61,906 nucleotides of DNA from assembly GCA_902769705.1 (NCBI GenBank), contig CACXPX010000035.1, positions 1-61,906 of the forward strand, in the 5' to 3' direction. This document shows positions 1-61,906 of the stretch, piece by piece (position 1 is the first letter of the stretch; every line of letters begins with the position of its first letter). Under the pieces are notes generated by a model, which saw only the letters and a list, made by a program, of their open reading frames with translations, searched no databases and was not told where the DNA came from. The position numbers and the translations under genes were made by a program. The stretch is from an uncultured Prevotellaceae bacterium (GTDB lineage Bacteria; Bacteroidota; Bacteroidia; Bacteroidales; Bacteroidaceae).

Positions 1-32
1 TACATAACGATTGAGCCATGATGTTGTAGAGC

Positions 33-165
33 TGTTGCCCCTGTAGGGCGTTGTTTCCTTGTTGCTTGCCTACCCAGGGCGATGCCCTGGGCTGTTAGCA
101 GATTGGCCCTTCAGGCCGCCTTCGTCCGAAAGGTCTGCTTGTATATTATTCCTTTGCAAATATAC
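33..165. repeat. REP-like GC-rich palindromic repeat, copy 1
   Basis: It contains the hallmark pieces of a family seen six times in the window: the 'cctgtagggcg' block, a perfect palindrome around 'cccagggcgatgccctggg', and a 'ggcccttcaggccgcc' block. Only intergenic copies occur. Confidence 0.75.
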
Positions 166-407
166 AAGGAAATCGGGAGATTTTGAGCGGAATCAATGAC
201 TTTTTATGTTAAATGCGAGATTTTTGTTCGTTTTGGGAGGCACAATCCCAAATATATCTTGATTTTTTTTTGACAAAGGAGGAGGGCGGACTGGGACAAA
301 GTCAACTGTCAAGCTTGACAGTTCAAAAGAGGGAGAAGGGACGGCTGGAGATGACCTTCCCATTTCTGTCAACCAAATCTGGAAAAGGCAACCCCAATCA
401 GGAAAAA

Positions 408-648
408 TGTAACATGTAACATTTGTAACATGTAACATTAAGGTGGTTCCCATATTCCAAGATGAAATTTCGGTTTTAAATTGACAGATTCAGATTTTAC
501 GTGTAATTTTTAATGGAGTGTAAGAATAGTATTTTTATTATAATATATAATATATATATTATGTATTATAATAACCCATAGGTATAGGGGGCGCTTTGCA
601 CATGTGGAAGGTGCTTAATGTTACATGTTACAATTGTTACATGTTACA
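408..648. repeat. Inverted pair of TGTAACATGTAACA direct repeats
   Basis: TGTAACATGTAACA occurs twice in direct orientation at 408-421 and 424-437, and its complement TGTTACATGTTACA twice at 619-632 and 635-648. The arrangement is a large dyad enclosing an AT-rich 180-bp core. Its function is unknown; it could be a protein-binding cluster or a relic of a mobile unit. Confidence 0.6.
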
Positions 649-699
649 AAATGTCTTGCCCCACCGATATTTAACACATTTTCACAATACGCATGAATA

Positions 700-856
700 A
701 TGCCCTTTTTCGCCTAGATTCTTTTTGATTGTGCAAAAGCTATGTAATGACCACCTCATTGCATAGCTTTGACCAGCTCATTTGTGGTCTTTTGGCAGCC
801 GCAAAAACAACGAAATAGCAATGTAAAGATTTTTTACCATGAAATTTGGAGGATTG
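700..856. repeat. Left arm of long inverted repeat (partner 61268-61495)
   Basis: The complement of this segment reappears at 61268-61495 with only a few base changes, apart from a ~71-nt insertion in the right copy. The shared part includes the ...GGTAAAAAATCTTTACAT... and ...GAGCTGGTCAAAGCTATG... blocks. This left copy is the uninterrupted version. Confidence 0.8.
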
Positions 857-1058
857 GGATAAATTTTGTACTTTTGCTGTGTAATTCCGAGGAATGAGGG
901 AAGGCTACGGGGGGGCGAGCTTGGCTCGGGATGAGGAGGAGAGAGATGTGCATTGGGAAATGCATTGCGATTGGAGGAACAGGCGCTTCGCTAAATTAAA
1001 AATGAAAAATGAAAAGGTTCTCGAGGAAGGAGGGGACCACGAAATGGAGGAACCTCGT

Positions 1059-1290
1059 AACGCCCTGAAAGGGCAGCAGCAACTAGCCCAAGGCAGCGCC
1101 TTGGGTGAAGAAAATGGGAGCAAACTAACGCCCTACAGGGGCATAAGAATTACAACTCGAGTATGCTGTGGCTTTGAAACGATTGAAAGCTTTTGCACTT
1201 ACAGCGCGTCCTACCTTGCACGCCCCTCACCCAGGGCGATGCCCTGGGCTATGAGCAGGTTGGCCCTTCGGGCCGCTCTATGCTTGAGGC
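1059..1290. repeat. REP-like GC-rich palindromic repeat, copy 2
   Basis: This is a long copy with the modules 'cgccctgaaagggcagcag', 'cccaaggcagcgccttggg', 'cgccctacaggggca', 'cccagggcgatgccctggg' and a 'ggcccttcgggccgc' end. The same module order recurs at 46.1 and 58.5 kb. Confidence 0.75.
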
Positions 1291-1393
1291 TAATGTCCAA
1301 ACTCCCAAACTCCCAAACTCCTAAACTCCCAAGACCTATGAACTATGAACTAGTTTCTCTCCCAAGAAAAAATCGTGAAATCCGCGACAAATA

Positions 1394-1560
1394 AAGGTAA
1401 AAAGGTAAAAAGGTAAAAAGGTAAAAGGGTAAAGGTAAAAAGTAAAAGGGTAAAAAAGTAAAAAGGTAAAGGTAAAAAATAAAAAAGGTAAAAAGGTAAA
1501 AGGGTAAAAAGGTAAAGGGGTAATGGTAAAAAGGTAAAAAAGTAAAAAGGTAAAAGGGGT
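1394..1560. repeat. Octanucleotide GGTAAAAA array
   Basis: Tandem degenerate copies of an 8-bp unit (GGTAAAAA / GGTAAAAG) run for about 165 bp downstream of the SH3-like gene. The same unit in the opposite orientation forms arrays at 58890-59008 and 60901-60976. Spacing is too short and regular for CRISPR. It may be a slippage-prone microsatellite. Confidence 0.8.
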
Positions 1561-1624
1561 GAAAATGAAAAAGCCCAGAGCGGCGTCTGGGCTATGAGGT
1601 TGTGAAGGGGAGTGCGGAAAGGGC

Positions 1625-2155
1625 CTACGGACAGGTGGTGAGGGGGTTGCTGCAAATCCTGTCGATGGGCATCCACGCGGTGTGGCGCTTGTCAGCAGTG
1701 ATCACCTTTATCCATTCTCCCCGGATTTCAAGGGGACGCAGACCGGTTTCTTCCAAATAGGTGGCTCCCAATTTCAGCGGTTTGCCGTTGGGTGAGGGCG
1801 TCTCGCGCAAAACATTCTCGTTGTCGCCAGCGATGGTGAATCCCAGAACGGAATAATGCACCCAGTAGCCTGTGCTTGAGCCTTTAAGCTTGATGCTCTC
1901 ATCTTCGTCGTAATCGCCGTAGAGCTCTACAACGGGGTCAATCTTCCACCATTGGTTTTTCACTTCGAGCAGGGCCACTACATATCCGCCGTCGATTTCG
2001 GGCAGTTTCTGCACCACCTTGCCATTTGGCGCGTTACGCACGTTGGTGGCTGTGCCACTACTGTCAAAGATATAGGCATAGGCTTTTGCACCGCTTTGCG
2101 CGTTCACCGACAGGGCAACCGCCATTGTCAGGAGAGTGAGAATCATCTTTTTCAT
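1625..2155 (-). CDS. Secreted SH3-like (bacterial SH3 type) protein
   Basis: The 176-residue product starts with a clear signal peptide (MKKMILTLLTMAVALSVNAQ, cleavage after about residue 19). The body reads like bacterial SH3 domains: 'TATNVRNAPNGKVVQKLPE' is the usual 'lNVRsgPs' strand, and a second similar element near residue 115 ('LRETPSPNGKPL') suggests two SH3-like units. Such domains bind cell-wall peptides or partner proteins in the periplasm; the exact role here is unknown. It starts 5 bp after the lipoprotein gene 2161-2775 ends, so the two form one operon. The frame ends in the DRICSNPLTTCP tail. I am sure of the coding call and moderately sure of the fold. Confidence 0.8.
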   Translation of the reverse strand: MKKMILTLLTMAVALSVNAQSGAKAYAYIFDSSGTATNVRNAPNGKVVQKLPEIDGGYVVALLEVKNQWWKIDPVVELYGDYDEDESIKLKGSSTGYWVHYSVLGFTIAGDNENVLRETPSPNGKPLKLGATYLEETGLRPLEIRGEWIKVITADKRHTAWMPIDRICSNPLTTCP

Positions 2156-2160
2156 CTTCT

Positions 2161-2775
2161 TCAGTCTTTTACGAAGCTATTGTCAGCGGGGTCCCATAGG
2201 ATGTATTTCAAGGTGTTGCTGTTATCGGAAAGGCTGTGCAACTCGTAGGTTTTGTCCATATAGTGCAGATGGTAGGTTTCGCCGTTTGACAAGGTCACGG
2301 TCATGGTTTCGGTGTTCACTTGATAATTGAGTTTCTTGGGGTTCTCGCTCTCGCCGTTGTTGAAGTAGCACCAATCTGGATATCCCTTGAAATCTGTCCA
2401 AGTGTATTTGGCAAAGTTTTCTTGTTTATTCAGGAACTCTGCGGTCTTCTTACGGCCCACTAAGTATTTGTATACGGTGTTGTCTTTGTTGAACACCAGA
2501 ACACTCATGGGAAGGAAGACATAATTGTCTATGGTTTCATAATGGCCTGTCTGCCCAATACCGGCATCTCCAGGAACCCATACCTCTAAGGGAACGTTGA
2601 GGATTTCAACGGGGGGATCGTATTGCCTTAATGTGCCTTGTAGTTTGGTGAGCTTGTCGAGGGTTATGGTTGGCTCGTCGGTCTCATCGTCGTCTCCTCC
2701 GCAGGAAACGAATCCTGTACAAAGAATTGCTGCCAGAAGGGTGGCGAAAAATAGTGATAGATATTCTTTTTTCAT
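2161..2775 (-). CDS. SpII lipoprotein of unknown function
   Basis: 204 residues. An N-terminal lipoprotein signal with lipobox ending at Cys24 ('TGFVSC') is followed by the acidic linker GGDDDETDEP, typical of surface-exposed or outer-membrane lipoproteins in Bacteroidetes. The rest is beta-strand-like with no family I recognise. It is the first gene of a two-gene operon with the SH3-like protein and is preceded by a good -7 element (CAAATATA on the plus strand at 2886-2893). It may be an envelope lipoprotein partner of the SH3 protein; that is inference from adjacency only. Confidence 0.75.
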   Translation of the reverse strand: MKKEYLSLFFATLLAAILCTGFVSCGGDDDETDEPTITLDKLTKLQGTLRQYDPPVEILNVPLEVWVPGDAGIGQTGHYETIDNYVFLPMSVLVFNKDNTVYKYLVGRKKTAEFLNKQENFAKYTWTDFKGYPDWCYFNNGESENPKKLNYQVNTETMTVTLSNGETYHLHYMDKTYELHSLSDNSNTLKYILWDPADNSFVKD

Positions 2776-2885
2776 GTTGCTTATGGTTTAAGTTTGTAAT
2801 TGATTTGAAAGTTCTCGAAAAGGTGAGGATTCATCGTTTTTGATGAGTCGGCGTTTTTGGGGGATTTTTCTCCCATTATCGTTTG

Positions 2886-2893
2886 CAAATATA
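2886..2893 (-). promoter_or_regulatory. Bacteroidetes -7 element for lipoprotein operon
   Basis: TATATTTG on the minus strand matches TAnnTTTG and lies about 110 bp upstream of the lipoprotein start at 2775. Confidence 0.6.
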
Positions 2894-2950
2894 GTGTTTT
2901 TGTTTCGACGGTGCAAGCATTGGAAGGATTTTTTTGTGGGATGGAGAGGG

Positions 2951-4030
2951 TTAATATGCTGTGAATTCTTGATAAGCTTCGTGTGCCGACGGGTCGGGCT
3001 GCTCTTGCTGCTCGTGGTTGGCGGCTGAAGCGTTGTCTTCGTCGAGGAAGCGTTGGATGTCGGCCTGTATGCGGCGGAAGGGCTCTGCGGTCATGTATCC
3101 GAGGTTTTTCTTGAGCATGCTTCGGATGTCTTCGGTGCTCTTCGAGTAGCACGAGAGCTCGTTGCGGCGCTGTGTGCCGTGCATGCTTTGGCGGTTGATT
3201 TCGCTTTGGCGCTCGCGGATGAGCTGGTCGCATATTTTCTTCATCATGGGCACCACGATTTTGTCGAAGAAGTTGTGGCCTTGTATGTAGAGGTAGGTGG
3301 TTTCGGGTGTGACGCCGAGCCGTTTGATGTCTTCTTTCACGGCGAGGTAGGACTCTTTGGCGTCGGGGTTGGCGAGCTGCAGCTGCCGGATGCGCGAACC
3401 CACTTTGCGCCGCACGTTCTGGATGAGCCGTTCGGCGTTTTGTATGTTGAAGTTGCCGGTCTCGATGACGCGGTTGAAATCGCTGATGGTGAAGTCTTTG
3501 TAGTTGGGCGACCTGTAGTACCAGATGCTCCACACGAAGAGGGGGAAGATGGCGAGCGAGTATTGCCTCAGGTATTCGTCGATGTTGAAGATGGCGTGGT
3601 CGTTGAGTGTTGTGGCGACGCACACTTCATAGAGCGAGGGCGCGTAGCACTGTAGGTTTTCGATGGCGTAGGCGTAGGTGTGGAAGACATAGGGGTTGCT
3701 GAGCACTTCGCGCGAGGTCTCGGTGGCGCCTTGCATGAGGTAGTCGTAATCGGCGTCGACACAGGCTATCATGTCGTGTCCCACTTGTTGTGAGAGCAAC
3801 CTCATCATCACGGCTTTCTTGCCGCGCTCGAGGTGGTCGAATCTGGAGGGGAGCATCACTTGGAAGTATTGCGACTCGTTCTCGAAGCGGCTGAGCACGG
3901 TGCGCCAGAAGAAGACGTCGTCGTAGCTTTCCACGTAGGCCACGATGCGTCGGCGTGCTTTTTTCGAGGTCAGCCGGTTGGCGGCCTCAAAGTATTTGGA
4001 TGTCAGGTTGTCGCTGAGCCGTTTGCCCAT
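2951..4030 (-). CDS. DUF4435 (TOPRIM-like, AriB-type) protein
   Basis: 359 residues. It matches the DUF4435 pattern: an acidic residue in 'VAYVESYDDVFFW' (Glu34) and a DxDxD motif in 'MIACVDADYDYL' (Asp92/94/96), the expected metal ligands of a TOPRIM-like nuclease core. DUF4435 proteins are the AriB effector of PARIS anti-phage systems when paired with an AriA ATPase. Here an ABC-type ATPase gene lies just upstream on the same strand (4207-5025) with a 176-bp gap, so the pair layout fits. The C-terminal tail is acidic and Gln-rich. Members of this pair are also widespread in Bacteroidales, so a housekeeping role cannot be excluded. Family call firm, defence role inferred. Confidence 0.75.
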   Translation of the reverse strand: MGKRLSDNLTSKYFEAANRLTSKKARRRIVAYVESYDDVFFWRTVLSRFENESQYFQVMLPSRFDHLERGKKAVMMRLLSQQVGHDMIACVDADYDYLMQGATETSREVLSNPYVFHTYAYAIENLQCYAPSLYEVCVATTLNDHAIFNIDEYLRQYSLAIFPLFVWSIWYYRSPNYKDFTISDFNRVIETGNFNIQNAERLIQNVRRKVGSRIRQLQLANPDAKESYLAVKEDIKRLGVTPETTYLYIQGHNFFDKIVVPMMKKICDQLIRERQSEINRQSMHGTQRRNELSCYSKSTEDIRSMLKKNLGYMTAEPFRRIQADIQRFLDEDNASAANHEQQEQPDPSAHEAYQEFTAY

Positions 4031-4206
4031 AAGCGAGGGAGGAATTTAGGGGTTTAAAGAGTTTAAAGGGGAGTGGTAGGGCGTAAAGGGACATATGCTT
4101 TGGATGTCGAAGAGTTTGGCAGCATCGTGTTTTTTTGAGTGATGGATGGGGACTCATGTCCCTTTATACCTCTCACTCCTCTTTATGCCCTTGATGGCCT
4201 TTTTTT

Positions 4207-5025
4207 TTATTTGTCCGTGATATCCGACACTTCAGTCACATGGTCCACCCATCCGTTCATGATGACGGCTGGCGAGTGTGTGGTGAGGATGATTTGCACG
4301 TTGGGGTTGAGTTCGAGCAGGAGGTCGATGAGTTGCTGCTGCCAGTCTACATGCAGGCTCACTTCGGGCTCGTCCATGAAGAGCACGTAGTTCTGGTTGT
4401 CTTCCACGAGCACGGTGAGCAGGATGGCCAGCATCTGCTTCTCGCCGCTCGACAGCTGGTAGGGCACCAGCGACTCTCCGATTTGCGCGAAGCGGATTTC
4501 GTTTTCGGTGCGAATGATTTGCTTTCCCGTGTCGCGGAACAACTCGTCAACGATGTCCTGGAACCGGCGCTTGGGAATGCTGATTTGTTGGGCTTTTTCA
4601 GCTGCGTCGGGGGTGCCGCTTTGCAGGGTTTCGATGATGCGGTTGCCGATGTTCACCTGGTAGTCGAGGTATTTGCGTTGCAGCTGATAGAGCTGGAAGT
4701 CGAGTGCCGAAGAGATGCGCGTGTCGACATGGGTCATGGTCTCGAGGTCCAGCACAGGGCTGTCGAGCGAACGGATGATGTCGTAGCGTATCCACTTGGC
4801 ATCCTCGGGATACACCTTCAGCCTCACTCCCTTGAGCATGTGGCTGGGGAATTCTCCGCCTTGCGCGAGTCCTTTCACCACCTTGTTGATGATGGTGCTT
4901 TTGCCCACTCCGTTCATTCCGCTGAGGATGTTCACTTGGCGGTCCAGGTTCCACAGAATGTGCTTTCTGCCACCCCAGAGTGAGTCGATTTCAATCTGCT
5001 CGATATAGTCAGCGTACTTTTGCAT
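4207..5025 (-). CDS. AAA/ABC-type ATPase (AriA-like)
   Basis: 272 residues. Walker A is GMNGVGKST (36-44), the ABC-like signature is LSSGEKQ (191-197), Walker B is VLFMDEPEVSLH (214-225) and the switch His is in TTHSPAVI (His250). This is the AAA15/AAA21 class used as sensor-scaffold ATPases in PARIS, OLD and Gabija-like systems. It is shorter than typical AriA because the coiled-coil insert between Walker A and signature is small. It is followed by the DUF4435 gene; the two probably form one transcript from the -7 box at 5054-5061. The partner pairing argues for a PARIS-like module; the short length leaves a different conserved ATPase family possible. Confidence 0.75.
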   Translation of the reverse strand: MQKYADYIEQIEIDSLWGGRKHILWNLDRQVNILSGMNGVGKSTIINKVVKGLAQGGEFPSHMLKGVRLKVYPEDAKWIRYDIIRSLDSPVLDLETMTHVDTRISSALDFQLYQLQRKYLDYQVNIGNRIIETLQSGTPDAAEKAQQISIPKRRFQDIVDELFRDTGKQIIRTENEIRFAQIGESLVPYQLSSGEKQMLAILLTVLVEDNQNYVLFMDEPEVSLHVDWQQQLIDLLLELNPNVQIILTTHSPAVIMNGWVDHVTEVSDITDK

Positions 5026-5053
5026 GATATTCGGTTTTTAATGTTCTTTGGTG

Positions 5054-5061
5054 CAAATATA
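5054..5061 (-). promoter_or_regulatory. -7 element of ATPase/DUF4435 unit
   Basis: TATATTTG on the minus strand, 29 bp before the ATPase ATG. It is divergent from the AraC promoter about 50 bp away. Confidence 0.65.
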
Positions 5062-5105
5062 ATAAAAAACTGTCAACTTGCAATGTAGAAGCCCACTTTT
5101 TTTCG

Positions 5106-5113
5106 TAACTTTG
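5106..5113 (+). promoter_or_regulatory. -7 element of the AraC regulator gene
   Basis: TAACTTTG, matching TAnnTTTG, 54 bp before the ATG at 5167. Confidence 0.65.
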
Positions 5114-5166
5114 CCATCGAAAGTCTATTCATCCTGTCAAAACAGGGAACTTATTATCGCTATATC

Positions 5167-6042
5167 ATGCAAACGAGCAAGTATATGTTGGCCACCGAGC
5201 GCGATGCGTTGTGGGGGCTCACGGTGAGCACGGTGGGGTATGAGGAGATTGCTCCGGGCGATGTCTATCCTACGCGCGGACATGCCGACGGCTATTATTT
5301 CGACACGAAGAAAGGCCGTGTGCTGAACGAGTATCAACTGCTTTACCTCACTGAGGGCGAGGGCGAATTTGAGTCGGCCAACCAGCGGCTGACGCGCATC
5401 AAGGAGGGCGACCTCTTCCTGCTGTTTCCCGGTGAATGGCACACCTATCATCCGCTGTCCACACGCGGATGGAAGAGCTATTGGATAGGGTTCAAGGGCC
5501 GCAATGTGGACGACCGTGTGAGGGCTGGATTCCTCTCTCCCAAGAAACCCATCTACCACGTTGGCTTCAGCAGCGCCATCGTGAATCTCTACGGCGAGGC
5601 TATGCAGACGGCTCGCGAGGAGGCCGCCTATTCGCAGCAGACGCTGGCGGGCATTGTGAACCACTTGGTGGGGCTGATGTACTCTCTGGAGCGCAACCGC
5701 GAACTCAGCAAAGACCTCGGGCATGTGGACATGGTGAACCGGGCAAGGTTGCGCATCCGCGAATCGCTGGAGAGCGACTTGACTATCCAGCAGGTGGCTG
5801 AGGAGATGGGTATCAGCTATTCAAACTTCCGCAAGCTCTTCAAGGAGTTCACGGGCATTGCTCCGGCTATGTATCAGCAGGAATTGCGTCTGCAACGAGC
5901 CAAAGAGCTTTTGTCGGCCACCAACCTGAGTATCAAGGAGATAGCCTATCGGTTGAACTTCGAGTCGCCTGACTATTTCTCTTCGAAGTTCAAGAGCAAA
6001 ACGGGTCGCAAGCCCACCGATTTCCGATTGGAGATGCAGTGA
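5167..6042 (+). CDS. AraC-family transcriptional regulator
   Basis: 291 residues. The N-terminal part is a cupin-like AraC ligand pocket ('LLYLTEGEGEFES', 'GDLFLLFPGEWHTYHP'). The C-terminal ~100 residues carry the two helix-turn-helix motifs: 'LTIQQVAEEMGISYSNFRKLFKEFTG' in outline and 'SIKEIAYRLNFESPDYFSSKFK'. Such regulators usually sense a sugar and activate a nearby utilisation operon. The convergent neighbour is manA, and no sugar operon is adjacent, so the regulon is unknown. It ends with TGA. Confidence 0.88.
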   Translation: MQTSKYMLATERDALWGLTVSTVGYEEIAPGDVYPTRGHADGYYFDTKKGRVLNEYQLLYLTEGEGEFESANQRLTRIKEGDLFLLFPGEWHTYHPLSTRGWKSYWIGFKGRNVDDRVRAGFLSPKKPIYHVGFSSAIVNLYGEAMQTAREEAAYSQQTLAGIVNHLVGLMYSLERNRELSKDLGHVDMVNRARLRIRESLESDLTIQQVAEEMGISYSNFRKLFKEFTGIAPAMYQQELRLQRAKELLSATNLSIKEIAYRLNFESPDYFSSKFKSKTGRKPTDFRLEMQ

Positions 6043-6067
6043 GTTTGCAATGTTAGGAACTTTCCCC

Positions 6068-7030
6068 CTATACGTAAGTTTCCAGGAATTTCAATGTACC
6101 CTCCACTTGCAACGTCTGCGTAGTGGCGGGAATGAGGATGGTTTCACCTGCCTGCAGCTTGAAACAGTTGCCTTCGTTGTCGGTGAAACGGGCTTCTCCC
6201 TCGATTCCGATGAGCACAACAAACGAGTCGAGCGAGCTGTAGTTGAGCGTCAGAGGCTGGTCGATGTCGTAGACGGATGTGACGAAATGGGGGCATGCCA
6301 CGAGCTCCACACGCTGGTTTTTCTGCGGTTGGTAGTGGGTGCGATAGTCGGGCAGCACATCGAAGTTGATGCTCTCGGCAGCCTGCTTGGTGTGCAGAGG
6401 CCGGCAGTTGCCGTCCCGGTCGCGGCGTTTGTAGTCGTAGATGCGCCATGTGACATCGCTGGTTTGCTGAATCTCCACCAAGAAGCAGCCTGTGCCGATG
6501 GAATGGATTCGGCCTGCAGGCAGGAAGAAGACGTCGCCTTCGCTGACTTCGCATTCTGCCAAAGCGTCGCAGATGGTGTCTTTGGCCACCATTTGCTGGT
6601 ATTCCTCGGGTGTGATGCGCTGCTTGAGACCGCTGAAGAGCTTTGCGCCAGGGTCCGATTTCATCAAGTACCACATCTCCGTTTTTCCGCGTTCGTAGCC
6701 CTGTCGGCGGGCAGTCTCGTCGTTGGGGTGAACTTGGATGGAGAGGTCTTGTTGTGCATCAATGAACTTGATGAGCAGTGGGAATTCTGTTCCGAAGCGT
6801 TCGAGGTTTCTGTTGCCTACGAGTTCTCCGCCGAGGGTGGCAACCAGTTGGTTCAAATTGAGACCTTTGTATTCGCCTTCGCTGACGGTGGTCTCGCTGC
6901 CGGCTACTCCGCTGATTTCCCAGCTCTCGCCGACGTTGGGTAGTTTTTCGTCAAGATGTTTGAATGGAATGATTTTACCGCCGCCCCACATGGTCTGTTT
7001 GAGCACGGCGTTAAATTTCAATGGCTTCAT
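6068..7030 (-). CDS. manA: Mannose-6-phosphate isomerase, type I
   Basis: 320 residues, the usual length for the short class I enzymes of Bacteroidetes and Firmicutes. It interconverts mannose-6-P and fructose-6-P in the cytosol, feeding GDP-mannose synthesis or mannose catabolism. Metal and active-site motifs are visible: 'IQVHPNDETA' and 'KTEMWYLM', then 'GRIHSIGTGCFLVEIQQ' with the Zn-binding His, and the cupin end 'LKFLETYV'. The start MKPLKFNAVLKQTMWGG is standard. It lies downstream of trkH on the same strand with 43 bp between them. Confidence 0.9.
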   Translation of the reverse strand: MKPLKFNAVLKQTMWGGGKIIPFKHLDEKLPNVGESWEISGVAGSETTVSEGEYKGLNLNQLVATLGGELVGNRNLERFGTEFPLLIKFIDAQQDLSIQVHPNDETARRQGYERGKTEMWYLMKSDPGAKLFSGLKQRITPEEYQQMVAKDTICDALAECEVSEGDVFFLPAGRIHSIGTGCFLVEIQQTSDVTWRIYDYKRRDRDGNCRPLHTKQAAESINFDVLPDYRTHYQPQKNQRVELVACPHFVTSVYDIDQPLTLNYSSLDSFVVLIGIEGEARFTDNEGNCFKLQAGETILIPATTQTLQVEGTLKFLETYV

Positions 7031-7073
7031 TTTTGAGTTATTATATCATTATTGTTGGGTATTATCTATTCTC

Positions 7074-8531
7074 TTAATTCTCTTTCCAGAATGCACGGCT
7101 GAAGATGATGAGCACGCTGAAAATCTCCAGACGTCCCATCAGCATCATGGCCGAACAGAACCACTTGGCGGTGACAGGAAGTGATGCCCACGTGATGTTT
7201 GGACCCACACCTGTGTCGAGCGACGGTCCTACGTTGCTGATGCAGCTGAGCGTGATTTTTGCCGAGTTCACATAGTCGATGCCGAAAATCATGAGCAGCG
7301 TGAACGAGATGAGGCAGAGCAACACGAATATCGTGAAGAATGCCAGCAGCGTCACACGTTGCTGTTGCGGGATGTTCTGGCCGTTGATGCGAAGTGGCAG
7401 CACGGCGTTGGGGTGGAGTATCTGGCGGAACTCGTTGCGGATAATCTTCATCAGCATCACGATGCGCACGCCTTTCATTCCCGATGAAGTGGAGCCTGAG
7501 CTGGCGCCCACAATCATGCACAATCCGAGGATGATGATGGCGGCAGGAGGCCATCCTGCAACGTCTTCGTTGAACAGTCCGGTGGACGTGATGAACGACA
7601 CCACTTGGAAGATGCTGCTGCGGAAGGCGTGCTCCATCGAATAGCCCTTTTGGAAGAATAGCATGAGCATCACCGCCAACGTGCAAATCAGCGTCATGCT
7701 GATGTAGAACTTGAACTCTGAATTGCGCAGCAGATTCTTCAGGCGCAGCTTGGAAATCGAGAAATATAATAAGGTGAAATTGATTCCGCAGAGGAAGCAG
7801 AACAGCGTGCAAGTGTATTCGATGGATGCGATGCCGAAATGGTGGAGTCCGTCGTTGTGAATGGCGAACCCGCCTGTGGCAGTGGTGGTCATCGCATAGT
7901 TGATGCTGTCGAACCAATCCATTCCGCAAAGGAAATAGCATCCTACGCAAGCCAGCGTGAGGAAGATGTAGATGGACCACAGCCACTTGGCGTTCGTGCT
8001 GAGTTTGGGGTGCAGCTTGGCGCGGATGGGACCTGTGGCTTCGGCAGCAAACACCTTCACGCTTCCACCCACCATCGAGGGCAGCAGGGCGATGGTGAAG
8101 AACACGATACCGAGACCGCCAATCCATTGCGATAGCGACCGCCAGAAAAGTATTCCGTGGGGCAACCGTTCCACATCGTTGATGATGGAGGCTCCGGTGG
8201 TGGAGAATCCAGCCATCGTTTCGAAGAAGGCATCAGTCAGGTTGCTGATATAGCCGCCAATCATGAAGGGCAGCATGCCGAAGATGCTGAATGCCACCCA
8301 CGTGAGCGACACGAGCAGATAGGAATCGCGGCGCGAGAGGGTGTTGTTGCTGTCTTGTCCGACGTATTTCAGCAAGAAGGCGACAGAGATGGTCAGGGCG
8401 GTGGAGATGATGAAGGACAGTGTGTCGTCTTCGCCATAATAAAAAGCGATGCAGAGACACAGAAACATGAGCGATGCCTCAATGAGAAGCAACTGTCCCA
8501 AAATCTTGTATATCGTCTTCAGATTGACCAT
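7074..8531 (-). CDS. trkH: Trk/Ktr potassium channel subunit TrkH
   Basis: 485 residues of almost continuous membrane segments with four pore-loop repeats. The filter-like 'FSTTGASI', 'TATGGFAIHNDG' and 'FITSTGLFNEDVAGW' segments carry the conserved Gly of the K+ filter. Product: inner-membrane K+ translocating subunit of Trk. It is the partner of the TrkA gating protein encoded immediately upstream (12 bp gap), and both follow dxs. Confidence 0.9.
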   Translation of the reverse strand: MVNLKTIYKILGQLLLIEASLMFLCLCIAFYYGEDDTLSFIISTALTISVAFLLKYVGQDSNNTLSRRDSYLLVSLTWVAFSIFGMLPFMIGGYISNLTDAFFETMAGFSTTGASIINDVERLPHGILFWRSLSQWIGGLGIVFFTIALLPSMVGGSVKVFAAEATGPIRAKLHPKLSTNAKWLWSIYIFLTLACVGCYFLCGMDWFDSINYAMTTTATGGFAIHNDGLHHFGIASIEYTCTLFCFLCGINFTLLYFSISKLRLKNLLRNSEFKFYISMTLICTLAVMLMLFFQKGYSMEHAFRSSIFQVVSFITSTGLFNEDVAGWPPAAIIILGLCMIVGASSGSTSSGMKGVRIVMLMKIIRNEFRQILHPNAVLPLRINGQNIPQQQRVTLLAFFTIFVLLCLISFTLLMIFGIDYVNSAKITLSCISNVGPSLDTGVGPNITWASLPVTAKWFCSAMMLMGRLEIFSVLIIFSRAFWKEN

Positions 8532-8543
8532 GCGGGTTGGATG

Positions 8544-9887
8544 TTAGATGAACATTTTCTCTATCTTCTTCATGTTCATGTTATGACAGAAAACCATCAC
8601 CGAGTCGCCAGCCTTAATTTGCGTCATACCCGAGACAAGCATGCCTTCTCCGTTGCGCACAAGACCTCCAATCGTCATTCCCTTCGGCAGTCCCAGGTCT
8701 TTCACTGGCTTCTGGGTGACTTTCGAGCCTTCTTTCGGGATGAACTCGGCCACATCAGCATTCACGGAAGTGAGGAAGTGGACACTCACAACGGTGGCAT
8801 TGAGCATCATCTGGTAGATGTGGCTGGCTGCGATGGCTTTTTTGTTGATGATGGTACCGATATCGAGACTCTCTGCCATCGACACGTAGTCGAGGTTTTC
8901 CACCATTGCCACCGTCTTCCTCACGCCCAACCGCTTGGCGGTCAAGCAGGCAAGGATGTTGGTTTCGGCGTTTCCGGTGAGTGCCACGAAGGCTTGCGTG
9001 TTCTTGATGCCCTCTTCCATCAGCAGCGGAATGTCTCGTCCGTCGCCGTTGATGATGAGCGTCTTGTCGTTTTCCAGCTTGTTGTTCAGCTCTTCGCAAC
9101 GTTTGCTGCTCATCTCCAGAATCTTCGCGTCCATGTATTCGGGCAGCATCTTGATGGCTCTCACGGCCGTTGCTCCACCTCCCATGAACATCACGTTCTT
9201 CACGTCGGCATATTTCTCTTTTCCCACAATCTCGCGGATGTAGGGGATATACTGGCGCGTTGTCATGAAGTAAGCCTGGTCGTAAAGTTTCAGTTCATCG
9301 TTACCACCAGGGATAATCGTCTCACTTCCGCGTTTAATGGCCACAATGTGATAGGGGTCTTCAGGTCCGCAGAGTTCGCGGAGGGGTCTGTTCAGGATGG
9401 TGCACGACTCTCTCAGCTTGATGCCCAGCATCACGAGCGCTCCATCGTGAATCTCCAGTCGTTGGCGCACCCACGACATTTTCAAGCCGTTGATGATGTC
9501 TTTGGCAGCCAAGAGCTCGGGATAGATGAGCGAACTCACGCCCAACTTCTCGAAGAACTGCTGCATCTCAGGCGACAAGTGTTCGGCATCGTCAACCTTG
9601 GCTGCTGTGCGTTTGGCTCCCAGCGCCTTCGCCATGATGCAACTGTTGATGTTCTTGCTTTGGTCGGGTGTCACAGCTATGAACAGGTCGGTGTGTTGGG
9701 CATCGGCATCGCGCAAAGCTTTGACGCTGACCGGAGACGCATTCATCGTGAGCAGGTCGTAATCGGAGCCGATTCGCGAGAGGCGTTCTTCGTCTTCGTC
9801 TATGAGCGTGATGTCGTCGTTGTTGCGCGAGAGCATCTGCGCCAGATGGGTTCCTATGGCATATGCGCCGGCGATGATAATCTTCAT
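8544..9887 (-). CDS. trkA: Trk potassium uptake peripheral protein TrkA
   Basis: 447 residues from ATG at 9887 ([19 protein letters not shown]). A longer in-frame start at 10076 would read through the dxs end in the wrong frame and is rejected. Two RCK units are present: an N-terminal Rossmann NAD(H)-binding domain ([13 protein letters not shown], then '[10 protein letters not shown]') and a second one near residue 230 ('[14 protein letters not shown]'), each followed by a TrkA-C domain. It gates TrkH in response to nucleotide. The start overlaps the dxs stop as ATGA, so translation is coupled. The overlap lies inside a CCCAACA repeat run. Confidence 0.9.
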
Positions 9888-11857
9888 GGGTGTTGGGTGT
9901 TGGTTGTTGGGTGTTGTTGGGTGTTGGATGATAGGAGTTGGATGATAGCATCCCGAATGGCTTCGGCATCGATGCCCACGATGTGTTGCAATTCTGCCAC
10001 CGAACCGTGCTCCACAAAATGGTCGGGAAGCCCCAATCGCACGATGTCGGGCTTGTATCCGTGGTCGCACATCCATTCAACCACTGCCGACCCCATTCCG
10101 CCACTGCGTGCGCCGTCTTCGACCGTGATGATGCGGCTGAAACGTTGCCCAACCTCGTGAAGCAGTTCTTCATCGAGCGGTTTCAGGAACCTCAGGTCGT
10201 AGTGGGCTACGGAGGGGGTGTTGGGTGATGGGTGTTGGAGGCTCTCAATGGCTTCTGTCACATGGTTTCCTATCGGACCTATAGATAGCACGGCCACATC
10301 GTCGCCGTCAGCGAGCCGTTGTCCTTTTCCGATGGGCAACTCTTCGAACGGCTGTTCCCAAGAGGGCTTCTCGCCATCGCCCACAGCGAATTGTCCGCAA
10401 CCGCGTGGATAGCGAATCACGAAAGTGCCTTTTCCTGGCAGCTGGGCCGTGTACATGAGGTTGACCAATTCGCGTTCGTTGAGAGGCGAGGCAATCGTCA
10501 GATTGGGGATGGGACGCAGGGCTGCCATATCGAATGCACCGTGATGGGTGGGGCCATCTTCGCCCACAAGCCCTGCACGATCCAGGCAGAGCACCACAGG
10601 CAGCGACAGCAGGGCGGCATCATGGATGATGTTGTCGTAGGCACGTTGTGCGAAGGCGCTATAGATGTTGCAGAACGGCTGCAGACCTTCCTTTGCCATA
10701 CCAGCCGAGAAGGTCACCGCATGACCTTCAGCGATGCCTACATCGAACGTGCGCTCGGGCATCTCTTCCATCATGATGTTCATCGAACAACCCGTAGGCA
10801 TAGCGGGAGTGACACCCACGATGCGCGGGTTCTCTTTGGCCAGCCTGAGCAAAGTGTGTCCGAAGACGTCTTGGTATCTCGGCGGCTTGTTTTTGTCGTC
10901 GCCTACGATGCGCTCTCCCGTCTCAGGGTCGAATTTTCCTGGTGCATGCCACACAGTGGCACTTTCCTCGGCGGGCTTATATCCTTTTCCCTTCTTGGTG
11001 TGCAGATGCAGCAACTTTGGGCCTTTCATGTCCTTCAGCTGTTGCAGCACGCGCACCAGCTCCACCACGTTGTGCCCATCGAATGGGCCTATATAACGGA
11101 TGTTCATGCCCTCGAAGATGTTCTGCTGGTGGGCGAGTGCCGACTTCAGCGCGTTGTTCAGTCGGATGATTCCCTTGCGCCGGTTGTCGTTCATCATACC
11201 GCGCTTCTTCAGCCATTGCGACGCCTTGAAACGCAGTCGGTTGTAGGTCTCGTTGGCATCAAGGCTGAGCAGATATTTTTCCATTCCTCCCACAGCGTGG
11301 TCGATGGACATGTCGTTGTCGTTGAGCACGATAAGCAGGTCATTGGGTGTCGAGGACGCATTGTTTAGTCCCTCGAATGCCAATCCGCCACTCATGGCTC
11401 CATCGCCGATGATGGCCACCACCTTCGGCGTGTTGTCTGTTGGGTGTTGCGCGTTGGCGACAGCCATACCCAGTGCAGCTGAGATGGAGTTCGATGCATG
11501 TCCGCATGTGAACGAGTCGTATTCGCTTTCGAGAGGGGTGGGGAAAGGGTGCAGTCCGTGCAGCTTGCGATTCGTGCAAAACGATTCGCGCCGTCCGGTA
11601 AGTATCTTATGTCCGTAAGCCTGATGTCCCACGTCCCACACGAGTCGGTCTTCGGGCGTGTTGAAGACGTAGTGCAATGCGACGGTAATCTCAACGACGC
11701 CGAGCGAAGAGGCAAAGTGGCCGGGATTGACAGACACCTCTTTGATGATGTCGTCGCGCAGTTCCTGGCACACCTGTGGCAGTTGTTCGACACTGAGTTT
11801 CCTCAGGTCGGTGGGTGTTTTTATCTGGCTTAACAACGTATATTCGTTCTTCTCCAT
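9884..11857 (-). CDS. dxs: 1-Deoxy-D-xylulose-5-phosphate synthase
   Basis: 657 residues, slightly longer than the usual 620-640. It condenses pyruvate and glyceraldehyde-3-P to DXP, the first step of the MEP isoprenoid pathway, with thiamine diphosphate. TPP motif [17 protein letters not shown] and the '[16 protein letters not shown]' region are clear, as is 'YPRGCGQ'. The excess length comes from Gln-His-Pro-Thr inserts encoded by CCCAACA heptamers: one near residue 139, one near residue 545 and one making the extreme C-terminus (about 9888-9933). It leads the dxs-trkA-trkH cluster. Confidence 0.93.
9888..9933 (-). repeat. CCCAACA heptamer run at the dxs/trkA junction
   Basis: Read on the minus strand, a degenerate heptamer CCCAACA encodes the last residues of Dxs ([12 protein letters not shown]) and runs right up to the ATGA dxs/trkA overlap. 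Similar runs occur inside dxs (about 10217-10240 and 11432-11455) and in three other genes. Confidence 0.75.
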
Positions 11858-11881
11858 TTAGATATTTATGGAATAACGATG

Positions 11882-11889
11882 CAAAGTTA
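11882..11889 (-). promoter_or_regulatory. -7 element upstream of dxs
   Basis: TAACTTTG on the minus strand, 25 bp before the dxs ATG. A second TAACTTTG lies at 11966-11973. Confidence 0.6.
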
Positions 11890-12268
11890 CGAAAAAACGA
11901 GAGAAGAACAAAAGAAAAAGACTTTTTTTCTTTTTTATGCCGAGTGCAAGTAACTTCGGCGAAGCCAAAGTTACGAAAAGTTGAGCACAAAACAAAGAAA
12001 CTGTTTCTTTTTTTGTCGAGACGGAGGAGTTTCCTTGAGCGAAAAGCGAAAAACTTCAGCGAAGCATTCGTCCCTTTAAACCCTTCCACTCCTCTTTATG
12101 CCCTTTAAACCCTTTACGCCTTACGCATCACTCCCCTTTACGCCCTTTAACCCCTTCCTTTTAACCTAAAAATCAATAAAATTAAGGTTGCTGAAAAAAC
12201 AAACGTTGTTTTTGCTTAATTCGTTTTAATGCTTGCGGTCGATGCTTGCAAGATTGGCGGAAACGTGA

Positions 12269-12276
12269 TAACTTTG
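12269..12276 (+). promoter_or_regulatory. -7 element of 12308 gene
   Basis: TAACTTTG, about 30 bp before the ATG at 12308. Confidence 0.55.
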
Positions 12277-12307
12277 TCAAAAAATTAGAAAATCGCTTTT
12301 ATTGTTT

Positions 12308-12856
12308 ATGCTTCGGTTCTTAGTGTTTCTTGCGGCGTTGTGCCTGAGCGGCCGTGCAATGTGCCAGCGGCGCGTCGTGGTCTACGACATGGACACCAAT
12401 AAGCCTGTGGCGGGAGTTTCGGTGAGGTCCGATCATCACAAAGCTGTCACCACGGGGCTCGATGGTGTTGCCGTTGTTGAGGAACCGTCCGACAGCATAT
12501 CCTTCAGTCATGTGCAGTATGGGTTCGAGCGTTTGACAGCCCGCGAACTCCCCGACACGATGTTCCTGCTCCCCAACGACCACATGCTGCCTGAGGTGAC
12601 CGTCACCGAACTCGACCCGCGTGTGAAAGGCCTCATTGCGGCGTGGGCGAAGATGGGCGCCATGATGGGAGCGGCAGAGGCTCCCGCAGGCCTCGTCTCG
12701 TTCGACTTTGCCAACTTGCTCGACCGCCGTGGGCGTCGCGACCGCAAGCACAAAAAGCAGGCCGAAGTGATTCTCAAGGAGTGGGACAAGAAAAAGGTTG
12801 AGGGTATGGAAACGGAAACGGAAACCGAGGCCGAGACTGAGACCGAAAAAAAGTGA
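12308..12856 (+). CDS. Secreted carboxypeptidase-regulatory-like domain protein
   Basis: 182 residues from ATG at 12308; an alternative TTG two codons earlier is possible. It has a signal peptide (LRFLVFLAALCLSGRAMCQ), then a beta-sandwich resembling CarboxypepD_reg-like domains ('VVVYDMDTNKPVAGVSVRSD', 'TTGLDGVAVVEE'), as in the plug-adjacent domains of TonB-dependent receptors. The C-terminus is Lys/Glu-rich with a Glu-Thr repeat tail encoded by 'gaaacg/gagact' repeats. It ends with TGA and converges on the recoded operon, sharing the hairpin terminator at 12881-12910. Envelope role inferred from the domain. Confidence 0.7.
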   Translation: MLRFLVFLAALCLSGRAMCQRRVVVYDMDTNKPVAGVSVRSDHHKAVTTGLDGVAVVEEPSDSISFSHVQYGFERLTARELPDTMFLLPNDHMLPEVTVTELDPRVKGLIAAWAKMGAMMGAAEAPAGLVSFDFANLLDRRGRRDRKHKKQAEVILKEWDKKKVEGMETETETEAETETEKK

Positions 12857-12880
12857 TACTGTCTGCGTTATATATCAACA

Positions 12881-12910
12881 AAAGAAGGCGACCTGCGGGC
12901 CGCCCTCTTC
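12881..12910. terminator. Bidirectional hairpin terminator
   Basis: A 10-bp stem (GAAGAGGGCG / CGCCTTCTTT on the minus strand) with a 10-nt loop is followed on the minus strand by a T-rich run. It sits between the convergent 12308 gene and the recoded operon and can serve both. Confidence 0.65.
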
Positions 12911-12947
12911 AGTTTCACGATGTGGTAATCTTTCTTGCACTTCCTAT

Positions 12948-14579
12948 TTATCTGATAATGACCTTCTGTCCGTTCTCAATATAGACACCAGGCTTGGTGG
13001 GCTTTGCATCCAGGTGGATACCGTCGATGGTATACCATTCATCAGGTGTATAAGGCATTGTGACCGTATGAATGCCAGACGCATCTACTATGTTGACAGA
13101 AAAATCTTTTGTGATATTGAGGCCATTCCATTGATCATCGACCACAATAATTTGACCATTGATGGTATCTCCGGGTTTGTAGTTATAATTTTTGAGCGTT
13201 TCCCCATTGAGTCTCCATTCGAGGTTCATAGGATTTTGGGAGAAGATGAGTTCCTTGTTGTCATTAGTGAAAGGAATCCACTGGCCATTGATGTTCACTT
13301 CTGCACCAGGGATTTGGTAGACTACTCCATGATAGTATCCCTTCTCGAGGGGAGTGGTTTCATTGGTGCTGAATTTTGTGGGTAGAGATGTAGGCATGAG
13401 ATATTTCTGAAAAAATCCCGCAGGATTCATCAGTTGAAGTGGTTGGCTTTCAGGTTGACCATCAAGAATATCATTTGTATCTCCGTCTCCATTTAGGTCA
13501 AATCTGATATAGTCAGTAAGGGCAGTGGATCTTACCATTTCCAAAAATTCATCAACATCAGGTGTGTCTGCTTTCATTTGAAATAATATACTTGCAATGG
13601 CTACATTTACATAGTTTGTGAATGATGTGGCGTATTTTCCATTATTGGTATTTCCTTCTGCTTCGATTTTTCAGCTATTTAGAGAATGGTATGGGAACGC
13701 ACGTCAAGAAAATAAAACCTTATCGTGAAATCCTACAGGAAACAAACTACTTTCATATATTTCGTTTGTTTGATCGATATCTCAGTCTTTATTTGTTCAT
13801 ACTGTGGCAAATAGTGCAATATCTGCATCGCTATCATTTTTTCAATTTGCATTGGCTTGTAATGAATATATTCAGTGCTCATCTCAATCTACGTCTTTCT
13901 GGTATGATTTGTTTTTAAGAACTCAATACTCTTCATAAATATTTCATCCAGATTTGAATATAATGAGTTTTCCTGATTTGCATAATTCTCTAGCTTTACT
14001 ATTTTCGCTCCACTGTTGAAATTTCTCCTTATCTGTTTCAGCATAAGAAGAACTTCACAAAATTGAAATTGCGTTTGGATTGTTTTTAATAAATGTTTCT
14101 AATTTATTTTGCCATTGTTCTCATGATGTATAAACTACTTTGAAATTAGAATGCTTTACTATAGAATTTAATATACTCCATTCCCTATGAGAATGATCAT
14201 CTCATTCATCTCAGAATGCTCATTGTCCTATTATTTCAAAATTATCATATCATTTTGGATATTCACCTATCATCCCAGTGTTAAGTCTCATCATGAGATT
14301 TTGATACTCTTCAGCGCTATGATTACCTGCACCATACTTCCACATCATATCCGTGATTACAGTAGATTCTGGTATTCTGAGATGCTCTATATGTTTATAG
14401 ACATTTTTATCTCATACTTCCACTTTTGGCATTAGGTCTTCAGGATTGATATTCGTTATTTCTATGGATTTGTAGCCCTGAGCATAACTTCCATGAACGG
14501 CAAAGGCCATTCATGTAAGGAAGAAGAGCTTGATGATGGATTTCCAGCCAGTAGCGGATTTATTATTATTTGTATTCAT
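12948..14579 (-). CDS. Recoded secreted subtilase-like protein A (17 in-frame UGA)
   Basis: One open frame of 543 codons from ATG at 14579 to TAA at 12948, provided UGA is read as an amino acid. There are 17 TGA codons (e.g. codons 23 and 56) and no TAA, TAG or frameshift. With UGA as Gly the product has a signal peptide (KSIIKLFFLTGMAFAVHG..SYAQ). A protease-like domain follows, with 'GKYATSFTNYVNVAIASI' resembling the GTSxAxP serine motif of S8 subtilases and 'KLIIFKSGGN' the strand before it. It ends in the Prevotella-type tail 'PTKPGVYIENGQKVIIR'. The last ~210 codons are less AT-rich and free of TGA. A conventional annotation would show only 12948-13577 or a pseudogene. Paralogue of 14605-16332, 25 bp downstream of it. 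Frame certain; protease assignment tentative. Confidence 0.8.
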
Positions 14580-14604
14580 AGCGGAGTGTCTTAATGATTC
14601 TATT

Positions 14605-16332
14605 TTATCTGACAATGACCTTCTGTCCGTTCTCTATATAGACGCCAGGCTTGGTGGGCTTTGCATCCAGTTGAATACCGTCGATGGTATACCATTCATC
14701 AGGTGTATAAGGCATTGTAACTGTATGAATGCCAGACGCATCTACTATGTTGACAGAAAACTCTTTTGTGATATTGAGGCCATTCCATTTGTCGTCTACT
14801 GCGATAATCAGCCCGTTGATGGTGTCTCCAGGTTTGTAGTTGTAATTATCGAGCAATTTCCCGTTGAGCCTCCATTTGAGGTTCATAGGATTTTGAGAGA
14901 AGATGATTTCCTTGTTGTCATCAGTAAACGGAATCCACTGACCATTGATGTTTACCTCTGCACCAGGAATCTGGTAGGCTACGCCATGATAATATCCCTT
15001 CTCGAGGGGAGTGGTTTCATTAGTGCTGAATTTTGTGGGTAGAGATGTAGGCATCAGATATTTCTGGAAGAATCCCGCAGGATTCATGAGTAGTAGAGGC
15101 TGGGTTTCTGGCTGACCGTCAAAAATATCATTTGTGTCTCCGTCTCCATTCAGGTCGAATCTGATATAGTCAGTAAGGGCTGTAGCTCTAACCATTTCTA
15201 ATAGCTTATCGACATCAGGAGTGTCTGCTTTCATCTGGAATAATATGCTTGCTATGGCTACATTAGAGTATGTTGTATATGATGTTGAATATTTTCAATT
15301 ATTTCTACTTCCTCATTCTGCTGAGATTTTTCAGGATGATTCTATTGGGAACGCACGTCAGGAGAATAATACATTATTTCTAAATCATACAGGAAATTTG
15401 CTACTTTCAATGATTTCATTAGTCTGATCTATATCTCAGTCAGCATCTGTTCAGATGGTTACAAGAAGGTGGCTATTGGGTTGTGTGTTCTTATCGGAAT
15501 TAGCCATAGAAACTAGAGAATACCAACCAAATTCATCTGCTTCATATTCTCCGTTATATATTTTATTTCTTAAATGTCATCCTTTTGAATTGATATTTGT
15601 TCCAGCAGCAAAAATAATAATATTATTCATATTGCATAAATCTTTTACACTTTTTTTATTTAATCGTTTATCATAACCAGATTTTGTACTTTCTGATCCA
15701 TATGCCGAACATCAAAAGATATTTATAGAATTAGAATTGTTTTTTACAAATTCTGTTAGTGCATTTTCTCGTGATGTATCATTTGGATTATTTACTTTAA
15801 AATTGGCATGCTTTATCAATGTATTCAATATGCTTCGTTCGCTAGTGGCATGTAAATCAGCCTCCCCGCCATTTCATCATCATATAACTTCATAGTCGTA
15901 TCATTGTGGACATTCTTGTATCATTCCAATATTAAGTCTCATCATCAATTCCTGATATTCTTCAGCACTATATTTATCTGCACCGTATTTCCACATCATC
16001 TCCGTGACTACAGTGGATTCAGGTATTCTGAGATGTTCTATGTGTTTATAGACTTTTTTATCTCATACTTCTACTTTTGGCATTAGGTCTTCAGGATTGA
16101 TATTTGTTATAGTGATAGCTTTGTATTCCCTACCGGCAACGCTGATTTTCCCCACACCGTTGAGGTCCACGTTGGAGCGGTGGAGTATGGTCTTCGGCGC
16201 TTCCGAGATGTCATCGGAACCGCACGGAGCGAAAGCCGTCGTCGTGATTCAAACGGTGGCGAGTGTGGTTGTTGCCAGAAGTGTGGCAAAGAATGTTTTT
16301 CTTGCGGGTTGTTGTTTCTTGATTCAGGTCAT
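14605..16332 (-). CDS. Recoded secreted subtilase-like protein B (16 UGA, 3 CGA)
   Basis: 575 codons from ATG at 16332 to TAA at 14605 in one frame, with 16 TGA codons (including codons 3, 28 and three in a row near codon 151), no TAA/TAG and no frameshift. Reading UGA as Gly gives a signal peptide (KKQQPARKTFFATLLATTT.., hydrophobic through codon 33), then 'ITNINPEDLMPKVEVGDK', shared with copy A. The middle is a divergent protease-like domain ('NNIIIFAAGTN', 'GKYSTSYTTYSNVAIASI'). The C-terminus is 91% identical to copy A (190 of 209 residues). Codons 166, 188 and 223 are CGA and align with TGG in copy A. The C-terminal ~210 codons use GGA but never TGA. It is first in the two-gene operon behind the 16648-16679 promoter. 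Confidence 0.8.
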
Positions 16333-16339
16333 ATTGTGT

Positions 16340-16640
16340 TCAGATGTCGTTGCGGACGTATCCGTTCGCCTTGAACATGTTTTCGGGGATGAGGAGGTTG
16401 GCCCCCAGTGGAGAGTCGTTTCGTTGAGTGTGCCTATCCTCGGACAGCAGCCGTGCCAACTTGCCTACATATCCCTATGCAGCTTAATAAGGCATACTTT
16501 CCATTCCCTGTCCTTGCACCGACGCTCCCGGCCATTCCTTTGCTGCCGTACTGGGCTGTGAACGCGGATAAGCGCTACCCCCAGCCGTGACCCCGTCCGC
16601 ACGCTCGCGAAACTGGAATGTCCAGTTGTTAATCAGGTTT
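16340..16640 (-). pseudogene. Remnant coding fragments in the leader of the recoded operon
   Basis: Two short GC-richer pieces look like former coding sequence. One open stretch of about 45 codons ends in 'FKANGYVRNDI' and TGA at 16340-16342, just before the copy-B ATG. Another further upstream reads 'NLINNWTFQFRERADG...' and stops at 16484-16486. They are in different frames with stops between, so I read them as the eroded ends of a lost gene carried in the 5' leader. Product not recognised. Confidence 0.4.
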
Positions 16641-16647
16641 ATCGATG

Positions 16648-16679
16648 CAAAAATAGGAAAAAGACTTGAAACTTCCAAA
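16648..16679 (-). promoter_or_regulatory. Bacteroidetes promoter of the recoded operon
   Basis: On the minus strand, -33 TTTG (16676-16679), 20 bp, then -7 TATTTTTG (16648-16655). The predicted start is near 16641, giving a ~310-nt leader before copy B. It is the only convincing promoter upstream of the two recoded genes. Confidence 0.7.
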
Positions 16680-16784
16680 TGATTCGTTGTTTTTTTGCTT
16701 CATGTCGTTGTTTGCCGTTTCCTGAAGCTCACAGGATTCTGCCTTGAAGTTGAAGAAGAGCAATATACTACTAATTTTAATTTT

Positions 16785-16869
16785 TTGTTGCAACCTTGCC
16801 ACACCTCGTGTAACACGTTGTGAAACAATGGGTTAAGGTGTTGCAAGAGTGTGGCATTGGTGGCAACAA
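16785..16869. repeat. Imperfect inverted repeat with 35-bp arms
   Basis: Arms 16785-16819 and 16835-16869 are imperfect reverse complements (TTGTTGC-ACC--GCCACAC---G-AACAC-TT) around a 15-bp spacer. It lies upstream of the recoded-operon promoter and beside the dyad array. It could be a hairpin, a binding site or a miniature element end. Confidence 0.55.
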
Positions 16870-16892
16870 CTTCGGTTGGCGCTCTTGAATTG

Positions 16893-16997
16893 TTACCCAT
16901 AAGTGGTAAGGCCGTTACCACATAGCGGTAATGAGCTTACCACATAGCGGTAATGAGCTTACCACATAGCGGTAATAGGGTTACATCATATTGGTAA
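16893..16997. promoter_or_regulatory. Five tandem TTACC-N7-GGTAA dyads, 22-bp period
   Basis: Units at 16893-16909, 16915-16931, 16937-16953, 16959-16975 and 16981-16997. Each is a 17-bp dyad TTACC N7 GGTAA (the last degenerate in its left arm) and starts exactly 22 bp after the previous one, about two helical turns. Units 2-4 are identical. This is the geometry of a cooperative operator or an iteron. It stands between the recoded operon promoter (minus, 16679) and the tRNA promoter (plus, 17327), so it could control either or both. No replication gene is nearby. Confidence 0.7.
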
Positions 16998-17039
16998 TGG
17001 GGGCACCTAAAGGGCGTAAAGGGACATTAGTCTCTAGCA

Positions 17040-17290
17040 AAGAGCGGCCTGAAGGGCTCAGATTGTGGTCCCCTCCCTTTTTGTTAGGCACGGATGACAC
17101 GGGTTTCACGATTTTTTTCTTGGGAGGGAACCTTGTTCATGGTTCAGAGTCCAGAGTGTTTGGCAATAATATTGCAGTTGACCCAAACGCCCCAACGGGG
17201 CAGCAGCAACCAGCCCAAGGCAGCGCCTTGGGTAAGGGGCATGTGAGAAAGACGCGCGGCCTTTCAGGCCGCTCTTTATCCGAAAGGGTC
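17040..17290. repeat. REP-like GC-rich palindromic repeat, copy 3
   Basis: It has the 'agagcggcctgaaggg', 'cgccccaacggggcagcag', 'cccaaggcagcgccttggg' and 'ggcctttcaggccgc' modules of the family, immediately upstream of the tRNA promoter. Confidence 0.7.
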
Positions 17291-17326
17291 AACTGCGATA
17301 TTATTGCCAAAAAAAGAATAATTCTT

Positions 17327-17357
17327 TTTGTTTTGTACTCGTTTTTTCGTATCTTTG
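17327..17357 (+). promoter_or_regulatory. Bacteroidetes promoter of the tRNA pair
   Basis: -33 TTTG (17327-17330), exactly 19 bp, -7 TATCTTTG (17350-17357), and the tRNA 5' end 12 bp later. Such a strong consensus argues that the unusual tRNAs are transcribed genes, not relics. Confidence 0.8.
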
Positions 17358-17368
17358 CCAACAAGTTG

Positions 17369-17461
17369 GCGGGTGTAGTGTAATGGCAGCACGCAAGACT
17401 TCAGATCTTGATTCGGCGTACCTCCAGTGCGCAGGCGCGGGTTCGATTCCCGTCACCCGCT
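17369..17461 (+). tRNA. tRNA with anticodon UCA, glycine-type body, extra arm (predicted UGA-reading tRNA-Gly)
   Basis: A 93-nt cloverleaf plus one arm. Acceptor stem GCGGGTG / CACCCGC is perfect, with discriminator U73 (17461), as in bacterial tRNA-Gly. D arm is GTG...CAC with the GG of the loop. Anticodon stem CAAGA / TCTTG encloses loop CTTCAGA, so positions 34-36 are U-C-A (17401-17403), complementary to UGA. T arm is GCGGG TTCGATT CCCGT. Between anticodon and T arms is a 26-nt region with a 5-bp stem GCGTA / TGCGC (17416-17432) and a 7-nt loop CCTCCAG holding UCC, the Gly anticodon, at loop positions 3-5. It is not tRNA-Sec: 7-bp acceptor, short D stem, no GGAAGAT-type end. Expected function: insert Gly at UGA in the adjacent recoded genes. 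Confidence 0.85.
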
Positions 17462-17515
17462 CTTTGGCAATTGATAATTGACAATTGACAATTAACTTCG
17501 TTGATAATGATAATT

Positions 17516-17606
17516 GCGGGCATAGTGTAAAGGTAGCACACAGGCTTTCGGGGCCTGAATGTCGGCTTCCAATCCGATAGTGGGGGTTCGAGTCCTCCTG
17601 CCCGTG
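17516..17606 (+). tRNA. tRNA with anticodon UCG, discriminator G, extra arm (predicted CGA-reading tRNA-Trp)
   Basis: 91 nt. Acceptor GCGGGCA / TGCCCGT (G-U at the first pair), discriminator G73 (17606) as in tRNA-Trp. D arm GTG...CAC. Anticodon stem CAGGC / GCCTG with loop TTTCGGG, so positions 34-36 are U-C-G (17548-17550), complementary to CGA. T arm GGGGG TTCGAGT CCTCC. The region between anticodon and T arms contains a 5-bp stem GTCGG / CCGAT (17561-17578) with 8-nt loop CTTCCAAT, which contains CCA, the Trp anticodon (or UCC if counted from the 5' side). It lies 54 bp after the UCA tRNA with no promoter of its own visible, so the two are probably co-transcribed. The amino acid is inferred from G73, the CCA loop and the CGA/TGG alignment of the recoded genes. 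An Arg identity is not excluded. Confidence 0.75.
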
Positions 17607-17616
17607 CTAAAGAGAA

Positions 17617-17692
17617 AATAGCCTCTCCCCAGTCCCCTCATTCCCGAGCAAGGCTCGCCTACCCGTAGCTTTTCCCGTGGGGAAGGGAGATT
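17617..17692. repeat. Short intergenic repeat after the tRNA pair
   Basis: The stretch with 'cctcattcccgagcaaggct', 'cctacccgtagc' and 'cccgtggggaagggag' recurs in diverged form at about 60686-60748. The CTCTCCCC...GGGGAAGGGAG arms can pair and may terminate the tRNA transcript. Confidence 0.5.
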
Positions 17693-17704
17693 ATAAAAGC
17701 ATCT

Positions 17705-18706
17705 ATGGAAGACGAGAAGATACAACAGCAGCCGCATCCTAAAGACAACTTCAAGGCGTGGTCGGACCCGATGTTTGAAGACCTGCGCCGTATGTTCTCG
17801 CGCTCACGTCTTCGTGAGGTGCTGACTCATAGCAGTTTCTACGAGCAGGAGGGCAAGGGCAACAGCCGGTATGTGTTTGCTGGGATGTTTGTGTTCAAGG
17901 GAATGGTGGCCGACGTGCTTTTCCATTATTACACGGGCGAGGGTACTCGGCTTCAGCATGTGTTGGGCAATCTGTTCAGGCAGGAGCGCCTTGAGCAGTT
18001 GTTCGACGAATGGCAGCTTAGGCAGTTTGCCCGCGCTGGCGAGTCGTTCGATATTGGCAAGCACAAGCACATCTTTGTCTATGCCATCATGGGGTATGTG
18101 AGCACACTGGACGAGAATACCCGCAACTGGTTCATCTCGAAATATATCATCAACAAGGATACCGAACATCTTCTGAGCCACTGGAAGCGCAACAGCGACC
18201 TGCTGGCACAGGCCGACGATATGGTGAGGCAGACCGACGGGCGACGGCTCACGCTGGAGATGGAGGTGACGGAAGACGGGTTGAACAGGGCGAAGGCCAT
18301 GCTTTCGGATGGTACGGTGCTTTGCGAGGCTGTGAGCAAGAGTTGGCGTTACGCCCGAACAAAGGTGACAAAGATGGCGCTGAACCTTTTGGCAATGCCC
18401 AGCAGAAAGTATCTGCTCTCGAATCCCGAATACCAAGCGCGTGTGTTGGAACGCAAAAAGGCTGAACAGGAACAGCGCAGGGCAGAGGTGGAGGAGCGCG
18501 AAGCACAGAAGAAAGAGGCTCGCGAGAAGCGCAAGGAGGATTGGAAAGCAGAGTGCAGGGCTCGCGATGCGAAACGTCGTGCGAGTCAGGCAGCCGCAAA
18601 GAAACGCAAGGCAGAGAATGCCGCCCGTGCCGCTGCCAAAGCCGCAAAGGAGTCACGCCCGATGAGTGCGAAGAAACGCCGTTTCTTGGAAGACAAGAAG
18701 AAATAA
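17705..18706 (+). CDS. Degenerate RNase III-like protein with basic tail
   Basis: 333 residues. The N-terminal ~130 follow the RNase III fold: 'LREVLTHSSFYEQEGKGNSR' matches the 'aLTHrSy..e...N.rl' helix, and 'FVYAIMGYVSTLDENTRNWF' matches the 'fEAliGAiylD' helix. The catalytic Glu/Asp signature (ERLEFLGD) is replaced by SRYVFAGM, so it is probably not a nuclease. Residues ~180-235 resemble a dsRNA-binding domain. The last ~100 residues are a Lys/Arg/Ala-rich helix. Cytosolic RNA-binding role inferred. It begins 98 bp downstream of the UCG tRNA in the same direction and could be co-transcribed with the two tRNAs, which makes a link to tRNA processing or stability worth testing. It uses CGA in ordinary Arg context (e.g. 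at GRRL). Confidence 0.65.
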   Translation: MEDEKIQQQPHPKDNFKAWSDPMFEDLRRMFSRSRLREVLTHSSFYEQEGKGNSRYVFAGMFVFKGMVADVLFHYYTGEGTRLQHVLGNLFRQERLEQLFDEWQLRQFARAGESFDIGKHKHIFVYAIMGYVSTLDENTRNWFISKYIINKDTEHLLSHWKRNSDLLAQADDMVRQTDGRRLTLEMEVTEDGLNRAKAMLSDGTVLCEAVSKSWRYARTKVTKMALNLLAMPSRKYLLSNPEYQARVLERKKAEQEQRRAEVEEREAQKKEAREKRKEDWKAECRARDAKRRASQAAAKKRKAENAARAAAKAAKESRPMSAKKRRFLEDKKK

Positions 18707-18728
18707 CAATACTTTGCGCCTGCAGGTT

Positions 18729-18759
18729 TTTGTTATTCAGTTATTTTTTTGTATATTTG
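18729..18759 (+). promoter_or_regulatory. Promoter of the pepC-type peptidase gene
   Basis: -33 TTTG (18729-18732), 19 bp, -7 TATATTTG (18752-18759), about 30 bp before the ATG. Confidence 0.75.
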
Positions 18760-18790
18760 CACGTAGAAAACCAATATCAGAAAAAACGAT

Positions 18791-20194
18791 ATGAACAAAC
18801 ATTTCTTTTTAGCACTGTGCATGCTGGCATCACTGTCGGCTTCGGCACAGAAAACCGATGGGGGAATCACGCAGCAGATGCTTCAGCAGATGGAGAAGGC
18901 TCAGGCTGCCACCCCACAGCAGAAGGCTCTTTTCAATGCCATTTCGCAGTTCTCGATAGACGACTTGGCCAAGAACTTTGCCAATCAGGGCGACTTCGAC
19001 ACTCACTTCAGCATTGAGACGCCCAAGCAGAGCATCCACGACCAGAAGTCGAGTGGCCGCTGCTGGATGTTCTCGGGGCTGAACGTGCTGCGTGCCAACT
19101 TTGCCAAGCAGCATGAGGACACTCTGGCTGTGGAGTTCTCTCACGACTATTTGTTCTTCTACGACCAGCTGGAGAAGGCCAACCTGATGCTTCAGGGCGT
19201 CATCGACTGCGCACAGAAGCCCATCGACGACTTGCGCGTGCAGTTCTTCTTCCACCATCCCATCAACGATGGAGGTACGTTCTGCGGCGTGGCCGACTTG
19301 GCCAGCAAGTACGGACTGGTGCCGAAGGGCCTGCAGCCTGAGACCTATAGTGCTGACAACACCAGTCGCATGCAGCGTGTGGTGAGCTCGAAGCTGCGCG
19401 AATTCGGATTGGAGCTGCGCCAGATGGTGGCCGACAAGAAGAGACCTGCCGCCATTGCCAGTCGCAAGACGGAGATGCTGACGGCCATCTACCGCATGCT
19501 CTGCCTGACGCTGGGCGAGCCCGTGAAGGAGTTCACTTATGCTCATGTGGACAAGTACGGCAAGCAGGTGGGCGAGCCGCGCCGATACACGCCGAAGGAG
19601 TTCTATGCCGAGACGGTGGGTGGCGACTTGAACGGCACTTTCATCATGGTGATGAACGACCCGCGAAGACCTTATTACAAGACTTTCGAGGTGGAATACG
19701 ACCGTCATACCTACGACGGACACAACTGGAAGTACCTGAACCTCCCGATGGAGGACATCGAGAAGCTGGCCATTGCGTCGTTGAAAGACGGCAGGAAACT
19801 GTATTCCAGCTATGACGTAGGCAAGCAGTTCGACCGCAAACGTGGCTATTTGGATACCGAGAACTACGATTTCGAGTCGCTCTTCGGTACAGAGTTCACG
19901 ATGGACAAGGCTCAGCGCATCTCAACGTTCGACAGCGGTTCGACCCATGCGATGACGCTGACGGCGGTGGATTTGGACAATAACGGACAGCCTCGCAAAT
20001 GGAAGGTGGAGAACTCATGGGGAGCAAGCTCGGGATTGGGCGGCTGTCTGATTATGACCGACCGTTGGTTCCGTGAATACATGTTCCGCCTGGTGGTTGA
20101 CAAGAAGTATGTTCCCGAAGAGACTTTGCGCCAGTTCGAACAGAAGCCGTTGATGGTGATGCCGGAGGATCCGTTGTTCCAAATGGACGAGTAG
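18791..20194 (+). CDS. pepC: C1-family peptidase (bleomycin hydrolase/aminopeptidase C type)
   Basis: 467 residues. The papain-like triad is visible: Gln and Cys in 'QKSSGRCWMFSGLNVLRANF', His in 'DSGSTHAMTLTAVDLD', Asn in 'KWKVENSWG'. Length and the N-terminal 'DFDTHFSIETPKQSIHDQ' are those of PepC/bleomycin hydrolase. Unlike cytosolic PepC it has an N-terminal signal peptide (NKHFFLALCMLASLSASAQ), as is usual for Bacteroidales homologues, so it acts in the periplasm or outside, probably on peptides. It has its own consensus promoter and a repeat-filled 3' flank. Confidence 0.88.
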   Translation: MNKHFFLALCMLASLSASAQKTDGGITQQMLQQMEKAQAATPQQKALFNAISQFSIDDLAKNFANQGDFDTHFSIETPKQSIHDQKSSGRCWMFSGLNVLRANFAKQHEDTLAVEFSHDYLFFYDQLEKANLMLQGVIDCAQKPIDDLRVQFFFHHPINDGGTFCGVADLASKYGLVPKGLQPETYSADNTSRMQRVVSSKLREFGLELRQMVADKKRPAAIASRKTEMLTAIYRMLCLTLGEPVKEFTYAHVDKYGKQVGEPRRYTPKEFYAETVGGDLNGTFIMVMNDPRRPYYKTFEVEYDRHTYDGHNWKYLNLPMEDIEKLAIASLKDGRKLYSSYDVGKQFDRKRGYLDTENYDFESLFGTEFTMDKAQRISTFDSGSTHAMTLTAVDLDNNGQPRKWKVENSWGASSGLGGCLIMTDRWFREYMFRLVVDKKYVPEETLRQFEQKPLMVMPEDPLFQMDE

Positions 20195-20289
20195 CCGGGC
20201 AGAAGGGCTTTTAAAAGTTTAAAGGGGAGTGGAAGGCTTAAAGAGACAAATGTTTCGCCAATTAGGAATATACAAGTAGACCTTTTCGG

Positions 20290-20580
20290 GCAAAGAGCGG
20301 CCTGCAAGGCCAACCTGCTCATAGCCCAGGGCATCGCCCTGGGTATCGGGCGTGCAAGGGAGGGCGCGCTGTAAGTGCAAAAGCTCTTCCCCTTTTAATG
20401 CTTTTGCTTTTAAGCGATTGAAGGCTGCGGCTCAGCATAGCTCGAGCGAGCTCGGCTCTGCATTCGCCTTGTACTTTAATTGCCCCTGTAGGGCGCTGGT
20501 TTGCTCCCAATTCTTTCCCCAGGGCGTGCCCTGGGCTAGTTGGTGCTGCCCCCTTCAGGGGCGTTTGGGTTTTACTGCTA
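20290..20580. repeat. REP-like GC-rich palindromic repeat, copy 4
   Basis: 'agagcggcctgcaaggcc', 'cccagggcatcgccctggg', 'cccctgtagggcg' and 'ccccttcaggggcg' modules. It is split by the 55-bp repeat. Confidence 0.7.
20414..20472 (-). repeat. ~55-bp GAGCCGAGCTCGCTCGAGC repeat, copy 1
   Basis: On the minus strand it reads GCAGAGCCGAGCTCGCTCG then AGCTATGCTGAGCCGCAGCC. Other copies are at 61168-61222, 61333-61404 (as part of a 71-nt insert) and 61726-61785. Confidence 0.7.
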
Positions 20581-20590
20581 TATCATTCCC

Positions 20591-22096
20591 TTATTCCTCG
20601 GTTTGCGTTTTCGGCCAATTGACCAGGAACAGCGTTTCGGTGGCTCGCGTGAAGGCGGTGTAGAGCCAATGGATATAGTCGGGGGTGAGCATTTCATCGG
20701 TCATGTATCCTTGGTCGATGTAGACGTGTGCCCATTGTCCGCCCTGAGCCTTGTGGCAAGTCACGGCGTAGGCGTATTTGATTTGCAGAGCGTTGAAGTG
20801 CTGGTCTTCGCGCAGCCGTTTCATCCGGTCGGCTTTCAGCGGGATGTCGGCATAGTCTTCCAACACATTATTATATAATTGGTCGCTTTGCTCGCGGGTG
20901 AGTGCGGGCGCTTCGGCTGTGAGCGTGTTGAGGAGCACGGTGGCTTGCAGTTCCAGGTTGTCGTAATCGGGGAATTGCATCGTAACATCAGCAAAGGTGA
21001 ATCCATAAAGCTCGCGTATGTGGCGCACGCGTTGAACACGGGCACAGTCGCCGTTGGCGATGAAGGATAAACTGGGTGTTGGGTGTTGGGTGCTAGGTGA
21101 TGGTTGTTGGGTGTCGGTTGATGGGGGATTGTCTTTTGGCAACCAGTAATAATTGTTCTTCACAATCAGCAATTGGTCGCCAGAGCAGAGCATGTCCTCG
21201 CGTCCGAGGATGGTGTTCCGAATGCCGATGTTGTAAGCGTTGCAACGTTTGTTTGAACGAGTGACAATCATGGTTTCGTCGATTCCCACACGGCTGTAGC
21301 TGCTGCTAATGGCCTCGATGAGTTCGTTGCCGGGTACCATTCGCAAGTCTGCAAAGCCGCTGAAACGGATTTGTGGCAGCTGGGTCACCTCGTCGTGAGT
21401 AATCATCTGCCGAATGGCTGTGGCGTTCATCAATATTCCGCTTTCCTGACTTTGTCGCAACACCTCGTTCAGGTCGGCCTCGTGGACATCCAATCCGTAT
21501 CCCCGCATCCATTCTGCATCGAGTGCTGGCGACTCATTCATGCCTACGGGTGGAAGCTGGGCGCTGTCGCCGATGAGCATCAACCGGCAGGTGCGTCCAC
21601 CATAGACGTAGGAAACAAGGTCATCAAGCAGGTTGCCGCTCCCGAATTGGGTGTTGTTGGCCATTTGCCCCTCTTGCTGGGAGAAGGACTGGGTGTGGTA
21701 GGAGGAATTGGCAATCATGGACGACTCGTCGACCAAGAAGAGGGTGTTGGAATGCAAATTGTCGTTGAGGTTGAAGTCGCCCATCAGCGACCGTTGGCGA
21801 TAGATCTTGCGATGGATGGTGAAGGCTGGGTGCCCGCTGTTTTGTTCAAAAACCTTAGCCGCGCGTCCCGTAGGTGCAAGGAGCACCACTTTCTGCCCCA
21901 GTTTGACCAACGCCTGAACGATGGCAGAAGCCAACGAGGTCTTTCCTGTGCCAGCAGAGCCACGTAGAATCATCAGCGCTGAGGGCGACGGATTGGCCAC
22001 AAAAGCTGCGAATTCGCGGATAGCATGCTCTTGGTCGGCGGTGGGTTGAAGGCCAAACTGTTGGCGTATTTGGAAGATTAATGAGTCGATAGGCAT
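20591..22096 (-). CDS. RecD-like/UvrD-C superfamily 1 DNA helicase
   Basis: 501 residues. Motif I is 'ILRGSAGTGKTSLASAI' (Walker A); 'LLAPTGRAAKVF' is motif Ia; 'FLVDESSMI' is motif II (DE..); 'LMLIGDSAQLPPVG' motif III; 'YAYAVTCHKAQGGQW' motif V and 'LYTAFTRATETLFLV' motif VI. These are the AAA_30/UvrD_C_2 features of RecD2- and Dda-like 5'-3' helicases. It lacks the N-terminal RecD2 extension, so it is the short Bacteroidetes type. A Gln/Pro/Ser/Thr insert of about 20 residues near position 330 is encoded by CCCAACA-type heptamers. Role in repair is inferred from the family. Confidence 0.88.
   Translation of the reverse strand: MPIDSLIFQIRQQFGLQPTADQEHAIREFAAFVANPSPSALMILRGSAGTGKTSLASAIVQALVKLGQKVVLLAPTGRAAKVFEQNSGHPAFTIHRKIYRQRSLMGDFNLNDNLHSNTLFLVDESSMIANSSYHTQSFSQQEGQMANNTQFGSGNLLDDLVSYVYGGRTCRLMLIGDSAQLPPVGMNESPALDAEWMRGYGLDVHEADLNEVLRQSQESGILMNATAIRQMITHDEVTQLPQIRFSGFADLRMVPGNELIEAISSSYSRVGIDETMIVTRSNKRCNAYNIGIRNTILGREDMLCSGDQLLIVKNNYYWLPKDNPPSTDTQQPSPSTQHPTPSLSFIANGDCARVQRVRHIRELYGFTFADVTMQFPDYDNLELQATVLLNTLTAEAPALTREQSDQLYNNVLEDYADIPLKADRMKRLREDQHFNALQIKYAYAVTCHKAQGGQWAHVYIDQGYMTDEMLTPDYIHWLYTAFTRATETLFLVNWPKTQTEE
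21075..21126 (-). repeat. CCCAACA heptamer run inside the helicase gene
   Basis: It encodes the in-frame stretch STDTQQPSPSTQHPTPS between conserved helicase segments; no frameshift results. Confidence 0.7.
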
Positions 22097-22135
22097 CGAT
22101 ATTAAAAAGATTTTCGTATCTTTGCGACTACATTG

Positions 22136-22198
22136 CGAAGTTATTGCATCTCGGCATATTTTGTCATTGAATGACGAAGTTGTTGCATCTCGGCATAA
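22136..22198. repeat. Short direct repeat 'gttgcatctcggcata'
   Basis: 'cgaagttattgcatctcggc' is repeated as 'cgaagttgttgcatctcggc' about 39 bp later, in the divergent promoter region between the helicase and the 22272 mini-gene. Confidence 0.5.
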
Positions 22199-22238
22199 AA
22201 AATAAATGAATTTATTTTATTCTGCACTCGATTTTTAG

Positions 22239-22254
22239 TAACTTTGCAAAGGTA
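22239..22254. promoter_or_regulatory. Back-to-back divergent -7 elements
   Basis: TAACTTTG on the plus strand (22239-22246) abuts TACCTTTG on the minus strand (22247-22254). The plus one lies 25 bp before the mini-gene at 22272; the minus one could serve the helicase with a ~150-nt leader. Another plus-strand TATCTTTG lies at 22117-22124. Confidence 0.5.
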
Positions 22255-22271
22255 AATAAAAGAAACGAGAA

Positions 22272-22376
22272 ATGAAAATAAAACCGAACAATAATTTGCT
22301 ACTGCTGTTATGTGTCGTCGCATTGGTTGTTGTGTGCTTGCTGAGCGTGCTTTCATCGGTTGCACATCAGCCATAA
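22272..22376 (+). CDS. 34-residue membrane mini-protein
   Basis: ATG at 22272 to TAA at 22374-22376. The product begins MKIKPNN, has one hydrophobic segment (LLLLLCVVALVVVCLLSVL) and ends SSVAHQP. It lies 25 bp behind a TAACTTTG box, ahead of DUF3822-rsmD in the same direction, and so is probably the first gene of that operon. A single-pass small membrane protein of unknown role. Confidence 0.55.
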   Translation: MKIKPNNNLLLLLCVVALVVVCLLSVLSSVAHQP

Positions 22377-22427
22377 TATTTCATTTTTCATCTTTAATAT
22401 TTCATCTTTAATCTTTCATTTCGAGAT

Positions 22428-23249
22428 ATGCCCGACTCAAATAACCGAATCATCAATCCACGCGTGAGGCTGAACATGCGCATCAGCCACAACACGATGG
22501 CCTTTGCCGTGAGCGACCATACGGCGGTGAACCAAGTGGTCTTCGAGCCTTACATTGTGAAAAGTGGCATCTCGCTGGCAGCAAACTTGCGCGAGGCTTT
22601 CAAGGATAGCGCTCTGCTGAATCGTGGCTACCAGCGTGCGCAGGTGCTCATCGACTCTCCGGTTCTGATGATTCCTCTTCAGGAATTCGACGAGGCCGCC
22701 AAAGAGACGCTCTACCACCATGCCATCACGGGTTTGGAGGGGTGCGTGGTGCTGCATAGCGTTCTGCCCGACTTGAACGCTGTGGCCGTTTTTTCCATCA
22801 ACAAGGACTTGAAACTGGTCATCGACGACCATTTTGAGGATGTGCGCTTCGTGCATCTGGTGCAACCCGTGTGGAGTCTTTTGTATCAACGCAGCCATAC
22901 CGGTATGCACAGGAAACTCTATGCCTATTTTCACGACAAACGCTTGGAGGTATTTGGGTTTGACAAGAACCGCTTCCGCTTCTGCAACACGTTTGACGCC
23001 GCACATTCGCGCGATGCCGTTTATTTCGTGCTTTATGCGTGGAAGCAGATAGGTTTGGATGCCCAGAACGACGAGCTTTATATAGCAGGCGACATACCTG
23101 ACCGCGAATGGACGATTGACGCCCTGCGCACGTATTGCCGGAAAGCGTATCTGATTAATCCTGTGGCTGAGTTCAATCGTGCTCCAGTCACTCAAATCAA
23201 GGGTATGCCATTCGACTTGCAGACGTTGTTCGTGAAAGGTGGAGGCTGA
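22428..23249 (+). CDS. DUF3822 family protein
   Basis: 273 residues. It matches the Bacteroidetes DUF3822 family, whose actin-like (ASKHA) fold is suggested by 'AFAVSDHTAVNQVVFEPY' and the later 'RKLYAYFHDKRLEVFGFDK'. Function unknown. It sits 34 bp before rsmD, a conserved pairing in Bacteroidales that hints at a role near ribosome maturation; that is inference from context. It ends with TGA. Confidence 0.75.
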   Translation: MPDSNNRIINPRVRLNMRISHNTMAFAVSDHTAVNQVVFEPYIVKSGISLAANLREAFKDSALLNRGYQRAQVLIDSPVLMIPLQEFDEAAKETLYHHAITGLEGCVVLHSVLPDLNAVAVFSINKDLKLVIDDHFEDVRFVHLVQPVWSLLYQRSHTGMHRKLYAYFHDKRLEVFGFDKNRFRFCNTFDAAHSRDAVYFVLYAWKQIGLDAQNDELYIAGDIPDREWTIDALRTYCRKAYLINPVAEFNRAPVTQIKGMPFDLQTLFVKGGG

Positions 23250-23283
23250 AGGAAATGAAAGATGAAAAAAGCATTATTAAGAA

Positions 23284-23877
23284 ATGAGAATCATCACAGG
23301 GCTTTATAAAGGTCGTCATTTTGAGATTCCGAGGTCGTTCAAGGCGCGACCGACGACTGATTTCGCTAAGGAGAATATCTTCAACGTGCTGAATGCCTAC
23401 ATGGATTTTGAAGGAGCTATGGCGTTGGACCTTTTTGCCGGCACGGGCAGCATCTCGCTCGAGCTGATTTCGCGTGGCTGCCGTCAGGTGGTCAGCGTGG
23501 AGCAAGACCGCGACCACGCCCGTTTCATCGACCAATGTATGAAGAAGATTGGTACCGACTGCAGCGTTCTCATTCGTGGCGATGTCTTTCGGTTCGTGAA
23601 GTCGTGCAGGCAGAAGTTTGACTTCATCTTTGCTGACCCGCCCTATGCCTTGCCTGATTTAAACAAAATTCCCGACTTGATTTTCGAGCGTCATCTGTTG
23701 GCGGATGATGGGGTATTCGTCTTCGAACATGGAAAAAACAACGATTTTTCCAACCATCCTTGTTTTCGTGAGCATCGTGCTTACGGAAGCGTTAATTTCT
23801 CGATATTCATGAATCCTGCTGACGAAGAAAGCGAACCGTCAACGGATTCAAATCCCACGTTGTCAGAGCAACGGTGA
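23284..23877 (+). CDS. rsmD: 16S rRNA (guanine-966-N2)-methyltransferase RsmD
   Basis: 197 residues. The SAM-binding motif is 'ALDLFAGTGSISLELISRG', the catalytic N-methylase motif is 'FADPPYAL', and the N-terminus 'MRIITGLYKGRHFEIP' is standard. It methylates G966 in 16S rRNA during 30S assembly. It ends in TGA and overlaps the convergent cls 3' end by 15 bp. Confidence 0.92.
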   Translation: MRIITGLYKGRHFEIPRSFKARPTTDFAKENIFNVLNAYMDFEGAMALDLFAGTGSISLELISRGCRQVVSVEQDRDHARFIDQCMKKIGTDCSVLIRGDVFRFVKSCRQKFDFIFADPPYALPDLNKIPDLIFERHLLADDGVFVFEHGKNNDFSNHPCFREHRAYGSVNFSIFMNPADEESEPSTDSNPTLSEQR

Positions 23878-25323
23878 AAGCAAACGGATGAGTGACTCCC
23901 AAAGGCGGTGAGTGAATGGGCGGCGGTGGGCAAAGGTCTGTTCGTCGACCAGTTGGCAATGGGCTTGGTCTTCAAGGAACACCTGCTTCATACGCATAGC
24001 CATTGCTTCGTCGTAGAAAAAGATATTAGCCTCGAAATTGTTTTCAAAAGAGCGGAAGTCGATATTTGTGCTTCCGCATGTGCATAGAGAGTCGTCTGCC
24101 ACAAGCAGTTTGCTGTGGTTGAATCCCGCTTCATAAAGATAAACCTTCACTCCTGCGTCAAGAGTCTCTACCAGATAGGAGCGCGACGCCCATTCGAGTA
24201 GTTTGGAATCGGGATGGGCTGGCACCATCAGCCTGACGTCAATGCCGGCGAGGGCTGCCGTGCGCATAGCGAAGAGGATGGGCTCGGTGGGAAGAAAATA
24301 GGGCGTTTCCATGTAGACATAGTGCTTGGCTTCGAGCAGAATGCGCACATAGCCTTGCATGATGTCGGGCCATTGGGCGATGGGACTACTCGTCACAACT
24401 TGGGCGAGAGTTGTTGGGTATTGGGTGTTGGGTGTTAGGTGTTGGGTGTTTGATGTTGGGTGTTGGTTGATGGGAGGATAGTATTCATCACCGCTGATGA
24501 GTGTCCGGTCAACGAAATACCAATCTACGAGGAAGGCACGTTGTATGCCGTAAACGGCTCCGCCTTGGACCAACAGATGGGTGTCGCGCCACGCTGTGTG
24601 CTCTGTTCCGCGAAGATATCGCATAGCAATGTTCATGCCACCGATGAATCCCAGCTGACCATCGACGATACAAAGTTTGCGGTGGTTGCGGTAGTTGACC
24701 TTGCTGGTGAATGCAGGAAAGTGGACGGGCATGAAAGCATGCACGTCGACACCGCCAACACGCAGGCGCTCGAAGAAGGAGCTGGGCACACGCCAACATC
24801 CTACGTCATCGTAGATGAGACGGACTTCGACACCTTGGCGAGCTTTGTCGATGAGAACATCTGCGATGAGCCGTCCCAACGGGTCGTCATCGATGATATA
24901 TGTCGAGAGGTGGATATGGTGGCGGGCTTGGCCAATGGCTTTCAAAAGCGAGGTGAAGAATGCATATCCGTCGGTGTAAATCTCCACATCGTTGTCCTTG
25001 AATGGCAAAGCCCAGTTTTGTTGGGTAAACTGTCGGATGAGTGTTTCGTGCTCCTTGGGCAGTTGCAGGTCGCGTTGTTCGACAAAGCTCAGCATAGAGC
25101 GCTTGGTCAGTTGGTCGAGGCTACGCTGGCTGATGTATTTCTCCTTTCGCGTGTTTTGTCCGAAGAAATAATAGAGCACAATGCCCACAAGCGGAATGAA
25201 CAACAAGACGAGTATCCACGCCATAGTCTTGGCCGGCTGTCGGTTGTCCATCAGTACGGCAAAAATTGCTCCTATGATGGTGGCGACATAGATGATGAGT
25301 ATGGCCCAGTGGATGTAGATCAT
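23863..25323 (-). CDS. cls: Cardiolipin synthase (PLD superfamily)
   Basis: 486 residues. Two N-terminal membrane helices (MIYIHWAILIIYVATIIGAI and the 'TMAWILVLLFIPLVGIVLYYF' PLDNc segment) precede two HKD motifs: 'NYRNHRKLCIVDGQLGFIGG' and 'GFNHSKLLVADDSLCTCGSTN'. It makes cardiolipin from phosphatidylglycerol at the inner membrane. Between the two catalytic halves is an insert 'NQHPTSNTQHLTPNTQYPTT' encoded by CCCAACA heptamers (24411-24476), the longest such run in the window. Confidence 0.9.
   Translation of the reverse strand: MIYIHWAILIIYVATIIGAIFAVLMDNRQPAKTMAWILVLLFIPLVGIVLYYFFGQNTRKEKYISQRSLDQLTKRSMLSFVEQRDLQLPKEHETLIRQFTQQNWALPFKDNDVEIYTDGYAFFTSLLKAIGQARHHIHLSTYIIDDDPLGRLIADVLIDKARQGVEVRLIYDDVGCWRVPSSFFERLRVGGVDVHAFMPVHFPAFTSKVNYRNHRKLCIVDGQLGFIGGMNIAMRYLRGTEHTAWRDTHLLVQGGAVYGIQRAFLVDWYFVDRTLISGDEYYPPINQHPTSNTQHLTPNTQYPTTLAQVVTSSPIAQWPDIMQGYVRILLEAKHYVYMETPYFLPTEPILFAMRTAALAGIDVRLMVPAHPDSKLLEWASRSYLVETLDAGVKVYLYEAGFNHSKLLVADDSLCTCGSTNIDFRSFENNFEANIFFYDEAMAMRMKQVFLEDQAHCQLVDEQTFAHRRPFTHRLWESLIRLLSPLL
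24411..24476 (-). repeat. CCCAACA heptamer run inside cls
   Basis: Eight to nine degenerate heptamers, translated QHPTSNTQHLTPNTQYPTT. They sit in a loop between the two phospholipase-D half domains. Confidence 0.75.
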
Positions 25324-25347
25324 GATTGTTCTGTGGATAGTGGATTG

Positions 25348-25956
25348 TTATTTGAATCCTACAAGCTTATGTGTCTGAAGCGAGAGCCGCCATCGGGGAT
25401 TCCGTTTGATGTAGTCGATGCATTGTCCGATGATGAGATGGTTTCGTGCAGTCTCTCCGGTATCGCAAGGTTGTAGGTAGTAGTAATCGGCTTTGATGCC
25501 GAAATCGCTGACTTCTCCCTGCATGTCGAAGATGCATTTCAGTTCGTTGCATTCTTTGACTACCACATCTTGCTTGGGCGAGATGGTCAGCCAGTCGAGG
25601 TTTCGAGGCGGCATGTGGGTTCCGTTGCTTTCCATCGCCACTTCGAAGCCGGCCTCGTGCAACAGGTCGATGAACGGTTCGTCTACTTGCAAGGTCGGTT
25701 CGCCTCCTGTAATAACGATGAGGGGTGATGGGTGTTTTGAGTTGGGTGTTGGGTGTTGGACGTTGGCTATTTGGGCAAGGATCTCTTCAGCTGTAAGTTC
25801 CTCGTATCGAGTGAAAGCTGTGTCGCAGAACGGACACTTCAAGTTACACCCCGCAAACCTGACAAACACGGCAGCACGCCCTGTGTTGTAGCCTTCGCCT
25901 TGCAGGGAATAGAAGATTTCGTTGACCCGATACTTTTTCATCGTTTCCTTATCCAT
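25348..25956 (-). CDS. queE: 7-carboxy-7-deazaguanine synthase QueE
   Basis: 202 residues. A radical SAM enzyme with CNLKCPFC supplying the CxxxCxxC cluster ligands. The N-terminus 'VNEIFYSLQGEGYNTGRAAV' and 'VITGGEPTLQ' are QueE signatures. It converts 6-carboxytetrahydropterin to CDG in queuosine and preQ1 synthesis. It follows queD by 12 bp in the same operon. Residues ~67-80 (QHPTPNSKHPSP) are an insert from CCCAACA heptamers just before the GGEP strand. Confidence 0.92.
   Translation of the reverse strand: MDKETMKKYRVNEIFYSLQGEGYNTGRAAVFVRFAGCNLKCPFCDTAFTRYEELTAEEILAQIANVQHPTPNSKHPSPLIVITGGEPTLQVDEPFIDLLHEAGFEVAMESNGTHMPPRNLDWLTISPKQDVVVKECNELKCIFDMQGEVSDFGIKADYYYLQPCDTGETARNHLIIGQCIDYIKRNPRWRLSLQTHKLVGFK
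25722..25762 (-). repeat. CCCAACA heptamer run inside queE
   Basis: It encodes NVQHPTPNSKHPSPLI immediately before the conserved VITGGEPT strand. In frame. Confidence 0.7.
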
Positions 25957-25968
25957 CGGTTGTGTCTC

Positions 25969-26304
25969 TTATTCGTCCTTTTCGTATATGGCGACATTGC
26001 CCTCGCTCTCTTGCACACGCGCCTTATAGCATTCAGGAATCTGCTCCGTTATCCATCGTGCGATGTTCTCGGCAGTGGGATTGAACGGAAACACCTGGTT
26101 CAGGTTCTGGTGGTCGAGCGGGCGCTTGATGCGTCTTTTCACTTCGGAAAAATCAATGACCATCCCCTCTTCGTTTAGTTCTCGTGAACGGCAGTAGACG
26201 GTGATTTTCCAATTGTGTCCGTGCAGCTGGGTGCACTTGCTGGGATAGGAGAGGGCGAGCTGGTGGCTGGCGGAAATCTCAAATGTTTTTTCGATATAGT
26301 ACAT
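25969..26304 (-). CDS. queD: 6-carboxytetrahydropterin synthase QueD
   Basis: 111 residues, the normal length. Zn-binding His residues appear in 'SASHQLALS' and 'CTQLHGHNWKITVYC'; catalytic Cys in 'YPSKCTQLHGH' context, and 'PTAENIARWITEQI' is typical. It makes CPH4 from dihydroneopterin triphosphate, the substrate of QueE downstream. Its ATG directly follows the TGA of the TPR gene, so translation is coupled. Confidence 0.92.
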   Translation of the reverse strand: MYYIEKTFEISASHQLALSYPSKCTQLHGHNWKITVYCRSRELNEEGMVIDFSEVKRRIKRPLDHQNLNQVFPFNPTAENIARWITEQIPECYKARVQESEGNVAIYEKDE

Positions 26305-28014
26305 TCAATTTGCTCCTTTTCTTTTTTGTAAATATGCTAATTCATTGATGGCGAAATCGCTGTTTTCCGGTTCGTCAAGCATTTTCTGCAACATAGCTTT
26401 GGCTTCGTCGAATTTCTGCTGGTCGATCAGAACGTAGGCTTTTCGCCGTTTGAGAAAGTTCATGAAGGCTTTGATGTGAGGCGGAGGGGTCTCGTTCTCT
26501 TCATCGTTAGGATTCTGTGCCTCGTTCATCAAATTATTGATGATGTCAAGCGCCCGGTAGTCGGAACTATTCACAAGGCAGTTCACATATTCTTGGGTGT
26601 AGGTGATGCGTCTGATGGGCATTGTCATCTCCAGATAGAAGAATGCTTTTTCGTATTGTTCCAGTTCAGTATAGCAGAAGCCGATGAGGTAACAGATATG
26701 GAAGAACACATCTTGTTCAGAAGGCTGCAGGCCTTTTATCAGGTGCTTGCTGAGATGATAAGCGTTTTCCAGATAGCGCAACGCTTCATAGAAACGTTTG
26801 GCTTGGAACAGCACAGAACCTGTGTAGATGTTGTAAGCCAGATGCGAATCCATACACTCGCTAATGAGCCGTTGCTCTTCGGTGAGTTCTTCGGGATGGG
26901 TCTTAATCAGTTCCAATGCTTCTTTCCACATGTAATGGAACTTGTCGAGCCGTTGTTTTGGTGATGACAAGTCGAAGGCTGTCAGGAACGAACAGACGAC
27001 AGGGCGGTTTTCTCTGCTGTCGAATGGCACAGTGGAATCTATAGACAAAGGTACAATAGCAATTGTGATGCGGAAATAAAGTGCTTGCTCGGTTGCGCGT
27101 TCGGCTTTGAGGTGGATGGTGATGTCGCGTTCGGCGTCGGGTTGTGAAGGCGCAACGTATTTCAAATTGAGCATAGCCTCGTTGGCAATGAAGTCACCTC
27201 CTTTTATCAGTGGGTTCGAAAGATTGTACGCCAGAATGGTTTCGGCATCTTCCATTGAGTCGAAGGTGTCGGCGGCGTAAATCACAAGTTGTTGAGGCTC
27301 GATGTCCTTCAGACTCAAAGCTGTAGCCAACACGTTTCTCAGTTCCAAAGGTTCCTCCTCGTTGCTCCGCCAATCGGGCCCAGCATCCTGATGCATGATT
27401 TCCTGTTCGCTGAGCAGTTCCAATTCGCGTTTCCATATAGCCTGATCTTTCTCAGCATCGTGATTGTCCGATTTCTCGTTGTCACTCATAGATTCGTTAA
27501 TCTGTCTGATGAACATGTTTTGGCATTGGAACGTACCAATCATAGCACGTTTCAGAATCTGTTGCGCTGTCTTTTGTTCAAGCAGAAGCGCGGTGATGGC
27601 ATGTACGTCTACGTTGTTGCTACCCTCGGTAATGGAATAGATGGCACGTGTGTTTTCACCGTTCATGTTGCATGAGTTGCAAACGGTGCGCACAAGGTGG
27701 ATGTTCTCGATGTTGGTTTGATAAAAATACAAATACAACAGTTCAATGTAGGGGGTGTCTTTTCTTAACCTGATGCTGAAGTGTCCGCTTTGGAAATCAA
27801 AGATAGCCACTTCTTCGTTGTCTTCGGTTTTCCATTTGCATTCGCAGTTCAGACCTTTCAACGCTTGGGCAACAATATCCTTCCGCTGGTCTTGAATGTC
27901 GGCCAGCGGGTCCTTTTTCTCTTTTTTCTGCTTGTTGCCCTGATAGTAAGACAAAAAGATTACTATCCCGATGATTAGTGAGCACAGCACTATGATAAAG
28001 GTATCCATATTCAT
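26305..28014 (-). CDS. Membrane-anchored TPR-like protein
   Basis: 569 residues. One N-terminal membrane helix (MDTFIIVLCSLIIGIVIFLS) and a KQKKEKK stop-transfer cluster leave a large cytoplasmic domain. The middle ('NCECKWKTEDNEEVAIFDFQ') resembles the chaperone-like YbjN fold. The C-terminal third has helical repeats ('YLIGFCYTELEQYEKAFFYL', 'KAYVLIDQQKFDEAKAMLQK') of TPR type. Function unknown. It sits between dnaG (its ATG abuts the dnaG TAA) and queD (coupled TGA/ATG), so it is part of a four-gene operon. Confidence 0.75.
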   Translation of the reverse strand: MNMDTFIIVLCSLIIGIVIFLSYYQGNKQKKEKKDPLADIQDQRKDIVAQALKGLNCECKWKTEDNEEVAIFDFQSGHFSIRLRKDTPYIELLYLYFYQTNIENIHLVRTVCNSCNMNGENTRAIYSITEGSNNVDVHAITALLLEQKTAQQILKRAMIGTFQCQNMFIRQINESMSDNEKSDNHDAEKDQAIWKRELELLSEQEIMHQDAGPDWRSNEEEPLELRNVLATALSLKDIEPQQLVIYAADTFDSMEDAETILAYNLSNPLIKGGDFIANEAMLNLKYVAPSQPDAERDITIHLKAERATEQALYFRITIAIVPLSIDSTVPFDSRENRPVVCSFLTAFDLSSPKQRLDKFHYMWKEALELIKTHPEELTEEQRLISECMDSHLAYNIYTGSVLFQAKRFYEALRYLENAYHLSKHLIKGLQPSEQDVFFHICYLIGFCYTELEQYEKAFFYLEMTMPIRRITYTQEYVNCLVNSSDYRALDIINNLMNEAQNPNDEENETPPPHIKAFMNFLKRRKAYVLIDQQKFDEAKAMLQKMLDEPENSDFAINELAYLQKRKGAN

Positions 28015-29967
28015 TTATAGAATAATGTTGCTTCCAATTTTAGTCGCCAAAGCATTTCTCATTTGCGATTTCTCCATGAACTCAGTCATCAGTTCGCGAG
28101 TCCGCTCGGCGTTGTTTTGTGCGTTTGCGATTTCTTTTCTAATCTCTTTCAGCCGTTTGTCGAGATAGTCCATCCTGAAGTCGAGAACCAGGTGCATTGC
28201 TTGTTGCTGAAGCGTCTCGACATCCATTCGTGGCTGACGGCTTTCGGTCAGATGGAATTGGTCTTCGGACAGTTCAACGGCTATCTGACTGATTTTGATG
28301 TCTTCGTGATTGATGAAATAGGTCTCTGCCTTTGTTCCATTTTCGGTGCACTTTTCAGTAGCCTCGTCCAGGATGCGATTGAAGAGTTCGTTGATGAACC
28401 GCAATCCGTCTTCGCCCAGATTGAACGCAAAGAATTGAGCTACGGTCAGGTTCATCGTCTTCCCGTCTTCGGTCTCCACGTTTTCAAATATCACCTGTTC
28501 GCCGTACCTGATAATCATTTGCACAATCATGCGCTCCACCTTCTCGGAAGCCCCAGTGTTGTCGGTGATGCCCGGCGTGCGTGCTCCTTGCTCAACAGCG
28601 GGCGTCTCTTGGATGGGTTGCTGTTCAGAGTTGTCGCCACCTTGTTGTTTGTTATCTTTCGCATCGCGGATGAATCGGTTCATCTGGTTGATGAGTGTAG
28701 CCTCGTTGATGCCTATTCGTTGGGCGCAGTCGTGCAGGTAGGTGTCGCGAAGGATTGGGTTCTGCACCACAGAAATGCTCTTCACGATAGAATTGATGGC
28801 TTCCGACCGTTTCAGAGGGTCGCGCTCATTACGCAACAGCAGGTCGGTTTTGAATTGGATGAAGTCCGTCTGATGCTCCTCGATATACTGTTTGAAGTCG
28901 CTGGCGGTATGCTTTCTGGCGAACGAGTCAGGGTCATCGCCGTCGGGAAGCAACAGCACCTTCAAGTTCATTCCCTCAGCCAGCAGCATGTCGGTACCTC
29001 GCAAGGCGGCATGAATGCCAGCCGAATCGCCGTCGTAGAGGAGGATGATGTTTTGCGTGAAGCGTCTCAGAATGTGAATCTGATGCAGGGAGAGTGCTGT
29101 TCCCGAGTTGGCCACCACATTCTTGATGCCTGCTTGATGCATCGCGATGACGTCGGTATAGCCTTCAACCATATAGACGCAGTCTTCTTTGGCAATGTCG
29201 CGTTTGGCTTGATAGAGTCCGTAGAGTTCGCGGTCTTTGTGATAGATGTCGCTATCGGGCGAGTTGACGTATTTCTGTTGCACGCCCTTCGTGGCAGCAT
29301 CAAGTTTTCTTCCGCCGAAGCCCACCACTTTTCCGCTGACGCCAATCCACGGGAAGATAACGCGTCCGGCATAACGGTCGATGAGTTCGCCGCGTTCGTT
29401 CTTGTAGCAGATGCCCACTTTCTCGATGAATTCCGGCTTGTATCCCTTTTGCTGGGCGGTGCGGGCGAAAGCGAGACGGTCGTTGGGGTCGAATCCCAGT
29501 TGGAACTCGCGTATGATGTCGTCGCGAATACCGCGTTGGCGGAAATATTGCATGCCGATAGCCACTCCGTCAGGCGTGTTGTGCAATGTGTCCTGGAAGT
29601 ATTTCAGGGCGAATTCGTTTATGATGAACATCGACTCGCGGTTGCTTTGCTCCTCTTTCTCGGCATCGCTCAGTTCGCGTTCCACAATCTCGATGTGATA
29701 TTTGTTGGCAAGCCATCTGAGCGCTTCGGGATAGGTCATCTGCTCGTGCTCCATGATGAATGTGATGGGTGTGCCACCCTTTCCGCACCCGAAGCAATGA
29801 CAGGTGTTGCGCGAGGGCGACACCGTGAACGAGGGCGTCTTCTCGTTGTGGAAAGGGCACAATCCTTTGTAGCTGGCACCACTCTTTCGTAGCGTCACGA
29901 ACTCCGACACCACATCCACAATGTTTGCGGCATCTTTGATTTTCTCAACCGTTTGTCTGTCTATCAT
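28015..29967 (-). CDS. dnaG: DNA primase DnaG
   Basis: 650 residues. The N-terminal zinc finger CPFHNEKTPSFTV..CHCFGCGKGG supplies the CHC2 ligands. The TOPRIM core has 'YMVEGYTDVIAMHQAGI' and 'ILLYDGDSAGIHA'. A helicase-binding C-terminal domain follows, after a Gln-rich linker near residue 450. It synthesises RNA primers for replication. First gene of the dnaG-TPR-queD-queE operon. Confidence 0.95.
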   Translation of the reverse strand: MIDRQTVEKIKDAANIVDVVSEFVTLRKSGASYKGLCPFHNEKTPSFTVSPSRNTCHCFGCGKGGTPITFIMEHEQMTYPEALRWLANKYHIEIVERELSDAEKEEQSNRESMFIINEFALKYFQDTLHNTPDGVAIGMQYFRQRGIRDDIIREFQLGFDPNDRLAFARTAQQKGYKPEFIEKVGICYKNERGELIDRYAGRVIFPWIGVSGKVVGFGGRKLDAATKGVQQKYVNSPDSDIYHKDRELYGLYQAKRDIAKEDCVYMVEGYTDVIAMHQAGIKNVVANSGTALSLHQIHILRRFTQNIILLYDGDSAGIHAALRGTDMLLAEGMNLKVLLLPDGDDPDSFARKHTASDFKQYIEEHQTDFIQFKTDLLLRNERDPLKRSEAINSIVKSISVVQNPILRDTYLHDCAQRIGINEATLINQMNRFIRDAKDNKQQGGDNSEQQPIQETPAVEQGARTPGITDNTGASEKVERMIVQMIIRYGEQVIFENVETEDGKTMNLTVAQFFAFNLGEDGLRFINELFNRILDEATEKCTENGTKAETYFINHEDIKISQIAVELSEDQFHLTESRQPRMDVETLQQQAMHLVLDFRMDYLDKRLKEIRKEIANAQNNAERTRELMTEFMEKSQMRNALATKIGSNIIL

Positions 29968-29976
29968 TTCACTCGT

Positions 29977-30576
29977 TTAATCGTGGATGGCGTTCATAGA
30001 GATGAAAGCCTCGCGCAGTTCGGCGGCATCGCGTCCCATATAGATGGCGTCGGAATAGTAGTCGGAGTCTTCAGAACTGATGTCCATCTGCTCTTCCTTG
30101 ATCACTTTCTTTGTCTTGGGATCCACACGTTTCTCAATCATCCAGATGGGGGCGTTGTTGTTGTAGTAGTAGCGTCGCTCGGTGAGCCACCCTTCACCAA
30201 AGTCGCTTCTGTTGAACGAGAATATCATTTTTCCCTCTTCATCGTAGAGGTATTCTTCGTAGGTTTTTCCTATCGTCTTCCGAGCCAGCACCAAGATGCA
30301 GGGATAGACCTCAATTTGCTCGGAAACTTTGGAGTTGTCGAAGATGAACTCCGTCTTCGAGTGACTGTCGCCGTTGGGGTCGCTCGTCCATGACTCGTAT
30401 ACCTGATAGTTCTTTCGTGGGCCTTTTATTCCCTTTTCGGCCAGCGTTTGCGCTTTGGTGTAGGCGGCGCGGATTTTTGTCAGTTGCGCTTTTGTCTGCG
30501 CGTTTTGTGCATTGGCGTTGGTGGCGCCAAGAACGAAGGCCATCAAGGCCAACGCGATGAATCTTAATGCTTTCAT
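29977..30576 (-). CDS. Secreted protein of unknown function
   Basis: 199 residues. A signal peptide (MKALRFIALALMAFVLGATNANAQ), then a helical start (QTKAQLTKIRAAYTKAQTLA) and a beta-rich body with 'YEEYLYDEEGKMIFSFNRSD' and 'TERRYYYNNNAPIWMIEKRV', which reads like the periplasmic proteins with toast-rack or MORN-like strands common in Bacteroidales. I do not recognise a named family. It is 9 bp upstream of dnaG and 28 bp downstream of the acetylesterase gene. Confidence 0.7.
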   Translation of the reverse strand: MKALRFIALALMAFVLGATNANAQNAQTKAQLTKIRAAYTKAQTLAEKGIKGPRKNYQVYESWTSDPNGDSHSKTEFIFDNSKVSEQIEVYPCILVLARKTIGKTYEEYLYDEEGKMIFSFNRSDFGEGWLTERRYYYNNNAPIWMIEKRVDPKTKKVIKEEQMDISSEDSDYYSDAIYMGRDAAELREAFISMNAIHD

Positions 30577-30604
30577 AGGCTAATCTGTTTATTTGTTGTA
30601 AGTG

Positions 30605-32293
30605 TTAATTTCCTTTTTTCAGATAGTCGGCCAATGGCGAACCGATTTGGCGCAGTCCTTTTGCCATACTCTGCGCATTCAGTTGTGCGCCGATTTTCGA
30701 AGCGTGGGTGTGGTCTTTCTTGAAGTAGACGCCAGCCTTCTGCTTGATTTCCTCCACCCGTTGTTTGGCCTTCTCCTTGTCTTTCGGCAACGACTTCACA
30801 GCGAACTTGCGGTCGAGTGCGTCGGCAGAGATGTTGTGCATATCCACGAACTCCACACCCGTCTCTTCCACCACTTCGCGATACCAGCGACCATACGAGT
30901 CGTCGCGGCGTTCAATCTTGCCGCCCGGCCATTCGTTGCGCGGCGTGAGCGATACGAGAATGGGCGTTGCACCCTTCTCGCGCGTGTCGTCAATCATCTT
31001 CTTCAGATACCAGCCGAACGAATAAACCACCTCGTAGCTTCCGTTGTCCATCTGATAGACGTGCAAGGTGTCTTTCGTGCCGGGAATCACGCCTCGAGCC
31101 TTTGCGTCGGTGATGGGACAGATGTCGTTATGACCGAACTGGATGGTGACAAAGTCGCCAGGTTGGAGTGAGTTGTAGACTTTATCCCACAAGCCCTCGC
31201 GAATGAAAGAACGTGTGGAGCGTCCGGCACGAGCGGCGTTGACGAGCGTAATCTTCGACTCGTCGAACACGGTGGCGGCTTGCGAAGCCCATCCCCACAT
31301 GCCGTCGTCTTCCTTGTCGGCGTTCTTCACCGTCGAGTCGCCTGTGAAGAATACGCGAGGCTTGCCGCTTGGGGTGACATACTTTTGAGGAATGTCGGCC
31401 GTCATCATCGCCTTCAGCACGTTGAGTTGCGGATGATTGCTCTGCAAGATGCCCACAGCAGCACTCTCGGCGTTCATCTCAGCACCAAACTTCGAGGTGT
31501 GGATTTTGTCGCCCAAGAAGTGATACTGCTGTTTCCAACTGCTATACGAGTCGAGTTTCTTGCCCGAAATCTCGTTCAAGTCGATGAAAGGCACGCCCTC
31601 AGTGGCTGCCACGTAGGCCGCCCACTCCGTTTGTGGTTTGCGCACAATCTTTCCTTTCTCGTCGAATGCATTGCGGGGCGTCAGCGACATCAGAATGGGA
31701 TTGGCGCCTTTGGCACGAATTTCGTTGATATATCGGCGCAGATAATGGCCGTAACTGTAAACGGTGTCCTGCCGCTGAGTGCGTTGGTTGAACCCCACAT
31801 AGCAGGTGTCGTTGTCCACACCGGGAATGACCGCGCGAGCCCGCTTCTGGTCGAAGAACTCACCGTTGTCGTTGTGCCCGATGGAAATAATCACCCAGTC
31901 GCCAGGTTTGAGTGCCTGACGAATGGCTGGCCACAGGTCGGTGTAGAACGTGCGTGTGCTCATGCCGCCCAGCGCCTGGTTCTCAACCGTTATTTTCTTC
32001 GCGTCGAAATACTGCCCGAAGAAATATCCCCAGCCCCACTGGCCGTTGTTGCCGTTGCCCAGCGTGCCGTTGCGCATCGTGGAGTTGCCCACGAGGAACA
32101 TCACGGGATTCGACCCCACGCGCGTGGAACCTGGCGCAGGACGTGCCGACAATGCCTTCGCGATGGAGTCGGGGGTGTTGTCCACCACCTTGTTGACATC
32201 CGCAATCGGGTCGGGCAGATTGTCGAACTCTTGTGCCAGAGCCAGCGTGGCCGAAGCCAGCATGAAGACGAGCGTTGTGAAATATCGTTTCAT
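30605..32293 (-). CDS. Tandem-domain rhamnogalacturonan acetylesterase (SGNH/CE12-like)
   Basis: 562 residues with a signal peptide and two SGNH hydrolase domains. Domain 1 (~65-300): 'VMFLVGNSTMRNG', 'VISIGHNDNGEF' and 'DKIHTSKFGAEMNA'. Domain 2 (~310-555): 'VFFTGDSTVKNADK', 'VTIQFGHNDICPI' and 'KKDHTHASKIGAQLNA'. Both keep the nucleophile Ser, the G-H-N-D block and a DxxH-type His, so both may be active, although domain 1 has GNS instead of GDS. Role: deacetylation of pectic rhamnogalacturonan side groups in the periplasm or outside. It stands alone, not in a visible PUL. A -7 box TATCTTTG lies 30 bp upstream. Confidence 0.85.
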   Translation of the reverse strand: MKRYFTTLVFMLASATLALAQEFDNLPDPIADVNKVVDNTPDSIAKALSARPAPGSTRVGSNPVMFLVGNSTMRNGTLGNGNNGQWGWGYFFGQYFDAKKITVENQALGGMSTRTFYTDLWPAIRQALKPGDWVIISIGHNDNGEFFDQKRARAVIPGVDNDTCYVGFNQRTQRQDTVYSYGHYLRRYINEIRAKGANPILMSLTPRNAFDEKGKIVRKPQTEWAAYVAATEGVPFIDLNEISGKKLDSYSSWKQQYHFLGDKIHTSKFGAEMNAESAAVGILQSNHPQLNVLKAMMTADIPQKYVTPSGKPRVFFTGDSTVKNADKEDDGMWGWASQAATVFDESKITLVNAARAGRSTRSFIREGLWDKVYNSLQPGDFVTIQFGHNDICPITDAKARGVIPGTKDTLHVYQMDNGSYEVVYSFGWYLKKMIDDTREKGATPILVSLTPRNEWPGGKIERRDDSYGRWYREVVEETGVEFVDMHNISADALDRKFAVKSLPKDKEKAKQRVEEIKQKAGVYFKKDHTHASKIGAQLNAQSMAKGLRQIGSPLADYLKKGN

Positions 32294-32322
32294 CGTTTTC
32301 GGGTATACTTGTAACTATTCTG

Positions 32323-32330
32323 CAAAGATA
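32323..32330 (-). promoter_or_regulatory. -7 element of the acetylesterase gene
   Basis: TATCTTTG on the minus strand, 30 bp before the ATG at 32293. Confidence 0.6.
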
Positions 32331-32872
32331 CGGAAAAAACGTCACATCGGTGCATTTTTTTTGCAAAATATCGTGTCGGAATTTTAAAAACACGGAAATT
32401 ATTATGAATTTTTCAGACAAATGACCTCTCGTTTTTGCGTTCTGAATCTTCAATCCCTATTAGGGGGCGAAAAAATACGATTTTCCGCGTTTTTCTGCAA
32501 TTCGCTGATAATCAGCTGATTGCGATTTTCTGATAAATTGCCGCATTTTTCCCGTTTTGTCAAAGGCCACAAATGACGTCCTCATTAGGGGCTTTTGACG
32601 CGCTCATTAGCGGCAAATGAGAGGGTGAAAAGCGGCAAATGAGAGAGCTAAAAGGCCGCTTTTAGCTTCCTGAAACGATTTTTCGGTCGTTTTTCTGCTC
32701 GTTTTTGAGTGTTCGAAAGGTGAAAAACGGCATTTTTGAAGCTGTTTTTGAGCTGGAAAGAAGGCGAAAATGATGCTAAAAATTCGGAATTTTATTGACA
32801 AAATTCGTAGTCGTCCGTTTCCTCGTCTGCGTTAATCTTCTTAAATCATGCATCGTTTTGCCGATTTTTTTA
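32331..32872. other. Intergenic region between divergent genes
   Basis: About 540 bp without a gene. It has short internal repeats ('gcggcaaatgagag' twice near 32610-32645, and a 'aggccgcttttagc' dyad) but nothing I can name. The promoters of the two divergent genes sit at its ends. Confidence 0.5.
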
Positions 32873-32880
32873 TATATTTG
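32873..32880 (+). promoter_or_regulatory. -7 element of 32911 gene
   Basis: TATATTTG, 31 bp before the ATG. Confidence 0.65.
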
Positions 32881-32910
32881 CATCATCATCATTAAAAGAA
32901 CAAGGAACCC

Positions 32911-33792
32911 ATGAAAAAAATCATTACTTGTTTGGCAGCCGCCCTGTTGTCGGTGAGTAGCGTCTTCGGCCAAAAGCCCTTGGACAAAGAGAATTTGGAA
33001 CTGGTGAAGAAATTGAACGATCGCGGTTTCTATCGTCCCGGTTGCCAATGGTTGTATGAAGACAGTAGGATGGAAAGTTATATCGGCATGATTGGCCAAT
33101 TCAGCGCCGAGTCGAAAAATGACACCCGTAGGGCTATCGCCGACGAAAGGGAAAAAGCCCAGAAGATTGTGAACCTGAAGAAAGCTATCGTGGGCAAAAA
33201 CAAGAAAGCCAAGAAGCAGGATGAGGCGATTGCGAAATATTTTCCTGACCTGGATTTGGCTCATCGCATTTTTGGCGAGGCCGAAGCCGTGCTGAAACGT
33301 TGCGACAAACTTCAGAATATCCTTGGCCCGGAGACCCCAGACGACTATGAATATGGGAAGGCTATGCCGAAGGGAAAGCTGCTGAGCTATGAGTCGTCGT
33401 CGAGTAATGGATTTGCCGGGCGCAGAGCCGACTTGAAACTTTGGCGCGACAAAGAAGGTAAAGGTTGGCTCTCGTTCAACACGAGTTTCAGGAACAGGGA
33501 AGCCAAAGCCATCGAGGTGGGCGACTCTGTGTTCCAACGCGTTCGCGATATGGCTGAAGAGAACAAGCTCTACACCATCGGACAAACCTATATGCCCGAC
33601 TTCGAGATTATGGACGCGTCGAATTGGAGCCTTTCCGTACAGTTCGAAGGGGGCTCTATCAGTTCGAGCGGCTACGCAACAGGTCCCAGCAAGAGCTTGG
33701 GAAGAAGCGAAATACAGCGGTATCTCGTGAAAATCTATCGCGAACAAGTGCCCGAAGAGGAAGATTCCGAAGAGCGTTTCCACAGGCGCTGA
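32911..33792 (+). CDS. Secreted protein of unknown function
   Basis: 293 residues with a signal peptide (MKKIITCLAAALLSVSSVFGQ). The mature part starts helical and charged (KPLDKENLELVKKLNDRGF), has a Lys-rich segment near residue 95 (KKAIVGKNKKAKKQDE) and a beta-rich C-terminal half ('GWLSFNTSFRNREAKAIEVG'), ending in an Arg/Glu tail. No family recognised. A monocistronic gene with its own promoter. A long open frame on the opposite strand is a shadow. Confidence 0.65.
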   Translation: MKKIITCLAAALLSVSSVFGQKPLDKENLELVKKLNDRGFYRPGCQWLYEDSRMESYIGMIGQFSAESKNDTRRAIADEREKAQKIVNLKKAIVGKNKKAKKQDEAIAKYFPDLDLAHRIFGEAEAVLKRCDKLQNILGPETPDDYEYGKAMPKGKLLSYESSSSNGFAGRRADLKLWRDKEGKGWLSFNTSFRNREAKAIEVGDSVFQRVRDMAEENKLYTIGQTYMPDFEIMDASNWSLSVQFEGGSISSSGYATGPSKSLGRSEIQRYLVKIYREQVPEEEDSEERFHRR

Positions 33793-33981
33793 CGGGATGC
33801 GTTTTTCGCTTGAATAGCCCAACGTTTTTTGAAAATCAGTCGCCCTGCATGCGTTCCACTTGGCCCACAAGTGGGTGTTGTGTGGGGCGTTTCTCTTGTT
33901 TTTTATTGCACAAATCGTGTCGTTTGCGCACAAAATGGTCGTTTTTGTGCATTTTTATTTTGCCATATGGGTAAAAAGGCG

Positions 33982-33989
33982 TAACTTTG
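33982..33989 (+). promoter_or_regulatory. -7 element of the etf operon
   Basis: TAACTTTG with a TTTG 18 bp upstream (33960-33963), about 43 bp before the etfB ATG. Confidence 0.7.
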
Positions 33990-34031
33990 CACCACTTTTA
34001 AAAAAAGACTACACATTATTAATTATATTTT

Positions 34032-34904
34032 ATGGCATTAAAAATTGTAGTACTTGCCAAGCAAGTACCCGACACAAGAAATGTGGGCAAGGACGCTATG
34101 ACAGCCGAAGGAACCGTCAACCGCGCCGCTCTGCCCGCAATTTTCAATCCTGAAGATTTGAATGCCCTTGAACAAGCGCTCCGACTGAAGGAGCAGCACG
34201 AGGGCAGTACTGTAGGCATCTTGACAATGGGTCCTCCACGTGCTGGTGAGATTATCCGTCAGGGTCTTTATCGCGGAGCCGACACGGGTTGGTTGCTGAC
34301 CGACCGCCAATTTGCTGGAGCCGATACGTTGGCCACCAGTTATGCGTTGGCTACGGCTATCAAGAAGATTGGCGATGTCGACATCGTGATTGGTGGTCGT
34401 CAGGCTATCGATGGCGATACGGCCCAGGTAGGTCCTCAGGTGGCTCAGAAGTTAGGGCTCAATCAGGTGACTTATGCTGAAGAAGTGCTCAGCGTGAAGG
34501 ATGGAAAAGCCACTATCAAGCGCGTTATCGACGGCGGTGTGGAGACAGTTGAGGCTCCGCTGCCTGTTGTGATTACCGTTAACGGTAGTGCTGCCCCCTG
34601 CCGTCCGCAGAATGCGAAACTCGTGATGAAATACAAGCGTGCTACCTGTCCGATGGAGCGCCCTGCTGAGGGTACTGCTTACGACTATTTGTACGAAGAG
34701 CGCCCTGAGCTGACGCTGAACCAATGGTCGGTGGCCGATGTCGATGGTGATGTCGCCCAATGCGGTCTCTCTGGTTCGCCCACGAAGGTGAAGGCCATCA
34801 AGAACATTGTGTTCCAGGCAAAGGAGTCGAAGACTTTGACGGCTTCTGATGCTGATATCGAGGGAATGATCAAAGAATTGTTGGATGAAAAGATTATAGG
34901 TTAG
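34032..34904 (+). CDS. etfB: Electron transfer flavoprotein, beta subunit
   Basis: 290 residues. 'MALKIVVLAKQVPDTRNVGKDAM' is the typical EtfB start. The AMP/nucleotide site 'DIVIGGRQAIDGDTAQVGPQ' and 'PLPVVITVNGSAAPCRPQN' are present. With EtfA it forms the soluble FAD heterodimer that takes electrons from the acyl-CoA dehydrogenase encoded downstream. First gene of etfB-etfA-mini-mini-acd(-sod). Confidence 0.93.
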   Translation: MALKIVVLAKQVPDTRNVGKDAMTAEGTVNRAALPAIFNPEDLNALEQALRLKEQHEGSTVGILTMGPPRAGEIIRQGLYRGADTGWLLTDRQFAGADTLATSYALATAIKKIGDVDIVIGGRQAIDGDTAQVGPQVAQKLGLNQVTYAEEVLSVKDGKATIKRVIDGGVETVEAPLPVVITVNGSAAPCRPQNAKLVMKYKRATCPMERPAEGTAYDYLYEERPELTLNQWSVADVDGDVAQCGLSGSPTKVKAIKNIVFQAKESKTLTASDADIEGMIKELLDEKIIG

Positions 34905-34992
34905 TTGATAAGTTGATAAGTTCTAAAGTTTGTGAGTTGATTTCACGAAATAACTTAAGAACTCAGAAACTCAAAGACTCAAAAACTGATAT

Positions 34993-36015
34993 ATGAACAA
35001 CGTATTTGTATATTGCGAAATAGAAGGTACTCTGGTACAGGAAGTATCTCAGGAGTTGCTGACCAAAGGTCGTAAACTCGCCAATGAATTGGGTGTTGAG
35101 CTTCACGCTGTTGTTGCTGGCACAGATATCAAGGGGAAAGTTGAAGATCAGATTCTGCCCTATGGCGTTGACAAGCTGTTTGTTTTCGACGCCCCCGACT
35201 TGTTTCCTTACACCTCTGCTCCCCACACCGATATTCTCGTGAACCTCTTCAAAGAGGAGCAGCCTCAGATTTGTCTGATGGGTGCAACGGTCATCGGCCG
35301 CGATCTCGGTCCTCGTGTGTCGTCGTCGCTGACTTCGGGTTTGACCGCCGACTGCACAGAGTTGGAGATTGGTCCGTATGAGGACAAGAAGAATAATAAG
35401 GTATACGAGAATCTGCTCTATCAGATTCGTCCTGCTTTTGGTGGTAACATCGTGGCAACGATTGTCAACCCCGACCATCGTCCGCAGATGGCTACTGTCC
35501 GCTCAGGCGTGATGCAGAAGGCTATCTACGAGGGCAACTGCCGCAAGGAGGTTGTTTATCCTGAAGTTTCTAAGTACGTCAGCCCTGAGGCTTTTGTTGT
35601 GAAGGTGCTCGACCACCATGTTGAGGCTGCCAAGCACAATCTGAAGGGTGCTCCCATCGTGGTTGCTGGTGGTTATGGAGTGGGTTCGAAGGAAGGTTTC
35701 GAACAGCTCTTCCAGTTGGCAAAGGTGCTTCATGGAGAGGTCGGTGGAAGCCGTGCTGCTGTTGATGCAGGTTGGATTGACCACGACCGCCAGATTGGTC
35801 AGACGGGTGTCACCGTTCATCCGAAGGTGTACATCGCTTGCGGTATCTCTGGTCAGATTCAGCACATCGCTGGTATGCAGGATTCTGGTATCATCATCTC
35901 TGTGAACAGCGATCCCGATGCTCCTATCAACCGCATTGCCGACTACGTGATTGTGGGTACTGTTGAGGAAGTTGTTCCGAAGCTGATTAAGTACTATAAG
36001 CAGAACTCGAAGTAA
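34993..36015 (+). CDS. etfA: Electron transfer flavoprotein, alpha subunit
   Basis: 340 residues. N-terminal 'MNNVFVYCEIEGTLVQEVSQ' and the FAD domain at the C-terminus ('GGYGVGSKEGFEQLFQLAKV', 'VHPKVYIACGISGQIQH', 'IISVNSDPDAPINRIADYVI'). Binds FAD and partners EtfB. 88 bp after etfB and 1 bp before the first mini-gene. Confidence 0.94.
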   Translation: MNNVFVYCEIEGTLVQEVSQELLTKGRKLANELGVELHAVVAGTDIKGKVEDQILPYGVDKLFVFDAPDLFPYTSAPHTDILVNLFKEEQPQICLMGATVIGRDLGPRVSSSLTSGLTADCTELEIGPYEDKKNNKVYENLLYQIRPAFGGNIVATIVNPDHRPQMATVRSGVMQKAIYEGNCRKEVVYPEVSKYVSPEAFVVKVLDHHVEAAKHNLKGAPIVVAGGYGVGSKEGFEQLFQLAKVLHGEVGGSRAAVDAGWIDHDRQIGQTGVTVHPKVYIACGISGQIQHIAGMQDSGIIISVNSDPDAPINRIADYVIVGTVEEVVPKLIKYYKQNSK

Positions 36016-36016
36016 G

Positions 36017-36202
36017 ATGAAAGCGTTAGATTGTTTCCTCTTTATCTGTGCCATTGCATTGCTCGTTGTATCCTATTTCCTTATTAAGAAAGGTAATTTT
36101 GAACTCGCAGCTTTAGTGAACTTCTGTGCTTTTATTTGTGGTACAGTAGCCGGCGCAAGAATAGGAGCAAGAATTTATAAGAAGAATCAAGAAAACAAAT
36201 AA
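36017..36202 (+). CDS. 61-residue two-helix membrane protein
   Basis: It starts 1 bp after the etfA stop. Two predicted membrane helices (CFLFICAIALLVVSYFLI and LAALVNFCAFICGTVAGA) and a basic tail KKNQENK. Conserved placement inside an etf-acd operon suggests it may anchor or couple the soluble ETF to the membrane. Inference only; no family recognised. Confidence 0.6.
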   Translation: MKALDCFLFICAIALLVVSYFLIKKGNFELAALVNFCAFICGTVAGARIGARIYKKNQENK

Positions 36203-36238
36203 GCATTCGGGAAAACCAATTTAACAACCTCAAGAGAT

Positions 36239-36442
36239 ATGAGTACAAAGACTAAGAAGATTCTAGCCCTCGTGTGCTGGCTGGCATTTGTCATCGGTTG
36301 GAGCATGCTCCGTGCTTACAACATCATAGAATCCTGCTATGTGCTTGAGAGGATTGTAGATGTTGCCATTACGTGCACGGGAACCATTCTCTTCATGTGG
36401 GTTATTAATCCTGATATTTTAAAGAAAAGAAATAAAGAATAA
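36239..36442 (+). CDS. 67-residue two-helix membrane protein
   Basis: Second mini membrane protein of the etf operon, ending 2 bp before the acyl-CoA dehydrogenase ATG. Helices at KILALVCWLAFVIGWSML and VDVAITCTGTILFMWVI; short charged ends. Possibly a pair with the 61-residue protein. Confidence 0.6.
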   Translation: MSTKTKKILALVCWLAFVIGWSMLRAYNIIESCYVLERIVDVAITCTGTILFMWVINPDILKKRNKE

Positions 36443-36444
36443 TT

Positions 36445-38175
36445 ATGGCAAACTATTATAGCGATCATCCTGAGATCGGGTTCTATCTGAACCATCCGCT
36501 GATGGCTCGTATCGTCGAGCTGAAGGAAAAAGGCTTTGCAGATGCAAAGGAATACGACTATGCTCCTGTTGACCTGGGCGATGCTATTGAGAACTATAAG
36601 CAGATTCTCGACATCACGGGTGATGTGGCAGCAAATATCATTGCTCCCAATAGCGAGAGCGTCGACCTTGAAGGTCCGCACCTCGAGAACGGCCGCATGA
36701 TCTACGCTTCGAAGACATTTGAGAACCTCGACGCCACCCGTAAGGCTGGCCTCTGGGGTGTCTCAATGCCCCGTCGTTACGGCGGCTTGAATCTGCCCAA
36801 CGCTGTGTTCTCTATGCTGAGCGAGGTGATTAGCGCCTCCGATGCCGGTTTCCAGAACATCTGGTCGTTGCAGAGCTGTATCGACACTCTCTATGAGTTC
36901 GGCTCTGAGGAGCAGCGCCAAAAGTACATTCCCCGCGTTTGTGCTGGTGAAGGAATGTCGATGGACCTCACAGAGCCCGATGCTGGTTCCGACTTGCAAC
37001 GCGTGATGCTGAAGGCCACTTACGACGAGAAAGAAGATTGCTGGCGGCTGAATGGTGTGAAGCGTTTCATCACTAATGGTGATAGCGATATTCACCTCGT
37101 GCTTGCCCGCTCTGAAGAGGGTACCAAGGACGGACGCGGTCTGTCGATGTTCATCTACGACAAGCGTCAGGGTGGTGTCAACGTGCGTCATATCGAGCAC
37201 AAACTTGGTATTCATGGCTCGCCCACTTGCGAACTAACCTACAAGAACGCCAAGGCAGAACTCTGCGGAAGCACTCGTTTGGGTCTTATCAAATACGTGA
37301 TGGCTCTGATGAACGGCGCCCGTCTGGGTATTGCTGCACAGTCGGTAGGTCTTTCACAAGAGGCTTACAACGAAGGTCTGGCTTACGCAAAGGAGCGTGC
37401 CCAGTTTGGTGAGAAAATCATCAATTTCCCCGCTGTCTACGATATGCTGAGCCGCATGAAGGCCAAACTCGACGCTGGACGCTCGCTGCTCTATCAGACG
37501 GCTTGCTACGTAGACATCTACAAGTGTCTCGAAGATATCGAACGCGACCGCAAACTCACACCCGAGGAGAAGCAGGAACTGAAGAAATACCAGCGTCTGG
37601 CTGATGCTTTCACACCGCTCGCCAAAGGTATGAACTCTGAATACGCCAACCAGAATGCCTATGACGCCATCTCCATTCACGGTGGCTCGGGCTTCATCAT
37701 GGAGTATAAGTGCCAGCGCCTCTATCGCGACGCACGCATCTTCAGCATCTATGAAGGAACAACACAGTTGCAGGTGGTGGCTGCCATTCGCTACATCTCG
37801 AACGGCACGATGCTCAGCAACATCAAGGAGATGCTCGAGACGTTGGAGTGCAGCGAAAGCTTGAAGCCTTTGAAGGCTCGTGTTGAAAAGCTCATCCCTG
37901 TTTACGAGGACGCCCTCAACTACGCTAAGAGCCTCGACTCGCAGGATGCTTTCGACTTCCTTGCCCGTCGTCTCTACGATATGACGTGCGAACTCGTGAT
38001 GTCGCTGCTCATCATTCGCGATGCATCGAAGGCTCCCGAACTGTTCGAGAAGTCGGCTAACGTGTATGTACGTATGGCTGAAGAGAACGTGCTGGGTAAG
38101 GCTGCTTATATCAAGAACTTCCAAGTGGAGGATTTGGCAAGCTTTCAAGCTGCTGAGAAAACGGCTGAAGAATAA
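36445..38175 (+). CDS. Acyl-CoA dehydrogenase (long form)
   Basis: 576 residues, longer than the ~380 of short-chain enzymes because of a C-terminal helical extension, as in the Bacteroidetes ACAD group. FAD-binding 'MDLTEPDAGSDLQRV' and 'KRFITNGD', substrate-side 'GARLGIAAQSVGLSQEAYNE', catalytic Glu in 'RDARIFSIYEGTTQLQ'. Oxidises an acyl-CoA and passes electrons to EtfAB encoded upstream. Substrate not determinable here. Confidence 0.9.
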   Translation: MANYYSDHPEIGFYLNHPLMARIVELKEKGFADAKEYDYAPVDLGDAIENYKQILDITGDVAANIIAPNSESVDLEGPHLENGRMIYASKTFENLDATRKAGLWGVSMPRRYGGLNLPNAVFSMLSEVISASDAGFQNIWSLQSCIDTLYEFGSEEQRQKYIPRVCAGEGMSMDLTEPDAGSDLQRVMLKATYDEKEDCWRLNGVKRFITNGDSDIHLVLARSEEGTKDGRGLSMFIYDKRQGGVNVRHIEHKLGIHGSPTCELTYKNAKAELCGSTRLGLIKYVMALMNGARLGIAAQSVGLSQEAYNEGLAYAKERAQFGEKIINFPAVYDMLSRMKAKLDAGRSLLYQTACYVDIYKCLEDIERDRKLTPEEKQELKKYQRLADAFTPLAKGMNSEYANQNAYDAISIHGGSGFIMEYKCQRLYRDARIFSIYEGTTQLQVVAAIRYISNGTMLSNIKEMLETLECSESLKPLKARVEKLIPVYEDALNYAKSLDSQDAFDFLARRLYDMTCELVMSLLIIRDASKAPELFEKSANVYVRMAEENVLGKAAYIKNFQVEDLASFQAAEKTAEE

Positions 38176-38189
38176 AAAACGAGAACCAT

Positions 38190-38771
38190 ATGACGACATT
38201 CGAATTGATAAAACTTCCCTATGCGCCCGACGCATTGGCTCCTGTGATTAGTGCTGAGACTATCGGTTTCCATCACGGAAAGCATCTGCAGACGTATGTG
38301 AACAACCTGAATGCACTGTTGCCAGGTAGTGGTTTCGAGGATGCAACGCTTGAAGAGATTGTGAAGAAAAGCGAGGGAGGCATCTTTAACAATGCCGGGC
38401 AGATATTGAATCACAACCTCTATTTCACCCAGTTTGCTGCGCCGAAGGAGAACAATGTTCCGACGGGTCGCATCGCTGAGGCCATCCAAGCACAGTTCGG
38501 CTCGTTTGAGGCTTTTAAAGAAGAATTCGAGAAGAAAGGTGCAACGCTCTTCGGCAGCGGATGGGTGTGGTTGTCGGCTGACCTCGAAGGAAAACTCGTC
38601 ATCACTCAAGAGCCTAACGCCGGCAATCCGCTGACGAAAGGCCTCAAGCCGTTGCTCACATTCGACGTGTGGGAGCATGCTTACTATCTTGATTATCAGA
38701 ACCGTCGTCCTGCACATCTCTCCGCTTTGTGGCAGATTGTGAACTGGGAGGAAGTGAACAACAGGTTCTGA
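38190..38771 (+). CDS. sodB: Fe/Mn superoxide dismutase
   Basis: 193 residues. Metal ligands appear in 'IGFHHGKHLQTYVNN' (His), 'LNHNLYFTQF' (His) and 'TFDVWEHAYYLDYQNRRP' (Asp, His). It detoxifies superoxide in the cytosol. It starts 14 bp after the acd stop, so it is likely the last gene of the operon, followed by a hairpin terminator at 38802. Ends in TGA. Confidence 0.94.
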   Translation: MTTFELIKLPYAPDALAPVISAETIGFHHGKHLQTYVNNLNALLPGSGFEDATLEEIVKKSEGGIFNNAGQILNHNLYFTQFAAPKENNVPTGRIAEAIQAQFGSFEAFKEEFEKKGATLFGSGWVWLSADLEGKLVITQEPNAGNPLTKGLKPLLTFDVWEHAYYLDYQNRRPAHLSALWQIVNWEEVNNRF

Positions 38772-38801
38772 TGTAGAAGTCAAACATACAAGAGAGAGAT
38801 T

Positions 38802-38838
38802 CGGGCACATCGCATAAAAAACGGTGTGCCCGTCTTCA
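38802..38838 (+). terminator. Rho-independent-type terminator after sod
   Basis: 8-bp perfect stem CGGGCACA / TGTGCCCG around a 15-nt loop, followed by TCTTCATTT. Confidence 0.65.
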
Positions 38839-38894
38839 TTTCAAGTCAACACCAAAAACTGTCTGATTTTTTTTGCATTTCAACGGGTTTTCAT

Positions 38895-38902
38895 TATCTT
38901 TG
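38895..38902 (+). promoter_or_regulatory. -7 element deciding the start of the 38912 gene
   Basis: TATCTTTG lies inside the longer open frame that begins at 38873, so the real start must be downstream: ATG at 38912, 9 bp after the box. Confidence 0.6.
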
Positions 38903-38911
38903 CAAACAGAT

Positions 38912-39337
38912 ATGAGAAAATTGTTGCTTTTCGCAATCGTATTGGTAACGGCCTCAGTGTGCTCTGTGTCGTGCCGTATGGCGCCTAACGAGCAGTTGGG
39001 CGACACGTTGGCGGCAAGCGTCTTCGAACCCGAGGACACCATGAAGGGACGCGAAGTGGTTGAGGTGGAGCCCGACAGCGCAGCTTTGGAAGAGGCTGCA
39101 CGGGCTTTGGCGAGCATCGTGGACAGCACCGACATCTTCGTTGTGGGAGCTGAAACCAACCGCCAATGGATTCAGTTGCTCAGCTATCCCTCGCGTCGCG
39201 ACACCACACTCTTCGGAAAAGGCCAGCACTTCAAAGCTACCGGCAGCACCGAGCCTGGTACTGTGGTGCGGGTGAAGTTCTTCGCTTTGCCGTCAGGAAC
39301 ACGCATTGTCACACGCACCGAGCAAGTGATACATTAG
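38912..39337 (+). CDS. Small lipoprotein
   Basis: 141 residues from ATG 38912. N-terminal LLLFAIVLVTASVCSVSC resembles a lipoprotein signal with modification at the last Cys. The body has an acidic linker then an OB/SH3-like beta segment ('HFKATGSTEPGTVVRVKFFA') and ends with RTEQVIH. Function unknown. It is followed by the beta-barrel gene 68 bp on. Confidence 0.65.
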   Translation: MRKLLLFAIVLVTASVCSVSCRMAPNEQLGDTLAASVFEPEDTMKGREVVEVEPDSAALEEAARALASIVDSTDIFVVGAETNRQWIQLLSYPSRRDTTLFGKGQHFKATGSTEPGTVVRVKFFALPSGTRIVTRTEQVIH

Positions 39338-39405
39338 GAAATTGAAATGAACAATTATGAAATAAATATAATGAATTGATTACATCATTTAAACAAACGA
39401 GAACT

Positions 39406-40017
39406 ATGAAGAAAATCTTAACTGCAATTTTGGCATTGGTGATAAGCCTGCCTATGTCCGCCCAATATTATCGTGGCGGTTCGAAAATTGACAAGTCGAA
39501 TCTCTATTATGGTGCACGTTTCGGTTTGACGATGGCCAACACCAGCGGCGACATCGACCTGGGCACAAAGACTGGAATGACGTTGGCTGGCGTGCTGGGC
39601 ATTCAGGTGTCGAGCGTCACTCCGATGTTCATCGAGAGTGGTCTCTACTACACACAGCGTGGTGGTAAGGGAAGCTTCATGGATGCTAAATGGGACACCA
39701 ACCTGAACTATCTGGAGTTGCCTTTCCTTATCAAGTACGGCATCAAGACGAATAGCGACTTTGCCCTTCTGCCCTTCGTAGGGCCTTATTTCTCGTATGC
39801 TTTTGGCGGAAAAACCAAAATAAACGGCGAGAAGCACAGCTCGTTCCGCGACGGCTACTTCCATCATCCCGATATGGGATTCAAGGTGGGATGCGGAGTA
39901 GAGTACAATATGGTTTACCTGGAGGGTGGCTTCCAGATTGGTGTTGCCGATATCAGCGATACCGACGAGAGCACTCATGGCAACGCATTCTTCGTGAACT
40001 TTGGTGTGAACTTCTAA
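39406..40017 (+). CDS. Outer-membrane beta-barrel (porin-like) protein
   Basis: 203 residues from ATG 39406, where a signal peptide begins (MKKILTAILALVISLPMSAQ); a longer frame from 39376 is rejected. The mature part alternates as in OMP_b-brl_2 proteins ('YYGARFGLTMANTSG', 'PMFIESGLYYTQRG', 'YMVYLEGGFQIGVAD' type strands) and ends with the aromatic 'AFFVNFGVNF', a classic outer-membrane insertion signal. Confidence 0.82.
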   Translation: MKKILTAILALVISLPMSAQYYRGGSKIDKSNLYYGARFGLTMANTSGDIDLGTKTGMTLAGVLGIQVSSVTPMFIESGLYYTQRGGKGSFMDAKWDTNLNYLELPFLIKYGIKTNSDFALLPFVGPYFSYAFGGKTKINGEKHSSFRDGYFHHPDMGFKVGCGVEYNMVYLEGGFQIGVADISDTDESTHGNAFFVNFGVNF

Positions 40018-40322
40018 GCGATAATGTCGGCCACGGTCTTCAGCATTCTCACGTTGAGGTCGCGGCTGTCAGTCAACACATTCCAAATGGCATCTTCCGA
40101 GAGCACGCCTCTGCGCAGTTCTCGGGGTAGTAATCCGGCTTCGTCAGCTTCGAAGTCGGATTTCCATTTGTCGCTGCCGTAATAGTCGGACAATTCTTTG
40201 AGTGCCGTTTGCGCCTCTTCGTAGTTCTCGAGTGCAGCCGACAGTTGCATGACGGCTTCGGAAGCACGGTCAAGATGTTGCTCCATCTGTTGGATTCTGC
40301 GGATGATTTCTTCTGTTTCCAT
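40014..40322 (-). CDS. DUF4298 protein
   Basis: 102 residues from ATG at 40322 (METEEIIRRIQQMEQHLDRA). Helical start then 'ELSDYYGSDKWKSDFEADEAG', diagnostic of the DUF4298 family. Cytosolic, function unknown. It converges on the beta-barrel gene with a 4-bp overlap of stop codons and is transcribed from a minus-strand TATTTTTG at 40390-40397. Confidence 0.75.
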   Translation of the reverse strand: METEEIIRRIQQMEQHLDRASEAVMQLSAALENYEEAQTALKELSDYYGSDKWKSDFEADEAGLLPRELRRGVLSEDAIWNVLTDSRDLNVRMLKTVADIIA

Positions 40323-40389
40323 CGTTGTTGATGATTGTTTATGAAGTGTTGTCGACAAGCGTTTGCCGCTTTGACTATTGATTTGGTGG

Positions 40390-40438
40390 CAAAAATACAA
40401 AAAATAATTCAGTTTGTGATAGAAAATGTGTAACTTTG
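40390..40438. promoter_or_regulatory. Divergent -7 elements, DUF4298 and purN
   Basis: Minus-strand TATTTTTG (40390-40397) for DUF4298 and plus-strand TAACTTTG (40431-40438) for purN, 20 bp before its ATG. Confidence 0.6.
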
Positions 40439-40457
40439 CAGCCGAAAAGGACGCAAG

Positions 40458-41054
40458 ATGTCCCGATTTGTGAAGATGAAGAAGACGAACATAGCGATAT
40501 TTGTGTCGGGAAGCGGCACGAATTGTGAAAACCTGATTAAGTATTTCAGCGGTTCCGAAGACATTTGTCCCACGTTGGTGCTGAGCAACCGGGCCGATGC
40601 TTATGGCTTGGTGCGTGCCGAGCGGTTGGGCGTTCCTACGGCTGTTGCCACCAAAGCACAACTCAACGACCCTGACTACATGCTGCCGTTGTTGCAACAA
40701 TATGGCGTGGGTTTCATCGTGTTGGCGGGATTCCTTCCATTGGTGCCCGACTATCTGATTGAAGCCTTCCCCCGTCGCATCGTCAATCTTCATCCCGCCT
40801 TGTTGCCCAAGTATGGCGGCAAGGGTATGTGGGGGCATCATGTTCACGAGGCTGTGAAGGCGGCTGGCGAGACGGAGACGGGAATGACCGTTCATTATGT
40901 CTCTTCGGTTTGCGACGGAGGCGAAATCATCGCCCAGTTCCGTGTGGCTTTGTCTCCCGATGATACAGTCGACGACATTGCCGAGAAAGAGCATCAGTTG
41001 GAGATGCAACACTTCCCCAAGGTGGTGGAGGAGATTATTAAAGATGAAAGATGA
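40458..41054 (+). CDS. purN: Phosphoribosylglycinamide formyltransferase
   Basis: 198 residues; ATG at 40476 (MKKTNIAIFV) is an alternative start. It transfers a formyl group from 10-formyl-THF to GAR in purine synthesis. 'FVSGSGTNCENLI' binds the phosphate, 'VNLHPALLPKYGGKGMWG' carries the catalytic Asn/His region and 'VHYVSSVCDGGEIIAQ' the catalytic Asp. Confidence 0.92.
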   Translation: MSRFVKMKKTNIAIFVSGSGTNCENLIKYFSGSEDICPTLVLSNRADAYGLVRAERLGVPTAVATKAQLNDPDYMLPLLQQYGVGFIVLAGFLPLVPDYLIEAFPRRIVNLHPALLPKYGGKGMWGHHVHEAVKAAGETETGMTVHYVSSVCDGGEIIAQFRVALSPDDTVDDIAEKEHQLEMQHFPKVVEEIIKDER

Positions 41055-41108
41055 AAAATTAAAGATTAAAAATTTGATTGAAAGATTAAAGAGTTAAGCA
41101 TATAAAAT

Positions 41109-41147
41109 GCGCTGGAGTCAAGATTCTGATTCCAGCGCTCTTTGTTT
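41109..41147. terminator. Hairpin terminator between purN and nadB
   Basis: Perfect 8-bp stem GCGCTGGA / TCCAGCGC, 14-nt loop, followed by TCTTTGTTT on the plus strand. It separates two convergent genes. Confidence 0.7.
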
Positions 41148-41165
41148 ATGTCATTTTTCAATCTT

Positions 41166-42758
41166 TCAATCTTTCTTGTCGTAGGCGTGCACAGGGTAAT
41201 CAATCGTGTAGTGCAGTCCACGGCATTCCTTGCGCTCGATAGCCCATCGGGTGATGAGATAGGCGGTGTTGATCATGTTGCGCAGCTCGCAGATGTCGCG
41301 GCTTGCCTTCACGCGCTTGAAGAGGTTCTCGGTTTCCTCGTAGAGCATGTCGAGTCGGTCCCAGGCGCGCTTCAGTCGCAGGTCGCTCCTGACAATGCCC
41401 ACATAGTTTGACATGATAGCTCCCACCTCTTTCACGCTCTGCGTGATGAGCACTTTCTCCTCGTTGGTCATCGTTCCCTCATCGTTCCATTCGGGCACTT
41501 TGTCGTTGAAGTCGTAGAGTTCCACGTGCTCAATCGAGTGTTTGGCGGCAGCATCGGCATAGACCACAGCCTCGATGAGCGAGTTGCTGGCCAGTCGGTT
41601 GCCTCCGTGGAGTCCTGTGCACGAACATTCGCCGAGCGCATAGAGACGGTCGATGGACGAACATCCGTTGAGGTCCACCTTGATGCCGCCACACATATAG
41701 TGGGCTGCAGGTCTCACGGGGATGTATTCCTTTGTGATGTCGATGCCGATGTCAAGACATTTCTGATAGATGTTGGGGAAGTGGTGGCGTGTTTCTTCGG
41801 CAGGCTTGTGAGTCACGTCCAGACACACGTGGTCGAGTCCGTGAATCTTCATCTCCTTGTCGATGGCGCGAGCCACGATGTCGCGTGGAGCCAAAGAGAG
41901 GCGTGCGTCATATTTCTCCATGAACGTCTCGCCATTGGGCAGTTTCAGGATTCCGCCGTATCCGCGCATAGCCTCGGTGATGAGATAGGCCGGATGAGTC
42001 TCTCCGGGATGATGGAGCACGGTGGGGTGGAACTGCACAAACTCCATATCTGCCACCGTTCCCTTTGCACGATACACCATTGCGATGCCGTCTCCGGTTG
42101 CAATGATGGGATTCGAAGTTGTCTGATATACAGCTCCCACGCCTCCAGTGCACATCACGGTGATTTTCGAGAGATAGGTGTCCACTTTCTGCGTATCCGG
42201 ATTCAGCACGTAAGCGCCATAGCAATTGATATACGGTGTGCGACGTGTTACCCGAGCGCCCAAGTGGTGCTGAGTGATAACCTCCACAGCAAAGTGGTTC
42301 TCCTTCACCTCAATGTCGGGACAGGCGCGAACGGCAGCCATCAAACCACGCTGAATCTCGGCTCCCGTGTCGTCAGCATGATGCAGAATGCGGAACTCCG
42401 AGTGGCCGCCCTCGCGGTGCAGGTCGAACTCGCCCTTCTCGTTGCGGTCGAAGTTCACCCCCCACTTCACGAGCTCTTCAATCTGGCTGGGCGCATTCTT
42501 CACCACCTGTTCAACGGCTTCGCGGTCGCTGATGTAGTCGCCCGCAATCATCGTGTCCTCGATGTGCTTCTCGAAGTTGTCAACCTTGAGGTTGGTGACG
42601 CTGGCCACACCTCCTTGTGCAAACGACGTGTTGGCCTCGTCGAGCGAAGTCTTGCAAATCATGCAAATCTTGCCCTTCTTCGCGCGAGCCACTTTCAGCG
42701 CGTAGCTCATGCCAGCCACACCAGCACCGATAATCAGAAAATCGTATTTGTAAATCAT
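41166..42758 (-). CDS. nadB: L-aspartate oxidase
   Basis: 530 residues from ATG 42758 (MIYKYDFLIIGAGVAGMSYA); the longer frame to 42794 overlaps the promoter box and is rejected. FAD dinucleotide motif IIGAGVAGMSYALKVA, active-site 'EVVQFHPT'-type segment 'MEFVQFHPTVLH', and 'GECSCTGLHGGNRLASNSL'. It oxidises aspartate to iminoaspartate for NAD synthesis; nadA and nadC are not in the window. Confidence 0.93.
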   Translation of the reverse strand: MIYKYDFLIIGAGVAGMSYALKVARAKKGKICMICKTSLDEANTSFAQGGVASVTNLKVDNFEKHIEDTMIAGDYISDREAVEQVVKNAPSQIEELVKWGVNFDRNEKGEFDLHREGGHSEFRILHHADDTGAEIQRGLMAAVRACPDIEVKENHFAVEVITQHHLGARVTRRTPYINCYGAYVLNPDTQKVDTYLSKITVMCTGGVGAVYQTTSNPIIATGDGIAMVYRAKGTVADMEFVQFHPTVLHHPGETHPAYLITEAMRGYGGILKLPNGETFMEKYDARLSLAPRDIVARAIDKEMKIHGLDHVCLDVTHKPAEETRHHFPNIYQKCLDIGIDITKEYIPVRPAAHYMCGGIKVDLNGCSSIDRLYALGECSCTGLHGGNRLASNSLIEAVVYADAAAKHSIEHVELYDFNDKVPEWNDEGTMTNEEKVLITQSVKEVGAIMSNYVGIVRSDLRLKRAWDRLDMLYEETENLFKRVKASRDICELRNMINTAYLITRWAIERKECRGLHYTIDYPVHAYDKKD

Positions 42759-42783
42759 AACGGATGTTTGTGCTTCTTTGGTG

Positions 42784-42863
42784 CAAAAATACACAAAATT
42801 ATTGACACAGCCATACTTCGTAGGCCGTTTTTTTGCAGATGCGGAAAATAATCTTTATTTTTG
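42784..42863. promoter_or_regulatory. Divergent -7 elements, nadB and the PH-like gene
   Basis: Minus-strand TATTTTTG at 42784-42791 for nadB; plus-strand TATTTTTG at 42856-42863 for the 42898 gene. Confidence 0.65.
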
Positions 42864-42897
42864 CACTAACAAACGTTTTATTTGCATTTTCTGGATT

Positions 42898-43323
42898 ATG
42901 TATCGCAAGCAAGACATTTTTGCCGGAAAGCCCAAGCGGGTGTTCCACCAGCGGTTCACGCTGACCGCCAAGTGCGGCATCGCCCTGTGCGTGCTGCTGA
43001 TGATCTATTTCTTCTGGATCAAGACGGCCATCATCAGCCTCCTGCTGCTCATCGTAGCGGTGGGAATGATAGAACGCGTGCTCCACACCACCTACGTCGT
43101 CGGACAAACCGATGAAGGCTATTTTCTGCTTGTAGACAAAGGCCGTTTCTCGTTTCCCACGCTGCTCCCCGTTGCCGACATCCGGCGCATTGTACCCATC
43201 AACCGCCTCTTCGGCCTCTCGCGCTATCTGCTTGTCGAATATGGTGAAAACCGCATGCTGAGCGTGGAACCCGAAGACGAAAGCGAATTCATAGCAGAAA
43301 TCAAGAAAAGACAACAATCATGA
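42898..43323 (+). CDS. Small membrane protein with PH-like domain
   Basis: 141 residues from ATG 42898, placed just after the promoter box (the frame opens earlier). Two membrane helices (CGIALCVLLMIYFFW and AIISLLLLIVAVGMI), then a beta-rich cytosolic part ('TDEGYFLLVDKGRFSFPTLL', 'IPINRLFGLSRYLLVEYG' type) of bacterial PH fold. Function unknown. It overlaps dacB by ATGA, so is co-translated with it, hinting at an envelope role. Confidence 0.7.
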   Translation: MYRKQDIFAGKPKRVFHQRFTLTAKCGIALCVLLMIYFFWIKTAIISLLLLIVAVGMIERVLHTTYVVGQTDEGYFLLVDKGRFSFPTLLPVADIRRIVPINRLFGLSRYLLVEYGENRMLSVEPEDESEFIAEIKKRQQS

Positions 43324-44585
43324 ATATCACGAAATCCCTCCTTCTCATCCTCCTGGCGGCTTGCTCGCTCGCTGTCAAAGGCCAACAGCCACTCACCGCC
43401 ACCGATGCTCCTGCCGACGACTCTGTGGCCGACTCCTTGCTGAACGACTCTGTAGTGGTTGACTCGTTGCTGCCTTGGGACCAGGCTGTCGCTGCCAAAC
43501 TCGACCTGCTGGTGCAGTCGCCGCTGCTCCACACCACTCAGGCTGCCATCATGGTTTGGGACCTTGATGCCGACTCGGCCATCTACTGCTTCAACCACCA
43601 GCAGCTCATGCGCCCAGCCTCCACGCAGAAACTCATCACCGCCATCACCGCCATTGACCGTCTGGGCGGCTCCTATCAGTTCAAGACCGAGCTGGCCTAC
43701 ACGGGAACCATCGACAACCGCACCCTTAACGGCGACCTCCACTGCATCGGCGGCATGGACCCGCGCTTCAACGTCGACGACCTGAACGCTTTTGTCGAGA
43801 GTGTGCGCCGCATGGGGATAGACACCATCCGCGGCGGACTCGTGGCTGACCGCTCGATGAAGGATTCCGACATGCTGGGCGAAGGATGGTGCTGGGACGA
43901 CGACAATCCTGTTCTCTCGCCCCTGCTCATCGACCGCGAAGACTTGCTGCTCGAGCGATTCGAAGCCCTGCTCACGAAGGCTCATATCGTCATCATACCC
44001 ACCAACACCTCGAAGCCTGGCCGGCGTGCGCCGATGCCCAAGAAAATCTGCACCCGCTTCCACACCATCGACCAGATACTCATGAAGATGATGAAAGACA
44101 GCGACAACCTCTATGCCGAATCCATGTTCTACCAAATTGCGGCTGCTGCAGGCAACCATCCGGCAACAGCCAAGAACGCTGCCACCATCATCAAGCGGCT
44201 CATCACCCAGCTGGGGCTCGACGCCTCGCAATATTACGTGGCCGACGGCTCCGGACTATCGCTCTACAACTATGTGTCGGCCGAGCTCGAAACGCTTTTC
44301 CTGCGCTATGCCTTCCGCAACGAAAACATCTTCATCCACCTCTATCCCTCGCTGCCGATAGCAGGTGTCGACGGAACATTGAAAAACCGCATGAAGGACG
44401 CTTTCACACATGGCAACGTCCATGCGAAGACTGGCACCGTCTCGCGAGTCATCACCCTCGCAGGCTATTGCAAGGCAGCCAACGGCCACAACCTCTGCTT
44501 CGCCCTCCTCAACCAAGGCATTCCGAAAGCCAGCATGGCACGCGCCTTCCAAGACCGCGTCTGCCGTATATTGTGCGAGCCTTGA
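43320..44585 (+). CDS. dacB: D-Ala-D-Ala carboxypeptidase/endopeptidase (PBP4 type)
   Basis: 421 residues with a signal peptide (KSLLLILLAACSLAVKGQ). SxxK motif in 'MRPASTQKLITAI', second motif in 'YVADGSGLSLYNYVS', KTG in 'NVHAKTGTVSRVITLAGY'. It trims and cleaves peptidoglycan cross-links in the periplasm. Shorter than E. coli PBP4, as usual in Bacteroidetes. Ends in TGA. Confidence 0.92.
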   Translation: MNITKSLLLILLAACSLAVKGQQPLTATDAPADDSVADSLLNDSVVVDSLLPWDQAVAAKLDLLVQSPLLHTTQAAIMVWDLDADSAIYCFNHQQLMRPASTQKLITAITAIDRLGGSYQFKTELAYTGTIDNRTLNGDLHCIGGMDPRFNVDDLNAFVESVRRMGIDTIRGGLVADRSMKDSDMLGEGWCWDDDNPVLSPLLIDREDLLLERFEALLTKAHIVIIPTNTSKPGRRAPMPKKICTRFHTIDQILMKMMKDSDNLYAESMFYQIAAAAGNHPATAKNAATIIKRLITQLGLDASQYYVADGSGLSLYNYVSAELETLFLRYAFRNENIFIHLYPSLPIAGVDGTLKNRMKDAFTHGNVHAKTGTVSRVITLAGYCKAANGHNLCFALLNQGIPKASMARAFQDRVCRILCEP

Positions 44586-44605
44586 GGAGAGAGTAGGGGG
44601 GCAGC

Positions 44606-45793
44606 TCAGAAATCGAAGGTGGTGTGCCCCTGTTTGTCAGCAAAGCCCCAGCGGCCTCCTTGCTTGTCCTGAAGCGCGACCAGCCCCTCTGAGAAAGGTT
44701 TGTAAGCGTAGTATTTGCACGGCAGGATGGTCTTGCCCGTATTGTCGATATAACCCATCAGATTGCCGTCCCACACCTGCCAGACACCGTCGCCATAGTT
44801 GTCGAAGTTCTTGATTTGCGGGTCGATGTCGAACACTTTCTTCCCCGTCTTGTCGATGGCATAGACCGGATTGCCCACTTTCCTCACGATGGCCACACCG
44901 TCGTAGAAAGGTGTGCCCCAGCAGTCTTTCTCCAGCTCTATCACATACTTGCCCGTCTTGTCGATATAGCCGTCCTTGATTTCGAAATCTTCGCCATTTC
45001 TGATGACCTCCGACACGTAGGCCAGCCCCTCTTGGAAGTCCGACTGCGAGTTGTAGAAGCCGGGAAAAGCGCGCTTGCCCGTCTTGTCGATGTAGCCAAA
45101 CCACTCGTGTTCACCATCCACCATCACACAGCAGAGTCCCTCGTGGAAGTCGTTGGGGCTGCGCTCGGAAGGCCATTCAAACTGGCAGGGAATCACCATC
45201 TTGCCCGTCGTGTCGATGAAACCTATTTTGCCCGTGTTTTTCGTCACCCAGCACATCCCGTCGCTGAAGTCGCCCGCAAAGTTGAACTGGCAGGGAATCA
45301 CCACATTGCCCTTCATGTCCTTGAAGCCTATCAGGCCGTCCTCCCTCACCGTGCTCAGTCCGTCGAAGTAGCGCCCGAAGCTCTGCGTGCGAAACAGTTC
45401 CTTGCCCGAAGTGTCCATGTAGATGTCGTCGCCGTCCTTATACACGGTGACGATGCCTTCGCTGAACTCCTGGATGGGGCCGTCGTACTCGAAGGGAATC
45501 ACCGTGCGCCCCTTCTTGTCGATGTAGCCCACCTTGCCGTCCTTCTTCACGCCCGCCAGTCCGTGGCTGAAACTCCCCAGATCCTCGCAGCCCTCAATGG
45601 CCTTGGCAATGGCTTCCAAGTCGTAGCTGTCGTCTTCTTCAGCGGCTTGGCCCTCTTGTTCGGTTGCCACGCTCACAGCCGTGCTGTCGGAGCCGTCGGG
45701 TGCGCTAGGGCTCTTCTTGTCAGTGCATGCCGAAAGCATCAGCAGGAAAAGGGCCAGCAATGCCAGTTTTCTGTAAAACAATTCATTCATCAT
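44606..45793 (-). CDS. WG-repeat lipoprotein
   Basis: 395 residues. Lipoprotein signal LLALFLLMLSAC then a Ser/Asp/Glu linker. From about residue 75 it consists of WG (KWG-type) repeats, each like 'KVGYIDKKGRTVIPFEYDG...FSEGIVTV', about eight copies. Such repeats make beta-propeller-like envelope proteins of unknown partner. Its -7 box TAACTTTG lies at 45838-45845 on the minus strand. Confidence 0.85.
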   Translation of the reverse strand: MMNELFYRKLALLALFLLMLSACTDKKSPSAPDGSDSTAVSVATEQEGQAAEEDDSYDLEAIAKAIEGCEDLGSFSHGLAGVKKDGKVGYIDKKGRTVIPFEYDGPIQEFSEGIVTVYKDGDDIYMDTSGKELFRTQSFGRYFDGLSTVREDGLIGFKDMKGNVVIPCQFNFAGDFSDGMCWVTKNTGKIGFIDTTGKMVIPCQFEWPSERSPNDFHEGLCCVMVDGEHEWFGYIDKTGKRAFPGFYNSQSDFQEGLAYVSEVIRNGEDFEIKDGYIDKTGKYVIELEKDCWGTPFYDGVAIVRKVGNPVYAIDKTGKKVFDIDPQIKNFDNYGDGVWQVWDGNLMGYIDNTGKTILPCKYYAYKPFSEGLVALQDKQGGRWGFADKQGHTTFDF

Positions 45794-45837
45794 CTTTCGT
45801 TTATTAGTGTGTTAACTTAAATGTTTTTCTAACATTG

Positions 45838-45845
45838 CAAAGTTA
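45838..45845 (-). promoter_or_regulatory. -7 element of the WG-repeat gene
   Basis: TAACTTTG on the minus strand, about 45 bp before the ATG. Confidence 0.6.
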
Positions 45846-46017
45846 CAAAAAATAATCGAAACCGCCAAATTTCAAGGCCCGCTGGCGCGCAAAAATTTGT
45901 TAAGAAAGCGAGGGAATTACACCTTTTTTCTTCAACGATTCGTTGGCTCTGCTAGCCCTCTGCTTCCACTTTTTTACTTTTTTACCTTTTCGGCACGGAT
46001 GAATGGATTTCGCGATT

Positions 46018-46300
46018 TTCTTGGAAGTTTGGGAGTTTGGGAGTTTGGGAGTCTGGACATTAGCCTCAAGCAAAGAGCGGCCTGAAGGGCCAACCCGCTC
46101 ATAGCCCAGGGCAACGCCCTGGGTGAGAGTGATAAAGCAAACTAACGCCCTACAGGGGCAAAAGCTTTACAGCTCGAGTAGGCTTTTGCACTTACAGCGC
46201 GACCTACTTACGCTTTTGACACCCCCCAAGGCGCTGCCTTGGGCTAGTAGCTGCTGCCCTTTCAGGGCGTTACGAGGCTCCTCCATTTCGTGGTTCCCTC
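46018..46300. repeat. TTTGGGAG octamers plus REP-like copy 5
   Basis: Three tandem TTTGGGAG units (46018-46056; the complement CTCCCAAA occurs near 1300) lead into a REP-like copy (46068-46280) with the same module order as copy 2, including 'cccagggcaacgccctggg' and 'cccaaggcgctgccttggg'. No gene in 45846-46500. Confidence 0.7.
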
Positions 46301-46499
46301 CATTTCCAAGCTATTCTCTCTCCTCTCTCCTCTCTCCTCTTTTAGGCTTCCTCGAAATACTTCCCCCTTCGGGGGGGATTAGCTGGGGGCTTTTTTACCT
46401 TTTTTCATTTTTCATTTTTAATTTTTAATTTAGCGAAGCGCTGCTTCCTCCTCCCTCCATCTCCTATCGTCCAATCGTGAAATGGTCCAATCGTCAAAT

Positions 46500-46880
46500 A
46501 TTTGACCGCTCTCGTTGATGATGCTCATCTGTTGAATTCCTCCAAGGGTGTCACGTTTCGTTACCCCCTTGTCCTCATTGTCCATATGGCGGCAGATGGC
46601 TTCAAGGAGAGAGTCAAACCGTAGAGACCGCTCTTGTAGTTAAAACCAGTGTCGCAAATCGCGACGGTGGTTTTGTCTTCCTCGTCCACATGGCAGCGGA
46701 TGGGTTCGTGGAGAGAATAAAACCGTAGAGACCGCACTCGTTGATGAATGTAACTTTCTGAGTTCCACCAGGGGTGCCCATTTCGGTCACCCCTTTGTCC
46801 TCATCATCTACATGTACACGTAAAGCCTTCAGTGGATTGCTATATCCCAGTGCCCCTATGCGTGAACATCATCGCCACTT
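46500..46880 (-). pseudogene. Three tandem remnants of a phage BRO-N antirepressor domain
   Basis: On the minus strand three out-of-register pieces each resemble the BRO-N consensus. The first (~46750-46855) reads 'GYSNPLKALRVHVDDEDKGV' then 'MGTPGGTQKVTFINECGLYG'. The second (~46635-46735) reads 'CHVDEEDKTTVAICDTGFNY' then 'KSGLYGL'. The third (~46500-46620) reads 'HMDNEDKGVTKRDTLGGIQQ' then 'MSIINESGQ'. Frameshifts separate them, so no functional protein is made. The pattern points to repeated partial duplication or recombination of antirepressor genes from a lost prophage. Confidence 0.65.
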
Positions 46881-46903
46881 TCAGTGGCAAAGATAAAAAT
46901 ACT

Positions 46904-47782
46904 TTACTTTTTACTCTTCGCCTTTTTGTATTTATGCAGCTTGAGCATCTGGTCGGCATAGCGGTAGCCGAGGGTGCGCATGCCTTCGGTGCTGAAATGG
47001 AATTGGTCGCCTGTGCTCTCGCAGTCTTTTGCTGAGATGATGTAGGAGTTGGGCAGTGTCTTCGGCAGGTTGGGGAGGATGTCGCGGTTGAACCGCCAGC
47101 ATACGCCGCCTTGCTCCTCGTGCTTCAGCTCACCGGCAAGGAGGGGTACGTCTTTGGGGTTGAGGCCGAGGTCGGCACAGAGGTCGTTGTAGATCTTCTT
47201 CACGCGCTCAGGCCATTGAGGGTCGTCGGAGTTGGATTCGCCCTGATGAATAAGAATGCCCTTGATGACACCATCTTTCATGGCTATTCGCGCCATGTCT
47301 ACGAGCCGTTGGTAGGGATTTCCGTCGTATTGGCGTACGATGGCCTTCATCCAGTCGCGCTCGTTGTCGATGTACTCTTTGTAGTCGTCTTTGTCCCACA
47401 GTTGTATCTTGGCGCCTGCGACGGAGACGTTGATGACGCCGATGCGATAGCGATTGTCGATGCGCTCGATCATCTTGCGACCGAAGAAGTCGACGGGTCC
47501 CATGTTGTTGCCTTCACGGCAGATGGGTGGGATGGCCGTGTACCAATGTCCCATCTGGCGTTCCTTGCGCGGCATGTCGACGGCTGCGAGGAACTGGAAC
47601 CGTGGGTCGTTGAAGTCTTTGTCCTGCTCGGCAGGACGTGCACCAGCTTCCATGTTCGACTGTCCGAGGCAGAGGAAGATGTGGAAGTTCTTGTCGGGCT
47701 TGCCTGCCTGCGCCATCAGCGGCAGACAGAGCATCAGCAATAATGTTAATGCTGTTCTTGTTTTCAGGTTTGTTCTCTTCAT
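46904..47782 (-). CDS. Sialate O-acetylesterase-type (SASA/CE6-like) esterase
   Basis: 292 residues with a signal peptide (TALTLLLMLCLPLMAQA). SGNH-type blocks: nucleophile in 'FLCLGQSNMEAGARP', 'INVSVAGAKIQLW', 'GILIHQGESNSDDPQWP' and the C-terminal 'DQFHFSTEGMRTLGYRY' with the catalytic Asp/His. It removes acetyl groups from sugars (sialate or xylan) outside the cytoplasm. Stand-alone with its own TATCTTTG box at 47821-47828. Confidence 0.85.
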   Translation of the reverse strand: MKRTNLKTRTALTLLLMLCLPLMAQAGKPDKNFHIFLCLGQSNMEAGARPAEQDKDFNDPRFQFLAAVDMPRKERQMGHWYTAIPPICREGNNMGPVDFFGRKMIERIDNRYRIGVINVSVAGAKIQLWDKDDYKEYIDNERDWMKAIVRQYDGNPYQRLVDMARIAMKDGVIKGILIHQGESNSDDPQWPERVKKIYNDLCADLGLNPKDVPLLAGELKHEEQGGVCWRFNRDILPNLPKTLPNSYIISAKDCESTGDQFHFSTEGMRTLGYRYADQMLKLHKYKKAKSKK

Positions 47783-48086
47783 ACGATGTAGGTTTGTAGT
47801 TTTCGTTCGGATTAACCTTGCAAAGATAATGATAATTTGTGAATAGTGGAACTGTTATAGATAAAAAGATAAAAAAAGCCTCACTCCCAGCCCCTCCCCA
47901 AGTAGGGAGGGGAGTAAGATGTTAAAGAAGTTAAGGAGTTAAGCCATTACTCTTGGGTACTTGACTTTCAGCAATTGGGGCTATTTCCTTTCCCTCACCC
48001 TTCTGGGGGAGGTTGGGAGGGGGCTTACTAAAAAAGCGGAGCCCAAAGGTTCCGCTTCTTGTTGATAGATATTTTGTTCGTACCGA
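47783..48086. other. Intergenic region with promoter and short repeats
   Basis: It holds the -7 box TATCTTTG (minus, 47821-47828) of the esterase, 'ctccccaagtagggagggga' and 'ctgggggaggttgggagggg' GC dyads, and the ddh terminator. No gene. Confidence 0.6.
48029..48058 (-). terminator. Terminator of ddh
   Basis: On the minus strand a 10-bp stem AAGCGGAACC / GGCTCCGCTT (one G-U) with a TTTG loop is followed by a run of T. Confidence 0.7.
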
Positions 48087-48986
48087 TTACACCAGATGGC
48101 TGATGAGCTCTTCGCGGTCGCCGGGCAGCAGGTCGATGACGGGAATCTCAATCATGGTGTAGCAACCGGGCTGCTGGCGCATGGAGGCGCGTGCCACGTT
48201 GACAAGCACCTGACCCGTGAGGGCGGGGTTGTTGATGCTCATGTTGAACTCCAGGCGCTGGTTCTGGGTTTTTCCGCTGACGCCCTTGCGCACGAGGTTG
48301 ACGCCGTGTCCCATGTCGCGCACGTCGTCTACAGAGTCCACTGCGAACACGTGAGTCTCGTCGCTGGCGAAATAGGGGTCGGCCTTGATGGCTGCGGTGA
48401 CGTCTTCGAGCTTTGCGCCGTCTTCGAGCTCCACGTATACCATGCGGCGATGGATGCCTTCACCCAGGGGGATGGTCATCGAGAGGGCGTTCTTCACGCC
48501 AGCCTTGGAGCGCACACAGACGCTGTGTCCCATCGACATGCCGGGGCCGAAGTTGGTGTAGGAGAGTCCCTTGGGTGCGAGGCTCTGCATGAGTGTGCGC
48601 ACCACGCTGTCTGAGCCCGGGTCCCATCCTGCGGCAATCACGCTGACTGTCTTCGTCTCTCGGCAGATGGGGTCGAGGGTGCGGCGATAGTCGAGGATGC
48701 TGGTGTGGATGTCGAACGAGTCGACGGTGTTGATGCCCAGGGGCAATATCTTTTTGGCGTATTCCTCGCACGAGCGTGTGGGTGTGGCGAGGATGGCCAC
48801 GTCTACGTCTTTCAACTCAGTGATGTCTTTCACCACTTCATATCCTGCCAGTTCGGCTGGCTTGTCGGCAGCGCCGTTGCGGCGCACGATGCCTGCCACT
48901 TCGAAATCGGCTGCGGCCTCGAGGGCCTCCAGCGCATAGCGTCCGATGTTGCCGTATCCCACTACGGCTGCTCTGATTTTCTTCAT
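48087..48986 (-). CDS. ddh: meso-Diaminopimelate D-dehydrogenase
   Basis: 299 residues from ATG 48986 (MKKIRAAVVGYGNIGRYALE); an upstream in-frame start crosses the promoter box and is rejected. NADP-binding GYGNIGRYAL, 'DSFDIHTSILDYRRTLD' and 'AAGWDPGSDSVVRTLMQSL' are Ddh signatures. It aminates L-2-amino-6-oxopimelate to meso-DAP directly, the one-step lysine/peptidoglycan branch. A -7 TAATTTTG lies at 49028-49035. Confidence 0.93.
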   Translation of the reverse strand: MKKIRAAVVGYGNIGRYALEALEAAADFEVAGIVRRNGAADKPAELAGYEVVKDITELKDVDVAILATPTRSCEEYAKKILPLGINTVDSFDIHTSILDYRRTLDPICRETKTVSVIAAGWDPGSDSVVRTLMQSLAPKGLSYTNFGPGMSMGHSVCVRSKAGVKNALSMTIPLGEGIHRRMVYVELEDGAKLEDVTAAIKADPYFASDETHVFAVDSVDDVRDMGHGVNLVRKGVSGKTQNQRLEFNMSINNPALTGQVLVNVARASMRQQPGCYTMIEIPVIDLLPGDREELISHLV

Positions 48987-49258
48987 ACTAAGTTTGTCGT
49001 TTTGTTGGTTATTTGTCAAATTTGTTGCAAAATTACACTTTTTTCGCGAATACACTTACTTTTTGTTCGTTTTTTTGCATGTTTCGCTTGATTTTTGTTG
49101 TAAATCAAGTTCGGCGTTTGTCTGCATAGCCTTCTGATTCCACTTTTTTCGGTGTGTATGCAATATTTTCGGCGGGTGGTCGTTATAAATAATGTATATA
49201 TACGAAAATCCCCGTCGGCCACTTGCTGGTTGTGGGGTGGAAGATAAAATTTGTTTGT

Positions 49259-49873
49259 ATGATAGACTATATCAAAGGCGAGCTGACAGAGCTCTCGCCT
49301 GCGCAAGCTGTTGTCGAGGCTTGTGGGGTGGGGTATGCGCTCCAGATTTCGCTCAACACCTACAGTGCCATTCAAGGCAAACACGATGTGAAACTTTATG
49401 TCCATGAGGCTATTGTCACGGGTGGACGCGACGACTCCATCACGCTCTACGGCTTCTCCACGAAGCAGGAACGCGAGCTCTACCAACTGCTCATCACGGT
49501 GAGTGGGGTGGGGGCTAACACGGCCCGTATGATTCTCTCGAGCCTTTCGCCGAGCGAGTTGTGCAACACGATTGCCAATGGCGACGAGCGCCTTCTGAAG
49601 GGTGTGAAGGGCATCGGCTTGAAGACTGCCCAGCGCATCATCGTCGATTTGAGAGACAAGGTGATTTCGAGTGGCATCGCCACCGAGCTGCACGTGAGCA
49701 ACCAGCCGGCTGTGGCTGTGAGCTCGCCCGTGAAAGACGAGGCTGTGTCGGCGCTCACGATGCTTGGCTTCTCGCCTGCGCCCAGCGCGAAGGTGGTGGC
49801 TGCCATCTTGAAGGAGCAGCCCACGCTGCCCGTTGAGCAGGTGGTGAAGTTGGCGTTGAAGCAAATCAAATGA
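49259..49873 (+). CDS. ruvA: Holliday junction branch migration protein RuvA
   Basis: 204 residues from ATG 49259 ([20 protein letters not shown]). The OB domain is followed by two HhH motifs ('[20 protein letters not shown]', '[19 protein letters not shown]') and the C-terminal RuvB-binding three-helix domain. It holds the Holliday junction for RuvB. Ends in TGA. ruvA next to sprA is a known Bacteroidales arrangement; here a foreign-looking gene separates them. Confidence 0.93.
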
Positions 49874-49994
49874 TTTTTCGAATCCTTTAATTTTGGCAAT
49901 TATATACAATTAGACCCTAATGGTGAATAATGGCATATGTTGACGTTTCACAGGGAGACCATTGAATAAATAAATATTTTAAATAAAAAGAGTT

Positions 49995-50480
49995 ATGAAG
50001 AAAATATTATTTACATTATTATTTTGTGAAGTTACATTAGTTGGTTATTCACAGACAAATTTTAATGAAACCAAGCATACAATTATTAGTATATCTATTG
50101 ATAGTTTGCAAAATGAATACAATTTTCTAAATTGTGAATTTAAATTATATAAAGTATCAAATGATTTATCTGGTTTAGGTAAAGATATTGATATAAAATG
50201 CAATTATATTGACATAAAACGTTATCATAAAATGTTTTATGAACCATTATATGATGTATTAGAAGATAATTATAATTCATATATTTATTTGAAATCTGCT
50301 CTTGAAGATAATTATCAAGCACTTAAAGAGTTTATTCCTATATATTATGATAATTTTAGTACAAGACAAAAAGGTGTAATAGATTCACAATTTATTATGG
50401 TTGATGCTGCAATGAAAAAAGTTGACCAATCTTTAAAATTGTATAGAATGACATTAGACCTATATAAAAACAAAGAATAA
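49995..50480 (+). CDS. AT-rich orphan secreted protein
   Basis: 161 residues with a signal peptide (MKKILFTLLFCEVTLVGYSQ). The mature part is helical and rich in Asn, Tyr, Lys and Asp. Base composition is strikingly AT-rich against the GC-rich ruvA and sprA on either side, and codons are mostly A/T-ending, so it was probably acquired. It contains no in-frame TGA, so it is not visibly part of the recoded set. No family recognised. It interrupts the ruvA-sprA neighbourhood. Confidence 0.65.
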   Translation: MKKILFTLLFCEVTLVGYSQTNFNETKHTIISISIDSLQNEYNFLNCEFKLYKVSNDLSGLGKDIDIKCNYIDIKRYHKMFYEPLYDVLEDNYNSYIYLKSALEDNYQALKEFIPIYYDNFSTRQKGVIDSQFIMVDAAMKKVDQSLKLYRMTLDLYKNKE

Positions 50481-50547
50481 GACCTTATCAGGGTCAAATA
50501 ATATATAATCACCTTAATTTTTTAATCTTTTAATTTTCCATTTCAAC

Positions 50548-53500
50548 TTGAAACGAGGTTCACAGATATACACCGCCATCATTGTGCTGCTGGTCATCAG
50601 TTTGGCTGGCTATGCTATGTCTGTGCCCATTTTCCAAGACGACCCGCGCAGGCAACGTCAGCAAAACGCTCAGCAGCGCGGCAATAATCCCCAACAACAA
50701 CAGCGCGGAAACAACCAACAACAGGGTGGAAACAACCAGCAGCAGCGCGGCGCACGAGGACAGCAGCCTGTCATCATCGAGCAGCCCATTCTGGACAACG
50801 AAGACTCCATTCCCGACTCGCTGCTCCATCCCCGTTGGCCCATCCAGCGCACCACCCCCATCACCTACGACGACCTGCGGCAGAACCCGATGGACCTGAA
50901 ACGGCCGGAGAACATGCAGCAGAAGGTGGAGTACAACGACACCATCGACCGCTATGTCATCGGTCAGAAGGTGAGCAACACGTGGCTCTCCGCGCCCATC
51001 ATGATGACTCCAGAGGAGTACATGAACTACACCACGCAGCAGAACATGCGCAAGTATTTCCGCTCGAAGAACGATGAAATCTATCAGACAAAAGGCAAGG
51101 AAAAGTTCGATTTCACCGACATGCATTTCGAGCTGGGTCCGGCTGAGAAGATTTTCGGTCCGGGCGGTGTGCGAATCAAGACGCAAGGAACGGCCGAACT
51201 GAAGTTTGGCGCCACGCTGAAGAACATTGAGAACCCCTCGCTGCCCGTCCGAAACCGCAAGACCACCACGATGGACTTCGACGAGAAAATCAACCTGAGC
51301 GTCAACGGAAAGGTGGGCGACAAGGTGAACATGAACCTCAACTACAACACCGAGGCCACGATGGACTTCGACTCGCAGAACCTGAAGCTGAAATACGATG
51401 GAAAGGAAGACGAAATCGTGAAACTCGTGGAGGGCGGAAACGTGTCGTTCCCTTCTAATTCCAGCCTTATCAAGGGCGCTTCGAGCCTCTTCGGTTTGCG
51501 TACCGACCTGCAATTCGGCAAGCTGCAGCTGCAACTTGTGGCATCGCAGAAGAAGTCGGCCACGAAGAGCGTTTCGAGCCGTGGAGGCGTTCAGTTCACT
51601 CCTTTCGAAATCGATGCCGCCAACTACGAGGAAAACCGCCACTTCTTCCTCTCCCAGTTCTTCCGCGACAAATACGATGCGGGCATGAAGACACTGCCCA
51701 ACCTGACGACGGGCGTGAAAATCAACCGCGTGGAGTTGTGGGTGACCAATAAGACGGGTAACACGAACAACACCCGAAGCATCATCGCGCTGACCGACTT
51801 GGGCGAAGACTCTCACATCTCGAACCCGCGATGGACCAAAACAGGCCTGTCGGTGCCATCGAATGGCTCTAACACCGAGTATCAGGCAATGGTGGGCCAG
51901 TATGTGGACGCCCGCAACATCGACCAGACGTCTACGGTGCTCGACCAGCAAGCCAACCTCACGGGTGGCAGCGACTATGAGAAACTGCAGAACGCCCGAC
52001 TGCTGAACTCGTCGGAATACACGGTGAACACGTCTCTCGGCTATGTGTCGCTGAAGATGTCGCTGCAAACCGACCAGGTGCTGGCTGTGGCTTTCGAATA
52101 CACCTACGGCGGACAAACCTACCAGGTGGGTGAGTTTGCCAGCGATGTCACCGACGTCAGCCAGGCACTCTTCGTGAAGTCGCTGAAAAACACGTCGAAC
52201 AATCCCTCGCAAGGCAACTGGGACCTGATGATGAAGAACGTGTATTATCTGGCGTCGAACGTGGAGAAAGACAAGTTCCGGCTCGACGTGAAGTTCCAGA
52301 GCGACACGGCTGGCGTTTACATCACCTATCTGCCCGAGCCACAAGTGAAAGACCAGACGCTCATCAAAGTGCTGGGTGCCGACCGCTTGGACAACAACAA
52401 CAAGGCCCACCCCAACGGCTATTTCGATTTTGTGGAAGGCTACACCGTCTCTAACGGCCGCGTGTTCTTCCCCGAAGCCGAGCCTTTCGGCCAATATCTG
52501 CTCGACTATATGGTGCGTAAGGGCGTGGCACGCGATGTGGCTGCGAAATATGCCTTCACCGAGCTCTACGACTCGACAAAGACCATTGCCAAGCAAATTG
52601 CCGAGAAAGACAAGTTTGTGCTGATGGGACAGTTCCGTGGAACGTCGGCCAACGTCATCTCTCTGGGCGCTTACAACGTGCCGCAAGGCTCGGTGCATGT
52701 AACGGCAGGTGGCGTTGAACTCACCGAAGGCGCTGACTATAGCGTCGACTATTCGGCCGGAGAGGTGACCATCCTGAACCAAAGCATCCTCGATGCTGGC
52801 ACAAAGGTTGATGCTTCCTACGAGAGCAACACCGACTTCGGACAGACGCGAAAGACGATGTTCGGCGTGAACTGGGCGTACGACTTCTCGAAGAACTTCC
52901 AGATGAGCGGAACCATGCAGCACCTCTCTGAACAGGCGCTCACCACAAAGGTGGCAATGGGCTCCGAGCCGCTGAACAACACCCTCTGGGGCGTGAACCT
53001 GAACTGGAAGAAGGAGAGCCAATGGCTCACCAACATGCTCGACAAAGTGCCTTTCCTGCATGTCACGCAACCCTCAAACATCTCGCTCAACGCCGAGTTT
53101 GCACAACTGATAGCCGGACAGAGTCATGGCACTCAGGACAACGCCTCCTACATCGACGACTTCGAAGACACCAAGAACTCCATCGATGTGTCCTCACCCA
53201 CGTCGTGGATGCTCTCGAGCGTTCCCACCATGTTCCCCAACTACGACGACAAGACCAGCCTGCGCAGCGGATTCAACCGCTCGTTGCTCGCATGGTACAG
53301 CATCGACCCCTTGTTCACCCGCCGTTCCTCTTCGCTCACGCCCGGACATATCAAGAGCGACCTGGAGCAACTCTCCAACCACTATGTGCGCGAGGTGTAT
53401 GTGCGCGAGCTCTTCCCCAACCGCGACCTGAGCAGCTACAGCGGAGCCACCAGCATGCTGTCGGTGCTCAACCTGGCTTATTATCCCAACGAGCGCGGTC

Positions 53501-56500
53501 CTTACAACTTCAACCCCGACCTCAATCAAGACGGTACGCTCACACAGCCCACACAGAACTGGGGCGGAATGATGCGAAAGCTTGACACCAACGACTTCGA
53601 AGCCGCCAACGTGGAGTACATCGAGTTCTGGATGATGGACCCCTTCATCTACACCAATCGTCAGGGCAATGCCATGGAATATGGCGGCGACTTCTACATC
53701 AACTTGGGTGAAGTGAGCGAAGACGTGCTGCGCGATGGAAAGAAGTTCGACGAGAGCGGTCTGCCCGTCAACGATGCCACAAACTTCACGTTCACCCAAT
53801 GGGGAAAGATTCCCGTCCAGACCACCACCGAGAACTATGCCTTTGTCACCAGCAGCGGCAGCCGCGAGCGTCAGGACTTGGGACTCAACGGCCTGAACAA
53901 CGACCAGGAGCGCACCTTCGAGACCTATCAGGACTTCCTCACAGCCATTCAGGGGAAGGTGTCGCCAGCCGTCTTCGACTCCATTATGAACGACCCCGCC
54001 AACGACGACTACCACTATTTCCGCGGCCGCGACTACGACCAGATGCAGGCAAGCATCCTGCGCCGATACAAATACATCAACAACCCGCAAGGAAACTCGC
54101 CCGACACCGACAGCCGCACCGAGAGCTACGACACTTCTTACAAGACGTCGCCCGATGTGGAGGACATCAACCAAGACCACACGCTCAACGAATACGAGAA
54201 ATACTACCAATACCGCGTGTCGTTGCGTCCGCAAGACCTCGTGGTCGGACAAAACTACATCGTGGACAAGCGCGAGGCTGAGCCCACTCTGCGAAACGGA
54301 AGCACCGACCACGTCACCTGGTATCAGTTCCGCATCCCCATCAAGGAGTATGAGCGACGTGTGGGAGCCATCAACGACTTCACCAGCATCCGCTTCATGC
54401 GCATGTTCCTCACGGGCTTCCAACATCCCGTTGTGCTGCGTTTCGGAACCCTCGAGCTGGTCTACGGCAAGTGGCGCATCTACGAGCAGAACATCGACAA
54501 TTCGGCCTCTCAGTCAGGAAGACTTTCGGTCAGCGCAGTCAACATCGAGGAGAACAACGACAAGATTCCCGTGAACTATGTGCTGCCTCCAGGCATACGC
54601 CGCGATACCGACCCCACACAGTCGCAACTGGTGGAGAGCAACGAGCAGGCACTCGACATGGTGGTCACAAACCTGGCCAACGGCGAGGGCAAGGCCGTCT
54701 ATAAGAACACCACCATCGACATGCGCCAATACAAGCGCATCCAGATGTTCGTCCACGCCAACGCCTTGGAGCAGAACACCACCAACCTCACCGACAACCA
54801 GCTGGCTGTGTTCGTCCGTCTGGGAAGCGATTACAAGAGCAACTATTACGAATACGAGATTCCCTTGAAGCTCACGGCTCCAGGCAACAACTACAACCGC
54901 TATTCCATTGCCGACTGCCGAGCTGTGTGGCCCGAGGAGAATATGCTTGACATCCCCCTCGACCTCTTCACCCAAATCAAGAAGCAGCGCAACATTGCCA
55001 AAGCACAGGGAACAGCATCCTACAATCGCGTCTTCTCAGCCTACGATGAAGACCGGCCGCAAAACAAGATCAGCATCATGGGTAATCCCACGCTGGGCGA
55101 GGTGAAGACAATGGTCATCGGTGTGAGAAACCTCAGCGGACAAGAGAAGAGCGGAGAAATCTGGGTGAACGAGCTGCGACTCAAGGAATACAACAACGAG
55201 GGCGGATGGGCTGCACAAGGAAACTTGAACATGCAACTCTCCGACTTCGGTTCGGTCAACGTGCAGGGACGCTACACCTCTGAAGGCTTCGGCGGACTCG
55301 AGGAGGGCGTTGTGCAACGGTCCAACGACGACTACAAGACCTATAGCGTCACGGCAAGCCTCGAGCTCGGAAAGTTCTTCCCCGAGAAGGCAAAGGTGTC
55401 GGCACCCCTCTACTATTCGATGTCGAAAGACGAGAAGCGGCCAAAGTATAATCCGCTCGACACCGACATGCGCCTCAAAGACGCCATCGACGCCACTCAA
55501 GACACTCACGAGCGCGACTCTATCGAGAGCATCGCCGTGAGCAAGACCACCAGCACCAACTTCTCGCTTTCCAACGTGCGCGTGGGCATTCAGAACAAGC
55601 GCCATCCCACTCCCGTAGACCCTGCCAACTTCTCGTTCTCCTACAGCCACTCCCACCGCAACACCACCGGCGAGACCACCGTCTACGAGAACGAAGACAA
55701 CTGGCGCGGCTCCATGAGCTACAACTGGACACCCGTGTTCAAGCCCCTCGAGCCGTTCAAGAAAATCAAGAGCAAGTCCAAGTACTACGACATCCTCAAG
55801 CGATTCGGACTGAACTGGCTGCCCCAGAGCGTGGCGTTCAACACCGACATCTCGCGCCTCTACCACGAACTGCAGGAGCGCGACATCCAAGACCTTGCAG
55901 CCTCCCAGCTGCCGCTCGTCTTCAGCGAGCAGTTCCTCTGGAACCGCGACTTCTCGTTGCGCTGGGACCTCACCAAGAACCTGCACATGAACTTCCAGAG
56001 TGCCACCCACGCCGAGATCGAGGAGCCCTACACACCCGTCAACCGCAGCCTCTATCCCGACCAATACACGGCGTGGAAAGACTCCGTGAAGCAGAGCCTG
56101 CGTTCGTTTGGCGCACCCCTCGACTACCGGCAGTCGTTCTCCGCTCGCTATCAGCTGCCGCTCAACCTCATCCCCATCTTCGATTGGGTGACGGCTGATG
56201 CTTCCTACGAGAGCAGCTACAGTTGGATTCGCGGCACCGAACTCGAAGACGGCACGTCCCTCGGCAACACCATCGCCAACAACCGCACGCTCAGTCTCAA
56301 CGGCACCTTCAACATGGAGAAACTCTACAACCACATCCCGTTCCTCAAGGCCGCCAACGACCGCTTCAACAAGGAGACCTCAAAGGCCGACCTCGACAAG
56401 CGCAAGAAGGAACAGGAACAGAAGAAGGCTGAGGCTAAGAAGAAGAAAGAGGAAGAAGAGAAGGCCAAGAAAGAGGCTGCCGCCAACGGACAGACCGCCG

Positions 56501-58299
56501 ACGCCGCTGCTAAGGCCGCCTCCGACAAGAAGGTGGAGCAGCAGAAGAAAGAGCTGCCCAAGAACCAGAAGAGCTTCGAGAAGGAAATCACCCTGCTTCC
56601 CGACACCACCATCGAGGTCAATCACGGCAAGAAGTCAAAGCGCCTGCGCGTATTGGCTAAGACCGAGGCTGGCAAGCAGTTCGAACTGAAGTTCAAGAAA
56701 CTCGACGACAACAAGATTCTGATCAAGAACAAGGTGGACTCCGCACTCAAGCTGAAGATCACCGTCACGCCCAAGGAACCGCTCGACGACAAAGGCTGGT
56801 ACAAGGCCTCGCAAGCCTTCGCCCGACTCCTCATGTCGGTTCGCAACGTCGGCTTCACCTATCGCAACCAGTATTCCATGTCGCTGCCCGGATTCATGCC
56901 CACCATTGGCGACGCCTTCGGACAGACCTCCATCCCTCAACACGGAGGCAGGGGAGGCTCTGTGTTGTCTCCCGGACTCGACTTCGCGTTCGGTATGACG
57001 GGCGACTCGTTTGTCGACAAGGCACGCCGGAACAATTGGCTCTTCATCTCCGAATCGGTGGCCACACCCGCCAACAGCAACAAGACCGAAGACCTGCAGC
57101 TGCGAATGACGCTCGAGCCTGTCAAGAACTTCAAGATCGACCTCAACGCCTCGCGCACGCAGACCACTGCCCGTTCCGTTCAGTACATGTATGTCGGCAA
57201 CCCCACCACCCAGAGCGGAACATTCACCATGACAACCCTCTCCTTGGGTTCGGCATTCGAGGGCACAGGCAACGCCAACAACGGCTATCGCAGCCGCTCG
57301 TTCGAGAAGTTCTGCCAGTCGCTCGAGGGATTCCGCCAGCGCGTGGAGAGCCAGTACGCCACGCTCACCTATCCCGTCACGTCGCCCTATGCCGGCGAGA
57401 CCTTCAACCCCGAGTACGGACAAGTGGGAAAATACAGTGCCGACGTCATGATTCCAGCCTTCCTCTCCACCTATACCTCCATGGGGGGCAACTCGCTCGA
57501 CATCTTCCCGGCACTCACCCGACTCCTGCCCAACTGGACCATCCGCTACAGCGGATTGGGCAAGCTTCCCTGGTTCCGCGACCACTTCAAGTCGGTCAAC
57601 CTCAACCACTCCTACAAGTCCATCTATGCCGTAGGCTCCTACACCTCGTTCTCCACCTTCCAGGAAGTGTTCAACGGCCTCGGATTCATCTCCGACGCCA
57701 CCACAGGCAGCCCCGTGCCCTCTTCGATGTTCAACGTCTCAACCGTTTCCATCAACGAGTCGTTCTCTCCGCTGCTCGGACTCGATGTCACCTTCCTGAA
57801 CAACCTCACGGCAAAGCTCGAATACCGCTCCACACGCGTGCTCACCCTCTCGATGACCTCCGTGCAGCTCAACGAGGCAACAAGCAACGACCTCGTTATC
57901 GGAGCCGGATACAAGGTCAACAACTTCAACCTCTTCGCACGCGGAAACAACCGCGCCGTCAAGGGTGCCGCCAAGGGTGCAAAGACGTCAACCGCCCAGA
58001 CGGGAGCCACACGCGGAAACGCCAAGTCCACAGCCAACCACGACCTCAACCTCCGCCTCGACCTCTCGCTCCGCAAGCAGGCCGCCATCACCCGCGACAT
58101 CGCATCCATGACATCCTCGGCATCCAGCGGAAACACAGCCTTCAAGCTCTCGCTGCAAGCCGACTACACACTCTCCAAACTCCTCACCATGACGTTCTAC
58201 TACGACCGCCAGACCAACACGCCGCTCCTCTCATCCAGCAGCTATCCCACCACCACACAAGACTTCGGATTCGCACTCAAAGTCTCCCTCACCAGATAA
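50548..58299 (+). CDS. sprA: Type IX secretion outer-membrane translocon SprA (Sov)
   Basis: 2583 residues, as expected for SprA (roughly 2400-2500) plus inserts. The TTG at 50548 is the best start because it opens a signal sequence (KRGSQIYTAIIVLLVISLAGYA); no ATG precedes it in frame. The N-terminus continues into a Gln/Asn/Arg low-complexity stretch (residues ~35-70). The rest is a giant beta-barrel protein with many aromatic-Asx strands and conserved blocks such as 'AYDFSKNFQMSGTMQHLSEQ'. A Lys/Glu/Ala-rich insert lies near residue 1955-2010. It ends with 'DFGFALKVSLTR'. It forms the pore through which T9SS cargo with C-terminal domains leaves the cell. Confidence 0.93.
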   Translation: MKRGSQIYTAIIVLLVISLAGYAMSVPIFQDDPRRQRQQNAQQRGNNPQQQQRGNNQQQGGNNQQQRGARGQQPVIIEQPILDNEDSIPDSLLHPRWPIQRTTPITYDDLRQNPMDLKRPENMQQKVEYNDTIDRYVIGQKVSNTWLSAPIMMTPEEYMNYTTQQNMRKYFRSKNDEIYQTKGKEKFDFTDMHFELGPAEKIFGPGGVRIKTQGTAELKFGATLKNIENPSLPVRNRKTTTMDFDEKINLSVNGKVGDKVNMNLNYNTEATMDFDSQNLKLKYDGKEDEIVKLVEGGNVSFPSNSSLIKGASSLFGLRTDLQFGKLQLQLVASQKKSATKSVSSRGGVQFTPFEIDAANYEENRHFFLSQFFRDKYDAGMKTLPNLTTGVKINRVELWVTNKTGNTNNTRSIIALTDLGEDSHISNPRWTKTGLSVPSNGSNTEYQAMVGQYVDARNIDQTSTVLDQQANLTGGSDYEKLQNARLLNSSEYTVNTSLGYVSLKMSLQTDQVLAVAFEYTYGGQTYQVGEFASDVTDVSQALFVKSLKNTSNNPSQGNWDLMMKNVYYLASNVEKDKFRLDVKFQSDTAGVYITYLPEPQVKDQTLIKVLGADRLDNNNKAHPNGYFDFVEGYTVSNGRVFFPEAEPFGQYLLDYMVRKGVARDVAAKYAFTELYDSTKTIAKQIAEKDKFVLMGQFRGTSANVISLGAYNVPQGSVHVTAGGVELTEGADYSVDYSAGEVTILNQSILDAGTKVDASYESNTDFGQTRKTMFGVNWAYDFSKNFQMSGTMQHLSEQALTTKVAMGSEPLNNTLWGVNLNWKKESQWLTNMLDKVPFLHVTQPSNISLNAEFAQLIAGQSHGTQDNASYIDDFEDTKNSIDVSSPTSWMLSSVPTMFPNYDDKTSLRSGFNRSLLAWYSIDPLFTRRSSSLTPGHIKSDLEQLSNHYVREVYVRELFPNRDLSSYSGATSMLSVLNLAYYPNERGPYNFNPDLNQDGTLTQPTQNWGGMMRKLDTNDFEAANVEYIEFWMMDPFIYTNRQGNAMEYGGDFYINLGEVSEDVLRDGKKFDESGLPVNDATNFTFTQWGKIPVQTTTENYAFVTSSGSRERQDLGLNGLNNDQERTFETYQDFLTAIQGKVSPAVFDSIMNDPANDDYHYFRGRDYDQMQASILRRYKYINNPQGNSPDTDSRTESYDTSYKTSPDVEDINQDHTLNEYEKYYQYRVSLRPQDLVVGQNYIVDKREAEPTLRNGSTDHVTWYQFRIPIKEYERRVGAINDFTSIRFMRMFLTGFQHPVVLRFGTLELVYGKWRIYEQNIDNSASQSGRLSVSAVNIEENNDKIPVNYVLPPGIRRDTDPTQSQLVESNEQALDMVVTNLANGEGKAVYKNTTIDMRQYKRIQMFVHANALEQNTTNLTDNQLAVFVRLGSDYKSNYYEYEIPLKLTAPGNNYNRYSIADCRAVWPEENMLDIPLDLFTQIKKQRNIAKAQGTASYNRVFSAYDEDRPQNKISIMGNPTLGEVKTMVIGVRNLSGQEKSGEIWVNELRLKEYNNEGGWAAQGNLNMQLSDFGSVNVQGRYTSEGFGGLEEGVVQRSNDDYKTYSVTASLELGKFFPEKAKVSAPLYYSMSKDEKRPKYNPLDTDMRLKDAIDATQDTHERDSIESIAVSKTTSTNFSLSNVRVGIQNKRHPTPVDPANFSFSYSHSHRNTTGETTVYENEDNWRGSMSYNWTPVFKPLEPFKKIKSKSKYYDILKRFGLNWLPQSVAFNTDISRLYHELQERDIQDLAASQLPLVFSEQFLWNRDFSLRWDLTKNLHMNFQSATHAEIEEPYTPVNRSLYPDQYTAWKDSVKQSLRSFGAPLDYRQSFSARYQLPLNLIPIFDWVTADASYESSYSWIRGTELEDGTSLGNTIANNRTLSLNGTFNMEKLYNHIPFLKAANDRFNKETSKADLDKRKKEQEQKKAEAKKKKEEEEKAKKEAAANGQTADAAAKAASDKKVEQQKKELPKNQKSFEKEITLLPDTTIEVNHGKKSKRLRVLAKTEAGKQFELKFKKLDDNKILIKNKVDSALKLKITVTPKEPLDDKGWYKASQAFARLLMSVRNVGFTYRNQYSMSLPGFMPTIGDAFGQTSIPQHGGRGGSVLSPGLDFAFGMTGDSFVDKARRNNWLFISESVATPANSNKTEDLQLRMTLEPVKNFKIDLNASRTQTTARSVQYMYVGNPTTQSGTFTMTTLSLGSAFEGTGNANNGYRSRSFEKFCQSLEGFRQRVESQYATLTYPVTSPYAGETFNPEYGQVGKYSADVMIPAFLSTYTSMGGNSLDIFPALTRLLPNWTIRYSGLGKLPWFRDHFKSVNLNHSYKSIYAVGSYTSFSTFQEVFNGLGFISDATTGSPVPSSMFNVSTVSINESFSPLLGLDVTFLNNLTAKLEYRSTRVLTLSMTSVQLNEATSNDLVIGAGYKVNNFNLFARGNNRAVKGAAKGAKTSTAQTGATRGNAKSTANHDLNLRLDLSLRKQAAITRDIASMTSSASSGNTAFKLSLQADYTLSKLLTMTFYYDRQTNTPLLSSSSYPTTTQDFGFALKVSLTR

Positions 58300-58344
58300 T
58301 GGAAACTAGTTCATAGTTTTCAAAAATTTAGGGGATGATACAGC

Positions 58345-58655
58345 AGTTGACCCTAACGCCCCTGAAGGGGGCAGCAGCTACCAGCCCAAGGCAACGCTTC
58401 GCTAAATTAAAAAAGAAAAATGAAAAATGAAAATTTTAGGGAATGATATCGCAGTTGACCTGTAACGCCCTGAAAGGGCAGCAGCTACCAGCCCAAGGCA
58501 GCGCCTTGGGGGAGAGAGTTGGGAGTAAACCAGCGCCCTACAGGGGCAAAAGCATAAACGGGGAAGGGCTTTTGCACTTACAGTGCGTCTTTCTCATGCG
58601 CCATGCCCACCCAGGGCGATGCCCTGGGCTATGAGCGGGTTGGCCTTGCAGGCCC
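58345..58655. repeat. REP-like GC-rich palindromic repeat, copy 6
   Basis: Full set of modules, with the 'cgcagttgaccctaacgcc' entry occurring twice, so this copy may be a partial tandem. 'cccagggcgatgccctggg' is perfect. Confidence 0.7.
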
Positions 58656-58889
58656 GATATTATTGCCAAAATTTAAGGTTAAATATTTTAAGGAGTCAGG
58701 AGTCGGGAGTTTAGGAGTCTGGGAGTTTGGACAATAGTCTGCATGCTTGGCAAATCATCCTCCCTCCATCTCCTATAGCCCAATCGCGAAATCGTCCAAT
58801 AGAACTCGCTTTAGCGCTTTTACAAAGCGTAGCGACTAAAAGAAATGGTCAAATCGTCCAATGGCTTCGATCGTCAAATAATCGGCTTT

Positions 58890-59008
58890 TTTACTTTTTT
58901 ACTTTTTTACCTTTTTACCTTTACCTTTTTACCCTTTTACTTTTTTACCTTTTTACCCTTTTACTTTTTTACCTTTTTACCCTTTTACTTTTTTACCTTT
59001 TTACCTTT
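58890..59008. repeat. Octanucleotide TTTTTACC array
   Basis: Tandem TTTTTACC / TTTTTACT units, the complement of the 1394-1560 array, just downstream of the HTH/DUF2442-like gene. Confidence 0.8.
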
Positions 59009-59026
59009 AATTTAGGGCTTCGCCCA

Positions 59027-59428
59027 CTATGCTGCAGTCAACTCTTCTCCTAATTTATGAATCTGGTCAAGTATTTCCTGCTCACGCTCTTTTGAAGGTT
59101 TTTTAAATCCGTTTATATAGTTACGAAGCAACGTGGGGTTCATGCCCATCCTCCGTGCGAACTCTGCCACATTGATTTCCTTATGGGTGAGGAAGAATCG
59201 TTGCATGGCACTCGGTTCGGCATCCTCGTATTCAAAACTCTCAAAACTGATATCCTCATCCAGTTCACGCCAATGAATACCGCTAAAGCCAAACGAATAC
59301 TTCATACGTTCTTCATCATTAGCTTGTCGCAGCTGTGGATACCACAGCAACGATTGCTTATACTCCTTTCCTTCTTCGTCTCTGCCGTAAATGTAATCGG
59401 CATCAAACCAAATCTCCTTAATCTTCAT
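59027..59428 (-). CDS. DUF2442-like protein with C-terminal HTH (antitoxin-like)
   Basis: 133 residues. The N-terminal ~80 ('IKEIWFDADYIYGRDEEGKE', 'SLLWYPQLRQANDEERMKYS') resemble DUF2442, and the C-terminal half is an XRE-type HTH ('INVAEFARRMGMNPTLLRNY'). It follows DUF4160 by 12 bp. DUF4160-DUF2442 pairs have the layout of toxin-antitoxin modules, with the HTH protein as regulator. Confidence 0.7.
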   Translation of the reverse strand: MKIKEIWFDADYIYGRDEEGKEYKQSLLWYPQLRQANDEERMKYSFGFSGIHWRELDEDISFESFEYEDAEPSAMQRFFLTHKEINVAEFARRMGMNPTLLRNYINGFKKPSKEREQEILDQIHKLGEELTAA

Positions 59429-59440
59429 ACGCAGTCCTCC

Positions 59441-59680
59441 TTATTTCTCAAAATATTCTTTCCAACGCTTGATGATAATGTCAGCATTCTCGTCAATCAC
59501 CTTCTTTATCTTCTTATAGTCATTCGTTTTGATTCCTTGTTTCTCAGACAGCTCGAACTCAGCACCATTCCATAGAAACTTGGCCATACCACCGTTGCCC
59601 TCTACATGTACGTGTAGTGGTTCATGTTCTTTGCTGTAAAAGAAGAACGAAAAACCGAAAAATCTGAATACCTCTGGCAT
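59441..59680 (-). CDS. DUF4160 protein (toxin-like partner)
   Basis: 79 residues. The start 'MPEVFRFFGFSFFFYSKEHE' and 'PLHVHVEGNGGMAKFLWNG' are the DUF4160 signature (F-x-F-x-S-x-E-x-x-P-x-H-V-H-V). It is the first gene of a two-gene operon with the HTH protein. Its biochemical activity is unknown. A minus-strand -7-like TATATTTGC lies near 59712-59720. Confidence 0.75.
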   Translation of the reverse strand: MPEVFRFFGFSFFFYSKEHEPLHVHVEGNGGMAKFLWNGAEFELSEKQGIKTNDYKKIKKVIDENADIIIKRWKEYFEK

Positions 59681-59919
59681 GTAATCTATACTTACGTTTG
59701 TTTCAACGTTGCAAATATAGGTATTATTTTCGATACCTCCAAATGTTTTTCATGAAACTTCCAAATTATCCATCTCATTTTTGCGTAAAAAGCTTAAAAA
59801 CAAATCCGATGAAGTCTGTGCTCCACCGGATAGCTTGATGTAGTTAGCCATATGTCAAATGGTCCAATCGTCCAATAATCGGATTTTTCATTTTTCATTT
59901 TTAATTTTTCATTTTTAAT

Positions 59920-60018
59920 TTAGCTTGCGAAACAAGCGGTCACGCCCAGCGTAGTGGCAATAGCGGTCAAAATCGCAACAATCATCTGAATGATGAATTT
60001 CCAAGTATCCTTTTTCAT
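59920..60018 (-). CDS. Smalltalk-type mini-protein
   Basis: 32 residues (MKKDTWKFII.. then ILTAIATTLGVTACFAS): ATG at 60018, TAA at 59920. It matches the 'smalltalk' family of Bacteroidetes mini-proteins (MKKDTWK start, one helix, TTLGVTAC end), usually encoded beside HU-type DNA-binding proteins, exactly as here. The membrane segment ends in a Cys that may be lipidated. Function unknown. Confidence 0.75.
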   Translation of the reverse strand: MKKDTWKFIIQMIVAILTAIATTLGVTACFAS

Positions 60019-60286
60019 AGTTTTAGTTTTTAAGTTGGATTTTTTTGTGGAATGTGGAATGTGGAGTGTGGAATGAGAATAGTCTCGCCATTAACGGTTT
60101 CCACGCAGAATCTTTATTCTATAGCTTGATGGGGCTTCTGAAATTGAGGAGATAATCTCCATTTCCCACGCTATTCTCATTCCACATTCCTCATTCCACA
60201 TTCCTCGAGAACCTTCCTCCTTCCTCGAAATACTTCCCCAAAGGGAAGGAAGTCCTCCCTAAACAGGGAGGATTTAGGTGGGTCTC

Positions 60287-60668
60287 TTAGGGCTCCTGCC
60301 CCTCACTCTCTTCCTTCGGCAACAGGTCCTTCACGTTGCGCACGGTGACGTTGCTCAGGAACTGTCGGTTGCGCTTCTGGGTGGCCACGTCCACGGTGTA
60401 CTCCGGCTGGAACAGCACGCGGCTGCCCACGATGTTCTTGGTGGCCGAGAAGTCCTCCTCGCGGCACGCGGCGTGAGGCGTTCAGGTGCTTGTTCATGAC
60501 GTTCACCAGCTCGATGAGCACGGCTGCGACGTCCGAATACTTCACCGATACGTTCTCTTCAATCTCCATGGCCATCTCCTTCAACCCGATGGTGTCGGTG
60601 TGGATGGCGCGTGCGAAATACTGACCAGAGGTCAACGAATTCTCGCGGACACGATACAATACTGCCAT
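60287..60668 (-). pseudogene. Broken HU-family (HU-HIG type) DNA-binding protein
   Basis: The N-terminal 64 codons are intact (MAVLYRVRENSLTSGQYFAR.., 'DVAAVLIELVNVMNKHLNA'). A deletion of the central GFGSFK-type core with loss of frame follows. The original frame resumes as 'EDFSATKNIVGSRVLFQPEY' to 'LLPKEESEGQEP' and TAA at 60287. The uninterrupted frame therefore yields a nonsense tail after residue 64. Related intact genes are usually found with smalltalk and an amidase in mobile-like Bacteroidales islands. Confidence 0.75.
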
Positions 60669-60900
60669 AGTGTGTTTTCCTTTCTGGGGCCCCCTCCCGT
60701 CCTCATTCCCGCTGGAAGCGCCTACCCGTGGCCTTTCCCAAAAGGGTGAGGGGAAGGAATTTTGCCCCTTTTTTAATGGTTAATTAGTTAGTTAGTTCTC
60801 TCGTTTTAGAGGAGTCGGGAAGCGAAACTAGTTCTTAGTTCTGAGTTCATAGTTCAAAGTTCAAAGTTCAAAGTGTTTTGCCTGCGCGCTTGGCAATCCT

Positions 60901-60976
60901 CCTTTACCTTTTTACCTTTTTACTTTTTTACCCTTTTTCTTTTACCTTTTTACTTTTTTACTTTTTTACCTTTAAT
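60901..60976. repeat. Octanucleotide TTTTTACC array
   Basis: Third array of the TTTTTACC unit. Confidence 0.75.
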
Positions 60977-61167
60977 AGGGCTTCGCCCGCCTGTTCCTCA
61001 TTCCTCGTTTTTGGTTAATGATTAATTTAGTTCTCTCGTTTTAGAGGCGTTTTGGGATGGTTCGGGATGGTCAGTAGATTTGTCATCGCTTAGAGCTCAG
61101 TTGCGACGCCGGCCGGTAATCTCTCTCCTCTCTCCTCTCTCCTCTATTTTTCACTTGCAATTGAAGT

Positions 61168-61222
61168 GCAAGGCGAGTGCAGGGCCGAGCTCGCTCGAGC
61201 TATGTTGAGCCGCAGCCTTCAA
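61168..61222 (+). repeat. ~55-bp GAGCCGAGCTCGCTCGAGC repeat, copy 2
   Basis: GGGCCGAGCTCGCTCGAGC then TATGTTGAGCCGCAGCC; the same orientation as copies 3 and 4. Confidence 0.7.
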
Positions 61223-61267
61223 TCGTAGTGCATCTCTAATTGCACTACAAAGATAGTGAAAAAAAAA

Positions 61268-61495
61268 CAATCCTCCAAATTTCATGGTAAAAAATCTTTA
61301 CATTCCTATTTCGTTGTTTTGCGGCTGCCAAAGCTGCGAGTAAGTGAGAGGAGAGCCAAGCTTGCTTGAGCTATCCCGAACGTGAGCAGTTTCGCCGAAG
61401 GCAAAGACCACAAATGAGCTGGTCAAAGCTATGCTATGAGGTGGTCATTGCATTGCTTTTGCACAATCAAAAAGAATCCAGGCGAAAAAGGGCAT
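61268..61495. repeat. Right arm of long inverted repeat (partner 700-856)
   Basis: Complement of 700-856 with few changes, but interrupted at 61333-61404 by a 71-nt insert carrying the 55-bp repeat. Confidence 0.8.
61333..61404 (+). mobile_element. ~71-nt inserted repeat (miniature mobile element), copy 3
   Basis: Present here but absent from the otherwise collinear left arm, where the sequence runs straight through (GCTGCCAAAAGACCAC). The insert contains GAGCCAAGCTTGCTTGAGC and is bounded by a possible CAAA duplication. A paired filled and empty site is direct evidence of recent insertion or excision. Confidence 0.65.
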
Positions 61496-61689
61496 GTTCC
61501 ATGATTGAAGAAAGGAAAAGAAGAAAGATGGGCTTGAAAACGTGTTTTATGGGGTTGTTCATCGCGAAGTCAAAACGGGATTTTGTTCTTATGTATTGAA
61601 AACAGATACATTGATGCAGTCAACAAGGTTATTCTTTGAAAAGAAAAGAAAGTTTGACACAGCTTTTGAAGGAAAAGCCGTAGAAATTT

Positions 61690-61697
61690 GTACCTTT
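61690..61697 (+). promoter_or_regulatory. -7 element upstream of the last gene
   Basis: TACCTTTG, 119 bp before the ATG at 61817; the 55-bp repeat copy lies inside the presumed leader. Confidence 0.5.
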
Positions 61698-61725
61698 GCA
61701 GACGGATAAATCGGAATTTATGTGC

Positions 61726-61785
61726 AAGCCGAATGCAGAGCCAAGTTTGCTTGAGCTATGCCGAGGCGAAGCCATCAATCGGATA
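61726..61785 (+). repeat. ~55-bp repeat, copy 4
   Basis: CAGAGCCAAGTTTGCTTGAG then CTATGCCGAGGCGAAGCC; it lies in the leader of the last gene. Confidence 0.65.
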
Positions 61786-61816
61786 AATTCCAATTTAGCA
61801 AACAAACACAAGAATT

Positions 61817-61906
61817 ATGAGAAGATTATTTTTAACTATTTCACTGACTACCATCTCATTGGGAATGATGGCACAAGACATTACTGTTATGCACACAGAT
61901 AGCGCT
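61817..61906 (+). CDS. Secreted protein, 5' end only (runs off the window)
   Basis: 30 codons visible. ATG at 61817 opens a signal peptide (RRLFLTISLTTISLGMMAQ) followed by DITVMHTDSA. The window ends in frame. Function not determinable. Confidence 0.6.
   Translation, partial: MRRLFLTISLTTISLGMMAQDITVMHTDSA

Follow-up and report, generated by a model that had tools for sequence, protein, structure and literature searches.

The question raised by this locus is how two long genes, interrupted by a single kind of stop codon, could be read in a bacterium of the Bacteroidales. In the window, as we call the whole stretch of 61,906 nucleotides that was analyzed, recoded gene B (14605..16332, minus strand; ATG at 16332, TAA at 14605; 575 codons) holds 16 TGA and 3 CGA codons in frame; its paralogue gene A, downstream on the same strand (12948..14579; ATG at 14579, TAA at 12948; 543 codons), holds 17 TGA codons, and neither has an internal TAA or TAG. 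As gene A contains no CGA, the CGA observation within the window rests on gene B. In the other two same-strand frames of these genes, TAA occurs 10 to 21 times and TAG 7 to 14 times per frame, and at least 209 C-terminal codons of each gene are free of TGA. The counts confirm the two TGA-rich frames that the original prediction had described.

The original prediction had also named an observation that would speak against it, namely, relatives carrying the genes with mixed stop codons but without the tRNAs. In the part of this comparison that was run, no such relative appeared: among 301 genomes of the family, the A/B gene family is present in one, the window's own, and searching with an A/B-family profile produced 20 rows of matches, spread over 13 of the 26 genomes, inside which the in-frame stops of the cassette genomes are 263 TGA versus 5 TAA or TAG, the five counting against the module. 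That the genes are pseudogenes or chance frames is contradicted by this great excess of TGA and by the covariation of an RNA leader described below. Contamination or an assembly artefact might be suspected since most loci come from metagenome assemblies, but the module recurs in many of them, with tRNA, RNase III-like gene, and leader all present in a record titled Prevotella sp. tf2-5 (where a run of N breaks the assembled target gene), and the window's own genome is 99.42% complete and 0.29% contaminated; we give such explanations almost no weight.

The A/B family has no peptidase match in Pfam, NCBIfam, or PDB sequences, so the predicted secreted protease was not borne out, and a toxic product is likewise not supported. 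Motifs that look subtilase-like by eye receive no support from the library and PDB searches, and we therefore refer to an orphan family; an AlphaFold model was set aside (pLDDT 34). The N terminus of gene B resembles a signal peptide by eye, and no relative of gene B was found in phages.

Codon meanings were addressed by scoring the codons of 17 A/B-family sequences against the residues aligned in relatives, a method that agreed with table 11 for 58 of 59 standard codons and failed for CGC. Over 255 TGA codons, glycine scored 2.30 versus 0.32 for serine, and the commonest residue aligned to UGA positions was glycine, not cysteine or selenocysteine. With TGA read as glycine, other families also match (pth in L048, 2.3e-60; GNAT in L070, 5.5e-11). 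By this comparison, UGA is shown to stand where relatives have glycine in leader-linked genes, in agreement with the predicted UGA=Gly. CGA scored as tryptophan (1.29) in loci with a UCG tRNA (24 codons) and did not in loci without one (4 codons). Twelve of the 24 codons, in three homologous columns, support tryptophan; the remaining 12 include one codon at a conserved arginine column (L100) and two that follow a run of N, where the frame is doubtful (L111a). The comparison thus suggests, more weakly than for UGA, that a subset of CGA codons stands where relatives of leader-linked genes have tryptophan, as had been proposed. CGG scored as arginine over 7 codons, of which a single one comes from a locus that has a CCG tRNA.

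The dedicated tRNAs that had been predicted are found about 1 kb from the recoded genes, on the plus strand. A Bacteroidetes-type promoter recognized by eye (17331..17359; TTTG ... TATCTTTG at about 17332-17357), whose TCGTA-CTTTGC letters align in L002 and L003, stands in front of a glycine-type tRNA with anticodon UCA (17369..17462), which would read UGA, and a tryptophan-type tRNA with anticodon UCG (17516..17607), which would read CGA. Both were identified by ARAGORN and by the Rfam tRNA model (62 and 52.6 bits, respectively; cut-off, 29). When judged by the glycine and tryptophan identity criteria used in PMC8629427, the former has G1:C72, C2:G71, G3:C70, and U73, and the latter has G73 and G1:U72. 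Across loci, U73 with G1:C72 occurs in 33 of 34 UCA tRNAs, and G73, U72, and G or A at position 1 occur in 23 of 23 UCG tRNAs and in 4 of 4 with anticodon CCG, the last found in 4 loci. Comparison therefore shows that tRNAs with anticodons UCA, UCG, and CCG bear identity elements of the glycine or tryptophan type and have a long variable arm, as do both tRNAs of the window. That UGA might instead specify selenocysteine, tryptophan, or serine is suggested by the ARAGORN label of the UCA tRNA (SeC) and by its long variable arm, which recalls tRNA-Sec and tRNA-Ser; against this stand the aligned residues, which clearly favor glycine, the U73 and glycine-type acceptor stem, and the occurrence of up to 33 UGA codons in one gene, which together make it extremely improbable.

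The surrounding chromosome was predicted to use the standard code, and this was upheld: the window's own genome encodes RF2, TGA ends 37 of 117 sampled host genes, and CGA occurs 4.70 times per 1000 codons. In the sampled stretches, UGA remains a stop codon and CGA use is ordinary, and the genome does not follow table 25 as a whole. Of the 301 family genomes, the same three, among them the window's own, carry the UCA tRNA, the RNase III-like gene, and the leader. A genome of another family (G394), found with the RNase III-like profile alone, holds a complete module: both tRNAs (UCG and UCA), a leader that has diverged (77.5 bits), and a start reading ATG ATA CTT TGA.

Gene B is preceded on the minus strand by a structured RNA leader. 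At the leader's 5' end lies a promoter -7-like element assigned by eye (TATTTTTG, 16648..16655; TAnnTTTG-like letters are aligned in the leaders), the stretch with 59 consensus pairs spans 16384..16598 (core of model R1, 16429-16586), and gene B begins ATG ACC TGA (16324..16332), which places a gate UGA at codon 3. In the leader alignment, 95.5% of cells are paired and 29 of the 59 pairs vary on both sides; none of 500 shuffles reached this level, and slid controls were at most 48.1% paired. Folded as a single sequence, the window leader is no better than its shuffles (z 0.30), so the claim of structure rests on covariation. A possible pairing of the tRNA variable loops with the leader, considered by eye, was dropped because the leader letters vary. 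An Rfam scan of 12000-19000 with E up to 1 returned the two tRNAs and one sub-threshold match outside the leader, with none inside it, and the leader had no match in plasmids, phages, or viral contigs (viral contigs by exact pattern).

The leader is common to target genes of several kinds and also stands in front of recoded genes that the A/B profile does not match. The R1 search gave a single leader in each of 18 cassette genomes and none in the other 17 of the 35, namely, five Bacteroidota records that fall outside the group rich in leaders (L047, L054, L060, L062, and L065), three with the titles Desulfocapsa, Gammaproteobacteria, and Gallionella, and a further nine, among them G317, whose gene in L056 still starts ATG-N-TGA. 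All 18 leaders are followed by an ATG with a TGA at codon 3 to 5; for 6 of these genes the start is ambiguous (an extra in-frame ATG lies upstream), and choosing the ATG nearest the first TGA favors the gate. In codons 2 to 6 of 17 leader genes, the ratio of TGA to GGN is 17:1, versus 236:418 in the rest (Fisher, 5e-7). The early UGA is kept in L104 and L105a although most glycines there are GGN. Among downstream operon genes with an ATG start, a count that omits L101b (frame start arbitrary), 0 of 4 have TGA before codon 12; gene A, for which the R1 search found no leader of its own, has its first TGA at codon 23. The operator that had been suspected for the recoded genes proves to be this conserved, structured leader with a UGA soon after it, and the predicted gating role is supported.

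Behind the tRNAs and in the same direction lies a gene for a 333-amino-acid RNase III-like protein (17705..18706, plus strand), which, like the covarying leader, was missed in the earlier sequence-only reading. It was found in 28 of 35 UCA-tRNA loci (divergent from the tRNAs in L060), and searches of plasmids and viral contigs gave no relative. The protein has a dsRBD-like part and a long basic helix; its domain matches are PF14622 (1.5e-6, but below the cut-off of that family) and DSRM_2 (0.012). Foldseek ranked a mitoribosome large-subunit chain, which we take to be mL44, best for the structural model (6.5e-7), followed by RNase III (1.5e-6). Together, these matches point to an RNase III superfamily fold comprising an RNase III-like domain and a dsRBD. 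The mitoribosomal RNase III-fold chains share 11 to 14% identity with it (top 25 rows), and the protein here differs in being tied to a tRNA operon. The catalytic motif of RNase III is NERLEFLGD; it reads NARLEFLGD in the 7r97 alignment, and the corresponding stretch contains no acidic residue in any of 12 aligned rows. In this motif, the protein lacks the acids expected of an active enzyme.

Our combined results suggest that the locus is probably a module dedicated to the recoding of particular genes, with a UGA gate close to the start codon, and some Bacteroidales appear to have a chromosomal kit that writes a few exported-looking proteins in a private code while the rest of the genome stays standard. 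Host GlyRS and TrpRS would charge the UCA and UCG tRNAs. With the cassette off, ribosomes starting behind the leader would end at the gate UGA after 2 to 4 residues, so that no fragment of the exported protein would be made; with the cassette on, glycine-tRNA(UCA) would read both the gate and the UGAs that follow it, and CGA would be read by tryptophan-tRNA(UCG). Private decoding may be favored by the leader on the mRNA that carries it, perhaps with the RNase III-like protein bound there, and UGA stops and CGA codons elsewhere would thereby be spared. We tentatively propose, as a plausible extension held with less confidence than the module itself, that leader RNA and RNase III-like protein channel both tRNAs to leader-bearing mRNAs, so that two codes, gated by UGA, operate side by side in one cytoplasm as a multi-codon counterpart of selenocysteine insertion.

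Confinement of the decoding might be due to leader and protein or only to tRNA supply. In the latter case, conditionally made tRNAs would read UGA and CGA on any mRNA, restricted by timing and not by targeting; the leader would then serve as a conventional regulatory 5' UTR (an attenuator or a riboswitch), and turnover of tRNA or leader would be the task of the RNase III-like protein. The position of the leader between a promoter-like element and a start codon is that of a regulatory 5' UTR, downstream recoded genes without their own R1 leader are still rich in TGA (17 in gene A, 10 in L105b, and 15 in L105c), and the targeting step is one that we infer. A free and efficient tRNA(UCA), however, would meet about one-third of host stops (37/117), and the sampled genes avoid neither UGA stops nor CGA; supply alone also leaves unexplained why an RNase III-like gene without catalytic acids travels with the tRNAs. 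We regard an untargeted supply as unlikely, but as an alternative to be taken seriously.

For Absconditabacteria, UGA has been reported to encode glycine, and CGA and CGG to encode tryptophan (PMC8629427). In Gracilibacteria, UGA likewise encodes glycine. The meaning of UGA and the tRNA identity elements are the same here, as that of CGA may be where supported; CGG=Trp finds no support in the 7 codons scored. The shared meanings would fit a remnant of import from Absconditabacteria or Gracilibacteria, in which the genes came with their tRNAs and are drifting back to the standard code. So would the share of TGA among glycine codons, which is lower in loci without a UCG tRNA (0.08-0.22 in five genes) than in loci with one (0.27-0.64 in twelve genes), but L103 (without; 20/75 = 0.27) and L036 (with; 2/17 in a cut gene) are exceptions; L048, in addition, holds an IF-2 piece containing TGA and an extra pth copy. 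An import remnant gives no account of one conserved leader with an early UGA before different kinds of gene, of the early UGA in the GGN-rich L104 and L105a, or of a tRNA operon with an RNase III-like gene, and we consider it improbable. The code of these low-GC patescibacteria is genome-wide, whereas here it concerns a few leader-linked genes in chromosomes that keep UGA stops and RF2 (as shown for the window's own genome).

Selenocysteine insertion, which uses tRNA-Sec, SelB, and the SECIS element, resembles the proposed module in its gene-specific reading of UGA, long-armed tRNA, structured mRNA element, and protein encoded beside the tRNA. The module differs in that each gene would receive an ordinary amino acid at many positions and a sense codon would be reassigned as well. 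Its structured element is located in the 5' UTR, and its tRNAs are accompanied by an RNase III-like protein. In some sulfate reducers, a selC* tRNA-Cys, with anticodon UCA in some cases, occurs with SelB* and CysRS* (PMC7609411); this tRNA, too, serves a standard amino acid and has partner genes of its own, but it involves cysteine, a modified 8/4 structure, and a SelB-type partner, and the passages on selC* in PMC7609411 make no mention of a structured leader with an early UGA. Recoded phages likewise combine a local alternative code with their own suppressor tRNA (PMC10746230), but those are genomes of phages. The UCA tRNAs of 28 viral contigs share the D-arm, and 18 of the 28 have a long variable arm; no leader was found in the viral stretches examined, and a long arm is therefore not necessarily recognized by the RNase III-like protein. 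IMG/VR yielded no leader (exact pattern) and no relative of the RNase III-like protein (tblastn-confirmed scan). Among the matches listed in a literature search, with subscription papers and preprints outside its scope, no title or abstract opening described such a module.

Gene finders that apply the standard code break recoded genes at each UGA, and such genes are therefore likely to be missed. A new structured RNA and a candidate RNA-binding protein come with the locus. If our reading is correct, a bacterium can maintain an additional code for selected genes, one in which a sense codon is reassigned as well, while the code of its genome is unchanged. Such a module would stand midway in the evolution of genetic codes and would be a natural example of orthogonal translation, in which the way that one stop codon and one sense codon can each carry two meanings within a single cell would be directly testable.

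The two paralogous minus-strand genes of the window, A (12948..14579) and B (14605..16332), proved to be open frames interrupted by TGA only, as predicted from the sequence: gene A contains 17 and gene B 16 in-frame TGA codons, neither contains TAA or TAG before its final TAA, and the other frames on the same strand of this stretch hold many of both. CGA is found in gene B (three codons) and not in gene A. Both predicted tRNA genes, with anticodons UCA (17369-17462) and UCG (17516-17607), were located roughly 1 kb away from where gene B starts, and immediately behind them lies a gene for an RNase III-like protein of 333 amino acids (17705-18706). The stretch separating gene B from the tRNA operon contains repeats spaced 22 nt apart, with arms TTACC...GGTAA (16893-17002), possibly an array of binding sites; two inverted repeats (arms of 26 and 19 nt; 17039-17311) lie immediately upstream from the tRNA promoter.

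Codon scoring strongly favored glycine, the predicted meaning of UGA. Seventeen members of the A/B family (the L103 member was left out) were aligned, TGA, CGA, and CGG were masked, and each amino acid was scored against the remaining members; over 255 TGA codons glycine scored 2.30 and serine, the next, 0.32. As a control, the table 11 residue was recovered for 58 of the 59 standard codons used at least five times. The predicted reading of CGA as tryptophan gained weaker support. Tryptophan scored 1.29 in loci with a UCG tRNA (24 codons) but was not favored in loci lacking that tRNA, where leucine scored best (4 codons). Relatives have tryptophan at 12 of the 24 codons, but these all fall within three columns, one of the others (L100) occupies a column where arginine is conserved, and two more (L111a) follow a run of N. 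CGG scored as arginine over 7 codons, of which just one came from a locus with a CCG tRNA. Genes of loci without the UCG tRNA (L045/L104, L051/L105, and L053/L106) use TGA for a small share of glycines (0.08 to 0.22), which looks like a partial reversion toward the standard code.

Recoded frames outside the A/B family were also seen. L048 holds an additional copy of pth with 8 TGA codons, at 5 of which a homologue has glycine; it matches Pfam at 2.3e-60 when TGA is read as glycine. This copy and an IF-2-like piece with 2 TGA codons in the open frame (the two lie at 1943-2665 and 2746-3279) adjoin a tRNA cassette (UCA/CCG/UCG). The assembly, of Bacteroidales, contains two further pth matches without stops, and the two pieces may have been imported from an organism with UGA=Gly. 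In L070 (6789-7998), two further TGA/CGA frames lie behind a recoded repeat gene, one M16-like (weak, 0.0058) and one a GNAT acetyltransferase (Pfam match, 5.5e-11).

The window is one contig of a 3.60-Mb genome (72 contigs; 99.42% complete, 0.29% contaminated) in which RF2 scored above the cut-off. Over ten 20-kb stretches of it, 37 of 117 called genes stop at TGA and the CGA frequency is 4.70 per 1000 codons, compared with 19 of 112 genes and 3.92 per 1000 in five relatives without the module (two 20-kb stretches each), where differences in base composition give small frequency differences little meaning. These sampled figures reveal no sign of avoidance of UGA stops or CGA; by this measure, with CGA judged by its usage frequency, the host keeps the standard code, as originally predicted.

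The search of relatives called for by the original prediction found the UCA tRNA in 3 of 301 family genomes (blastn; the own genome, G139, and G195), each time adjoined by the UCG tRNA, and an exact-pattern scan, which forms deviating from the pattern escape, found 35 loci in a collection of 84,980 species. One is titled Prevotella sp. tf2-5, and 20 have RUG, RGIG, or red-deer names in their titles, which we take as ruminant gut origin. ARAGORN called 34 UCA, 23 UCG, and 4 CCG tRNA genes in these loci and the window, and no UCA gene in L057 and L061. Position U73 with G1:C72 is found in 33 of the 34 UCA tRNAs, the exception (L049, a Coriobacteriia assembly) having G73 and A1:U72; all 23 UCG and all 4 CCG tRNAs have G73, G or A at position 1, and U at 72, and the variable region spans 19 to 26 nt. 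Shulgina and Eddy applied these same criteria to glycine and tryptophan identity (PMC8629427). The L049 locus (4168-5217) pairs its tryptophan-type UCA tRNA with a glycosyltransferase-like frame holding 4 TGA codons, some of which fit tryptophan by eye. UCA tRNAs that are glycine-type (U73, G1:C72) and have a long variable region also occur in L044, L058, and L068 (titled Desulfocapsa, Gammaproteobacteria, and Gallionella), with neither the RNase III-like gene nor the leader described below. Separately, 28 viral contigs (L006 to L033) carry UCA tRNAs of an unusual common shape, sharing the same D-arm; the variable arm is long in 18, with TCCA in its loop among those listed, and a number of the contigs also encode a Trp tRNA close by.

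The RNase III-like gene accompanies the tRNAs in 28 of the 35 loci (tblastn; a 24-amino-acid tail only in L057), mostly downstream on the same strand (divergent in L060), and was not found by tblastn in L044, L046, L049, L050, L058, L061, and L068. Among the 301 family genomes it was found in the 3 that carry the UCA tRNA; it was also found in 2 of 344 order genomes and 1 of 375 phylum genomes, each of these counts including the own genome. The protein falls short of the family cut-off for Pfam Ribonucleas_3_3 (1.5e-6); the nearest structures to its AlphaFold model (pLDDT 80, pTM 0.44) are RNase III and a mitochondrial ribosome large-subunit chain, which we take to be mL44. All 12 aligned members lack an acidic residue at the position of the RNase III acidic motif; judged by this motif, it is therefore probably a binding protein.

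DNA upstream from gene B matches DNA upstream from recoded genes in other genomes, from a TAnnTTTG-like promoter element to the start codon. The consensus fold of 17 such leaders has 59 pairs, with 95.5% of cells paired and 29 pairs changed on both sides; none of 500 shuffles reached this, and sliding the partners lowered pairing to 35-48%. Folded alone, the window leader gave no signal (z, 0.30), and Rfam held no matching family. A covariance model of the leader (R1) found one leader per genome in 18 of 35 cassette genomes and, among the 301 family genomes, a leader in the 3 that have the UCA tRNA. In the 16 loci where both were located, 88 to 3057 bases separate the leader from the UCA tRNA; the two are divergent in 12 of these loci and share a strand in 4. 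A search with the RNase III-like profile alone, across the 344 order genomes, independently yielded one new genome, G394, from a different family, with UCG and UCA tRNAs in front of the gene and a leader behind it (77.5 bits; E, 3.7e-21), followed by a frame that starts ATG ATA CTT TGA and by eye is unlike gene A or B.

The targets are diverse. The A/B family occurs in 13 of 26 cassette genomes and 1 of 301 family genomes, and seven leader-bearing genomes (G139, G195, G302, G307, G309, G310, and G321) gave no match to its profile at E 1e-10, which places their leader genes in different or strongly diverged groups. By eye, other targets include a repeat protein (L063, L067, and L070), a third kind (L039 and L042), and the G394 frame, and many begin like signal peptides or lipoproteins. 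The suggestion of a secreted protease found no support in our searches, the first-gene products showing no clear family match. The window also encodes an SprA-type protein (50548-58296; PF14349, 1.1e-250), which points to a possible type 9 secretion system in the host. In L048, the recoded gene has a tail that matches Por_Secre_tail only weakly (0.011).

The idea that recoding gates expression gained from the position of the first UGA. Behind all 18 leaders, an ATG lies 89 to 106 nt past the model end and is followed by TGA at codon 3 (14 genes), 4 (2), or 5 (2). In 12 genes no other ATG within the searched 130 nt opens a longer frame than the chosen one; in the other six (L066, L108, L043, L063, L055, and L036) an extra in-frame ATG lies upstream, and the ATG nearest the TGA, at the same leader distance, was chosen, which favors this result. 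Across 17 leader genes (L132, cut by the contig end, was omitted), glycine codons at positions 2 to 6 comprise 17 TGA and 1 GGN, versus 236 TGA and 418 GGN elsewhere (Fisher, 5e-7). The early UGA is kept even where most other glycines are GGN, as in L105 (5 TGA, 57 GGN), and the first gene of L104 likewise retains it despite a low TGA share. The same pattern is seen in L056, which begins ATG-N-TGA and has 28 TGA although R1 matched nothing in its genome, and in L048 (ATG-N-N-TGA; a divergent leader visible by eye only, its R1 score at chance level, E 0.14). In four downstream genes with an ATG start and no leader of their own (L101b excluded), the first TGA comes at codon 12 to 23. The main rival explanation is a plain supply gate, in which tRNA supply sets decoding without targeting; genes after the first, such as gene A, have no leader of their own and would have to benefit from the shared mRNA or from free tRNA.

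Among the matches listed, the titles and abstract openings of the literature covered, a scope outside which preprints and most subscription papers fall, contain no description of such a module. It works similarly to selenocysteine insertion yet is not a member of that class, since it uses glycine and extends to a sense codon. At the level of sequence comparison, we have shown a local code, tRNA identity elements, co-occurrence of the parts, a covarying leader, an early UGA, and, in the stretches sampled, a host whose UGA and CGA usage is unchanged. On the most likely reading, a gene-specific module of this kind, host GlyRS and TrpRS would charge the tRNAs; translation would terminate at the gate UGA when the tRNAs are absent and run to full length when they are present, and the leader and the RNase III-like protein may take part in confining decoding.
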